The position numbers were made by a program, and so were the translations under genes. From the NCBI GenBank assembly GCA_002005505.1, contig MVGU01000981.1, positions 27,501 to 91,500 on the forward strand: DNA of 64,000 nucleotides. The letters are read 5' to 3'. The notes under the pieces are model-generated. The model was not told the origin of the DNA. It did no database searches and saw only the letters and a program-made list of their open reading frames with translations. This document shows, piece by piece, positions 1 to 64,000 of this stretch; the first letter of the stretch is position 1; each line of letters begins with the position of its first letter. The DNA is from Botryococcus braunii. Lineage: Eukaryota; Chlorophyta; Trebouxiophyceae.

Positions 1-390
1 ACTGCCCACCCCATCACTTGTCGATGCGCTTCCAAACGTTGCATGCCCTCGGCCCACCCCACAGCAAGCGCCCCCAATGGCCCCTCACTTGCAAAAGTGG
101 CCTTGCCCCTCCCGCCCCCCGCTGGCAGATGTACTGTAAAGGCCACAGGCCCCCATCACGGCTTGCTGGCAATACAGGCATCAACCCCCTCCCCCTCCCC
201 CTCCCCCCGCAAGTTGCAACCCCTCTCGCTCTGCCAACACTGTTCAGTCTCCTCCCCCCCCCCCCCCGGGGCTTGCAACTCTTCGTTCCCCCCCGCGCTG
301 CCTTGCCTTTCTCACTCGGCCAACACCGTTCAGTGCATGTTGAAGCCCACTCTGCAAGAAGCCTGATCCCCTGCATGCCATCTGCGGCCC

Positions 391-426
391 CTTCCTTGGG
401 GCAGAAAGCTTTCTGCCCCAAGGAAG
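391..426. repeat. 36-bp perfect palindrome in eEF1B-gamma intron 3
   Basis: The left arm CTTCCTTGGGGCAGAAAG (391-408) is followed directly by its exact reverse complement (409-426) with no loop, centred on AAGCTT. It sits just upstream of the CT array. It could be a cruciform-forming site or the end of a small inverted-repeat element; no function is visible. Confidence 0.9.
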
Positions 427-444
427 CGGCAGAAAGGCGAAAAA

Positions 445-516
<72 letters not shown>

Positions 517-534
517 CTCTCCTCTCTCTCTCTC

Positions 535-588
<54 letters not shown>

Positions 589-629
589 CCTCCTCCCCCC
601 CCCCCCCCACACACACACACACACACACA
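445..629. repeat. (CT)n array with poly-C and (CA)n tail, intron 3 of eEF1B-gamma
   Basis: About 140 bp of interrupted CT repeats (445-585) are followed by a C-run (about 595-608) and (AC)n (608-629). On the coding (minus) strand this is TG-repeat, G-run, then (GA)n, beginning about 14 nt inside intron 3. The rest of 1-642 is C-rich intron without a recognisable exon. Confidence 0.95.
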
Positions 630-642
630 GAGGTGGGCAGAC

Positions 643-2561
<1,919 letters not shown>

Positions 2562-2760
2562 TTTATAAACTCGTGCAAGACAGGAGAAAGCATGCACTTG
2601 TCTGTGCCTTTGATGGAAGTGACGTCCGTCCGTCCCTGGCGGCCAGAGCTGGGTAGATGCCTCTACAGTTAGTACTGCTACAGCATCGGGAAACTCCAGT
2701 CCCGCGGGATTCCCGCGGCGGGAGTCGGTGGGACTCGTAATTCGTCCCACACCCTTGACC
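2562..2760 (-). promoter_or_regulatory. eEF1B-gamma 5' UTR and probable promoter-proximal region
   Basis: This is the sequence immediately upstream of the eEF1B-gamma ATG (2561). A GC-rich dyad, CCCGCGGG at 2701-2708 followed by TCCCGCGGCGGGA at 2711-2723, resembles a plant GC-rich/E2F-like promoter element. Neither the start site nor a 5' UTR intron can be fixed by eye; TTTATAAA directly precedes the ATG and is probably not a TATA box. A retroelement begins a short distance further upstream. Confidence 0.4.
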
Positions 2761-3541
2761 AGGTACCATTACCGCCACATGTTCTATGCCATTCCGTTAC
2801 GTGCCCTCTGCTGCTGCTACACTACTTTGGCTTGCCGCGACCCTCAATGCATTTCACCGCATGTCTTCAACAACTACGCGCTCGTCTCCTCACGCACTAT
2901 TTTCCCTACAGGTCTTCGGTTTCTTCTCAATCCTCCCCGGGCTGTGCCGAGCCAGCTGACTTTACCTCGGCCTCCCTCCCCCCCCGGGGCCAGATCCACT
3001 CACATCTCCCAACATCCAAACCGCCTCCGGGGACACCACTATAGCCCACACAGCACTGTTTGCCGATCTCCTGCTCGCCTCCACCGCCGAAACCTTTACT
3101 GCGCCTTCTGTCAGACGCCTTTACCTTTACGTACCTCACTCCGCGCCTTTTCGGCGACCCTTTCATGCCCGTTTACAGTATCACGTACACAGGCCGGCTA
3201 TTTTCCCCTACAGGGGCTGGCAACTGTTTTTTGGATACAGCTGCCACGTAATTTTGACTTCCCACACTTTCCCTCGCAAGGTAACTCTAATTTCCGACGC
3301 TGTATTACTCAACTGTTGCCTCTGCTTTTTATACACTTCTTCACACCCCCCTTTTTCTTCACGTGTTCTTAGGCTTTTGCTTCGTCGATATATCCCCTAC
3401 GGTTTCCCCTTCCCTATCCATGCTTGCATACTTTTGTTGTATTTGCCCCGGCCAAGTCCCTCTATATTTAGATGTTTGTATTTCTCGTTATGCTGCTCGT
3501 GCTGCTGCTTGGCACCCTCCCCTGTCTGCCGGCTACTGCGG
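2761..3541 (+). other. Pyrimidine-rich leader of the Penelope-like element
   Basis: About 780 bp of C/T-rich sequence ahead of the first plausible ATG of the retroelement. Frames stay open here by composition, but nothing in them looks like a conserved protein. In Penelope-like elements this position is usually a pseudo-LTR or 5' UTR. I looked for the CTGANGA/GAAA core of a hammerhead ribozyme on both strands and did not find one. The exact left end of the element is not identified. Confidence 0.35.
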
Positions 3542-6500
3542 ATGCTGAGCTGCTGGAAGGGGCCTGACGGCAGGATGACACGCACAAGGACTAACCGGCG
3601 CGCTCGACGCATGAGGTGTGCTCAGTCCAAGCCCCACACCCTACTTCAATTGGAGAACTCCGGATTTTTTAAAGCTAGCATGTCCTTATACGGTCAGCTT
3701 TACCGCCAGGCAGCCACATGGCCCGTCATCGATCCCCGCTTAAACGCGGCCGCCCTCCGTTTGGCCCGCTTGATACGGCGATGGAAGTTGCCTCGGGTCC
3801 CCTGGGATCAGCAACATGTTGTTTATGTCATTTTCGTATGTGATACCAGGACCAGCGGTTTAGGCTCGTATTATGTAGGTAAGACTGACCGTGGGGTCAA
3901 GGAGCGTTTTCAGGAGCATGCTCACAAATTGTGGGGCCCCTCCCCAGATCACACCTCCAAGATCTATTCCTACTTCCGCAACTACTCCCCCGCGGACATT
4001 GCTGTTATACCTATTGAATCCTGTGAGGCCCTTCCCCCGCAACCCACCTTGCACAATTTGCAGGACCGCAGTACTTTCCTGGAAAGAAAATGGGTACAAC
4101 TTCTTGAATCACGCAAATGGGGGTTAAATTCTGGCTTACCGGGTTCACATAAACGTAAGTTCCAGGAACTCGCGGGCCTCCCCACTCATATCCAAAATGC
4201 CTCAAATATCTGTTTCGACGCTTTTGATCATATGGATAGGTTGGGGAACAGGATGTTGAATGAGGATTTTGGTGTAGAACACCCGTACCATTCCCGAATT
4301 TATATTACTAAGATTCGCAGATTAGAACGGGCTATCACACATCCCCACTTCGCTGGAGATCCAAAAGATACCCTTTGTCAGCGCCTCAACCGGGGGTTCT
4401 CTGACAAAACGATACACCGTATGTATCATTTGGTCAAAGAGTTCCCTATACACCCATTAACGACTACCAACCAGGGACATCTTTTGGATGCTTTAAACGA
4501 TACAATTGTTGCTCACCGGAATGCTTTGGACAACCGCCAAGACATTCCAGTTTATAAAATGCTTCCAGCTTATGACAACAAACTTTGGGATGCTTTGAAT
4601 CTACACGCCCTCTTCTCCTCTGTAAACCTTAGGGAATTCCTCCCCCCTGATTTGCAACACACCCGTTTATGGCGCCCTTATCTCAGGCACCAGACACTTA
4701 AGACACTAGGTAGAGTGTGTATCAACAATCGGGATATGGCCAACGGCAAATGGGGGGATTTAGCAGCGCTCCGCGAGCTGGCAGCTTCACGTGGGTGCCG
4801 GTGTCCTTGTAATCCTCTCACAAATTGCAAGGAACATATTGCTACTGCTAAGATCGGGGATCTGGCAACTGTCCACCCACTTTTTAATAGTATCATCCCA
4901 CTTCTCAGGTTTGGAACTAAATATCGGCCGGGTATGGGGTCGTCCGAAGCTTCCCTTGCCGATATCAATTATGTCCGTGCCGAGGTTGAGGCTCTTATGG
5001 GATGGTGGGAGGAGTTTCTTGTCAGGAAGCTGTCTCGGGAGAATTTCCTTGCCTTTTTCGATGCTCGGCCTCCGGCGCAAGCTGTCGCAGATTATATGAT
5101 GGTCCTACGGGATCGTATTAGGTTATCTTTGGAAGCTCTACATGTGGGGTTCCCTCTTTACCATCACCAAACTGAGATTTTGGATGACGCCGCTTTAAGG
5201 GCTATTCGTCTCTTGCAAAACCATTTTGTATTCACACAGGTAGATAAGGCAGCATCATCCTTTGCTGTCATATGCAAAATAAAGGTTGCACAAGACATGA
5301 TCACGGATTTGGAGCATAGCAGTACATATACTTTTGTGCCTCAATCCGTAGAACAGACTTCCCTTATTTTAGACCATGCCTTGGCCCAACGCTTTGCCCT
5401 TCGTCCTTCATATGGTGCCCGCGCCTCTGTTATCCCCCCCTATTTTCCCATATGGAAGGCCCACTCGGACAAGTTCAGATTTATTGTGGGGGCCAACAAA
5501 AGCCCCCTTAAACCTCTTTATCTACAATTAACTAGTATTTTTAAGGCTCTCCTTCCGCCTATTCGTCGTATGTGGACTGATAGCTTTAAGGATATAAAGG
5601 CAAACCACCCGGTACCAGGTTTCCCCGTCTTAGAGAATGCGCACGGTTATGTACGGACTCTTTCGTATTTAATCGCATCCCCCACGACGAAACTCTGCAT
5701 GAACTTAGGCATTTCTTCCGGGAGACCGAGGCCCCAGAACTGCACTCATTTGATTTCGACCGGTTATACACAGGAATTCCTTTGGACGACTTGTTCCGAA
5801 GGATTTCTGATCTTTTGGATGATTTATGGACATACCAGAGAGCCAAGAAGAATATACATGATAATGCTTCTCTCATTTTACAATTGTCTCTGGACACATG
5901 TACATGGAAACACGTAAACATGGTTGGGATGCACATGACTACCCCACCCGGTGGGGAGGGTTTGTTTGGGAAACTTTCGGGGACGGGGACGACAAAACTT
6001 TTGTTTAATTTACAAGCTTTAAAAGCCCTTTTTAAGTTCAGTATCGATAACACTTTCTTGGTTTTTGGGGGTGCCGTTTTTAGACAAACCATTGGTATCC
6101 CAATGGGAGCCAATCACTGTGTTTACGTCGCAAACTTGTACCTTTTACAATATGAGAGGCTTTTCTTCTCATCCCTTGTTTCCGCTATTCGGGGTGACAA
6201 CCCACAGCGGTCTCTACTTGCCACACACTTATTGTATACATACCGTTTTTTGGGCCGGTTTATTGACGATGAAGCATGCCTTACGCACAATCCGTCGTTG
6301 TTTCTACGCTTTCTTACTCAAAGCCATGAGGAACAAGGTATAAACGGCATCTACCCCCCCCCCCATCTAGGTTTCAAGGTTACCTCATCGGCCTCCAAGA
6401 TGACATGCAATTTTTAAATCTGCATATTTGTATTGTTCCACACGCTTTGGGCCATCGGGTCATTACCGGTATTTACCGGAAAGATGCCAACTTTTTCCAG

Positions 6501-6800
6501 GGGAAGGTACACCTTATAAAAATGCCCCTCTTCCATTCTAACATCCCAGATCGTTACAAGTTCAATGTTCTCCATAGCCAAGTTATGGAGTACACTAGGC
6601 TTTGTAATATGCCCGAGACGGCGGCCAAAGCCATAGCTGAACTTATGCAGTTTTTCACGAATCATGCTTACCCTATGCGCCCGATGTGGCGTAGACTTTA
6701 TCGCAGCCTCCAGAAGGTCCCTACATTGTATGGCCATTCGGCTCGAGCTTTATATACCTTGACTTGTCGGTATTATACCCCTCCTGGGGTCCGCCATTGA
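3542..6800 (+). pseudogene. Penelope-like retroelement polyprotein: N-terminal GIY-YIG nuclease + reverse transcriptase, two frameshifts
   Basis: Catalyses target nicking and reverse transcription of a Penelope-like element. The order is permuted: the GIY-YIG nuclease (about 3813-4150) comes first, with VVYVIFVCD, SYYVGKT and the catalytic-Glu segment LERKWVQLLE followed by WGLN. A cysteine cluster CRCPCNPLTNCKEH (4794-4838) follows, then the reverse transcriptase: FRFIVGANKSPLKPLY, motif A FDFDRLYTGIP, IPMGANH, and the catalytic LGRFIDDEA (about 6249-6281), ending with MQFLNLHI and a thumb-like tail. The reading frame changes once between about 5600 and 5670 and again at an 11-C run (6354-6364), so three frames are needed. 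Start could be ATG 3542 or 3575; upstream residues are low-complexity. This matches permuted elements described from green algae rather than canonical Penelope, which carries the nuclease C-terminally. Probably inactive unless the C-run shift is a sequencing error. Confidence 0.88.
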
Positions 6801-7723
6801 CTCATCCGGGTTTTTAGGGGTCACTTGTAACAAATAACCCTCAAAACAGGGGGATCTCCCTTGTTTTTCGGGCGTGTGATTGGAAGGCACAACCGCCCCT
6901 CTCTCTTCTTCCCAACTTTTTTACACAGATCATATTATATGCATCGTATGGTTTTTACCCCTTCCCTCCAGTCCCAGGGTTAGGGTTCTTTCCATCCGCG
7001 TTATTTTCTGATCCGGATGGGTTTCCTCTTACTCCTGTTACGCGTGGAGCCGCCCGTCTTCCTTCTTCACCCTTTCTCCCTGAGACGCTGGGTCATATGA
7101 CTCTACACTCTTTCCATCGGCCAGCACACTAACATTCTATTTCGACATTCCGCTTTCACATTAACAGTCAAGATGTGAAATGAAACACATAAGAAGTGAA
7201 GCCACTCTGCATCTCGCCGTTCAGCATCCTTTCCACACCTCGCTTTTGCCGCACGTGCATGCACCTTAAAGGGATTTGACGGGATTACACTGTTTTCTAA
7301 CCCCACGGTATGAAATCTTACTATGTATCTTCTCAGAACTAATTCACGCTAGGGATCTTTTCATTTTAACGACCTTTTCCGCTTGCCTCCCGGTTCCTCT
7401 TGACCTAATACTCATTACGACGTTTTTTACGACCTTTAGGTGCCACCCTTCAAACTTTACGTGCTGCTGTCACCGCTTCCAATCTATCCTTCAACCGTTT
7501 TTCCGTCGGCCTTTTTCTGGTCAGCACAAACTGTACAGGTACCTTAAAGCTTTGAGCGCAGCCCCACACGTCCACTCGTTTTCTCTAGGCTGTTGCTTCT
7601 TACTAAGGACTTTTCTGCCTACAGGTTTTTTGAAAGATACAGGAACCCCTTGCTGGCTCAAATCCCAAAATCCCTGCCCCCTATCAACGCTATCGCCCCG
7701 GCCAGGCACGCTTGCTCGGCTCC
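6801..7723. other. Penelope-like element 3' tail or intergenic; no gene seen
   Basis: T/C-rich sequence after the polyprotein stop, with no conserved frame. A single GGGTTAGGGTT at about 6977-6987 resembles a telomere unit but is not repeated. The 3' end of the Penelope-like element must lie in here, but no terminal repeat or target duplication was found. Confidence 0.4.
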
Positions 7724-7728
7724 ACGAC

Positions 7729-7989
7729 TGTAGACTATAGCTTAGCGGAAGAGGTTTAGAAGGAGACAGTGAGACGTTCGTGGTGTGCAACAAAAGAGTG
7801 TTACATGATTGATTCGCAAGCGTACTCTTAAACCCAGGGTGGATTGAATTATATCGTACTGCCACAGACGCGTGATCGGGCAACCGAGCGAAGTACCTGA
7901 GCGAGGTTGTACTGCGAACTAGATCACAAGGCAAGTCATGCACTATGCCAAGGACCCTACTAGAGCATTATACCCTAGGAAATGCTACA
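7729..7989 (-). repeat. 3' LTR of element A (261 bp)
   Basis: TGTAGACTATAG at the left end and GGAAATGCTACA at the right end; in element orientation it starts TGTAGCATTT and ends AGTCTACA. Same length as the copy at 19685-19945 and nearly identical; one difference is visible, AACTAGATC here versus AACCAGATC. Confidence 0.95.
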
Positions 7990-8747
7990 TGCCCTCCCCC
8001 TTGGCATAAGCTATGAGATGATGTTTATGGCAAATGGGGCCACAAACGTAAGACAGGGGTATCACGAACCCTGCTTACTGTAACTATAGACAATCACACC
8101 TCCTATAGTTACTACATAACGCAAGTCAGAGGATGAAATCCACAAGCAAGTTTAGCACGACACAGACGAGGGACTCATCTGCTCAATGCTCGAATACCTT
8201 AACATTCTAAGGACTATCGTCTGCAAGGCGGATCCTCTAACTTAGGGGACGAACTCCCTAGACAGCACTCACACCAGTGATGAAACAATAAGGTTGAGTC
8301 ATTAGCCTAGCACTTGTCCAAACCTTAGGTCCAGTTACCCTGCTACGCAGTGCAACCTTCGCTTGAGGTGGCTTTCCAACAACGGGCATAAGGCATATTG
8401 TCTAGAGCAGCAAGCTAGACACACTAACTGCCACATGTTGTATCTCATGGGTAAGATACCAAAGCAAGTTATTCAAGCACGGAACTACAATTTGCAGCTA
8501 CACTGCAACAGCAAGTGCATCACAAAGTGGAGCCGTGGGTCAAGGAAACATAACCCATGCAAAACATATAACCAAGAGACATGCATGCAAATCCCCAATC
8601 ACGAATCCCCCTCCCAGACCCTTCCACCCTCCCTCCCTCCCAAACCCAAGCTGGCTGGCATTGAAGCTCCAAGGGTCATCAGCCGCAAGTGGCTGGAAAA
8701 GGCTCAAGCCGCAAATGGCTTAATCAAGGGATGCCCGCAAGTGGGAC
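7990..8747 (-). other. 3' untranslated region and polypurine tract of element A
   Basis: Lies between the pol stop (8748-8750) and the 3' LTR. In element orientation AAGGGGGAGGGCA directly precedes the LTR and fits the polypurine tract that primes plus-strand DNA. No conserved frame in the rest. Confidence 0.7.
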
Positions 8748-9152
8748 TTAGGAGAAGACAGGGGCAGCTGCCACGTCATCAGCCAGATGGCGAACATGGG
8801 CAAGAGGCTCCCAAGTATTCTCAGTCTCATCGTAGCCTTTCCATTTGACTAAGTAGCGCCAAGACTTTCCAACTCTCTTCTTAGCTATGATGGCCTCCAC
8901 TTCGTACACGCCGCCACGCCTGTCTGCATACAAAGGAGGTGGTGAAGTAACGGTCACTGGTACAGATGAAGATACATATGGCTTCAACTGGGAAACATGA
9001 AATACAGGATGAATGTTAACAGTCTCAGGCAACACAAGCCTAAAAGCTCGAGAACCAACTGCTGCAGCAATCACAAAGGGCCCCAAAATACTTAGCTGAT
9101 AACTTGGACGAGAGCCCAGGTTCAAGCTAGTTCTTCCTCGCAGCCAGCAAGA
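8748..9152 (-). pseudogene. Element A pol, C-terminal part with chromodomain
   Basis: Carries the integrase C-terminal segment and chromodomain (FHVSQLKPY, then GGVYEVEAIIAKK, YLVKWKGYDETENTWEP) ending at the stop 8748-8750. The chromodomain is thought to direct integration to modified chromatin. It was separated from the rest of pol (15345-18549) by insertion of B1. An in-frame TAG follows AARKN at about 9130, so this part is also broken upstream of the open stretch. Confidence 0.85.
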
Positions 9153-9157
9153 CCTGG

Positions 9158-9605
9158 TTTAACGAAGTGAGACGTGTAACTAAGATTTATAACAAGCTAA
9201 GCAAGGGTTTCAGGCAAGGGTGACACCGAAGGTAGGAATCGAAGTTCCAATCCGTTACAAGTTCGCAGCCCTCCTCACGCAGGTCGTCCGAGTCTCCAAA
9301 GAACAATATAATGAACAATGTAGAGAATGCTAGATGTCTCACTCGTAGCAGCAAACCCAAAGACAATGATCGCCACCCGAGTTCCTAGTCCACCTATGCG
9401 CGGATCCGGCTACGTCGTCCCTCTACGAGATGCTCTCGCGAGCATAGCGATATGGATGACGAGAGGAGACCCACTAGGATATTACAGTCATTTTCCTACA
9501 CACAAGGACAACGAGATCTACTCGTATCCCAAAGGGCACGAAGAAACATGAACTACGCGCACATCCTACGTGAGACGCGTCGCGCTGACGCGGCACCTCA
9601 CTACA
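9158..9605 (-). repeat. 3' LTR of B1 (448 bp)
   Basis: In element orientation begins TGTAGTGAGG and ends CACTTCGTTAAA, so it has TG but not the usual CA terminus. Preceded (element orientation) by the polypurine tract AATAAGGGGGGAGTA at about 9606-9620. Confidence 0.93.
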
Positions 9606-10286
9606 TACTCCCCCCTTATTCCTGTGCGTCCCCGCGCAGAAGGCAGAGCGCAACAACAAACAGACAAGGCAAACAAAGGAACAGAAAGACCTTCCAACAT
9701 GCGGAGACTCAGACTTAGACCTACGGGCAACCCGCCTCCCGTGTTGCCAGACCCCAGCCGAATGCTGCGTATCGGGGTCCCCACCATAATGCAATAAGAA
9801 CAAGGATCAGGCACGACTAACAGAACAAAAGACAAAACACTGAAAGAAAAACGAAAGTCCACATGATGAACAGCCAAAATGAGACACAAGGGCAGAGGTA
9901 AAAGTCCAGATGTCCAAAAGTCCAGAGTCCAAGGGGAGTCCAATTTCCACATATAGTCCAGTATTACGCCAGTATTGCACCATATTGATCAGGTGTGGTA
10001 GTGAAGTGAAAAGGCCATACACCTAATGTGCACAAAAATCTATCCAGGTAAGGGACCCATGGTCAACCCTACCGGGTAAGGCAGCCTTACCCTAGCCTAT
10101 CCAAAGTCCATATGGCCATACAGAGAGACCCCTCCAAGGAGGGCCAACCGGTCGACGGGACCCTAAGGGTGGACCCTAGGAGTCGTGCCCTTGGGAGGCA
10201 ATGGCGGGAGCCCGTGACTCTCTCTGTATTCTTCCACTTTCTTGTGGCAACAACGCGTGACCTGTGCAAGTTATTTCCAGCTATCC
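9606..10286 (-). other. 3' UTR of B1
   Basis: Non-coding segment between the truncated pol and the 3' LTR, closely matching 41825-42379 of B2. Contains the end of the old pol frame and the polypurine tract; no independent gene. Confidence 0.7.
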
Positions 10287-13200
10287 TCATTTGGCTCGTT
10301 CGGATCGTCCAGAGTGCGGCCGCGTTCGCCAGTGAGTGGCTTGTGATCCACAATGCCACCACACCCGGGATCCACGATACATCCACACCCATGTCCTTAA
10401 CAATTGTGCTAGAGTATAAGCATCAGCATTCATTGTTGTAGCAGCAAAATGAGCACACTTGCTAAGCCTATCCACAACAACCCAAATCGCATCATGTCCA
10501 CTTGGGGTCTTTGGGAGGTTAGTAATAAAGTCCATAGACACACTTTGCCACTTCCTTGCTGGTATTTGTAAGGGGTGAAGAAGACCAGCAGGCAAAGTAT
10601 TCCGAGCCTTGACTCGTTGACAAGAGTCACAATGAGCAACATAGGCTTTGACATCCTCATACATTCCCGGCCAATACCATTCCCTTGTTACAAGCTCGTA
10701 CATGCGAGTTACTCCAGGGTGACCAACATGAGGTGGATCATGTAAAGCTTCCAAAGTTTCACGTCGTAGGTTCTCCACGACAAGTTCCCCATCTTTCCTT
10801 TCCTCAAACAATGCAGGAACATATTTCCGTCCATTCCTCTCCCAAAAGCCTCCCTTTTGACTAACCTTCCTTCTATTCGCACGCGCTGCCAACCACGGAT
10901 CGTATGTGTAAGCCTTCTCAAGTTTGCCAAGTAGGGATTCGTACCCATCGGTCTCGCGGGTAAGCTCACTCGGGCTGGCCAACCCGATTTGCTCCATCGT
11001 GCCGAGGGAGCTTGGGGTCTCGTGAGCGGGCCCCGGGAGCGTGACCTTGGGGACCTTGCGGACCCGAGCTGTGAGGGTACCCTCGACATCCCGGCTGGAG
11101 GGGGTGAGGGAGTCCGGACTGGTGCGCCGACGCTTGCGCCGGAGGGCAGCCCCGGCCACAGCAGCCCCATTGTCCCTCCCCCCAGGTCCAGGGTGTTGAG
11201 TGAAGTGACACCTGGAGAGCGGATCCGCAATGTTGGTCTTGCCCGGTTCCCATACCCATTCAATCTCAAACTCCTGCAGGCGCTCGGCCCACCGAGCCCT
11301 CCGAGGACTAAGCCCCACCTGTTGACCCAAGAAGGTGTTGCACTTGTGATCCGTCACCACCGTTACTGGCTTACCTAACAAATAACATCTCCATTCCGTG
11401 AGAGCATACACTACAGCCAATAACTCCCGTTCCGTGGCACTGTAGTTCCTCTCGCTTGCTCCCAACTTTTTACTGAAATACGCACAAACCTTCCCATCTT
11501 GAAATAGCACAGCTCCCACGCCGTAATCGCATGCATCGCACACTACCTTAAATGGCCGACGTACGTCCGGGAGTGTTAAGATAGGGGCACTTACCAAAGC
11601 TTCCTTTATGTTGTCAAATGCTTCCTGTTGTTCCTGTCCCCACTTCCAAGGTGCTTTTGCCCCAGAGAGAGCTGTCAATGGGGTTGCCAGGATACTGTAG
11701 TTCTGAATAAACTTTCGAAAGTAATTAGACAACCCAAGAAACCTCCTAACTTCCGTTACGTTTGTGGGCGTAGGCCACTCCTGCACCACCTTGACTTTAT
11801 CCATATCCACTTCCAACCCATTTTCCCCAATGATGTGTCCCAAGTATTTCAATTGTTTCTCAAAGAAAGAGCATTTGACAAGTTTTGCCAGGAGTTGATG
11901 TTCGCGTAGACGGGTGAAAACTCTGTCCAACTGCAGAAGGTGTTCCTCTTCCGTTTTGCTATAAATGAGCACATCATCCTAGTATACAACCACAAAGCCT
12001 TCCCTTATAAAGTCGTGAAAAACCTCATTCATAAGCCGTTGAAATGTCGCGGGCGCGTTGGTCAAACCAAAGGGAAGTACAAGAAATTCGTACAAGCCAA
12101 AAGGGGTCCTGAAGGCAGTTTTAGGCACATCCTCCTTGCGAAGTCGCACTTGATGGTACCCAGACAACAAGTCCAAGCTCGAAAACACCTTGGCTCCCTT
12201 AAGCCTATCCAACAGATCGTCAATTCTGGGGAGAGGGTACCTATCCGAGATGGTAATTTTATTCAGGGGACGGTAGTCTATTACCATACGCAAACTTCCA
12301 TCCTTCTTTCTAACAAACAAAACAGGTGATGCAAATGGTGAGCAACTTGGCCTGATCAATCCCAATTTTAACAACTCATCAACCGTTTTTTCGCATTCCG
12401 CAAGCTCACTTGGAGCAAGACGGTACGCGGGCCTATTGGGGGGCCGATGTCCTTCTTCCAAATTTATTGTGTGAAACACTTCCCGCTCCGGGGGTAACCC
12501 CGGGAGTTGTTTTGCAAACAAGTCCTCATTTGCAAGTAACAAGTTTTTCAGGGCCTGTGGCTTGCCTTCCAACATGTCATTTATTTGATGAGTGAAAGTC
12601 ATACCGGCACTACTGGGGGGTTTTGTGACGACGGGGGTGTCGTCCATAGATTTGTCGGTGTCCGCCAAGTCGGCCTCACTTGAGGCGTCCTCCCCGGTGA
12701 TGTCCACCAGTTCAGCCTGCTCATTCACAAGCACAGTATACAAACAAACCTTCCAAACATCTTGACCCTTCCATCCTTTTCCATTCCTATCCTTCCTTCC
12801 TTCCTTCCTCTCTTGTGCTTGTAAACCCCAAATAAGTTTTGGCCCCACTGGCAACGATGAATTTGCGTGTTTTAGGGTGACCCACTTCCCATTATGTCTA
12901 AATTGAGCAGCCTTTACACAAAAATCAATTGAGACTCCTCTTTCTTCCATCCAGTCCTGCCCCAAAATCATGTCTACCCCATCAATCATGGCAGGGCTTA
13001 CAATGAAGTTGTGACGGGAAGTTATACCAGGCTTGAGTGTAAACGACACATCTACCGTTCCTTTCGTATCGGACACACTTCCATCAGCAAGAGTCACGGA
13101 TATGCATGCGGGTTTGTATCGCACCCCTAGCCCTTGCAAAGTATCACTTTTAATAAACGAATGAGATGCCCCACTATCAAACAACACTGAAAGGATTTTC

Positions 13201-13592
13201 CCCTTAACATTCGCCGGAAAGGTCATAGCTAGCGGAGAGTCAGTAGTAACACTTCCCATGGTGAGTGTGGGTCTTGGGGGAACCACACAACATACAAAAG
13301 AGAATGGGTATACACTAGTTTGACCATTCATGTCCACCGCCTGTCCCTTCCTTCCTGAACACACTTCTACAATCCTTCCTCGCATACGGTGAGCATAGAG
13401 ACTCTTACTTTTCCAAGTTTTCCTTCCCACAATGAAACAACAAGTGAGGGACGGGTTGCACCTTTGTTCCCATAAAAACTTGGAAATCTCAGATTCAGCC
13501 TTCCTGACATTTGGCACCACAAGGTTCACCCCTTCCTTTCCCAAATTGGAGGCCACAAGAGAGTGCAAAACATGCAAGCAAGTGGCATCCAT
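10287..13592 (-). pseudogene. B1 pol: protease-RT-RNase H-partial integrase; stop codon inside the RT catalytic motif
   Basis: Starts at ATG 13592 ([12 protein letters not shown]). Protease motif [12 protein letters not shown] fingers/palm with [18 protein letters not shown], RNase H CDACDYGVGAVL and integrase zinc finger/CDSCQRVKA with the first catalytic Asp (SMDFITNLP) are all readable. The RT box that should read VVYLDDVL has TAG in place of the Leu codon (11981-11979); the frame continues correctly after it. Near 10370 the integrase breaks off after WMYRG. About 110 nt follow that resemble a diverged chromodomain start (DHKPLTGERGRTLDDP, in another frame), with the chromodomain core missing. 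Compared with B2, roughly 730 bp spanning the rest of the integrase is gone. Non-functional. Confidence 0.92.
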
Positions 13593-13603
13593 GGCTTCAG
13601 AAT

Positions 13604-14812
13604 TTACTTTTGAGGATTATGCCCCGGCCCTTTTCCCTTCCAATGTGCTCCCCGGCCACCACGGCCCTTCCACTGCCCACCTCGAGCTTGATTAGAGGGG
13701 ACAGGAGGAGGTGGGGGCAATTGACTGTCGCGCCTGCTCTTCCTTTGCAAGTAGTCCCGCTTGGCCTGACATTGCCATTGCTCGTGACCAAAGTTTTTGC
13801 AGAAATAACACTGGCGCTCGGAGGGGACGCTTGTCCGAGAATCTAACTTCCCACCAACGTTGTGTCCGACGGCTCCAAGCACAGGCCCCTGGGTGAATCC
13901 CGGAAAGTATGCCGGCGTGCTTGTTGGAGTTCTCTTCACAACGTTGAGAACCTTCCTTCCTTCCTGTCCCCTCAGCATCCCCCCTGATTTTAAGTTGCTT
14001 TCATATTGCACCACATAAGTGCACAATGAGTCGAGGCTTGTGAACCTGACACCAGTTTGAGGGTTAACTGTGCAAGCAACTCTAATAGGAGCATTCAGGC
14101 CTTTGAGGAACATATATATTTTATCATTTTCGCAGATGTCATATTCGGTTTCTACATCACTCAACAAGGAAATAAACCTTTCTATGTATCTTTCAACGCT
14201 TTCTTGCCCTTGATAAACATGGTCTAATTTTTGCCGGGCAGCCATAACCAAATCTGTAGAGTCGTATCGATTTCCCATAAAATTTTTAAAGTCTTCCCAT
14301 GTTGGCTCTGTTTGACCTCCTTCCCTTTCCTTCCTTTTGAGGTATGTCCCCCAAACCTTTGTAGGTCGCTCCTCCATACATTGCAGCGCGACTGCCACCC
14401 ACTTGTCCCTTGACACATTTGAAATGTTCACATATGATTCCACCTTACTAGCAAAGAATTGGAAGCTTCCTCTTTTTCCTGTAAACATGGCTGGTGTAGG
14501 CACACGCACGACGTTAGTGGTGGATGACGTCCGCTTGGATGCTCGTTCTCCCTCCAAGGCCTCAATCCGCTTCAATAACCGTAGAATTAGGGATTTAGTC
14601 TTATTTTTCTTCAAGGGTGTCTTCAAAGGAGTGGGTTTGGGTTTCGTTTTGGGTGTGGTCGGTTTGGGCGATGGGGCCAGATGCAATTCCGTTTCGGACT
14701 CTTCCAAAAGATCATCGACTTCAATACCTTCCTTTTCCAAACCTTCCAAAATTTCTTTCTCTTTAAGGGGGAGACCGGAGTACTTGTTTCCTTTCCGTTT
14801 AACCGCCATCAT
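13604..14812 (-). CDS. B1 gag (capsid/nucleocapsid)
   Basis: Open frame of 402 codons from ATG 14812 ([10 protein letters not shown]). It has a basic/proline-rich N terminus ([11 protein letters not shown]), a capsid-type retrotransposon gag core ([13 protein letters not shown] to YERYIERF-like [10 protein letters not shown]), one CCHC knuckle [14 protein letters not shown] and a Gly/Arg-rich tail. Nearly identical to B2 gag. It forms the virus-like particle and binds genomic RNA. The stop is followed after 11 nt by the pol ATG in the -1 frame. Gag stays open while pol in the same copy is dead. Confidence 0.92.
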
Positions 14813-14878
14813 GTTGCAATGGAACAATGCAATTACAACCTTCCCTACGTCTCCCTTCGGTTCGAGGCTCTAACCGCC

Positions 14879-14890
14879 TCGCCGATACCA
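14879..14890 (-). promoter_or_regulatory. Primer-binding site of B1
   Basis: TGGTATCGGCGA in element orientation, 1 nt after the 5' LTR end. Identical to the sites in A, B2, C1 and C2. Confidence 0.85.
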
Positions 14891-14891
14891 A

Positions 14892-15339
14892 TTTAACGAA
14901 GTGAGACGTGTAACTAAGATTTATAACAAGCTAAGCAAGGGTTTCAGGCAAGGGTGACACCGAAGGTAGGAATCGAAGTTCCAATCCGTTACAAGTTCGC
15001 AGCCCTCCTCACGCAGGTCGTCCGAGTCTCCAAAGAACAATATAATGAACAATGTAGAGAATGCTAGATGTCTCACTCGTAGCAGCAAACCCAAAGACAA
15101 TGATCGCCACCCGAGTTCCTAGTCCACCTATGCGCGGATCCGGCTACGTCGTCCCTCTACGAGATGCTCTCGCGAGCATAGCGATATGGATGACGAGAGG
15201 AGACCCACTAGGATATTACAGTCATTTTCCTACACACAAGGACAACGAGATCTACTCGTATCCCAAAGGGCACGAAGAAACATGAACTACGCGCACATCC
15301 TACGTGAGACGCGTCGCGCTGACGCGGCACCTCACTACA
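14892..15339 (-). repeat. 5' LTR of B1 (448 bp)
   Basis: Same sequence by eye as 9158-9605, so the insertion is very young. Drives minus-strand transcription of B1. Right flank is the second CCTGG. Confidence 0.93.
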
Positions 15340-15344
15340 CCTGG

Positions 15345-18300
15345 TCCCCCACCTTAAAAGGATGGTCCCGTCTCTTCTTATCCGCGTAAGTCTTCTGCCG
15401 TTGCTGTGCAGAGGCAAGGTTAGATTTGGCACTCTTTAAGGCAGTCTAATATATTCATAAAGGCCTGCCAAAAATGGCTAGTGAACCTAGGATCTCTATC
15501 ACTCACAATTGAGGTAGGCATTCCAAATCTCACAAAGACCCTGTCAATAAATAGTTGTGCAAGCTGGGGTGCAGTGATAGTTTTATTGCATGCAGCCAAT
15601 ACACACAACTTTGAAAACCTATCAACAAATACCACAATAGAATCAAACCCACAACAGACAGGTAAATCAGTCACTAAGTCCAGGGAAACGCTCTGCCAAG
15701 GTCCATCCGGAATAGGTAGTGGCTGGAGCAGTCCATAAGGTACAGTTCCCGTCCCTTTAGTGCGCTGGCAGGTGTCACAAGACCTGCAAAAGTCCCTGAC
15801 TGACGAGTTGAGCCGTGGCCACCAAAAGTTCCTGCAAACTAAGTCATGCATCTTGTTAATCCCAAGATGTCCAGAAAAGGGGGTGGAATGACACTCTCTC
15901 AATACCTTCTCTCTCATTGCATCAGGGACAAATACTCGACCTGACTGCACAGAATAAGGTATAGTGTCTCTCATCACCAAAACACCTTCTTCCACCAGTT
16001 TAGTAACTGTGGGGTCATTAGTACACAGCAAAGCAATTTCTGGTAGGAGGGACGAGACAGAAACAGAGGAGACATGCATTACTGCTAAATCAACACGCCT
16101 GGATAAAGCATCTGCAACAACGTTGTCAGTCCCTTTAACATATTTGATGTCAGGCATGAACCTCATGATCTCAGTAAGCCAACGTTCTTGTCTACTAGTC
16201 CTAACAGGAGCAGTAAGTAAATACTTAAGTGCTTGCTGGTCAGTGTGCACAGTAAACTTAGCCCCTAGCAACAAATGCTTCCACTTCAGTAATGCATGTA
16301 CCAGGCAAGCAATTCTCTATCATAGGGTGCTAACTTCCTTTCAGGGGGTTGGAATTTCCTGGATTCGAAGGCCACGGGCTGCAGTCCCTTCCCTTGATCC
16401 TGCTGTAGTACAGCTCCAACAGCAAATCCTGAGGCGTCTACATGTACAACAAAAGGTTTGTCTAAATCAGGCATCAACAGGCAAGGAGGAGTAGAAACAA
16501 GATCTTTCAGTGCAACAAAGGCTTCCCTCTGGGGTCCCTCCCAGGTCCAAGGCATATCCTTCTTAAGCAACTCAGTCATAGGATAAGCAACATCTGCAAA
16601 ATGGTCAATAAAAGTGTCATAATATTGTGTCAACCCAAGGAACCCTCTCAATTGTGACACATTACAAGGAGTGGGCCAATCCTGAATGGCAGCAACCTTC
16701 CTAGGATCCACCTTGATCCCATCCGGTGTCAACAGGTGCCCAAGGTATTCCACCTGCTTGGCAGCAAATTCACACTTAGACCTTTTACAATAAAATTTAT
16801 GTTCCCGTAACACTGACAAGACAGTTCTTAGATGCTCCATATGTTCTGCAACAGATTTAAAATAAATGAGGATATCGTCTAGGTACACTAGCACAAATCT
16901 GTCAAGAAAGGGAGCCAAGACAGAGTTCATTACAGCCTGAAAGGTGGCAGGAGCATTAGTCAACCCAAAAGGCATCACAGTAAATTCATAATGACCATAA
17001 CGAGTTTTAAATGCAGTCGTTTCTATACTGTCTTCATGCATACGTATCTGATGATACCCAGAAGCCAGATCAAGTTTAGAAAAGATACAACTGCCATGAA
17101 GTTGTTCAAACATCTCATCAATTCTAGGCAATGGGTGCTGGTTCCTAACAGTAATCCTATTCAAGGCTCTATAGTCAATGCACAAACGCCAGCCACCATC
17201 TTTCTTTGGGACAAATAAGATAGGTGCACCAAAAGGGGATGTTGATGGGCGGATGAAGCCTCGCTCTAGGAGCTCTTGTAACTGCGCACGAAGTTCAGCC
17301 AGCTGAGCTCCGGACAGTGGGTAAATACGAGAGACTGGAGGAGTTGCCTCCGGCTCCAATCTGATATGGTGGTCTCCAGCACGAGTAGGGGGTAGGCCTT
17401 CAGGAAGTCCAGATAAAACATCTTGAAACTCCTGCAAAAGCTCCTCCAACTCTGGCACATTATATGCATCGGTATCTGGACTGTCAGTCACTGCATTTAA
17501 TTGAACAACATAGATTGATTCACCCAACTTCACCATCTCTTCTACTTCCATAGAAGAAATCACATATTCTGGCATGCCTGACCTCTGACACCCCAAAAGT
17601 ACATGTGTTTGATCAGCATGAACCAAGGACACAGCATTCAATTTCCAATTTACAACTGGGTTAAAAGCAGTAAGCCAAGGTTTGCCCAAGACAAGATCAT
17701 AATAAGTCAACTCAGTAGGGAGGCAGGTGACTCTAAAACCCAATGTCCCAACAGTCAGGTCAGTTGACACACTATGTCCTACCATAGATGTTCTGCCATC
17801 AGCTACTCTCACAGTAACATGTGAACTCATAGATTCAGTGGGAAGGGCAAGCTCATGCACAAGTTTATCATCAATAAAATTTGCAGAAGCTCCACTGTCT
17901 AACAAAATCCTGACAGTCCTACCAGCAAGAGTTCCCTCAAACTCAATACAAGTACCAGAAAGATCAAGACCATCCACAATGTGTCTACTGTCAAGCTGAA
18001 CAAAAGAGTCAAAACAGGTTGCAGGCAGTGGCTTCTTCTTCTCACCGAGACAGCCAGACTGTACCAAACAACTAACAAGGGCAAGCCTGTATGGGAATTG
18101 CAATGGGGTGTGCACATAGTGGTGGAAGATAAACCCAATGCAGCCAAAACAGAAGCCGAGAGTAGTACATCATGAGACTGTTGTTGTGTAGTCCCTTCCA
18201 GCACCTGTTCACAGTGGCTCAGGCAAGAGAGCACAGTCAATCTAGTACCTTGCAGTAGCTGTGACACAAGCTGGCTGACAGAATCCTCTCTATCACTACT

Positions 18301-18549
18301 ATCAACAAACAAAACAACATGAGCATCACTATCAATAAGGTGAGGAGCTGCATCTCTCTTAAACATGCTCTCAGGACTGATCAGGTCACTGGCAGAGGGG
18401 GATGTCTGAAACTCTCTACACAAACCATGCCCACCTACAATATGGGTCATGAAATTATGGTAACAACTGTGGAAATAATTCTGCAGATGACCAAGCTCAT
18501 ACAAAACAGGAATACCATACTGGGGCTCTGAACAGTTGGCTGGCATCAT
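15345..18549 (-). pseudogene. Element A pol: protease-RT-RNase H-integrase, frameshifted and integrase-deleted
   Basis: Begins near ATG 18549, 44 nt beyond the gag stop. A frame change near 18060 leads into protease (LLDSGASANFID), RT ([40 protein letters not shown]) and RNase H (VDASGFAVGAVL, YDRELLA). A further shift near 16290 leads to the RNase H tail, the integrase zinc finger (CRSCDTCQRTKGTG) and the first two catalytic Asp (SLDLVTDLP, SDRDPRFTSHFW). The frame then jumps from ASHFWQAFMNIL-type sequence straight into KSAKSNLASAQQRQKTYADKK, so the catalytic Glu region (QTDGQTER-type) is deleted near 15440. Only C-terminal residues and the insertion point of B1 follow. Non-functional. Confidence 0.88.
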
Positions 18550-18592
18550 AAACAGGACTCACACTGCTGTTTTACCAAAGAAGACCAACAAA

Positions 18593-19619
18593 TCAAGTAG
18601 TACTTGACTTGCGCTTGGGTTGTCTGAGCTCTGGATGCAATTTCCAGCAACGCTCTGCTGCGTGTCCTGACTTGCCACAATGTGCGCAGGGCTGCGCAGA
18701 AGTTTTTGTCGGGCCTGGTGACTTGGAGTCAGGGGAGAACTTTGGAGCAGGGTTCACAGGCTTAGACGGTCCTGGGAGGTCTGATATTGTCACAGCATGC
18801 TTGAAGTAGTCTTCCAAGGTCTGGGGATACTGTAGGGAGATGCTTTTCTGAAGATCAGCCCTGCAGCCAGCCAAAAATAAGTGACACAAAGTCTCTTCTG
18901 CAAATGCCTTTGGAACCTTTGACCTCAATGCATTAAATGTTGCAATATAGCTTCGCATGTCAGTCTTTCCCTGTGAGAGACTCAGCAACTGCTCTAAATG
19001 CCTCTTATGCAGCTCTACAGGCCTAAAAGCAGCAGTAAGTGCAGTCACAAACGATTCCCACGTCCCATAAGCAGCAAGACTCCCTGAAGCAATTAACTTA
19101 AACTGCCCAGTCCACCAATCCAACGCTAGAACGTCGTAGCCACCTCCACCGAGCGGATGCCAAGCCTACATCGTAGGTCCCCAAACACATTTCAGTCTGC
19201 ATAAGCCATGGATCCAACTTCATTGGATCTCCCTCGAATACAGATGGGTATGGCAACTTGAGCGAGGGCTTCCCTGAACCTGACGAGGCTGTAGCCGATG
19301 CCGGAATCGCCGTTGGTATGGGCTGCGGCACGACCACAGATGCAGGTTGCGCGAGAGAGCACTGAATTAACATCTCAAGTCCCTTTGAAATGCTCTGAGC
19401 GGTATCAACTGGAGGGGAATGCGACGGAACACTAGATCCTAATGCAACGGCTCCTTCGAGCAGGGCACCGATATCTACCACACGCCTAAGCATACAACGA
19501 AGATCTACCCATGAACGATCTACATATACATAAGCAAGAAGATCTATGGATGGATCTGGCTCTGCGATGCCAGGACTCGGTGCACGGACCCTCGAACTCG
19601 AACAAGGATGCCGAGACAT
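18593..19619 (-). pseudogene. Element A gag, frameshifted
   Basis: N-terminal half reads from ATG 19619 (MSRHPCSSSRV) to the capsid start PYPSVFEGDPMKLDPWL. A shift near 19110-19150 leads to the second frame (LDWWTGQFKLIASG to RSYIATFNALRSKV), ending in one CCHC knuckle CAHCGKSGHAAERC and stop 18593. Capsid-nucleocapsid layout of a chromovirus gag, but not related closely to gag of B or C. Confidence 0.82.
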
Positions 19620-19671
19620 CACAATCACGAAAGAAACGCACCACGAACGAACGACAAGGAAGTAATCCTTG

Positions 19672-19683
19672 TCGCCGATACCA
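19672..19683 (-). promoter_or_regulatory. Primer-binding site of element A
   Basis: TGGTATCGGCGA in element orientation, 1 nt after the 5' LTR end (CTACA|G|TGGTATC). Confidence 0.85.
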
Positions 19684-19684
19684 C

Positions 19685-19945
19685 TGTAGACTATAGCTTA
19701 GCGGAAGAGGTTTAGAAGGAGACAGTGAGACGTTCGTGGTGTGCAACAAAAGAGTGTTACATGATTGATTCGCAAGCGTACTCTTAAACCCAGGGTGGAT
19801 TGAATTATATCGTACTGCCACAGACGCGTGATCGGGCAACCGAGCGAAGTACCTGAGCGAGGTTGTACTGCGAACCAGATCACAAGGCAAGTCATGCACT
19901 ATGCCAAGGACCCTACTAGAGCATTATACCCTAGGAAATGCTACA
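19685..19945 (-). repeat. 5' LTR of element A (261 bp)
   Basis: Pair of 7729-7989. Followed on the right by target duplication ACGAC (19946-19950), then unrelated T-rich DNA. Confidence 0.94.
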
Positions 19946-19950
19946 ACGAC

Positions 19951-20368
19951 CAACTGGGGGAAGGGATGGGGTTACAGGTATTCTCATCCTCACTTTCCTT
20001 ACAAACGTCTAGATATATGGCCCTGGCCGGGGCAGTATTCTTTTTGTCCATCCTGTCGCCTCTGGAAGACTCGTTTTGTGGCTGTTCTTGACCCTTTTGC
20101 CCATTTTCGTCCCATCTCCCCCTCTGATGTCCTACCTCTACTTCTTTTTGGTTGTGGTTTTTACCCCTGTGTTCTCTTTTGGAGTTTTCCTTTCCTTTGT
20201 CCCCCCCCCTTTTCTTCCTTTCATGGGGTCTCTGTTATGTGTTGCCTTTCCCATTTCTGTTGTTGCCCCACGTGGGGATTTCTTCTTCTGCTCTTCCATT
20301 TCTTGCTGTTCTCCTGTGCAAACCCACCCATTACATCTAGGACAGACAGAGTAAGAGTTTTCAGCTGG
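19951..20368. other. T/C-rich unique sequence, no gene seen
   Basis: Continues the DNA interrupted by element A (pre-insertion site CTCCACGAC|CAACTGGG). Frames are open by composition only. It could be the far end of the Penelope-like tail or a host intron; nothing recognisable. Confidence 0.4.
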
Positions 20369-20737
<369 letters not shown>

Positions 20738-21133
20738 GCGGCGGGAGGGAGGGAGAGAGACAGGGGGCTGGGGCCCGACAACCGACACGCGTAACGACAA
20801 ATGTAAACCCTGACTGGTGGGTAGCAGGCAGTAGAAGTGATGGATGGTGGTGGGAACCAATCTGGGCCCTAACAACACTAATCTGAACTTGTGTGTCAAG
20901 TGGCAGAAGTAAATTTAAAATCCCCTGAGAACTTTGGCAACTGCTGTTTTGGTTTGGAATACAGAACGCGAGGCAGTATTAATGCATACTGAATTTATAT
21001 GCTGGCGTGCTGAAATGGCATTCAGGTTCATCAAATAATCCTCTCAACTGGTGTAAAACGTTTACAGCTTACAATCCCTGGGGCCAGCAGTCAACTCCTG
21101 ATTTAGGGAAGAAAGAGGGGAGATGCAAAGAGT

Positions 21134-21287
<154 letters not shown>

Positions 21288-21432
21288 GTGCGAGGCCGAG
21301 ACACAAACGGAACGACTGCATTCACTCGACAGTCGTAGAGCATACCGAGCATTGAAAACTTTTCTCAGGCTGTACTTCAGTGTGTATATATGCCAGAGTG
21401 TGTATATTACCATTACTCTTACTATCACTATT

Positions 21433-21443
21433 TCTACTACTAG

Positions 21444-21526
<83 letters not shown>

Positions 21527-21533
21527 CTACTAC
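21433..21533. repeat. (CTA)n trinucleotide array
   Basis: About 30 CTA units, decaying into mixed CTA/CTC/TTA before the long ATT region. Confidence 0.95.
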
Positions 21534-21652
21534 TGCTCCTCCTAATCCTACTACTATTAATATTACTATTACTACTACTAATCCTGTTATTACTCTTACT
21601 ATTATCATCATATATAATAACAACAATAAGAATAGTAATAATCATAATAATA

Positions 21653-22590
<938 letters not shown>

Positions 22591-23702
22591 TATTCTTACT
22601 TTTTGCTACAACTTTATATTCCTGCACCTACTTTCGTACTTCTTGTTTTTATTATTCTGCATCTTTTGCACTTACGGCCATTCCGATGTCGAAACGTGAC
22701 TATTCGGGCATCGGGGGCCTGAGACTGATATATTTCACTTTTCCTTTAATTCGCGGGCATCGGGGGCCTGAGACTGAAAATTTGTTTCCCTTTAATTACC
22801 CCGATGCCCGTGCGTGGGCTTTAAATATAGGGGCCTTCCCAGGGGGAGAGGCGGAACCTGCCCCCGAATTCGGCAAAAGGCAGGCGCATTGGGGGCAGTG
22901 CATTCATTACACCCATGACAAGAAGTCTTGTCACAGCGTTACTCACGCAAGTCTGGCCTGCAAAACCCCAGTTTGCGCTTACAGCCCACAAGCTTCAATA
23001 TCAAGGTCCTAGATGAGCAAGGCAAAACGTGGGTGGAAGCTAGGCCGACGAGATACAGCCCCTACACATGACCAACGCTTGGTTTCACACACACCACTTG
23101 CACCAACAAGTGGAAGTTCACCATATTTCTCAATTTTGGGCCCCGCAACTCGGCGTAGGGCCCAACATCACCCCTTGAGGGTGCGTCCCCTCCCCTCTGC
23201 CCGTCCGCATTCACACGGGCCAGGCTTTCAGCCCAGCCAAAACATTCAGAAATACCCCAAACCAATCACGGATTGCTTGAAAATATTGCAGCAAAATGTT
23301 ACCAAGGTGTCGGGCTCACGGCTTCCTTTCGGACCTTGGGCATGCAAAATTCCGTCCCTTCCCCGATGCTCTCCAAACTTCGCACCCTTTCTCCTTGCCA
23401 CCACGGCCACCCACTGGTATGCCTCTGCAAAATGAAAGCCCTGGGAACGCCCTCTAAAGCTCTTGCAAACAGAGCCCTTACCTCCCCGGGCTTCAAACGG
23501 CAAGTCCCACCTGCAACTTCAGGGCGGTACTGTACCATCTTTGTCGCGCAGGGCCCACTAGATTTTCTTTGTACTACGGCAACTTGCAGTACGCCTCACA
23601 CGCGTACTGCCCATGGCCCTCAAAACCCCTGATTAAATGTCCTGAAAAGCGGATTTCTGCAGCCCAGATTTGCGCCTGACAAGATTTATTGTCATGGGTG
23701 AT
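22591..23702. other. Non-coding stretch with a thrice-repeated 12-mer
   Basis: CGGGCATCGGGG occurs at about 22705 and 22754 in direct orientation (each followed by GGCCTGAGACTGA) and in inverse at 22799-22810. The rest of the stretch shows open frames without recognisable protein content. Confidence 0.5.
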
Positions 23703-26455
23703 TAGTGCCACAGGGCAATTGCCAAAATGGCAATTTTTCGACAGAATATTTATTTTTAAGTTTATATGTGGCAACTTCCAATGGATTTCATTTTTTGCCG
23801 GTTGCCAGTGTGGCAACTTCACAGGGTTTAAGTTCAATTTTTTGTTGCCAATGCGAAATTTCGTTTAGAAGGCCTTGGGGCCGGGCAGTAATGAGAAATA
23901 GGAACGGACAGGGAGAAATAAGCCGTAATTAGGAGCTTGGATAATATTACAAACCAAAATTCTGAATGAAATTCACACCAAATGAAGTTTACACCATCAC
24001 ACAGTGTACACAAACACAAGTAGAACCAATAGAAAGCAGTCTATTCGATCTATCCTTGCTGTCAATAGACTGGTTTTAACAATGAACTAAACTCTGGATC
24101 TTTTGCATGTACTATATGTCTAACATGTCCTCGGAGTCCTCAGATTCGGCTTCCAAGATGGAGAAATCAATGTCTAAGTCATCATCAGAGCCTGCACGAT
24201 GATCCATTGTAATGTTTAGACTCCTTCTATCTTTTGCAGAAAGGAAAATTTCCAAAGCGACATCGTAAGGAAAATTCTCCAACGTGTGCTTTGAAGCTTT
24301 GAGGCGGACTGCATCATTTAGATGATCTTCATCCAAAGAATTTCGAACATCACTCTTTAGAAAATTCATTGACGAAAAGAGACGCTCCGCTTGGGCAGAA
24401 CTAGCGGGCAATATGAATAGGATTGTGGCTAACTTCACAAACTCAGATATATCTTCCTTGAGTCCGGACTTCAAGATAAAGCTCCACATGAATCTAGTCA
24501 GCCCCATCTGATCAACCTTGGCCTGGTTCTTTGATGCCTCAACCGAGAGACTTTGTTGCACTCGGTTGATCAACCGTTTGTACTTGTCGGCTTGACGCTG
24601 AAGAAGACGAGCATCAATAGGAGGAGCCACAGCAAGACCACTTCCCCCACGACTGCCGAGTACATTCTTCTGTTTTCCATAGAATGTGGCCAAGTACTTA
24701 ACATTCTTGTCGAAGTCAGATTGACATACTGCATCATTTGTCCAATAAGAAGCTTGTAGGATAGACATCGCTTCTAACAACTCCTTTTTGGGGAAACGCT
24801 CCACCAGCTCGGAGGACACTGCCTTGGCCAAAGCGCCTACCCGTTCAAAAACATACGGGAGCACTTCTTCATGCCAATTTGAGTTACTGATGTGTTCACC
24901 ATTGAAAGTTACAAAATAATCAGTTGGCACCTCATTATGCACAAAATTGTACTTCAAAGTATCACCATCCCACTGCAAGGGGCTTCCCTCATTGCAATCG
25001 TCCACAGCAATGAATTGCTGAAACTCCGCCCCCCCAAAGACATGACGCTCCCCAGGTTCTGGGTTGTACTTAGATGACATGAAGTCATGCATGAGTTCTA
25101 ACCTAGTTGACAATTCCTCTAACCAAAAATCCTGACCCTGAACTACTTTGACCAGTACATGAAGCTCTTTAAGCAAGGGCCTCATGGCTCTAGAGCCGAC
25201 TAACACCTTAGCATCGAGCATCCGCTGACTCAATGCGGCTACCCCAGGGTCGGATACCCCTCGCGTAACAAGAAAGACAAGCAAAGTGTTTAACTGCTCA
25301 AGCCATCGATCTAAAACTTTATATACCGACAACCAACGAATGTCATGGATGCGCAATAACTTGTGCTGGTCTGAATCAAACACTTCTTGCAATCGTTGAA
25401 ATTCTGACTGTGCTTCAGGTGACCGACAGAATGTTTTCGAAAACATTAAAACAATCTCTCAAGCAACCATCGACTACAGCATACACTTCATTGTCAGAAA
25501 AGCTCTTGCAGGCAAGACTGATTCGATGTGCAGCACAGTGGACAGCAGTGACATAAGGAGCATAAGTGCTTTTCAAAATATCTGCAACACCTCGTACTTG
25601 CCCGAGCATTACACTAGCTCCATCACACCCAACAGATATCAGGCCCTTGCCCACATCCCATTCTGGAGGCATTACTTGTTGCAACTCTGCTACAACAGTT
25701 GTAGCAATGTTCTCACCGGTGGCCCTAGCCACTTGTCGTAATGCAAGAAATGCTTCCCTCCTCTTCCCTTTTGCAACCCATACAATCCCAATTGCTAAGT
25801 ATTGAACATTATCTACAGATGAACTGTCGTCTATCACCACCCCAACAAAACCCCCCTCACATGTTGCCAAACAGTCCTTGAGATACCTCAACTCGGCTTC
25901 GGCCAGCGCAGAAAAGAACTCCCATCCCAAGTTCGGAGACCAATGCATACCTGCAATGGGATTCACTCCCCATAGACGGGCCAAATTTTGGATTTCGGGA
26001 TACCTGCACAAAAGTATGCAGTAGGTAAGGACCTGTGAAAGAACAAATTTGTGTAGGCATGTGTGTGTGTGTGGCGGGACTTCCGAATCGGGAGTTTCGA
26101 TTAGCAAATGTGGAGTCCATACTGGATCATTGATTAAATGTGGACAATGGCCGGCGGTGCGGACTCGGCGCTCTGACAAGGGAGAATGAATGCTCGACAT
26201 CAAGGGTGGCCCTCCGATTTCGGATTTCCACTGGCAACTTCGGTCCATAACCAATTATTTTCAGGTTGCCACATGGCAACTTTGGGTAAGGTCACATTAA
26301 TTACTGGTTGCCACCGATTGGCAACCTCCGCCGTAAAAAATTAATATAGGTTGTCACAAATGGCAATCCCAACAGCCCAGAATATATTTAAAATTGTCAT
26401 TTTCAGCCCCCTATTATTAAATATCGCCATTTTGGCAACAAGTTGCCACTAAAAA
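23703..26455 (-). mobile_element. hAT-superfamily DNA transposon (approximate limits)
   Basis: A hAT transposase gene is flanked on both sides by clusters of GTTGCCA/TGGCAAC motifs: 23705-23855 on the left and 26225-26455 on the right. The outermost parts share TTGCCAAAATGGC in inverse orientation (left near 23720, right near 26430-26445), consistent with diverged terminal/subterminal inverted repeats. No 8-bp target duplication could be matched, so the ends are approximate. Confidence 0.6.
24112..26003 (-). pseudogene. hAT transposase (RNase H-like core and C-terminal dimerisation domain), one frameshift
   Basis: Would cut and paste the element in the nucleus. The readable exon begins after a probable acceptor TTTTGTGCAG at about 26003 (YPEIQNLARLWGVN). 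The RNase H-like fold has VVIDDSSSVDNVQYL, then VGCDGASVMLG and CAAHRISLAC. A shift at about 25455-25462 (CLRD versus CLREIVLMFSKTF) moves into the second frame, which continues HDIRWLSVYKVLDRW and ends with the hAT dimerisation segment LPASSAQAERLFSSMNFLK and RLKAS, stop at 24112. Resembles the ZNF862/C17orf113-like subgroup of hAT proteins in general form. No N-terminal BED zinc finger is seen; it may lie in an unrecognised upstream exon or be lost. Confidence 0.85.
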
Positions 26456-26463
26456 ATGCACTG

Positions 26464-26615
26464 ATTGGGGGGCGGAAAAGGGAGGGGGAAGTTGGTAGGG
26501 AAGGGCAAGGTGAGCCGGGCAAGAGAGGAAGGAAGAGTGGGATGCACAAGAAGGCAGGGGAGGAATGATGAGCAAGGAGTCTGAGAGGATTGAAGAGGGG
26601 AAGAGGGAAGAAAGC
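26464..26615. other. Purine-rich host flank between the hAT element and C1
   Basis: G/A-rich, no gene. Its last five bases AAAGC (26611-26615) are the left target duplication of C1. Confidence 0.6.
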
Positions 26616-27091
26616 TGTCGTAGAATGCACAAGTTAGAGAGAATTTCCAAGTTGTGAGAGAGAGAGAGACAAGGCCGGATGGCCGACAAGTTGGACGCTC
26701 TTTCCAATTACAAGTAACCCCCACCTCACGGAGCTTCCACTCCCTACTTGTGGTCTACTAAGCTTCCAAATTACCTGAATGCGTGTCTTCCCGTGGCTTA
26801 CGTCTCTATCCGTTCCTTCCCGTGGTTCGTGATCGTGTGTTCACGTTCCTCCAATGGTAGCGCACTAGTCCACCAAACCTCTACAATAGTATCTAGAAAA
26901 TATCCTAGAATCCTACTATGAGAGTAACGTCCATAACTATCCAATGGAATTCGACGGCTAGGAAGCCAAGGCTAGACGCTAGGCAAGTGCGTACTCGCGT
27001 TGCTCGTACGACATGTGCGCTACATGTGCGCCTAGGCTAGGGGGTAAGGGAAATGTCCAGAAATGCCGGGAAATCCCTACATTCCATTACA
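26616..27091 (-). repeat. 3' LTR of C1 (476 bp)
   Basis: In element orientation starts TGTAATGGAATG and ends TTCTACGACA. Same as the 5' LTR by eye except that its (GA)n is two units shorter. Confidence 0.95.
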
Positions 27092-28067
27092 TCATCCCCC
27101 CCTTAATTCCTGCATGTCCTCATGCAGCCACATACACACATACAGTAGACCACAATTAGAAGGGAATGGTCGTCACCGAACGGCCCATCCACCAGCGCCG
27201 TTAGACCCTTGCCGAATGGGTTACATTAGGGTCCCCGCCTCCAAGTTATTCCCCTATCATCCCAAGCAATTGACTAAAGCGTCCAATTTTTTTTTGTTTT
27301 TAATTTATTTATTTGGTGTGCTTTATTTTAGTCCTAAGTACAATACTGTACGATACGATACGATATGATACGATACGACACGGTACGATAAATTACGATA
27401 AATTACGGCGAACTACGACGAACTACGACGAACGTTCGCCTTATTCCTTTCGAACTATCCAAGTCCGCCTTTATTGACACATCCCTATTTATTATTTATT
27501 AAAACAATACAATGCTTGTGACACAACAGATAAACAATCCGAACAAGATAAATATGACACAGGTGTAGCTCAGTCCACAATGCTTTCCTAAAGTGGCTAT
27601 CCATACAACACAGTTTCTTTATGATACATTGTCCATACTGTACACATACTGTACACATAAGGTACACATATAGTACATAGAAAGAAATCCATCCCAAGAT
27701 GCCAAGTAGTCCATATCCAAGGGTTCCAAGTAGCCCATAGCCAAGGGCTCCCAAGTAGCCCATAGCCAAGGGTTCCAAGTCACTTCTGTACTTCAAGCCC
27801 ACGTCCCAAGTGCTAGTTAAGCAGACTGCGGTTGCGCGCCATGTGTACTTCAATTCCCATCCCCGAATGCAGAACCCCGAGTTCAATGCATCGAAGCGGT
27901 ATGAGGCCTCATGCCACACATACCGAGGTAGGCAACCTACCCCGTCCCTTGTCCCAAAGTACACAAGATATACAGTCCCTACCATAGGTCCCGTCCCATG
28001 TATTCCCAGACACCAGGTGGGAACTCCACAACTGGAATGAGGGGGACAACCGTCCGGAGGGGCCCGT
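27092..28067 (-). other. 3' UTR of C1 with minisatellites and polypurine tract
   Basis: Polypurine tract AATTAAGGGGGGGATGA (27092-27108, reverse) abuts the 3' LTR. Contains CGATA-type pentamer repeats (27340-27430) and about three 24-bp units of a CCAAGTAGCCCATA motif (27700-27785). Matches 36260-37207 in C2. Confidence 0.75.
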
Positions 28068-28455
28068 TCAAGGGAAGGTGTCGCGCAGCGCCACCTGGTC
28101 CCAAATGGGCGGGGCGAGCCCCTGGAGTCTATGATAGGTATTAACCAGCCCGGGATGGGTCTCGAATGCCTCCTGAGATTCCCATGAGTCCTCTGTGGCC
28201 CCATGGCCTGCCCACTTTACAAGGTACTCGAGAAAGGGTGTGCCATCCTCAAAATGGTAGGAGAACCCATCCTTGTCGTGCAACAGCCGGTGATCGACTA
28301 GTGCATCCACTACCCACTCCAGGTGAGTGGTGCCATCCGCTTTGGTGATGACTTTTGGGGGGCAGTATCCACGCGACTGCGCCTCCTCACGTGTCCAGTA
28401 TGGCTTCAAATAGCAGACATTTATGCGGGGGTGGATGTCCAACCGGTCCGGAAGA
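28068..28455 (-). pseudogene. C1 pol, C-terminal part with chromodomain
   Basis: Continuation of the pol frame after the B2 insertion: DRLDIHPRINVCYLKPYW, then chromodomain WVVDALVDHRLL, FLEYLVKWAGHGATEDSWE, stop at 28068-28070. Near-identical to the end of C2 pol. Confidence 0.9.
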
Positions 28456-28460
28456 TCCAG

Positions 28461-28911
28461 TGTAGTGAGGTGCCGCGTCAGCGCGACGCGTCTCACGTAG
28501 GATGTGCGCGTAGTTCATGTTTCTTCGTGCCCTTTGGGATACGAGTAGATCTCGTTGTCCTTGTGTGTAGGAAAATGACTGTAATATCCTAGTGGGTCTC
28601 CTCTTGTCATCCATATCGTTATGCTCGCGAGAGCATCTCGTAGAGGGACGACGTAGCGGGATCCGCGCATAGGTGGACTAGGAACTCGGGTGGTTATCAT
28701 TGTCTTTGGGGTTTGCTGCTACGAGTGAGACATCTAGCATTCTCTACATTGTTCATTATATATTGTTCTTTGGAGACTCGGACGACCTGCGTGAGGAGGG
28801 CTGCGAACTTGTAACGGATTGGAACTTCGATTCCTACCTTCGGTGTCACCCTTGCCTGAAACCCTTGCTTAGCTTGTTATAAATCTTAGTTACACGTCTC
28901 ACTTCGTTAAA
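28461..28911 (+). repeat. 5' LTR of B2 (451 bp)
   Basis: Begins TGTAGTGAGG, ends CACTTCGTTAAA. Same non-CA terminus as in B1. Confidence 0.95.
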
Positions 28912-28912
28912 T

Positions 28913-28924
28913 TGGTATCGGCGA
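28913..28924 (+). promoter_or_regulatory. Primer-binding site of B2
   Basis: TGGTATCGGCGA, 1 nt after the LTR. Confidence 0.87.
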
Positions 28925-28988
28925 GGCGGTTAGAGCCTCGAACCGAAGGGAGACGTAGGGAAGGTTGTAATTGCATTGTCCCATTGAT

Positions 28989-30197
28989 ATGATGGCGGTT
29001 AAACGGAAAGGAAACAAGTACTCCGGTCTCCCCCTTAAAGAGAAAGAAATTTTGGAAGGTTTGGAAAAGGAAGGTATTGAAGTCGATGATCTTTTGGAAG
29101 AGTCCGAAACGGAATTGCATCTGGCCCCATCGCCCAAACCGACCACACCCAAAACGAAACCCAAACCCACTCCTTTGAAGACACCCTTGAAGAAAAATAA
29201 GACTAAATCCCTAATTCTACGGTTATTGAAGCGGATTGAGGCCTTGGAGGGAGAACGAGCATCCAAGCGGACGTCATCCACCACTAACGTCGTGCGTGTG
29301 CCTACACCAGCCATGTTTACAGGAAAAAGAGGAAGCTTCCAATTCTTTGCTAGTAAGGTGGAATCATATGTGAACATTTCAAATGTGTCAAGGGACAAGT
29401 GGGTGGCAGTCGCGCTGCAATGTATGGAGGAGCGACCTACAAAGGTTTGGGGGACATACCTCAAAAGGAAGGAAAGGGAAGGAGGTCAAACAGAGCCAAC
29501 ATGGGAAGACTTTAAAAATTTTATGGGAAATCGATACGACTCTACAGATTTGGTTATGGCTGCCCGGCAAAAATTAGACCATGTTTATCAAGGGCAAGAA
29601 AGCGTTGAAAGATACATAGAAAGGTTTATTTCCTTGTTGAGTGATGTAGAAACCGAATATGACATCTGCGAAAATGATAAAATATATATGTTCCTCAAAG
29701 GCCTGAATGCTCCTATTAGAGTTGCTTGCACAGTTAACCCTCAAACTGGTGTCAGGTTCACAAGCCTCGACTCATTGTGCACTTATGTGGTGCAATATGA
29801 AAGCAACTTAAAATCAGGGGGGATGCTGAGGGGACAGGAAGGAAGGAAGGTTCTCAACGTTGTGAAGAGAACTCCAACAAGCACGCCGGCATACTTTCCG
29901 GGATTCACCCAGGGGCCTGTGCTTGGAGCCGTCGGACACAACGTTGGTGGGAAGTTAGATTCTCGGACAAGCGTCCCCTCCGAGCGCCAGTGTTATTTCT
30001 GCAAAAACTTTGGTCACGAGCAATGGCAATGTCAGGCCAAGCGGGACTACTTGCAAAGGAAGAGCAGGCGCGACAGTCAATTGCCCCCACCTCCTCCTTT
30101 CCCCTCTAATCAAGCTCGAGGTGGGCAGTGGAAGGGCCGTGGTGGCCGGGGAGCACATTGGAAGGGAAAAGGGCCGGGGCATAATCCTCAAAAGTAA
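28989..30197 (+). CDS. B2 gag
   Basis: Open frame from ATG 28989 ([10 protein letters not shown]), 402 codons. Basic/proline N terminus, capsid core ([24 protein letters not shown]), CCHC knuckle [14 protein letters not shown], Gly/Arg/Lys tail. One substitution in the proline stretch distinguishes it from B1 gag by eye. The stop TAA (30195-30197) precedes the pol ATG by 11 nt; the pol frame is already open from 30185, giving a 13-nt overlap in the -1 frame. Confidence 0.94.
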   Translation: MMAVKRKGNKYSGLPLKEKEILEGLEKEGIEVDDLLEESETELHLAPSPKPTTPKTKPKPTPLKTPLKKNKTKSLILRLLKRIEALEGERASKRTSSTTNVVRVPTPAMFTGKRGSFQFFASKVESYVNISNVSRDKWVAVALQCMEERPTKVWGTYLKRKEREGGQTEPTWEDFKNFMGNRYDSTDLVMAARQKLDHVYQGQESVERYIERFISLLSDVETEYDICENDKIYMFLKGLNAPIRVACTVNPQTGVRFTSLDSLCTYVVQYESNLKSGGMLRGQEGRKVLNVVKRTPTSTPAYFPGFTQGPVLGAVGHNVGGKLDSRTSVPSERQCYFCKNFGHEQWQCQAKRDYLQRKSRRDSQLPPPPPFPSNQARGGQWKGRGGRGAHWKGKGPGHNPQK

Positions 30198-30260
30198 ATT
30201 CTGAAGCCATGGATGCCACTTGCTTGCATGTTTTGCACTCTCTTGTGGCCTCCAATTTGG

Positions 30261-30736
30261 TGTAATGGAATGTAGGGATTTCCCGGCATTTCTGGACATT
30301 TCCCTTACCCCCTAGCCTAGGCGCACATGTGGTGCACATGTCGTACGAGCAACGCGAGTACGCACGTGCCTAGCGTCTAGCCTTGGCTTCCTAGCCGTCG
30401 AATTCCATTGGATAGTTATGGACGTTACTCTCATAGTAGGATTCTAGGATATTTTCTAGATACTATTGTAGAGGTTTGGTGGACTAGTGCGCTACCATTG
30501 GAGGAACGTGAACACACGATCACGAACCACGGGAAGGAACGGATAGAGACGTAAGCCACGGGAAGACACGCACTCAGGTAATTTGGAAGCTTAGTAGACC
30601 ACAAGTAGGGAGTGGAAGCTCCGTGAGGTGGGGGTTACTTGTAATTGGGAAGAGCGTCCAACTTGTCGGCCATCCGGCCTTGTCTCTCTCTCTCTCACAA
30701 CTTGGAAATTCTCTCTAACTTGTGCATTCTACGACA
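30261..30736 (+). repeat. 5' LTR of C2 (476 bp)
   Basis: TGTAATGGAATG to TTCTACGACA, canonical TG/CA ends. Differs from C1 at a few bases (for example CATGTGGTGCACATG versus CATGTAGCGCACATG). Confidence 0.96.
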
Positions 30737-30738
30737 TC

Positions 30739-30750
30739 TGGTATCGGCGA
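30739..30750 (+). promoter_or_regulatory. Primer-binding site of C2
   Basis: TGGTATCGGCGA, 2 nt after the LTR. Confidence 0.87.
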
Positions 30751-30854
30751 GATGCCGAGTTGTTCTCTGCAAGTCTTTCGCGTGGTGGAAGGAGGAAAGT
30801 CGTAGGAGGGAGATCGTTCGATGGAAGGTCCTAACTCTCATATGTGGGCCGTAG

Positions 30855-32096
30855 ATGTCACCGCCCTCTTCTGGGAAGTTTAAAAACCTTTCTTAGGAAG
30901 AAAGAGAATTTTTGGAAGCGTTGGAAAGCTCAGGGGAGCTGGTAGAGGACTTGATGGAGGGGGCATCTCGCGATCCGTCGCCCGCTCCGTCCACACCAAA
31001 GACAAAGAAGATCAACTTGACCAAGGAAATAAAGGAGCAGTTATTTTTGGAATTTAAGGAACAGCTTCTTGCCGAAAGGCAAGTTGGAGGGGATGGGGTG
31101 GAGGAGACTCCTCGCCCTAGTGGACAAGTAAGAGCAACTCCTCCTTCTTTGTTTTCGGGAAAGAGGGGATCTTTTTGCTATTTTGCAAGGAAGTTGGAAG
31201 GCTATGCAAAACTAACCAATGTGCCTGCAGGAAAGTGGGTGGCCTTGGGAGTGCACTTGATGGAAGAAAGACCCACAAAAGTTTGGGACACACATGTAAG
31301 GAAACTAGAAAAGGAAGGGATACATGAGCATACATTGGAATGGAAGGATTTTAAAACTTTTATGGTTAAAAGATATGATTCCACAGACACAGTGGCCATT
31401 GCCAGGGCAAAATTAGACAAAGTCTTTCAAGGAATTGAGACTGTGGAGAGATATATTGAAAGATTTATGTCTCTCTTAGCAGATGTAGAGGTTGACTATC
31501 AAATAGCCATGCAAGACCAGTTACATCTTTTTACCAAGGGTCTTAATACTCCTCTCAAACTTGCATGCACTGTGAACCCTGCAACAGGCAGTCCTTTCAC
31601 TGATCTGGAAGACATTTGCACTTATGTTGTTAAATATGAGGCAAGTCTCAAAAGCACATATGTGGATGCACAGGGACCCAAGAGGAAGAGGGTCTACACC
31701 CAGACACCTCAAGTGGCAGCAGGAGTGGTGGAACTTCAACAGCCCCCTGCACCACCTTCCTTGGGTTTGGTGGGAGCACCCCCTTTTGGGTCCGGGAGAA
31801 AAATTGATTCCAGAACCTCTATTCCAAAGGATAGGGAATGCTATTTTTGTCATAAACTAGGCCACGAGTCATGGCAGTGTGTTGCTAAAAAGCAATATCT
31901 AGCTGCCAAAGCTCAAGCTAGTGGGCACACCCCATCAAATTTTCAGCCTGGATTCTATCCGAGGCAAGGAAACAATCAACCAGTGGCAGCACCACTGCAA
32001 GGTGTTCCACCTCCCTCACACATTGGGCCTAAGGGATTTAACAAGGGAAAACATTGGAAAGGGAAAGGGAAGGGCAAGGGCCCTAAACAAGATTAG
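30855..32096 (+). pseudogene. C2 gag with nonsense codon at position 14
   Basis: From ATG 30855 (MSPPSSGKFKNLS) the fourteenth codon is TAG (30894-30896), where C1 reads TCG (Ser). After it the frame is open to the stop at 32094-32096: capsid core (LFSGKRGSFCYFARKL, ERPTKVWDTHVRKL, RYIERFMSLLADVE), CCHC knuckle CYFCHKLGHESWQC and a Lys/Gly tail. There is no in-frame ATG close after the stop, so translation would need readthrough, a non-AUG start or downstream reinitiation. The pol ATG (32099) is 2 nt beyond the gag stop, in the -1 frame, and that frame is open from 32087 (10-nt overlap). Confidence 0.88.
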
Positions 32097-32098
32097 TC

Positions 32099-35000
32099 AT
32101 GAATGAAATTTATTTTTCATATTTAACTTTTCTTGTTCAGAAGTCCTTGGGAAGTTGGAATACACCTCTGATTGTTCCTGGCAAACACAAAGCTGAGACT
32201 TGTATTGAATCTTTTCTTGCTGAACGAAAAGAAAATTCACAAGTCAGTGCATGCTTTGTGATAGGCCAGAAGGTGTGGAAAAGTAGGAGTTTCTTTTTGC
32301 GGTTACGCTCTCGCGCAAACCTGAAAATTCTTGCTAGGGGCTCAAAAGGGGAATGCTTTTCTTTTCAAGGGCAGCAATGTACATTTCCTTTTTCCTTTGT
32401 TTTAGCTTATGCAGCACCCAAAGCATCTTGTCAGTTGGGTTCAACGTCAAGTGCTGCACCTCTTAACCTCACATTTCCTGTCATGACAAGGGGACAACAA
32501 TGTAAAGCTTTAATGGACACCGGGGCCACACACTCTTTTGTCCGGGCAAAAGTTTTGCAAGGTTTGAGGTATAACAAGAGGACTTCACCCGTCACACTTG
32601 CTGATGGGACAGTAACACACACAAATGGGAAAGTGGATTTGAGTGTCCGGTTTGCTCCAGCTATCATTACGAGACACTCCTTTCTTGTGTGTGACTCAAT
32701 AATGGAAGGAATTGACATTATTTTGGGACAGGATTGGCTAGCACCACGACATGCTAATGTTAATGTGAGAGCTGGCAAGGCTCATATTAGACACAATAAC
32801 AAATGGGTCTTGTTAAACAAACATGGCAAAGGCTTGGGAAAGAAGTTGGGATGGGGAATCAAATTAGGAAACACCAGGAAAGGGAAACGGGATCATTGGA
32901 AAACCTGCTTGTTCAATGTCATGGCCAAGGATGAACATGTTGGTTGGGATGAACAAGAAGAGATGCCACCTTTGGTGGACATGGACGACCCCTCGACGGA
33001 GTCATCCGGGACTTCTTTACACAACTCTGCGCCGGGGGATACCTCGGGCACGGCCCCGGATATGGAGAGTTGCCTAGAAGTGGAGAAGGAAGTGGAAGAG
33101 GAAGAGGAAAGGGAAGAGGAAAAGGAAGAGGAAGAGGGAGAATCCGAGGTCACCACGGGTAAGCCTTCGGACCCTCTAGAGGAAATTTGTGCTAAAAAGC
33201 CTGAGCGGCTAGCACACTTGCTCCGGGAGTACAAGGACATTTTTCCAAATGGGCTACCAGGACTACCCCCACACCGACAAGTCTATCACACTATTAATGT
33301 GCAGGAAGGAATAACTCCTCCAAACCGTCCTGCTTACCGCTTGTCCGTGGAAGAAACTGAGGAATGTGAGCGAACTGTGGATGAACTACTTTCTAAGGGA
33401 CACATACGCCCCTCATGTTCACCATATGCTTCACCGGTCTTGTTTGTGAGGAAGAAGGAGGGCACATACCGAATGGTTATAGACTACAGGGCATTAAATA
33501 AAATCACCATTCATGATAGGTACCCTCTCCCTCGCATAGACGACTTGCTTGATAAACTTAAAGGTGCTAAGATTTTCTCAAGTTTGGACCTCCTCAGTGG
33601 TTATCATCAAGTAAGGCTAAAGGAGGAAGACATTCCTAAAACAGCGTTTCGTACACCCTTTGGGCTGTATGAGTTCTTAGTGCTTCCTTTTGGACTCACC
33701 AACGCCCCCGCTACCTTTCAACGCCTAATGAATGAAATCTTTCATGATTTCATAAGGGAAGGGTTTGTGGTAGTGTACCTTGACGATGTTCTAATTTTCA
33801 GTCGGGATGAAGAGGAGCATTATGCTCATCTTCGGAAGGTGTTCCAACGCCTTCGGGAAAAGGAATTGTTTGCAAAACTTGCCAAATGTGAATTCTTATG
33901 CTCAGAACTCAAATACCTCGGGCATATCATTGGCAAGGATGGACTGAAAGTGGACCCCCAAAAGGTGGAGGTAGTCAAGGATTGGCCCACACCCCAAAAC
34001 GTCACCGACGTGCGTAGATTTTTGGGGCTTGCAAATTATTTTCGAAAATTTATTCAGGGGTTCAGCTCACTTGCTGCTCCTTTGACTAAACTGTCCAGTA
34101 GCAAAAGTTCTTGGACTTGGGGAAAGGAGCAAGATGAGGCCCTTGCGGCTCTCAAGGATGCATTAATACAGGCACCCATACTATCACTGCCAGACCTTCG
34201 TAAACCCTTCCAGGTAATTTGTGATGCGAGTGATTTTGGGGTTGGCGCTGTACTATTGCAGGAAGGTCGAGTCATTGCTTATTACAGTAAGAAGCTCAAT
34301 AGTGCAGAAAGGAACTATTCTGCAACTGAGAGGGAGTTACTTGCTGTAGTGTATGCCTTGACTGAATGGAGATGTTATGTCCTAGGGAAACAAGTCACTG
34401 TCACCACAGACCATAAGTGTAACACTTTTCTTCAGCAACATGTTGGTTTAAGCCCTCGGAGGGCACGGTGGGCTGAGAAGTTGCAGGAGTTCAACATTCT
34501 TTGGGTTTGGGAGCCTGGAAAGACTAACGTTGCGGATGCGTTGTCCAGGAACCCAGTCCTCCAGGGACAGCTCCAGGGACAACAGCAGCGCAACGTCTCC
34601 ACGGAGCCCAACCCCGGGAAGGGGACCAATGCAACCTCGATGGATGGGGACGGGAGGGCCCGCTCGGGCTCCATCACCCTCGGGTCTGACGGGTGTGACA
34701 CCTTCTTGGAATTGTTGAAGGGTGCTTACGCACATGATTCGTGGTTGGGAACAAGGGCAAATAGGAGAAAAGTTCACTTTACGGACGGGGTTTGGGAATT
34801 TGGAAGGGAGGGAAGAAAATATGTGCCTGCATTTTATGAAGTCCGGGATAAGGAAGGTCCAGTTGCTAGGAATCTGCGGCAGGACATATTGAAAGCTTTG
34901 CATGAACCTCCTTCTGTTGGTCATCCAGGCTTTGCGAAGATGTATGATCTAGTGAAGCGGGACTGGTGGTGGCCGGGAATGGCGGAGGATGTGCGGGAGT

Positions 35001-36259
35001 ATGTGAAGTATTGTGATTCATGCCAGCGGGTGAAGGCCTCAAACCAGTTACCCGCGGGACTCTTACACCCTTTACAAATCCCCACAAGGAAATGGCAAAG
35101 CATCTCAATGGATTTCATCACGGGACTGCCTAAAAGCAAACACGGGCATAACGCAATATGGGTAGTGGTTGACAGGTTGAGCAAATGTGCCCACTTTGCC
35201 CCTACCACTACCAATGCAGATGCTTATGAAGTTGCTGTTCTGATGAGGGATAAAGTATGGAAGTATCACGGTTTCCCTGAGGAAATTGTTTCGGACCGAG
35301 ATCCTCGGTTTGTGAATAATTTCATGAACACACTTCTAAGTCTGACGGGGTGCAAGCCGGCTCGAACTACGGCATATCATCCTCAGTCAGATGGTCAAAC
35401 GGAACGGGTGAATAGGATTTTGGAAGATTTTCTGAAACACTATGTCAAGGATAACCCAAAGGAGTGGGAGGATTACCTTTCAGTGGCGGAATTTGCCTAC
35501 AACAACTCTTGGCAAACTTCCCTAAACTCCACACCCTTCAGGTTAACATATGGGCAAGATCCAAATATACCGTTTGCGGTGGGACACATGGAGGGCACTA
35601 AGGTGGATAGGGCTGATCTCTTCATGAGAAAAATGCAAGACAAAATCACCCTTGCAAGGAAGTGTTTGCGTGCAGCTCAAGACCGTCAGACGGCCTATGC
35701 CAACCGGCATAGGAGGGAGGCCATCTACCAGGAAGGGGACTATGTCCTCCTTTCAACCCGTGCGGCCCCCACGCTAACTTCAAACAGATTCAGCAAGCTG
35801 CAGCCCAGGCACGTGGGACCCTTCAGGGTCATGGCGGTCACGCCCGACAACGTTAACTTCGTCACACTGGATCTTCCGGACCGGCTGGACATCCACCCCC
35901 GCATAAATGTCTGCTATTTGAAGCCATACTGGACACGTGAGGAGGCGCAGTCGCGTGGATACTGCCCCCCAAAAGTCATCACCAAAGCGGATGGCACCAC
36001 TCACCTGGAGTGGGTAGTGGATGCACTAGTCGATCACCGGCTGTTGCACGACAAGGATGGGTACTCCTACCATTTTGAGGATGGCACACCCTTTCTCGAG
36101 TACCTTGTAAAGTGGGCAGGCCATGGGGCCACAGAGGACTCATGGGAATCTCAGGAGGCATTCGAGACCCATCCCGGGCTGGTTAATACCTATCATAGAC
36201 TCCAGGGGCTCGCCCCGCCCATTTGGGACCAGGTGGCGCTGCGCGACACCTTCCCTTGA
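32099..36259 (+). CDS. C2 pol: protease-RT-RNase H-integrase-chromodomain, 1386 aa, open
   Basis: Start ATG 32099 (MNEIYFSYLTF). Approximate residues: protease ALMDTGATHSF about 139; an acidic Glu-rich stretch about 320-345; RT with [31 protein letters not shown] and YLDDVLIFS at about 560; RNase H CDASDFGVGAVL about 708 and YSATERELLAVVYALTEW; integrase zinc finger VGHPGF and YCDSCQRVKA about 936-976; catalytic Asp-Asp-Glu region SMDFITGLPKS about 1003, SDRDPRFVNNF about 1064, QSDGQTERVNRILEDF about 1097; chromodomain WVVDALVDHRLL to LVKWAGHGATEDSWES about 1304-1350. Length and order are those of a complete plant-type chromovirus pol, with all catalytic residues present. Confidence 0.96.
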   Translation: MNEIYFSYLTFLVQKSLGSWNTPLIVPGKHKAETCIESFLAERKENSQVSACFVIGQKVWKSRSFFLRLRSRANLKILARGSKGECFSFQGQQCTFPFSFVLAYAAPKASCQLGSTSSAAPLNLTFPVMTRGQQCKALMDTGATHSFVRAKVLQGLRYNKRTSPVTLADGTVTHTNGKVDLSVRFAPAIITRHSFLVCDSIMEGIDIILGQDWLAPRHANVNVRAGKAHIRHNNKWVLLNKHGKGLGKKLGWGIKLGNTRKGKRDHWKTCLFNVMAKDEHVGWDEQEEMPPLVDMDDPSTESSGTSLHNSAPGDTSGTAPDMESCLEVEKEVEEEEEREEEKEEEEGESEVTTGKPSDPLEEICAKKPERLAHLLREYKDIFPNGLPGLPPHRQVYHTINVQEGITPPNRPAYRLSVEETEECERTVDELLSKGHIRPSCSPYASPVLFVRKKEGTYRMVIDYRALNKITIHDRYPLPRIDDLLDKLKGAKIFSSLDLLSGYHQVRLKEEDIPKTAFRTPFGLYEFLVLPFGLTNAPATFQRLMNEIFHDFIREGFVVVYLDDVLIFSRDEEEHYAHLRKVFQRLREKELFAKLAKCEFLCSELKYLGHIIGKDGLKVDPQKVEVVKDWPTPQNVTDVRRFLGLANYFRKFIQGFSSLAAPLTKLSSSKSSWTWGKEQDEALAALKDALIQAPILSLPDLRKPFQVICDASDFGVGAVLLQEGRVIAYYSKKLNSAERNYSATERELLAVVYALTEWRCYVLGKQVTVTTDHKCNTFLQQHVGLSPRRARWAEKLQEFNILWVWEPGKTNVADALSRNPVLQGQLQGQQQRNVSTEPNPGKGTNATSMDGDGRARSGSITLGSDGCDTFLELLKGAYAHDSWLGTRANRRKVHFTDGVWEFGREGRKYVPAFYEVRDKEGPVARNLRQDILKALHEPPSVGHPGFAKMYDLVKRDWWWPGMAEDVREYVKYCDSCQRVKASNQLPAGLLHPLQIPTRKWQSISMDFITGLPKSKHGHNAIWVVVDRLSKCAHFAPTTTNADAYEVAVLMRDKVWKYHGFPEEIVSDRDPRFVNNFMNTLLSLTGCKPARTTAYHPQSDGQTERVNRILEDFLKHYVKDNPKEWEDYLSVAEFAYNNSWQTSLNSTPFRLTYGQDPNIPFAVGHMEGTKVDRADLFMRKMQDKITLARKCLRAAQDRQTAYANRHRREAIYQEGDYVLLSTRAAPTLTSNRFSKLQPRHVGPFRVMAVTPDNVNFVTLDLPDRLDIHPRINVCYLKPYWTREEAQSRGYCPPKVITKADGTTHLEWVVDALVDHRLLHDKDGYSYHFEDGTPFLEYLVKWAGHGATEDSWESQEAFETHPGLVNTYHRLQGLAPPIWDQVALRDTFP

Positions 36260-37207
36260 ACGGGCCCCTCCGGACGGTTGTCCCCCTCATTCCACTTGTG
36301 GAGTTCCCACCTGGTGTCTGGGAATACATGGGACGGGACCTATGGTAGGGACTGTATATCTTGTGTACTTTGGGACAAGGGACGGGGTAGGTTGCCTACC
36401 TCGGTATGTGTGGCATGAGGCCTCATACCGCTTCGATGCATTGAACTCGGGGTTCTGCATTCAGGGATGGGAATTGAAGTACACATGGCGCGCAACCGCA
36501 GTCTGCTCAACTAGCACTTGGGGCGTGGGCTTGAAGTACAGAAGTGACTTGGAACCCTTGGATATGGGCTACTTGGAACCCTTGGATATGGGCTACTTGG
36601 AACCCTTGGATATGGACTACTTGGCATCTTGGGATGGATTTCTTTCTATGTACTATATGTGTACCTTATGTGTACAGTATGTGTACAGTATGGACAATGT
36701 ATCATAAAGAAACTGTGTTGTATGGATAGCCACTTTAGGAAAGCATTGTGAACTGAGCTACACCTGTGTCATATTTATCTTGTTCGGATTGTTTATCGGT
36801 TGTGTCACAAGCATTGTATTGTTTTAATAAATAATAAATAGGGATGTGTCAATAAAGGCGGACTTGGATAGTTCGAAAGGAATAAGGCGAACGTTCGTCG
36901 TAGTTCGCCGTAATTTATCGTAATTATCGTACCGTGTCGTATCGTATCGTACAGTATTGTACTTAGGACGGGAATAAAGCACACCTAATAAATAAATTAA
37001 AAACAAAAAAAAATGGACGCTTTAGTCAATTGCTTGGGATGATAGGGGAATAACTTGGAGGCGGGGACCCTACTGTAACCCATTCGGCAAGGGTCTAACG
37101 GCGCTGGTGGATGGGCCGTTCGGTGACGACCATTCCCTTATAATTGTGGTCTACTGTATGTGTGTATGTGGCTGCATGAGGACATGCAGGAATTAAGGGG
37201 GGGATGA
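36260..37207 (+). other. 3' UTR of C2 with tandem repeats and polypurine tract
   Basis: Three tandem copies of a 24-bp unit (CCCTTGGATATGGGCTACTTGGAA-like, 36545-36630), pentamer repeats of CGTAT type (about 36900-36960), and polypurine tract AATTAAGGGGGGGATGA (37191-37207) next to the 3' LTR. Confidence 0.8.
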
Positions 37208-37683
37208 TGTAATGGAATGTAGGGATTTCCCGGCATTTCTGGACATTTCCCTTACCCCCTAGCCTAGGCGCACATGTGGTGCACATGTCGTACGAGCAAC
37301 GCGAGTACGCACGTGCCTAGCGTCTAGCCTTGGCTTCCTAGCCGTCGAATTCCATTGGATAGTTATGGACGTTACTCTCATAGTAGGATTCTAGGATATT
37401 TTCTAGATACTATTGTAGAGGTTTGGTGGACTAGTGCGCTACCATTGGAGGAACGTGAACACACGATCACGAACCACGGGAAGGAACGGATAGAGACGTA
37501 AGCCACGGGAAGACACGCACTCAGGTAATTTGGAAGCTTAGTAGACCACAAGTAGGGAGTGGAAGCTCCGTGAGGTGGGGGTTACTTGTAATTGGGAAGA
37601 GCGTCCAACTTGTCGGCCATCCGGCCTTGTCTCTCTCTCTCTCACAACTTGGAAATTCTCTCTAACTTGTGCATTCTACGACA
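37208..37683 (+). repeat. 3' LTR of C2 (476 bp)
   Basis: Pair of 30261-30736, identical by eye; followed by TTTGG and the resumed B2 pol. Confidence 0.96.
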
Positions 37684-40600
37684 TTTGGGAAAGGAAGGGG
37701 TGAACCTTGTGGTGCCAAATGTTAGGAAGGCTGAATCTGAGATTTCCAAGTTTTTATGGGAACAAAGGTGCAACCCGTCCCTCACTTGTTGTTTCATTGT
37801 GGGAAGGAAAACTTGGAAAAGTAAGAGTCTCTATGCTCACCGTATGCAAGGAAGGATTGTGGAAGTGTGTTCAGGAAGGAAGGGACAGGCGGTGGACATG
37901 AATGGTCAAACTAGTGTATACCCATTCTCTTTTGTATGTTGTGTGGTTCCCCCAAGACCCACACTCACCATGGGAAGTGTTACTACTGACTCTCCGCTAG
38001 CTATGACCTTTCCGGCGAATGTTAAGGGGAAAATCCTTTCAGTGTTGTTTGATAGTGGGGCATCTCATTCGTTTATTAAAAGTGATACCTTGCAAGGGCT
38101 AGGGGTGCGATACAAACCCGCATGCATATCCGTGACTCTTGCTGATGGAAGTGTGTCCGATACGAAAGGAACGGTAGATGTGTCGTTTACACTCAAGCCT
38201 GGTATAACTTCCCGTCACAACTTCATTGTAAGCCCTGCCATGATTGATGGGGTAGACATGATTTTGGGGCAGGACTGGATGGAAGAAAGAGGAGTCTCAA
38301 TTGATTTTTGTGTAAAGGCTGCTCAATTTAGACATAATGGGAAGTGGGTCACCCTAAAACACGCAAATTCATCGTTGCCAGTGGGGCCAAAACTTGTTTG
38401 GGGTTTACAAGCACAAGAGAGGAAGGAAGGAAGGAAGGATAGGAATGGAAAAGGATGGAAGGGTCAAGATGTTTGGAAGGTTTGTTTGTATACTGTGCTT
38501 GTGAATGAGCAGGCTGAACTGGTGGACATCACCGGGGAGGACGCCTCAAGTGAGGCCGACTTGGCGGACACCGACAAATCTATGGACGACACCCCCGTCG
38601 TCACAAAACCCCCCAGTAGTGCCGGTATGACTTTCACTCATCAAATAAATGACATGTTGGAAGGCAAGCCACAGGCCCTGAAAGACTTGTTACTTGCAAA
38701 TGAGGACTTGTTTGCAAAACAACTCCCGGGGTTACCCCCGGAGCGGGAAGTGTTTCACACAATAAATTTGGAAGAAGGACATCGGCCCCCCAATAGGCCC
38801 GCGTACCGTCTTGCTCCAAGTGAGCTTGCGGAATGCGAAAAAACGGTTGATGAGTTGTTAAAATTGGGATTGATCAGGCCAAGTTGCTCACCATTTGCAT
38901 CACCTGTTTTGTTTGTTAGAAAGAAGGATGGAAGTTTGCGTATGGTAATAGACTACCGTCCCCTGAATAAAATTACCATCTCGGATAGGTACCCTCTCCC
39001 CAGAATTGACGATCTGTTGGATAGGCTTAAGGGAGCCAAGGTGTTTTCGAGCTTGGACTTGTTGTCTGGGTACCATCAAGTGCGACTTCGCAAGGAGGAT
39101 GTGCCTAAAACTGCCTTCAGGACCCCTTTTGGCTTGTACGAATTTCTTGTACTTCCCTTTGGTTTGACCAACGCGCCCGCGACATTTCAACGGCTTATGA
39201 ATGAGGTTTTTCACGACTTTATAAGGGAAGGCTTTGTGGTTGTATACTTGGATGATGTGCTCATTTATAGCAAAACGGAAGAGGAACACCTTCTGCAGTT
39301 GGACAGAGTTTTCACCCGTCTACGCGAACACCAACTCCTGGCAAAACTTGTCAAATGCTCTTTCTTTGAGAAACAATTGAAATACTTGGGACACATCATT
39401 GGGGAAAATGGGTTGGAAGTGGATATGGATAAAGTCAAGGTGGTGCAGGAGTGGCCTACGCCCACAAACGTAACGGAAGTTAGGAGGTTTCTTGGGTTGT
39501 CTAATTACTTTCGAAAGTTTATTCAGAACTACAGTATCCTGGCAACCCCATTGACAGCTCTCTCTAGGGCAAAAGCACCTTGGAAGTGGGGACAGGAACA
39601 ACAGGAAGCATTTGACAACATAAAGGAAGCTTTGGTAAGTGCCCCTATCTTAACACTCCCGGACGTACGTCGGCCATTTAAGGTAGTGTGCGATGCATGC
39701 GATTACGGCGTGGGAGCTGTGCTATTTCAAGATGGGAAGGTTTGTGCGTATTTCAGTAAAAAGTTGGGAGCAAGCGAGAGGAACTACAGTGCCACGGAAC
39801 GGGAGTTATTGGCTGTAGTGTATGCTCTCACGGAATGGAGATGTTATTTGTTAGGTAAGCCAGTAACGGTGGTGACGGATCACAAGTGCAACACCTTTTT
39901 GGGTCAACAGGTGGGGCTTAGTCCTCGGAGGGCTCGGTGGGCCGAGCGCCTGCAGGAGTTTGAGATTGAATGGGTATGGGAACCGGGCAAGACCAACATT
40001 GCGGATCCGCTCTCCAGGTGTCACTTCACTCAACACCCTGGACCTGGGGGGAGGGACAATGGGGCTGCTGTGGCCGGGGCTGCCCTCCGGCGCAAGCGTC
40101 GGCGCACCAGTCCGGACTCCCTCACCCCCTCCAGCCGGGATGTCGAGGGTACCCTCACAGCTCGGGTCCGCAAGGTCCCCAAGGTCACGCTCCCGGGGCC
40201 CGCTCACGAGACCCCAAGCTCCCTCGGCACGATGGAGCAAATCGGGTTGGCCAGCCCGAGTGAGCTTACCCGCGAGACCGATGGGTACGAATCCCTACTT
40301 GGCAAACTTGAGAAGGCTTACACATACGATCCGTGGTTGGCAGCGCGTGCGAATAGAAGGAAGGTTAGTCTAAAGGGAGGCTTTTGGGAGAGGAATGGAC
40401 GGAAATATGTTCCTGCATTGTTTGAGGAAAGGAAAGATGGGGAACTTGTCGTGGAGAACCTACGACGTGGAATTTTGGAAGCTTTACATGATCCACCTCA
40501 TGTTGGTCACCCTGGAGTAACTCGCATGTACGAGCTTGTAACAAGGGAATGGTATTGGCCGGGAATGTATGAGGATGTCAAAGCCTATGTTGCTCATTGT

Positions 40601-42379
40601 GACTCTTGTCAACGAGTCAAGGCTCGGAATACTTTGCCTGCTGGTCTTCTTCACCCCTTACAAATACCAGCAAGGAAGTGGCAAAGTGTGTCTATGGACT
40701 TTATTACTAACCTCCCAATGACCCCAAGTGGACATGATGCGATTTGGGTTGTTGTGGATAGGCTTAGCAAGTGTGCTCATTTTGCTGCTACAACCATGAA
40801 TGCTGATGCTTATACTGTAGCACAATTGCTAAGGACACGGGTGTGCATGTATCATGGGTATCCGGAGGAAATTGTTTCTGATCGGGATCCCCGCTTTGTG
40901 AGTAAGTTTATGAAGGCATTACATGAACTTACGGGATGTCGACCTGCCCTTTCAACTGCCTTCCATCCTCAAACGGATGGTCAAACCGAAAGGACAAACC
41001 GCATCTTGGGAGATTATCTGAAACACTATGTGGCGGATCATGGGAAGGACTGGGATAGTTACTTGCCTGAAGCAGAATTCGCATATAACAACGCATGGCA
41101 AACCTCAATAAACACCACACCCTTTCGGCTCACGTATGGCCAAGATCCAAACGTGCCGTTTGCGAATGGCCACTTGGGCAAAACTGGAATTGGGAATGCG
41201 GATGAGTTTGTGCGGAAGATGGGCTCAGACATCCGACGGGCACAAAAGTTTTTGGCTGCAGCCCAAGACCGTCAGGCCGCCTATGCGAATAGGCGCCGTA
41301 GCAATGTCACCTTCACCACCGGTGACTTCGTGCTGGTGGACCGGGACTTCTTTGCAGTGCACCGCAAACTTCCACACAAGTTTGCGCCTCGCCGCGTGGG
41401 GCCCTTCAAGGTCCTTGACTCTCCCGGTCCCAATGCTTACCGTCTGGACTTCCCCGACGGCTACGACCACTACCACCCCGTAGTCAATGTGAATTTCCTC
41501 ACCCTCTACCGCACTGCAGAGGGCGCCCGCGTGCGCACGCCGCCGCCGCCCCCGCACCTCGTCAACAATCACATTGAGTATGAGGTTGAGACCATTCTGG
41601 ATCACAAGCCGCGCACCGATGACCGCGGCCGTGCTCTGTACGACCCGGACGGGTCCCCTCATCTGCAGTATCTCGTCCGCTGGAAGGGCCACGATCCCAG
41701 CGAGGACAGTTGGGAGCCACTCAACCATTTCACGCGTTGCCACAAGAAAGTGGAAGAATACAGAGAGAGTCACGGGCTCCCGCCATTGCCTCCCAAGGGC
41801 ATGACTCCTAGGGTCCACCCTTAGGGTCCCGTCGACCGGTTGGCCCTCCTTGGAGGGGTCTCTCTGTATGGCCATATGGACTTTGGATAGGCTTGGGTAA
41901 GGCTGCCTTACCCGGTAGGGTTGACCATGGGTCCCTTACCTGGATAGATTTTTGTGCACATTAGGTGTATGGCCTTTTCACTTCACTACCACACCTGATC
42001 AATATGGTGCAATACTGGCGTAATACTGGACTATATGTGGAAATTGGACTCCCCTTGGACTCTGGACTTTTGGACATCTGGACTTTTAGCTCTGCCCTTG
42101 TGTCTCATTTTGGCTGTTCATCATGTGGACTTTCGTTTTTCTTTCAGTGTTTTGTCTTTTGTTCTGTTAGTCATGCCTGATCCTTGTTCTTATTGCATTA
42201 TGGTGGGGACCCCGATACGCAGCATTCGGCTGGGGTCTGGCAACACGGGAGGCGGGTTGCCCGTAGGTCTAAGTCTGAGTCTCCGCATGTTGGAAGGTCT
42301 TGTTCCTTTGTTTGTCATGTCTGTTTGTTGTTGCGCTCTGCCTTCTGCGCGGGGACGCACAGGAATAAGGGGGGGAGTA

Positions 42380-42830
42380 TGTAGTGAGGTGCCGCGTCAG
42401 CGCGACGCGTCTCACGTAGGATGTGCGCGTAGTTCATGTTTCTTCGTGCCCTTTGGGATACGAGTAGATCTCGTTGTCCTTGTGTGTAGGAAAATGACTG
42501 TAATATCCTAGTGGGTCTCCTCTTGTCATCCATATCGTTATGCTCGCGAGAGCATCTCGTAGAGGGACGACGTAGCGGGATCCGCGCATAGGTGGACTAG
42601 GAACTCGGGTGGTTATCATTGTCTTTGGGGTTTGCTGCTACGAGTGAGACATCTAGCATTCTCTACATTGTTCATTATATATTGTTCTTTGGAGACTCGG
42701 ACGACCTGCGTGAGGAGGGCTGCGAACTTGTAACGGATTGGAACTTCGATTCCTACCTTCGGTGTCACCCTTGCCTGAAACCCTTGCTTAGCTTGTTATA
42801 AATCTTAGTTACACGTCTCACTTCGTTAAA
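42380..42830 (+). repeat. 3' LTR of B2 (451 bp)
   Basis: Pair of 28461-28911. Preceded by 3' UTR (41825-42379) ending in polypurine tract AATAAGGGGGGGAGTA. Confidence 0.95.
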
Positions 42831-45800
42831 TCCAGTGTGACGAAGTTAACGTTGTCGGGCGTGACCGCCATGACCCTGAAGGGTCCCACGTGCCTGGGCT
42901 GCAGCTTGCTGAATCTGTTTGAAGTTAGCGTGGGGGCCGCACGGGTTGAAAGGAGGACATAGTCCCCTTCCTGGTAGATGGCCTCCCTCCTATGCCGGTT
43001 GGCATAGGCCGTCTGACGGTCTTGAGCTGCACGCAAACACTTCCTTGCAAGGGTGATTTTGTCTTGCATTTTTCTCATGAAGAGATCAGCCCTATCCACC
43101 TTAGTGCCCTCCATGTGTCCCACCGCAAACGGTATATTTGGATCTTGCCCATATGTTAACCTGAAGGGTGTGGAGTTTAGGGAAGTTTGCCAAGAGTTGT
43201 TGTAGGCAAATTCCGCCACTGAAAGGTAATCCTCCCACTCCTTTGGGTTATCCTTGACATAGTGTTTCAGAAAATCTTCCAAGATCCTATTCACCCGTTC
43301 CGTTTGACCATCTGACTGAGGATGATATGCCGTAGTTCGAGCCGGCTTGCACCCCGTCAGACTTAGAAGTGTGTTCATGAAATTATTCACAAACCGAGGA
43401 TCTCGGTCCGAAACAATTTCCTCAGGGAACCCGTGATACTTCCATACTTTATCCCTCATCAGAACAGCAACTTCATAAGCATCTGCATTGGTAGTGGTAG
43501 GGGCAAAGTGGGCACATTTGCTCAACCTGTCAACCACTACCCATATTGCGTTATGCCCGTGTTTGCTTTTAGGCAGTCCCGTGATGAAATCCATTGAGAT
43601 GCTTTGCCATTTCCTTGTGGGGATTTGTAAAGGGTGTAAGAGTCCTGCGGGTAACTGGTTTGAGGCCTTCACCCGCTGGCATGAATCACAATACTTCACA
43701 TACTCCCGCACATCCTCCGCCATTCCCGGCCACCACCAGTCCCGCTTCACTAGATCATACATCTTCGCAAAGCCTGGATGACCAACAGAAGGAGGTTCAT
43801 GCAAAGCTTTCAATATGTCCTGCCGCAGATTCCTAGCAACTGGACCTTCCTTATCCCGGACTTCATAAAATGCGGGCACATATTTTCTTCCCTCCCTTCC
43901 AAATTCCCAAACCCCATCCGTAAAGTGAACTTTTCTCCTATTTGCCCTTGTTCCCAACCACGAATCATGTGCGTAAGCACCCTTCAACAATTCCAAGAAG
44001 GTGTCACACCCGTCAGACCCGAGGGTGATGGAGCCCGAGCGGGCCCTCCCGTCCCCATCCATCGAGGTTGCATTGATCCCCTTCCCGGGGTTGGGCTCCG
44101 TGGAGACGTTGCGCTGCTGTTGTCCCTGGAGCTGTCCCTGGAGGACTGGGTTCCTGGACAACGCATCCGCAACGTTAGTCTTTCCAGGCTCCCAAACCCA
44201 AAGAATGTTGAACTCCTGCAACTTCTCAGCCCACCGTGCCCTCCGAGGGCTTAAACCAACCTGTTGCTGAAGAAAAGTGTTACACTTATGGTCTGTGGTG
44301 ACAGTGACTTGTTTCCCTAGGACATAACATCTCCATTCAATCAAGGCATACACTACAGCAAGTAACTCCCTCTCAGTTGCAGAATAGTTCCTTTCTGCAC
44401 TATTGAGCTTCTTACTGTAATAAGCAATGACTTGACCTTCCTGCAATAGTACAGCGCCAACCCCAAAATCACTCGCATCACAAATTACCTGGAAGGGTTT
44501 ACGAAGGTCTGGCAGTGATAGTATGGGTGCCTGTATTAATGCATCCTTGAGAGCCGCAAGGGCCTCATCTTGCTCCTTTCCCCAAGTCCAAGAACTTTTG
44601 CTACTGGACAGTTTAGTCAAAGGAGCAGCAAGTGAGCTGAACCCCTGAATAAATTTTCGAAAATAATTTGCAAGCCCCAAAAATCTACGCACGTCGGTGA
44701 CGTTTTGGGGTGTGGGCCAATCCTTGACTACCTCCACCTTTTGGGGGTCCACTTTCAGTCCATCCTTGCCAATGATATGCCCCAGGTATTTGAGTTCTGA
44801 GCATAAGAATTCACATTTGGCAAGTTTTGCAAACAATTCCTTTTCCCGAAGGCGTTGGAACACCTTCCGAAGATGAGCATAATGCTCCTCTTCATCCCGA
44901 CTAAAAATTAGAACATCGTCAAGGTACACTACCACAAACCCTTCCCTTATGAAATCATGAAAGATTTCATTCATTAGGCGTTGAAAGGTAGCGGGGGCGT
45001 TGGTGAGTCCAAAAGGAAGCACTAAGAACTCATACAGCCCAAAGGGTGTACGAAACGCTGTTTTAGGAATGTCTTCCTCCTTTAGCCTTACTTGATGATA
45101 ACCACTGAGGAGGTCCAGACTTGAGAAAATCTTAGCACCTTTAAGTTTATCAAGCAAGTCGTCTATGCGAGGGAGAGGGTACCTATCATGAATGGTGATT
45201 TTATTTAATGCCCTGTAGTCTATAACCATTCGGTATGTGCCCTCCTTCTTCCTCACAAACAAGACCGGTGAAGCATATGGTGAACATGAGGGGCGTATGT
45301 GTCCCTTAGAAAGTAGTTCATCCACAGTTCGCTCACATTCCTCAGTTTCTTCCACGGACAAGCGGTAAGCAGGACGGTTTGGAGGAGTTATTCCTTCCTG
45401 CACATTAATAGTGTGATAGACTTGTCGGTGTGGGGGTAGTCCTGGTAGCCCAGTTGGAAAAATGTCCTTGTACTCCCGGAGCAAGTGTGCTAGCCGCTCA
45501 GGCTTTTTAGCACAAATTTCCTCTAGAGGGTCCGAAGGCTTACCCGTGGTGACCTCGGATTCTCCCTCTTCCTCTTCCTTTTCCTCTTCCCTTTCCTCTT
45601 CCTCTTCCACTTCCTTCTCCACTTCTAGGCAACTCTCCATATCCGGGGCCGTGCCCGAGGTATCCCCCGGCGCAGAGTTGTGTAAGGAAGTCCCGGATGA
45701 CTCCGTCGAGGGGTCGTCCATGTCCACCAAAGGTGGCATCTCTTCCTGTTCATCCCAACCAACATGTTCATCCTTGGCCATGACATTGAACAAGCAGGTT

Positions 45801-46603
45801 TTCCAATGATCCCGTTTCCCTTTCCTGGTGTTTCCTAATTTGATTCCCCATCCCAACTTCTTTCCCAAGCCTTTGCCATGTTTGTTTAACAAGACCCATT
45901 TGTTATTGTGTCTAATATGAGCCTTGCCAGCTCTCACATTAACATTAGCATGTCGTGGTGCTAGCCAATCCCGTCCCAAAATAATGTCAATTCCTTCCAT
46001 TATTGAGTCACACACAAGAAAGGAGTGTCTCGTAATGATAGATGGAGCAAACCGGACACTCAAATCCACTTTCCCATTTGTGTGTGTTACTGTCCCATCA
46101 GCAAGTGTGACGGGTGAAGTCCTCTTGTTATACCTCAAACCTTGCAAAACTTTTTCCCGGACAAAAGAGTGTGTGGCCCCGGTGTCCATTAAAGCTTTAC
46201 ATTGTTGTCCCCTTGTCATGACAGGAAATGTGAGGTTAAGAGGTGCAGCACTTGACGTTGAACCCAACTGACAAGATGCTTTGGGTGCTGCAGAAGCTAA
46301 AACAAAGGAAAAAGGAAATGTACATTGCTGCCCTTGAAAAGAAAAGCATTCCCCTTTTGAGCCCCTAGCAAGAATTTTCAGGTTTGCGCGAGAGCGTAAC
46401 CTGAAAAAGAAACTCCTACTTTTCCACACCTTCTGGCCTATCACAAAGCATGCACTGACTTGTGAATTTTCTTTTCGTTCAGCAAGAAAAGATTCAATAC
46501 AAGTCTCAGCTTTGTGTTTGCCAGGAACAATCAGAGGTGTATTCCAACTTCCCAAGGACTTCTGAACAAGAAAAGTTAAATATGAAAAACAAATTTCATT
46601 CAT
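42831..46603 (-). pseudogene. C1 pol, N-terminal 90 percent, interrupted by B2
   Basis: Starts at ATG 46603 (MNEICFSYLTF). Protease ALMDTGATHSF, RT YLDDVLIFS, RNase H CDASDFGVGAVL, integrase zinc finger and Asp-Asp-Glu motifs are all present without internal stops. The frame runs to VNFVTLDL and then enters the B2 LTR, which gives a stop after two codons. The remaining chromodomain is at 28068-28455. A few substitutions relative to C2 are visible (for example PNGLPG in C2 versus PTGLPG here). Confidence 0.94.
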
Positions 46604-46605
46604 GA

Positions 46606-47844
46606 CTAATCTTGTTTAGGGCCCTTGCCCTTCCCTTTCCCTTTCCAATGTTTTCCCTTGTTAAATCCCTTAGGCCCAATGTGTGAGGGAGGTGAAACAC
46701 CTTGCAGTGGTGCTGCCACTGGTTGATTTTTTCCTTGCCTCGGATAGAATCCAGGCTGAAAATTTGATGGGGTGTGCCCACTAGCTTGAGCTTTGGCAGC
46801 TAGATATTGCTTTTTAGCAACACACTGCCATGACTCGTGGCCTAGTTTATGACAAAAATAGCATTCCCTATCCTTTGGAATAGAGGTTCTGGAATCAATT
46901 TTTCTCCCGGACCCAAAAGGGGGTGCTCCCACCAAACCCAAGGAAGGTGGTGCAGGGGGCTGTTGTTCCACCACTCCTGCTGCCACTTGAGGTGTCTGGG
47001 TGTAGACCCTCTTCCTCTTGGGTCCCTGTGCATCCACATATGTGCTTTTGAGACTTGCCTCATATTTAACAACATAAGTGCAAATGTCTTCCAGATCAGT
47101 GAAAGGACTGCCTGTTGCAGGGTTCACAGTGCATGCAAGTTTGAGAGGAGTATTAAGACCCTTGGTAAAAAGATGTAACTGGTCTTGCATGGCTATTTGA
47201 TAGTCAACCTCTACATCTGCTAAGAGAGACATAAATCTTTCAATATATCTCTCGACAGTCTCATTTCCTTGAAAGACTTTGTCTAATTTTGCCCTGGCAA
47301 TGGCCACTGTGTCTGTGGAATCATATCTTTTAACCATAAAAGTTTTAAAATCCTTCCATTCCAATGTATGCTCATGTATCCCTTCCTTTTCTAGTTTCCT
47401 TACATGTGTGTCCCAAACTTTTGTGGGTCTTTCTTCCATCAATTGCACTCCCAAGGCCACCCACTTTCCTGCAGGCACATTGGTTAGTTTTGCATAGTCT
47501 TCCAACTTCCTTGCAAAATAGCAAAAAGATCCCCTCTTTCCCGAAAACAAAGAAGGAGGAGTTGCTCTTACTTGTCCACTAGGGCGAGGAGTCTCCTCCA
47601 CCCCATCCCCTCCAACTTACCTTTCGGCAAGAAGCTTTTCCTTAAATTCCAAAAATAACTGCTCCTTTATTTTATTGGTCAACTTGATCTTCTTTGTCTT
47701 TGGTGTGGACGGAGCGGGCGACGGATCGCGAGATGCCCCCTCCATCAAGTCCTCTACCAGCTCCCCTGAGCTTTCCAACGCTTCCAAAAATTCTCTTTCT
47801 TCCGAAGAAAGGTTTTTAAACTTCCCAGAAGAGGGCGGTGACAT
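46606..47844 (-). pseudogene. C1 gag with nonsense codon
   Basis: From ATG 47844 (MSPPSSGKFKNLSSEER) the frame is open to LLAER, where TAA (47619-47617) replaces the CAA found in C2. It reopens with VGGDGVEETPRPSGQ and continues through the capsid core and CCHC knuckle CYFCHKLGHESWQC to the stop 46606. The mutation creates AAAG|GTAAGT, which happens to look like a splice donor. The two C copies thus have different gag stops. Confidence 0.9.
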
Positions 47845-47948
47845 CTACGGCCCACATATGAGAGTTGGCACCTTCCATCGAACGATCTCCCTCCTACGAC
47901 TTTCCTCCTTCCACCACGCGAAAGACTTGCAGAGAACAATTCGGCATC

Positions 47949-47960
47949 TCGCCGATACCA
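47949..47960 (-). promoter_or_regulatory. Primer-binding site of C1
   Basis: TGGTATCGGCGA in element orientation, 2 nt after the LTR. Confidence 0.87.
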
Positions 47961-47962
47961 GA

Positions 47963-48442
47963 TGTCGTAGAATGCACAAGTTAGAGAGAATTTCCAAGTT
48001 GTGAGAGAGAGAGAGAGAGACAAGGCCGGATGGCCGACAAGTTGGACGCTCTTTCCAATTACAAGTAACCCCCACCTCACGGAGCTTCCACTCCCTACTT
48101 GTGGTCTACTAAGCTTCCAAATTACCTGAATGCGTGTCTTCCCGTGGCTTACGTCTCTATCCGTTCCTTCCCGTGGTTCGTGATCGTGTGTTCACGTTCC
48201 TCCAATGGTAGCGCACTAGTCCACCAAACCTCTACAATAGTATCTAGAAAATATCCTAGAATCCTACTATGAGAGTAACGTCCATAACTATCCAATGGAA
48301 TTCGACGGCTAGGAAGCCAAGGCTAGACGCTAGGCAAGTGCGTACTCGCGTTGCTCGTACGACATGTGCGCTACATGTGCGCCTAGGCTAGGGGGTAAGG
48401 GAAATGTCCAGAAATGCCGGGAAATCCCTACATTCCATTACA
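47963..48442 (-). repeat. 5' LTR of C1 (480 bp)
   Basis: Pair of 26616-27091, with two extra GA units. Confidence 0.95.
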
Positions 48443-48849
48443 AAAGCGTGCAACCAAGTGTGGCCTCATTAGCCATGAATATGCAAGCTTGTATTACGTT
48501 TTCACATGTAAACGCAATGTTAGTGACATTATTTAAGATTGTTATTACTATTGCAGCTGGAAGGGTGGGGTCGCACATTGCGTCGCATTAAAGTCGCAAT
48601 CATGCAAGTCGTAATCATGTACACCCATGCAACAATTTTCACACATTCAGACACTGCAGCAGGTGAGGAAGGCAAGACAGAAAATTTCGTGTGCAGAGCA
48701 GTTACACATATTGCCTGGCTCGTCCACATTTTGGAAATCGAAAATGCCATTCCCTGGCTATTGTCTACCCACCCCAGTCCTGCTTTATGCATATGGAAAT
48801 ATGCGTTAAGTACCAATCCAGGAAGGGTGTCACTCCCGGGACAGCCTTG

Positions 48850-49045
48850 CATCACAAAATCTACCTTTGAAGCCTTCCATCTTTATAGAAATGTTCGCAC
48901 AGCTCCCTTCACAACGAAATTTTTTATAGGACCCTCAAATCCCAGGTGTGTCCACAGCTGGTCTGCACTAGCCAAGACGGCACCTGTAATGTGGGCCTTG
49001 CTGATAGCAGTCGTAAATGTCTTGACAATACCTTCATCTTGCACA
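48850..49045 (-). pseudogene. Coding-like block, copy 1, unknown protein family
   Basis: Read on the minus strand it gives FTTAISKAHITGAVLASADQ, then LWTHLGFEGPIKNFVVKG, then after a frame change ISIKMEGFKGRFCDAR. The block at 53645-53850 gives a clearly related peptide in one frame. Differences fall largely as amino-acid substitutions, which suggests descent from a protein-coding exon. I do not recognise the family. Frameshifted here. Confidence 0.5.
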
Positions 49046-49065
49046 GTTTCTGCCACGAACACGCA

Positions 49066-51171
49066 ACACAACAGTTTCTCAACCTGAACTTCTATACTGC
49101 AGGTGCTAGGGATATCCACAAACACACTCGTCCACTGTTGTAACAGTCTATCAGTGTTTAACATGATACCAAAACAGCTTCAACCACGCATCGGTCAAAA
49201 ACCTGCAAAGACAAGCACCCGATTGTCAAGAACCTAAACAGCACGCTAGCAAGACTAGTGGCCTAGTGGAGTGTCTAGGTGCAATCATGCATACATGTAA
49301 TAAAGTCATTGCTGCATTTCTTCCAGATTGAAGTTCATGCTTACAGAGTCAAGCTTCAAGATTCAAGATTCCAGATTGAAGATTCCAGATTCATTGTGGC
49401 TTAGCATTATGCTTTTTGGGATGCGCTGCCGATTCTTCCTGCACCGCCCAACAACTGTTATGTTCAATTCTACAATGTGCTGGCTGAACTGGGCAACACG
49501 TTCAAACTCGCCATCCTCGACTCAACCCCACTTTTGCACTCTGTGTTTCGTAACCTCTCATGTCAGCCCCACCAATGCACCTGACATTCATCACCACACA
49601 CAGTATGACATTGGCTGCTGCAGACAAGGTTCAAGAGTGGTGGTTCAAGATTCCAGATTCAAGGTTCTAATGCCACCATGCTGTATGTGACGTGCTTCTG
49701 CTAGTGATATGCTGAACTTTACAATATACTTGCTGAACTTGCACCATGTTCAACACCCCTATCCTTGCAGATCTCCTGCGTTTGTCCTCTCTTACGACTC
49801 CCACCTTTATTAGGGTCATGATACCACAGTGTGCATCGTACTCCTCATACACCTTACACTTTCTACTTGTATGTTTTGCTACTGTTTTGCTATTGTTTCT
49901 CCAACCTACTAGACAGTCTTGCATCTAATCAGGCTGTGGCTTTACCGGCATGCTCTGCAGTGCTTTTGGCTACGTACCATCGTTCGATCTGCATCTGCGA
50001 CCTCCCCACTTACGTTTTGCTACTGTTTTGCTATTGTTTCTCCAACCTACTACACAGTCTTGCATATAATGTGGCTTTCCCTGCATGCTCTGCAGTGCTT
50101 TTGGCTACGTATACACGGAACACAACAGTTTCTGAACCTGAACTTCTATACTGCAGGTGCTAGGGATATGCACAAACACGCTCGTCCACTGTTGTAACAG
50201 TCTATTAGTGTTTAACATGATACCAAAACAGCTTCAACCACGCATCGATCAAAAACCTGAACAGCACCTTGGCAAAGACTAGCGCATCTCCACCTGTCTA
50301 GGTGTAATCATGCACACATGTAATAAAATCATTGCTGCATTTGCTCCGAATTACAGTTCATGCTCACAGAGTCAAGCTTCAAGATTCAAGATTCTTGCTT
50401 CAAGAGTCCAGATTCATTGTGGCTTAGCATTATGCTTTTTGGGTAGCTGCCGACTCTTCCTGCACCGCCCAACAACTTTCATGTTCAATTCTACAATGCA
50501 CTCGCTGAACTTCGCAACACGTTCAAATTGTCATCCTTGATTCAACCCCGCTATTGCACTATGTGTTTCGTAACCTCACATGTCAGCCCCACCAATGCAC
50601 CTGACATACATCACCACACACAGTATGACATTGGCTGCTGCAGACAAGGTTCAAGAGTGGTGGTTCAAGATTCCAGATTCAAGGTTCTAATGCCACCATG
50701 CTTTATGTGACGTGCTTCTGCTAGTGATATGCTGAACTTTACAATATACTTGCTGAATTTGCACCATGTTCAATACCCCCATCCTTGCAGATATCCTGCG
50801 TTTGTCCTCTCTTACAACTCCCACCTTTATTAGGGTCATGATACCACAGTGTGCATCGTTCTCCTCATACACCTTACACTTTCTGCTTGTATGTTTTGCT
50901 ACTGTTTTGCTATTGTTTCTCCAACCTACTACACAGTCTTGCATCTAATCAGGCTGTGGCTTTACCTGCATGCTCTGCAGTGCTTTTGGCTACGTACCAT
51001 CGTTCGATCTGCATCTGCGACGTCCCCACTTGCGTTTTGCTACTGTTTTGCTATTGTTTCTCCAACCTACTACACAGTCTTGCATCTAATCAGGCTGTGA
51101 CTTTACCTGCATGCTCTGCAGTGCTTTTGGCTACGTACCATCGTTCGATCTGCATCTGCGACCTCCCCACT
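49066..51171. repeat. Tandem duplication of a unit of about 1.04 kb with 141-bp sub-repeats
   Basis: Copy 1 about 49066-50113, copy 2 about 50114-51171; both begin ACACAACAGTTTCT...AACCTGAACTTC. Each copy ends in two 141-bp sub-units starting GTTTTGCTACTGTTTTGC (49873 and 50014; 50893 and 51034). Copies also share TCAAGATTCAAGATTCCAGATT-type short runs. No protein is evident. Confidence 0.88.
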
Positions 51172-51894
51172 TACATTCAGATCTTTATTGACAGTCGTCA
51201 CATCCACTTCTACCAAACTGTGCTCCGGCTCTGCCAACTTCGTGACGCACGAGCCTTTTGGTGATAGATCCAAAGCGAGTCCAAAATGAACTGTTGTTTT
51301 GCTGATATACACCATTGAAATGCATGGTATGGATCACCAAAATGACTAAACAGAGCCGAGTTCTTTACGACCTGCAGTTCAACTTGCTTGCGTTGCGATC
51401 AGGTATTGCATAACGCTTACTTCCGACAAGTGTATACAATCAGAACAGATAAAACTGAAATTCAGAAGGTAGCAGAAGCGGCGCAGGAGGCGAAGCTCGG
51501 ACGCAGGGAAAGGCACTTCGGGATGCCAAAGTACGGACGCTGGGACAGACACAACACGGCTTCTTGTCCCGCTAGTTTTTCCCTTACCAAGCCGTAACAT
51601 GCTTCCCACAGTTTTTCGTTCGTCACGTCATGTTCTGAAGGAACCGCAACCTCGCATCGTCAACTCGTCACACCAGCGGCTCCACCACCTTGCTAACGCT
51701 CATTCCCCTCCCCAATACTAGTTTATGCTGCTGCGACGGCGACTGCTTTCCCCAACTATTTGTAAACTTGTCAACGCCTGTGTCCTTGCCAAGTCTGCAC
51801 CTCAGCCTGCCGACGTCCCAAGCTGTCAGCAACAAAGCACATGACAGATTCACATGAATGAGTGGCAGTATGGCACGCCGTGCAGCCCCCCTTG
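51172..51894. other. Unassigned sequence, no gene seen
   Basis: A short open segment (FIDSRHIHFYQTVLRL at about 51180-51262) has no recognisable match. The rest shows nothing. Confidence 0.3.
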
Positions 51895-52142
51895 ACAGCG
51901 CAGCAATACCAGCACATGGCACGGTCACGTGGCACGAATTGGCCTCTGCGGCGCCTCCACAGCGCGGCGTCACCCTGCAATACAAAGCTGTACAAAGGCT
52001 GTACAAAAGCCTCCGCTCAGGCTGCCACGCCGCCCCTTCCCATCTTCCCACGTTAGATTTGCGATTTAAAGGGCTTACGGATGGTTTCCGGACCTCGGAG
52101 CTACACCGCATCTCGGCGGAGCTGAGGCCTGCTTATTTCTAA
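51895..52142 (+). repeat. Dispersed repeat R2, copy a (about 250 bp)
   Basis: Shares GGCTGTACAAAAGCCTCCGC, TCAGGCTGCCACGCCGC and TTTCCGGACCTCGGAGCTAC with 56630-56911 in the same orientation. No coding frame is shared. Could be a SINE-like or gene-fragment repeat. Confidence 0.75.
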
Positions 52143-53640
52143 GACAGTTGGCAACCGAATTTATTCGGAAATTATTTGTCTCCCCTACCAAAACGCGTAG
52201 ATTCTTACGCGGCCGAGGCGTTACCTCCGCGTCCCCATTATCAGCCTCCCCAGCGGGCATCCAAGGCAACCGCCCCCCGGCTGGGGAAAACCTGCACCCC
52301 AGAGGGGGCAGGTTAATTACATCAACCCAGCCCAGAGGGCCTGATGAGATGCAAACGAATAAACCAACGGTATATGAGAACCTGGTTGAAAGAATATTAT
52401 GATATAACACAGATAACCATACTAATATCTGGATAATGAAAATGAAAACGGCGAAACGGCGGGCGGAATTCAAGGGGAAAAAGGAGAGTGCAATGTGGGT
52501 AGGGAAGGCCAGATAGGCCTGTCCCGGGGGAAGAGGTCGCAGTTGTGTGGAGAGGAAAGTGGAGAATAAGATATGGGAAAAGGGAAGGAGGGTGTGGGGA
52601 AGGCGAGGACGGACAGGAAGGGAAGTGGTAAAGATGGGGAAGCTTCGAGGAGACTTAGATCGACGAGGCGGTTCGGGGAAGAGGCGGAGAAAGGTAAGTG
52701 AGGGGTGGGAATGGATGTGAGATGATGGAGGATGTAGAAATTGAAAGACGATAGAAAGAATTGGATAGGGGATTGGGTTGGAGCGCAGGTGGCGATGTGG
52801 AGCGCGTAGTGAGGGACTTACGAGATTTGAAGAGGAGCGGTAGGAAAGTTGTAGTCGAGGTCGCGCACGTTTATGGGCACTTTTATTGTAGGTGTGCAAA
52901 CACAGCTGCTCTGGAGGTGTGAGTATTATGGTGGAGAGCAGGAGTTGGTGTGGGAGGATTTGCAGCGGGAAGCAGTATATGTGCTGGGGGATAGGTTTGG
53001 CAATTGTATTGCATTCCGTGTACCTCGTGGAAAGTACCGTCGAAAGGTGGCGGACATATTGGAGCCACCTGTGGGGAGAGGAAGCAGAAACTGCTACAGG
53101 CTTGGGAATGTGGAGGTCTTCAAGGATGGTTGTCCGAGGCGAGAAGGATGGTGGGGGTTGTGCTGCTGAAAGAGGTGTAAGGGTGGTGGTAGAGGCATGA
53201 TGACGTCGGGTTTGGGGAGCAGGGCTGTGGGGAGGACGGGGTACGTATTGACGGTGAGTAAGTTGGCTGGGGATAGCCCTGTGATAGAGGCGATTCCAGA
53301 GTTTCAATATAAACCGGAATACACGCGTTCATTTGACGCGCTGAGGAACTGAACAGGGCCGGTCAACATGGTGGTAATGTTTAGCAGCGCTGGAGAAGAG
53401 AAGGTCGTCCGAGTGGAGACACCCGCATAATATGTATGCCCTGTGCTGTGTGGATGGTGTTTTTGTTGATGAAGAGAGGGGACGGTTTAAAAGAGTGTTT
53501 GTTGGATGCAGATTAACGCGAGTTGTTTTGTACGGTGGAGTTGGAGGAGGGTTCGCAAGAATGGGCCAATATGCAGGCAAGGCAAGGGCCATTTTGCAGG
53601 TTCTAACCAGTGCGAGTTGTCCAGTATTAATTGCAAGGCA
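52143..53640. other. About 1.5 kb without a recognisable gene
   Basis: G/A-rich on the plus strand. A long minus-strand frame (to about 53307) is rich in Pro, Ser, His and Leu and looks compositional. A GC-rich part (52160-52330) is CpG-dense and could belong to a promoter, without further support. Confidence 0.4.
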
Positions 53641-53644
53641 TCCT

Positions 53645-53850
53645 TGCAAGGCATCTTTGCATCACAAAGTCCAGTTTTGACACTTTCCATCTTTGTGTGA
53701 AAACCTGTAAACTTTTGTTTTACAAGAGCTTTCTTAGTCGGACCTTCAAATGGCAAATGTCTCCACAACTGTGTTGGTTTGCTCAACATAACATCTGTGA
53801 TGTTGCTCTTGCTAATTGCAGTTGCAAATGTACATATGCTATCTGTATCT
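53645..53850 (-). pseudogene. Coding-like block, copy 2, unknown protein family
   Basis: Minus-strand peptide TFATAISKSNITDVMLSK, PTQLWRHLPFEGPTKKALVK, FHTKMESVKTGLCDAKM in one frame, related to 48850-49045. It abuts a gypsy integrase fragment on its right, so it may be part of a larger mobile repeat. Confidence 0.5.
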
Positions 53851-53854
53851 TGCG

Positions 53855-54157
53855 GTGGCCAGGGATGGCCTCTGATGTGGCTGACTTTGTGGCCCAATGT
53901 GACTCGTGTCAGCGTGTCAAAGCCCCAGCACACTTACCTGTGGGGTTGCTACACTCTAGAAATACCTGACAGAAAGTGGCAATCAATGTCTATGGACCTA
54001 ATCACTGGACTGCCAAGAACTAAGGAGGGGTATGACGCTATCTGGGTTGCTGTTGATAGGTTGTCAAAGTATGCGCACTTTGCTCCGACGACCACTGACG
54101 CAAGTGCAGAAGTGATAGCTCACCTGTTACGGACCCGGGTCATAAAGGTCCCTACGT
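53855..54157 (+). pseudogene. Ty3/gypsy integrase fragment
   Basis: WPGMASDVADFVAQCDSCQRVKA (here given in two parts: WPGMASDV and CDSCQRVKAPAHLPVGLLH), then after a one-base shift near 53950 KWQSMSMDLITGLPRTKEG, AIWVAVDRLSKYAHFAPTTT and LLRTRV. This covers the end of the zinc finger and the first catalytic Asp only. It is a further chromovirus lineage, close to but distinct from C. No LTR is attached. Confidence 0.9.
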
Positions 54158-54375
54158 GAGTTATGGTCCTCCACGCCAAGAGGTGGCTGCTTCACGCGCC
54201 AAGGGAGTGACCCCTTACTTGACAAGGCGCATTGGCGATGGGGAGAGGGACACTTAGAAAAGGATAGAATAAGGTTTTGGCAGAGGAAGGACCGGGCTGG
54301 ACTGGACGGGTACTGAGTTGGAGCCCAACCAACTTGTCACCATTGTTTTCGCATCCTTTGACCGTTTCTACTGCA

Positions 54376-54562
<187 letters not shown>

Positions 54563-54784
54563 GCACCACCACACACTTCTACCTCTACTCATTCCCTTTT
54601 CCCTCATACCCTCCCGGCCTGATGTGCACACCTTGTTCAATATGCCATCGCCCTGCGTTTTAGTGGCAGTCTGGGCAGCTGCTACCTCCTATGTGGGGGC
54701 TCTGAGAGCCTCCATAAGGCGTCACCCTTTTGTTAAAGAACCCACCTGCACACTGCATTCAGATTTTCAGAATCCTAACCCTGG

Positions 54785-55560
54785 AAAGTGAAAGTAATTG
54801 TCTTACTAAGGTGATATAGATGGAAAGGGACTGTGAAAAAACCAGAAACCCGAAGGAATTGCATTATTTGGAAGTGAATGATGAACAAGCATTTGGAAGT
54901 GAATGATGCAGAAGCCTGGATGTTGCTGTGGTCGTCGAAGTTGGACGGTCGTGAGCAGAACGGTGCGGGGTTTAGGGTTTGCTGGATTGGTGCAACTTGG
55001 ACGCGGATAACAGTCATTGCAGCTGCATACCATGAAAACAGATGCAAGGATTAGGCATGTTGGGACCGGGTACTTGAAGCTGTGTCTGTTCAAGTTTGCC
55101 CTTCGAATTCGTTTGCAGCCGACTGGGGTTTGTGCGGATTGTCGTATAGATCGCAAATGATCAGAAGAACTTGCTGACGGCAACATCTTGGAAGTAGAGG
55201 CATTGCAAGGTAAGAGCGATGGCAGTCGAACCTGTGTGTGTTGAAGTGTGACGGTCGCAAGCAGAACAGTGCGGGTTGTGCGGGTGTGGGAAGTTGTTGG
55301 AAAGTTGCAACTCGGCTGTATTAAGGTTACCCTTACTGTAGGTGGTTTTGTAAACCAAAATTTATAGCAATGAAATCCGGGCCCATATACGGAAAGGGAT
55401 TGTGGAAAAACTCGAAAGTGAAAGTAATTGTCTTATAAGTAATTGTCTATATCACCTTAGTAATTACTAAGGTGATATAGATACAAAGGGACTCTGAAAA
55501 AACCAGAAAGTCAAAGGAATTGCATTGTTTGGATGTGAATGATGAAGAAGCCTGGATGGG
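54785..55560. repeat. Local direct repeats around AAGGTGATATAGAT / GAATTGCATT
   Basis: The block at about 54795-54935 (CTAAGGTGATATAGAT, AAAGGGACTGTGAAAAAACC, GAAGCCTGGATG) recurs at 55466-55558; a shorter piece recurs at 55385-55435. ACGGTCG..AGCAGAAC..GTGCGGG also occurs twice (54945, 55247). No protein seen. Confidence 0.75.
55446..55481. repeat. 36-bp perfect palindrome
   Basis: Left arm TCTATATCACCTTAGTAA (55446-55463) is followed directly by its reverse complement (55464-55481). The right half is the start of a repeat copy, so it marks a head-to-head junction of two repeat copies. Confidence 0.92.
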
Positions 55561-56629
55561 CTGTATTAAGGTTTTCATGTTCAAAAAGCACTGACAATGG
55601 GTGCATTTCATGCAAGCAGTGCTGGTGTGGAGATGCAGGATCAAAGAAGAGGCCGTTCCAGAAAAGGGGCATGCACATCCCAACCTCTTGGCAATAAGAG
55701 AAATGAAGGTGAAGGCAACGACACTTGGAGGGTGTGTTTGGAGAAGTGGGAAATTTGTGAGCAGCATAGTGAGGGGTTGTGTGCTTTGGTTTGCAATGCG
55801 TTAACGTTGGTTTTGCATTGTTAGTAGCGCGGGTTCTTAGGGTAGTAATAAAGGTCTGGCGATATGTGAGACATCATGGGAATTTTTAGGAGTCAGACAA
55901 CTGTTCAGGGATTTTTTAGGAGTCTGAAACGGCGGGCGGAATGGCAGGGAGGCGTAATCCAGTGCGGAAAAGCTTGGCAGGCGCAATTAAGTTGGGGTTC
56001 GAGCAAGGTATGTGAGATGTGCACGGAGGGGAACATCATAATCGCACATCTGGTTCTGCCATCTTAAAAATGACGAGCTATGACCCAGACATATGCACAG
56101 ACAAAGGCAGCACTAGAAACAGACGGTAAAAGTCGTAGGCAGGTGCCGCGGATGGCGGAACCGGAAAACGTTTCCTGATGATCTTACTGAACAACTAACC
56201 CTCTCAATACATTTGAACGTAGAAGCAACAGTTTTGGTGTGGCTGGGTGAATTCTGGGAACTTATATGTGTGAACATCGATATCCATGATCTCCGGATGG
56301 CGGGCCCGGAAAACATGATCTCGAAGACTTGCTCTGCAAATACTACTTCCATTGCATTGAGATGTGTAGAAAATGTCTTGTTATTGCTGGCTGAAGTCAG
56401 AATCCTTGTAATCGGGCACATCGATGTTCGCACTCTTCGTAGAAAACATTTTCCATCGTATCCCCGGGAAACACCCCTCGTAGCCCTCAAGACCTTCCAG
56501 AACACTATCAAATGAGATAATGGTACATTTAGCCGAGCTTCGTCACATATGCTAAACTTGCAGAGTTTAGCTTAGAACTTGCAGAGTTCGTAGCGATGGT
56601 GTTTCGGAGTGCACATCCGCTGCGGCTCC
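55561..56629. other. Unassigned sequence, no gene seen
   Basis: Short frames only. GAAACGGCGGGCGGAAT (about 55926) also occurs at about 52453, hinting at another dispersed piece. Confidence 0.35.
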
Positions 56630-56911
56630 CTCAGCAACAGAGCACATGGGGCTGTCACGTGCACCAGATGGCAGGGCAACGCCCTTGCCGCGCGCCTGCA
56701 CAGCGCAGCGTTATCCTGCAGTACACCGCAATACAGCGCTGTACAAGGGCTGTACAAAAGCCTCCGCTCAGGCTGCCACGCCGCGAAATCCCATCTTTCC
56801 GGGCTGGATTTCCGATCCAAACCACAGATTTGCGATCTAGAGGGCTTCCGGACGGCTTCCGGACCTCGGAGCTACGCCGCACCTCGGCGGAGCTGAGGCT
56901 GGTTTATTCTG
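56630..56911 (+). repeat. Dispersed repeat R2, copy b (about 280 bp)
   Basis: Same orientation and order as 51895-52142, with an extra GATCCAAACCACAGATTTGCG-type insertion near 56815. Immediately precedes the satellite array. Confidence 0.75.
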
Positions 56912-56920
56912 GAGCAGCAA

Positions 56921-58116
<1,196 letters not shown>

Positions 58117-58119
<3 letters not shown>

Positions 58120-58808
58120 TGAGTTCTGAACATTATTATTGAATGCCTTGTGCTTTAAGTGATCTTCATGTGTGCACTATTAGGATATGGGTCCATTGAG
58201 AACATAAGGTACCTTGAGACACGGCAGATTCTGGACGTTTTCGAACATAAGGTACAATCCTATCTAGATCACACGTTTGTCGGATGAACTCTTAAGGCTG
58301 CCCCACCGGAGTGAATACCAACTGGTTGTGAAAGATGCTGGGCATCACCAGATGCTAGTCTTGTCCGACAGTTGTGTGTGGCACTCAGCAGACAGTCGTA
58401 CGGACTGTAGCTGGAGTAACTTCGTCTATTGACGACCTCTGCTTTGTACAGGTACGGTGCGGCAGTGTGTGTTGTATCATTGTTGCCATTGTGAGAGTGA
58501 ACAAGCTTAGTGTACCCTGTAGTCACTCAAACAGATAAGGGACAGTGACTTCAGGGAGTATAGGCATGTACTTGAACGTAGCCGTCTAGAGCCTTATCTA
58601 GTGATTGCTTGATCGGTGCTTGTGTACAAGATAATGATGTAACGGAACTGGTTGTGAAAGATGCTGGGCATCACCAGATGCTAGTCTTGTCCGACAGTTG
58701 TGTGTGGCACTCAGCAGACAGTCGTACGGACTGTAGCTGGAGTAACTTCGTCTATTGACGACCTGTGTGCTTTGTACAGGGAAAGCCGATTGCCCATAAC
58801 CTTTCACA
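58117..58808 (+). repeat. 5' LTR of the copia element (about 692 bp)
   Basis: Start TGTTGAGTTC and end TTTCACA give canonical TG/CA. The right end is set by the primer site. The left end is inferred from TGTTG at the satellite border; the second LTR is not in the window. Contains a 134-bp direct repeat (58319-58452 and 58647-58780) with AACTGGTTGTGAAAGATGCT at each start. Confidence 0.7.
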
Positions 58809-58824
58809 GGTTATGGGCCCACGC
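58809..58824 (+). promoter_or_regulatory. Primer-binding site complementary to initiator tRNA-Met anticodon arm
   Basis: GGTTATGGGCCCACGC pairs with GTGGGCCCATAACC of the eukaryotic initiator tRNA-Met anticodon arm, the half-tRNA priming known for copia. It also forms an inverted repeat with GCCCATAACC at 58792-58801. Confidence 0.8.
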
Positions 58825-59198
58825 CCTTCCAGCTGAGCCAAGTAAAAGCAGGAGTGAAGGTCGTCTACGGATGGGTCAGACGTAAGCGTCAACAAAGGAG
58901 CTCGAGCATGGCGCAGCGGCGCAAGGGAACTCGAGTGTACCAGAACCATTATCTTACTCACAGTTTACCTTTCTGGGAAATTCATAATTGAAGTTTTAGC
59001 TGTGCTTTATCATTCATAGACGTTGTCTAGAAGCACTGAGTGAGTCGGGCCGGACTCCGGCGCAAACTTCTGAGGGGAACATATCTGCTACTACTGTGCA
59101 AGACTGGCTGGTAAATTTCCATGACATGGAGGGAATTGTAGGGTATTGCTGCATTCCAGAAGTTTATGAGTAAGTTTGGCTGGTGAAGTGACAATAGT

Positions 59199-62100
59199 AT
59201 GACAAAAAGGGGCAAAGAAAAGGAAAGTAGCAGTGAAACAGCAATGTCTCAACCTGGAGAAGTCAGTGGGGCCACTCCAGGGCAGTCTATGACCGGGACA
59301 CAATCAGCCACTGCAGAACCAAAGGTGGAGATTGACAAGGCAGCCTACATCCCCAATACCTCTAATCCAAAGATGACTGTCATGCTTGATGATGGAGGGC
59401 GCAATTTTGAATTTTGGTATGAAGCTTTGGAGGCGTGCGCAAACACCAAGGGGGTCAGAGCGGCTTTGGAGAGGCCAATGCCAGGGTCGGTGGAGAACTC
59501 AGCCATCAAGCAGTGGCTGATCCAGTCAGTTCCAGTCATCTGGCATTCTCAGATCTCATGCCACAAAGCAGCGTTCGACTTCATCGCGTGGGTGAAGAAC
59601 AGTCACACTGGAGGGAGCAACCAAGACATCAACCTTGAGTGGTACAAGGAAATGGAGCAGGGCATCAAGACAGGGGAGACACTCAAGGTCTACCTCTACA
59701 GAATGATGGATCTGGCTACAAGTCTCAGAAACAACGCGTTCATCCTCTTGGACCACAATGTTGGGGAGCTGATGGTGAAGGGCCTCCCTCCTGTGCTGAG
59801 GCTCGAGTCCCTGGAGGTTATGGCAACCGACAAGCCGCCATTGGAGCTGATTCAAAGAATCCTGCGCGCCGCAGCCAGCCGTGGGTACAAGGACCCACCT
59901 GCAGAGGGAACACCTCAGGCCATGGCAGCTGCAGCAGTGGCTGGTCCCTCTGGGGGGGTAGCTGGAGCGTCATCAAGCGCTGGAGCTGCACCAGGAGTGG
60001 GAGCAGTACCGGGAGTTGGAGCAGCACTACCAGCAAACGAACAGCCTCCCGCTGGCCCCTCGGCAACTACTTTTGGTGGCAGGGGGCGTGGACCTGGCAG
60101 GGCAAGAAGGCCCAGAGAGGAGCTTACATGCCACTTCTGCAAGGCAAAGGGCCACTTCATGACTGACTGCGGACCGCTCAGGCAGCTGCAGGCTCTGCAT
60201 CAAAACATGCAAGCGGCAAGCGTTGGGCCTGCAGCTTACTGGGGCCAGGGAGGCCCACAGTCGTCTCCTCAAGCCAGGTGGGACCATGGATCTGGCCGGG
60301 GTGGCCCGCCTTCATCCGCTTCCAGCCCTGGACCACCTTCAGCATATAACTATCCAACAAGTCAACACACGTTTCCGGGGTGGCATTTACCACCTCCACC
60401 CCCTCCTTCTGGTGAGGCGATGTTTATCTCTCTCAATGTGCTTGCCCCAACTTCGCATGGAGCTAGCAGCACATCTTGGTTAATAGATAGTGGTGCCTCT
60501 GTGCATATAGTCAATGATCTCTCATTGCTCCATAATCCAGTTATGCATAGACAGCCTCTTCCTCTGCACTTGGCAACCTCAGACGCCAAGGGAGGAATCA
60601 TTGCATCTGGGTCTGTATGCCTTGTGAATGCAAGGCACGAAGTATTCTGGCTGCACAATGTGCAGTGTGTTCCTTCTGCGCATACCAACCTCATTTCAGT
60701 CACTGGTGCAATTCAGGATGGAGCATCTTTCCTGACTGACACTGCAGGTGGTTACACAGCCATGAAGGGACCTGAAGGGTGGTGTGGAGATATCACCCGC
60801 GCACGAGGTCTGTTTTTTTTGGAGTTTGTTAGTCCTGTCAGAGGGCAGCAAGTTGGCTGCAGACATATTGATCACATGGCTGAGGCGTCTCATCTTAGGA
60901 AAGGACACGTGTGTAGCGAGAGATCTCTGTGGCATGCTAGGTTAGGTCATCCTGGTGCCAGCAGCATGCAGAGGTTCTCCAAGGAAGATCTGGTTACAGG
61001 AATCAATATCTCCCTTGCTCCCTGCTCTGAGTGCCCCAAGCACTGTGAATCGTGTATACAAGGGAAACACTCCAGACCTCCTTTCCCTGTATCTTCCAGG
61101 CCTGCACATCACCCACTCGATAGAGTCCATGTGGATACTGTGGGTCCCATATCACCTCCTGCCATCACAGGTGAACGATATTGGGTCACTGTAGTGGATG
61201 AAAGTTCACACCAAGTTGCCTCCCTGCCTGTGAAGTCAAAGGATTGCATCCCAAAGGCTGTGATAGACCTGCTCCGTTTTTGGCAGACCCAACGAGGCAC
61301 GGTTGTGAAGTGTGTGAGGACTGACAGGGGTTCAGAGTTCCTGAACCAGCAATTCAAAGAGTTTTGTGCTCAGCAGGGCACTAAGATGGAGTCCTCAGCG
61401 CCCTACACGCCTCAGCAGAATGGGGTGGCGGAGAGGATGAATAGGACCCTGAAGGAGCGAACAAGGACTCTGTTGGTCCATGCTGCAGCAGACCCTTCCC
61501 TTTGGAAGGAGGCGCTTGAGACAGCTACCCTCCTCTACAATGTGGGTCCTACTTCAGGCAGGTCCCTGACCCCCATGGAATTATTCTTTGGTGTCAAACC
61601 TGATGTGTCTGTGCTGCGCACGTTTGGCTGTGTAGCTCATGTGCACATTCCCAGTGGCCAAAGGTCTGTTTTTGGGCCCAAGACCATCCCTGGGATGTTT
61701 ACTGGTTATTGTCCCCAGTCTAAAGCGTATCGTGTGTACGTGGGGAATGGAGTGTGGAAGGAGAGTAGGGACGTCAGCTTTATCGAGCACTTGAGGGGGG
61801 CTGAGAGAGTGGGTCTATCAAAGGTCCAGCCTGGGTCTGTCTATGATTCTAGGATATCACCCCCCCTTGGCAGTGAGAATCTGGCAACGCCTCAAGCAAT
61901 TCCCTCTGCTGCTCCACCCACGTTCTGGGATGAGGAGGATGACCATGGAGTGGAGACGCTTTCCACTGGGGCTCCTGGGACCTCTGGACTTTGTGCTGGG
62001 GATCAGTCTGGAGACGGGACCATAGCAGCACATGACCAAGGAACCCCCACCAGCCTGGATTCTACTGTTGGGACCCCAGAACCATCTCAGCACTCGTGGT

Positions 62101-62309
62101 CGGTGCTTGAGCATATGCAGAATCTGGCCAGGGGGGGTGTAGAAACTCAATCCCAGGTAGAAAAAATGCAGAAGGTACAAGAGGGGTTGCGAATGCAGGG
62201 GAAGTCACAAATTCCCCTTCCTCCAGGGACCACCCTTACAAGGGAGCAGCGTTATGTACAGCGCGTGGCTAGGAGAGAGCATTCTGACATCCCATTGCAT
62301 GCCCCCTGA
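59199..62309 (+). CDS. Copia gag-protease-integrase polyprotein, partial (1036 aa)
   Basis: Start ATG 59199 (MTKRGKEKESSS). Capsid region (NFEFWYEALEACANTKG, LEWYKEMEQGIKTGETLKVY); an Ala/Gly/Pro-rich linker; CCHC knuckle CHFCKAKGHFMTDC at about residue 310; protease WLIDSGASVHIVND about 425; pre-integrase zinc finger LWHARLGHPGAS, CSECPKHCESCIQGKH; integrase core VHVDTVGPISPP, VRTDRGSEFLNQQF, QQNGVAERMNRTLKE and FGCVAHVHIPSGQ. The order protease-integrase ahead of RT defines Ty1/copia. The stop TGA (62307-62309) appears to follow a frameshift, since related sequence (EPNMVGLPDMQGQVETVEAM) continues in another frame to 62453. RT is not in the window. Confidence 0.93.
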   Translation: MTKRGKEKESSSETAMSQPGEVSGATPGQSMTGTQSATAEPKVEIDKAAYIPNTSNPKMTVMLDDGGRNFEFWYEALEACANTKGVRAALERPMPGSVENSAIKQWLIQSVPVIWHSQISCHKAAFDFIAWVKNSHTGGSNQDINLEWYKEMEQGIKTGETLKVYLYRMMDLATSLRNNAFILLDHNVGELMVKGLPPVLRLESLEVMATDKPPLELIQRILRAAASRGYKDPPAEGTPQAMAAAAVAGPSGGVAGASSSAGAAPGVGAVPGVGAALPANEQPPAGPSATTFGGRGRGPGRARRPREELTCHFCKAKGHFMTDCGPLRQLQALHQNMQAASVGPAAYWGQGGPQSSPQARWDHGSGRGGPPSSASSPGPPSAYNYPTSQHTFPGWHLPPPPPPSGEAMFISLNVLAPTSHGASSTSWLIDSGASVHIVNDLSLLHNPVMHRQPLPLHLATSDAKGGIIASGSVCLVNARHEVFWLHNVQCVPSAHTNLISVTGAIQDGASFLTDTAGGYTAMKGPEGWCGDITRARGLFFLEFVSPVRGQQVGCRHIDHMAEASHLRKGHVCSERSLWHARLGHPGASSMQRFSKEDLVTGINISLAPCSECPKHCESCIQGKHSRPPFPVSSRPAHHPLDRVHVDTVGPISPPAITGERYWVTVVDESSHQVASLPVKSKDCIPKAVIDLLRFWQTQRGTVVKCVRTDRGSEFLNQQFKEFCAQQGTKMESSAPYTPQQNGVAERMNRTLKERTRTLLVHAAADPSLWKEALETATLLYNVGPTSGRSLTPMELFFGVKPDVSVLRTFGCVAHVHIPSGQRSVFGPKTIPGMFTGYCPQSKAYRVYVGNGVWKESRDVSFIEHLRGAERVGLSKVQPGSVYDSRISPPLGSENLATPQAIPSAAPPTFWDEEDDHGVETLSTGAPGTSGLCAGDQSGDGTIAAHDQGTPTSLDSTVGTPEPSQHSWSVLEHMQNLARGGVETQSQVEKMQKVQEGLRMQGKSQIPLPPGTTLTREQRYVQRVARREHSDIPLHAP

Positions 62310-62453
62310 CCCAGGTCAGGCAATTGTGAGTGAGCCAAACATGGTTGGTCTCCCTGATATGCAGGGGCAGGTTGAGACAGTCGAGGCTATGTTCGGTGCA
62401 GATGTAAGAGATGAGAGCAGTGGGTTAGACATGCCAGCAGTAGGGGAAGCTGG

Positions 62454-62616
62454 TGTAGCGCGCGGCAGGCAGACTCCGCCAGGGTTAGCCCCGTCGGATG
62501 CCAAGCGGTACATTAGGCTAGGCGTAGCCTCTTTAGGCTTCGCGCTAGCACATACGGTGTGGCGCTCGGGCCACACCGGCACTTTCATCGGTGCAAACAA
62601 TTCGGATAACTTTACA
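62454..62616 (+). repeat. Putative 5' LTR of element D (163 bp)
   Basis: Begins TGTAGCGCGC and ends AACTTTACA, followed by a primer-site candidate. Contains hairpins, notably GTGTGGC/GCCACAC around 62559-62578. Very short for an LTR; only one copy is visible, so this is an inference from termini and position. Confidence 0.5.
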
Positions 62617-62618
62617 TT

Positions 62619-62630
62619 TGGTGCCCCATA
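62619..62630 (+). promoter_or_regulatory. Putative primer-binding site of element D
   Basis: TGGTGCCCCATA, 2 nt after the proposed LTR end. It would pair with a tRNA ending TATGGGGCACCA. Different from the site used by A, B and C. Confidence 0.45.
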
Positions 62631-62720
62631 TCGGTCACTTCTGCTTTGATTGGCTTGACAAAATTTTTTTTAAGCATCTTTGCTTTTCGGTTTGGGGTTG
62701 CGCTCCTTTGTTTGGGTTTA

Positions 62721-64000
62721 ATGGCTCTCGTTTTGCCGCCGATCCCGACCGACCTCGTCCCTTTGGTGGGCAAACCTCCTCGATACACGTTAAGGAGGCT
62801 CCCATACCCTGGAAATACTAGACCTTATTATTCATATCTGAAAGAGTTGGATATTGAGGTGCCAGATATTCCAGAGGGTGTTGACCCGGTCGACTCGACT
62901 TCGGGTTATGACTGGAAGGGCTTGCTTTCCAAGGTTTTTGACTTTGAGACTGCTGAGGAAGCTCTTGAGTGGGCAAGGCTCGGCATTGTTGAAGTCATCA
63001 ACGATTTGAAAGAGGCTCGGGCACTTATGACGGAGTGTGCCGATTCAGTTCGGCACCCGTCCTCTGAGGGCGACGATGGCCTAGGCCTTGCACAATGTTC
63101 CAAAGATTTAGTGGAAGCTTCCACTATTTGGGCAAAAGTTGTGTGGAGGTATTGGCTTTGGTGCGCTGCGGCGCGCGCTTTTTATGCTCGGATCCCGAGT
63201 CATGTCCTACACGACAGAAGGGTGACCAGCATAGAGTCGTCCGTCCAGGCTCTTAACACTGATATTGGGTCTTTGGGAACCCAAGTTGGCAGCCTGGACG
63301 GCAAGATGGACGCGATTATGCGTTTGCTGCAAGGATCGGGGGGGGGACAAGGTGCGTCTCCCTCGCCTATGCCTTTCGTTGCTCCTAAAACGAGGCCTCC
63401 AGCGCCTATTTTTAATGGAAGCAAGGATGGGACTAAGATAACAACTTGGTTCGAGCAGTTTGCGGCATACGCGGCGTTGTTGCAGCTCACTCCTGATACG
63501 CTTGTGGATCACGCATCCTTGTGTCTTTCTGGGAAAGCAGCTGAACAATGGGCTTTGATTAAAAAGTCTTTGGCTTTGCATGGCAAGGATGTGAAAGACT
63601 TTGATTTGTTCAAAGCTGAATTGTTGGCCAACTTTGTCGATATGTCAGTGGAAGACACCGTGCGATATCGTTTGGCGCAACTTAAACAATCTGGAACAGT
63701 GGCTCAATACTATACTGCCTTTAGGGCAATAACAGTTGAGGCAGTCACATATCCAGTAACTGGGCCTGAAGCTTGTGCAGCTTTTCGGGCTGGCCTAAAA
63801 CCCGCTCTACTTGAACTCATTATGAAGGATGCCTCGGTAAGGCGTGAGATGAGCAATGTGGAGGCGGTGGTGAAAGCTGCCAAAGAGGCTGAATCTTTGT
63901 TGGCTATGCTTTCAGGTGTCTCCAAGGGAAAGGAGAAGGTCTATGGGGACCGCGAGGAGGGAGAAGTACCTCGGGACCGTGGGACCAAGCGTCCCGCCCA
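62721..64000 (+). CDS. Gag of element D, partial, open to the window edge
   Basis: From ATG 62721 (MALVLPPIPTDLVPLVGK) the frame is open for 426 codons with no stop, so the gene continues beyond the window. A short coiled-coil-like stretch (SIESSVQALNTDIGSL to LDGKMDAIMRLL) precedes a Gly-run and a retrotransposon-gag capsid core: PPAPIFNGSKDGTKITTW, LSGKAAEQWALIKKSL, VRYRLAQLKQSGTVAQYY, AFRAGLKPALLELIM. It ends in a charged region (GKEKVYGDREEGEVPRDRG). The capsid style fits Ty3/gypsy more than copia. No zinc knuckle has been reached yet. Confidence 0.85.
   Translation, partial: MALVLPPIPTDLVPLVGKPPRYTLRRLPYPGNTRPYYSYLKELDIEVPDIPEGVDPVDSTSGYDWKGLLSKVFDFETAEEALEWARLGIVEVINDLKEARALMTECADSVRHPSSEGDDGLGLAQCSKDLVEASTIWAKVVWRYWLWCAAARAFYARIPSHVLHDRRVTSIESSVQALNTDIGSLGTQVGSLDGKMDAIMRLLQGSGGGQGASPSPMPFVAPKTRPPAPIFNGSKDGTKITTWFEQFAAYAALLQLTPDTLVDHASLCLSGKAAEQWALIKKSLALHGKDVKDFDLFKAELLANFVDMSVEDTVRYRLAQLKQSGTVAQYYTAFRAITVEAVTYPVTGPEACAAFRAGLKPALLELIMKDASVRREMSNVEAVVKAAKEAESLLAMLSGVSKGKEKVYGDREEGEVPRDRGTKRPA

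Follow-up and report, generated by a model that had tools for sequence, protein, structure and literature searches.

Among Penelope-like elements (PLEs), the Chlamys group reportedly occurs in algae and combines an N-terminal GIY-YIG nuclease, a CxC linker, and a C-terminal reverse transcriptase (RT), with no canonical hammerhead and with a nuclease that is said to be devoid of the CCHH motif known from other PLE nucleases. Nuclease-first PLEs are further said to contain an insertion-in-fingers domain between RT motifs A and B, and to form pseudo-LTRs and tandem or inverted insertions. The permuted-domain PLE group is already in print (Craig et al. 2021, doi 10.1093/molbev/msab225), in a paper whose title, as it appears in the excerpts of PMC12477816, PMC11167929, and PMC9033089 that cite it, names the green lineage and protists; an excerpt of PMC12477816 also reports the Chlamys group in Ectocarpus.

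The element described here lies in a 64,000-nucleotide stretch of Botryococcus braunii DNA (contig MVGU01000981.1, positions 27,501–91,500, forward strand), which is referred to as the window at its full length, and its relatives were sought in the 176-Mb assembly of 989 contigs to which the window belongs, designated below by C-numbers. On the plus strand of the window, a GIY-YIG-type nuclease (3818–4144), a CxC linker (4796–4837), and an RT (5237–6797) follow one another in this order. It is very likely that the element is a decayed, 5′-truncated copy of a nuclease-first PLE, with the Chlamys group as its most likely affiliation.

Reading frame, linker, and RT motifs

The plus strand of the element contains an ORF at 2960–5917, followed by the overlapping ORFs 5590–6417 and 6330–6800. 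Two frameshifts relative to the sibling copies, each located in a short homopolymer run (at about 5.67 and 6.41 kb), break the ORF as assembled, and may represent either mutations or assembly errors. A programmed frameshift at the C-run near 6.36 kb was considered and rejected, as the run length in the window keeps the frame of the C390 copy and simply varies among copies. The telomerase-like PLE RT (5237–6797, plus strand), identified from its motifs, its matches to genome and protein sequences, and a tree, is spread across three frames. Its blocks are QVDKAASSFAVICK (5237), FDFDRLYTGIP (5749), GIPMGANH (6094), FIDDEAC (6259), and YKFNVLHSQVMEYTRLC (6555), and it ends at 6797, where the ORF stops after the RT thumb with no nuclease behind the RT.

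The linker, CRCPCNPLTNCKEH (4796–4837, plus strand), carries a CxC motif (CRC...KEH), in which C403, C405, H416, and T419 are invariant across the nine aligned rows. A cysteine cluster between the nuclease and the RT had been pointed out in the first-pass annotation; it is present at this position, and the Cys and His residues invariant in the nine rows identify it as a linker motif common to the relatives. Judging from the sequence, binding of zinc by the linker cysteines is plausible.

Boundaries, 3′ UTR, and inserted LTR elements

The interval of 2761–7723 originally assigned to the element had to be revised at both ends: the 5′ junction is at 2743, and position 7723 is not the end, since a Ty3/gypsy element splits the PLE at 7728/19946. 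The 5′ segment of the PLE, comprising the leader, the ORF, and the first part of the 3′ UTR, thus extends over 2743–7728 on the plus strand, with matches to copies starting at 2743 (C153) and reaching 7728 (C308 and C765). The copies in C153, C164, and C416 share further upstream sequence that is absent from the window, showing that the window copy is truncated or broken at 2743. Only 182 bp separate this junction from the ATG (2561) of a divergent gene; the adjoining divergent gene noted at first pass, where it was read as eEF1B-gamma, is indeed there, and its first exon (2223–2561, minus strand) matches Pfam GST_N.

The Ty3/gypsy element (7729–19945, minus strand) is located inside the PLE 3′ UTR and has LTRs of 261 bp (7729–7989 and 19685–19945) that are 99.6% identical. 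It is flanked by a 5-bp target site duplication, ACGAC (7724–7728 on the left and 19946–19950 on the right, plus strand). C308 and C765, both preserving the PLE site without the insertion, carry this sequence there only once. A second LTR element (9158–15339, minus strand) is nested in the Ty3/gypsy element, with 448-bp repeats (9158–9605 and 14892–15339) that are 100% identical and with CCTGG at both flanks. The Ty3/gypsy insertion is a later event than the PLE copy, and the Ty3/gypsy element is the younger of the two.

The first part of the 3′ UTR (6801–7728, plus strand) is common to C308 and C765 up to 7728, and the 3′ UTR resumes behind the insertion at 19946–21440 (plus strand), where it contains (GA)n arrays. 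The shared sequence ends in an (ACT)n/(ATT)n tract (21441–22590, plus strand; the end position is approximate), delineated by the ends of five copies. All five copy ends fetched enter the (ACT)n tract, and four of them continue into an (ATT)n-type tract, with C429 leaving for other sequence. A probe placed past the tract (22585–23100) matched only a high-copy repeat, from about 22830–22910 onward. No pseudo-LTR was seen, the region 19946–24000 being without a long match to 1501–7728 and the repeats in 1300–9200 consisting only of short pairs.

Genome searches yielded 17 matches for 19941–20360, 55 for 20790–21105, and 21 for 21290–21440, including nine for the last piece at an identity of at least 97%. 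Seven of these nine copies (the exceptions being C82 and C429) also hold 19941–20360 on the same strand and with varied 5′ ends, which is what one 5′-truncated 3′ UTR would leave. These joint copies argue against the alternative that the PLE 3′ UTR does not continue beyond 19950 and that the sequence found there, which contains the (GA)n, (ACT)n, and (ATT)n arrays, is an adjoining repeat copied along with it. We regard this alternative as rather unlikely, even though the 20790–21105 piece, found 55 times with 11 full-length matches and many in small clusters, and the copies in C390 and C416, whose similarity to the piece from 19963 is limited to a short stretch at 79%, would be compatible with it. 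Provided that the sequence after 19950 belongs to the PLE 3′ UTR, as we prefer, the 20790–21105 module might have been amplified alone as short clustered copies, in the manner of a SINE-like non-autonomous passenger; this idea is unlikely. If it were true, the passenger would use the PLE machinery via the shared microsatellite-rich 3′ end.

The N-terminal nuclease

The nuclease core (3818–4144, plus strand) is encoded in the frame of ORF 2960–5917, and is composed of the motifs VVYVIF (3818–3835), YYVGKT (3869–3886), GVKERFQEH (3893), FLERKWVQLLES (4076–4111), and GLNSGLPG (4121). No GIY-YIG match was obtained in a Pfam search of the element pieces (E up to 1), the element parts remained unrecognized with nothing useful returned in a search of the window pieces against Pfam and NCBIfam, and no relevant match turned up among the sequences of solved structures. 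We compared two profiles with hhalign. The window-type nuclease profile was built from six regions of the same genome (window, C9, C425, C161, C21, and C402), whose rows are not all independent: over the stretch used, C21 is equal to C161, and C402 nearly equal to C425. The other profile was built from three proteins (P0010, P0012, and P0014) that we take to be Naiad-like, after the description of Naiad. The window-type profile matched the N-terminal GIY-YIG of the Naiad-like proteins with 90.1% probability (E 1.6e-6; 104 columns), in an alignment pairing both Tyr motifs, the Arg, His, and Glu residues, and the GLN motif, whereas 50 column-shuffled control profiles reached at most 2.0% probability. 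Against four other GIY-YIG ORFs of the genome (L001–L004), the nuclease profile gave 43.3% (E 2.4e-4; 23 columns). A GIY-YIG domain, as predicted from the profile match and the motifs, is counted as present.

All the motifs listed in the first-pass annotation were found, in the order given there. They are not due to chance, because relatives in the genome and among public proteins match the same stretches, and because the nuclease profile clearly exceeds the shuffled controls. An AlphaFold model of 3590–5638 had a mean pLDDT of 51.1, with values of 24–41 in the nuclease blocks, and is too poor for judging the nuclease fold. At three positions P0010, P0012, and P0014 all carry Cys, and none of the six window-type rows has this complete set; a lone Cys is located near those positions in the rows for C21, C161, and the window. 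Separately, four Pfam GIY-YIG matches found across the genome were evaluated as PLE parts and discarded, as they belong to separate small ORFs with no PLE RT within ~1.5 kb.

RT and its relatives

Searches of public proteins returned 16 different proteins. P0001 shares 90% identity with the C390 copy along its whole length. In P0010 and P0012 (857 aa), the nuclease is located at residues 37–125 and 33–120, respectively, and the RT is recognized by an RVT_1 match at 518–743 in P0010 and is visible in the alignment in P0012. The Pfam GIY-YIG matches of these two proteins are above the cut-off, and that of P0014 is below it (E 0.0028). According to the Pfam annotation, GIY-YIG is placed behind the RT in none of the 16 proteins; an alignment-based search contributed two of the 16 as new proteins and returned no canonical PLE.

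In an RT tree of 23 rows, which has an arbitrary root, gave long-branch and composition warnings, and includes neither a canonical PLE nor a named Chlamys sequence, 12 window-type rows are split from the 11 others by a branch with support of 99/98, and all Naiad-like rows fall on the side opposite to the window RT. Near-copies and fragments (L028, L035, L037, L041, and L042), the chimera P0004, and the window nuclease piece were omitted from the tree. Among the sequences found, the window RT groups in this tree with other nuclease-first elements. RT motifs A and B are separated by 101–112 residues in the window type versus 63–76 in the eight Naiad-like rows measured; regarding the insertion-in-fingers domain, the comparison is confined to this motif A–B spacing.

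The RT branch, the length of the A–B stretch, and the window nuclease without the Cys set at the three positions together make it very improbable that the element is of the Naiad type, which is also nuclease-first. A Naiad-type element would have the same domain order and CxC linker, and outside the window-type clade no nuclease-first relative is closer than the Naiad-like proteins. The initial proposal of a permuted PLE of the Chlamys/Naiad type is supported by the succession of nuclease, CxC linker, and RT, with Chlamys fitting better than Naiad.

In viral contigs, none of 22 pattern matches proved to be a relative. Prokaryote contigs yielded six loci with a PLE-like RT, of which L064–L066 also match the Naiad-like nuclease profile, either in the ORF of the RT or in one overlapping it; neither scan returned a canonical PLE. 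In L064, the nuclease occupies residues 107–213 of 967, ahead of the RT. These and the other prokaryote-contig loci were taken for eukaryote contamination and kept out of the tree.

Domain order and copies in the genome

The RT piece has at least 36 matches in the genome, and the nuclease–linker piece at least 45. In all 12 contigs where both pieces were found, the nuclease precedes the RT on the same strand. This count uses one nuclease row each from 16 of the 17 contigs touching the nuclease (C16, weak and short, was omitted) and 23 of the 36 RT rows, omitting overlapping rows, C164:87441, contigs without a nuclease row, and C9:412948. The gap between nuclease and RT is <3 kb in eight of the 12 contigs and 7–19 kb in C164, C9, C416, and C21, for which we infer that the two parts belong to one element. 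The claim of a PLE with GIY-YIG ahead of the RT is thus borne out by the motif order, the nuclease profile match, and the 12 nuclease-first contigs, and no copy with a C-terminal nuclease was encountered in the genome search.

In the best pieces, protein identity to the window is 94–98% for C308, C153, C164, C556, and C765, 54% for C9, and ~40% for C587; single pieces in C402, C425, C161, C443, and C152 are 24–38% identical. At the DNA level, five copies are 97–99% and three are 92–95% identical to the window, suggesting that the window PLE family has been fairly recently active. C402 is open across 987 residues, from the nuclease through the RT thumb. In C390, whose match starts at 4736, behind the nuclease, a single open frame (687 aa) covers the linker and the RT to its end. 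No fully open copy of the window family was seen in the stretches fetched. Inverted partial copies occur in C720 and C263.

That a canonical Penelope/Poseidon element had its nuclease moved forward by rearrangement or chimeric insertion is extremely improbable: the RT comparison made here, which includes no canonical PLE, would leave room for such an origin, but both closely and distantly related families of the genome share the nuclease-first order, which is contained in the open C402 copy and is also found in unrelated metagenome proteins.

Proposed mechanism

For a nuclease-first PLE, as we interpret the element, an active member would encode a single protein with an N-terminal GIY-YIG nuclease and a C-terminal RT. 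The nuclease would nick chromosomal DNA, and the freed DNA end would prime the RT, by which the element RNA would be copied into the site. Copying would often halt early, so that the 5′ end would be missing. The Ty3/gypsy insertion into the 3′ UTR of the window copy followed later. Nicking and target-primed copying by the window element are presumed by analogy with known PLEs. The anatomy of the element, its many copies, and the way in which these differ at the 5′ end but have a common 3′ part are seen directly in the genome; such a pattern of ends is expected from target-primed reverse transcription. PLEs are described as often 5′-truncated in a passage of PMC9033089.

Comparison with known PLE groups

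The canonical Penelope/Poseidon type, represented by PAc of Anolis (PMC11167929), resembles the window element in having GIY-YIG and a telomerase-like RT in one ORF. It differs in that a C-terminal nuclease and a hammerhead are described for PAc, whereas the window element has an N-terminal nuclease and a hammerhead was not found. Specifically, none was present among 26 Rfam matches in window positions 1–12000 (E up to 5), 13 loci gave no match at the gathering score, and a core-pattern scan of 19946–22600 gave no match; two loose minus-strand matches to the core pattern, in L027 and L031, are taken as chance.

Naiad, for which the Naiad-like proteins serve as stand-ins, is similar to the window element in the nuclease in front, the CxC linker, and the related RT, and the Naiad-like proteins are dissimilar in the Cys residues at three nuclease positions, the shorter motif A–B stretch, and an RT beyond the supported branch.

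With Chlamys, the element shares the N-terminal GIY-YIG, the CxC linker, the C-terminal RT, the nuclease without the Cys set, the lack of a detected hammerhead, and the occurrence in algae. In the features testable here, namely domain order, linker, a nuclease devoid of the Cys set, and the lack of an Rfam hammerhead, the element agrees with Chlamys, and no difference in kind was seen from the group description given above. The several microsatellite arrays in the 3′ UTR may be a peculiarity of the window family. Pfam-based annotation can overlook the PLE nuclease, as it did here, and the DNA anatomy is now available for one such PLE family. With some reservation, the element appears to be ordinary for its group, a further representative of the already described Chlamys PLEs, which alters no view of PLEs and adds another genome carrying several nuclease-first PLE families.

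Insertions in the window element and in other PLE copies

The Penelope-like element (PLE) of the window is interrupted in its 3′ UTR by a Ty3/gypsy element (7729–19945), which in turn carries a nested LTR element (9158–15339). Because the LTR identity is 99.6% for the former and 100% for the latter, both elements were inserted recently; Ty3-type ORFs are dense across the window. A different PLE copy, at locus L025 (contig C308), holds in its nuclease region a solo LTR (positions 1649–1903) that is of the Ty3 type found in the window element and apparently has a 5-bp duplication. At a further locus (L029, contig C691), two PLE pieces that overlap by ~8 bp flank a segment (1252–6009) containing two long ORFs of 429 and 1156 amino acids, and this two-ORF segment, as judged by eye, is probably a LINE.

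Repeats within and next to the PLE copies

A genome search with part of the PLE 3′ UTR (window 20790–21105) gave 55 matches; 11 cover its full length, and many others are short pieces grouped in small clusters, with ~70–84% identity. A very high-copy repeat begins at window 22909–23100 and extends beyond (721 first-look candidates, 40 of which were scored), and its copies in contig C212 are spaced by ~2.36 kb, as would be found in a tandem array. Directly upstream of the PLE copy in contig C153 is another dispersed repeat (L028, 1500–2300), for which a 920-base query gave 44 matches.

Related domains in other ORFs and proteins

Four mutually similar, dispersed ORFs of 159–274 amino acids (L001, C308:177397; L002, C253:210958; L003, C312:147797; and L004, C174:93072) each contain a Pfam GIY-YIG domain above the cut-off, and no PLE RT was found within ~1.5 kb of them. 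They probably belong to a different repeated gene with a GIY-YIG domain, or to a different mobile element. Among the relatives returned by protein searches, a metagenome protein of 1099 amino acids (P0004) combines a Retrotrans_gag domain (PF03732) and a PLE RT in one ORF; it is either an insertion-made fusion or an assembly chimera, and its RT is almost identical to that of another such relative, P0002.
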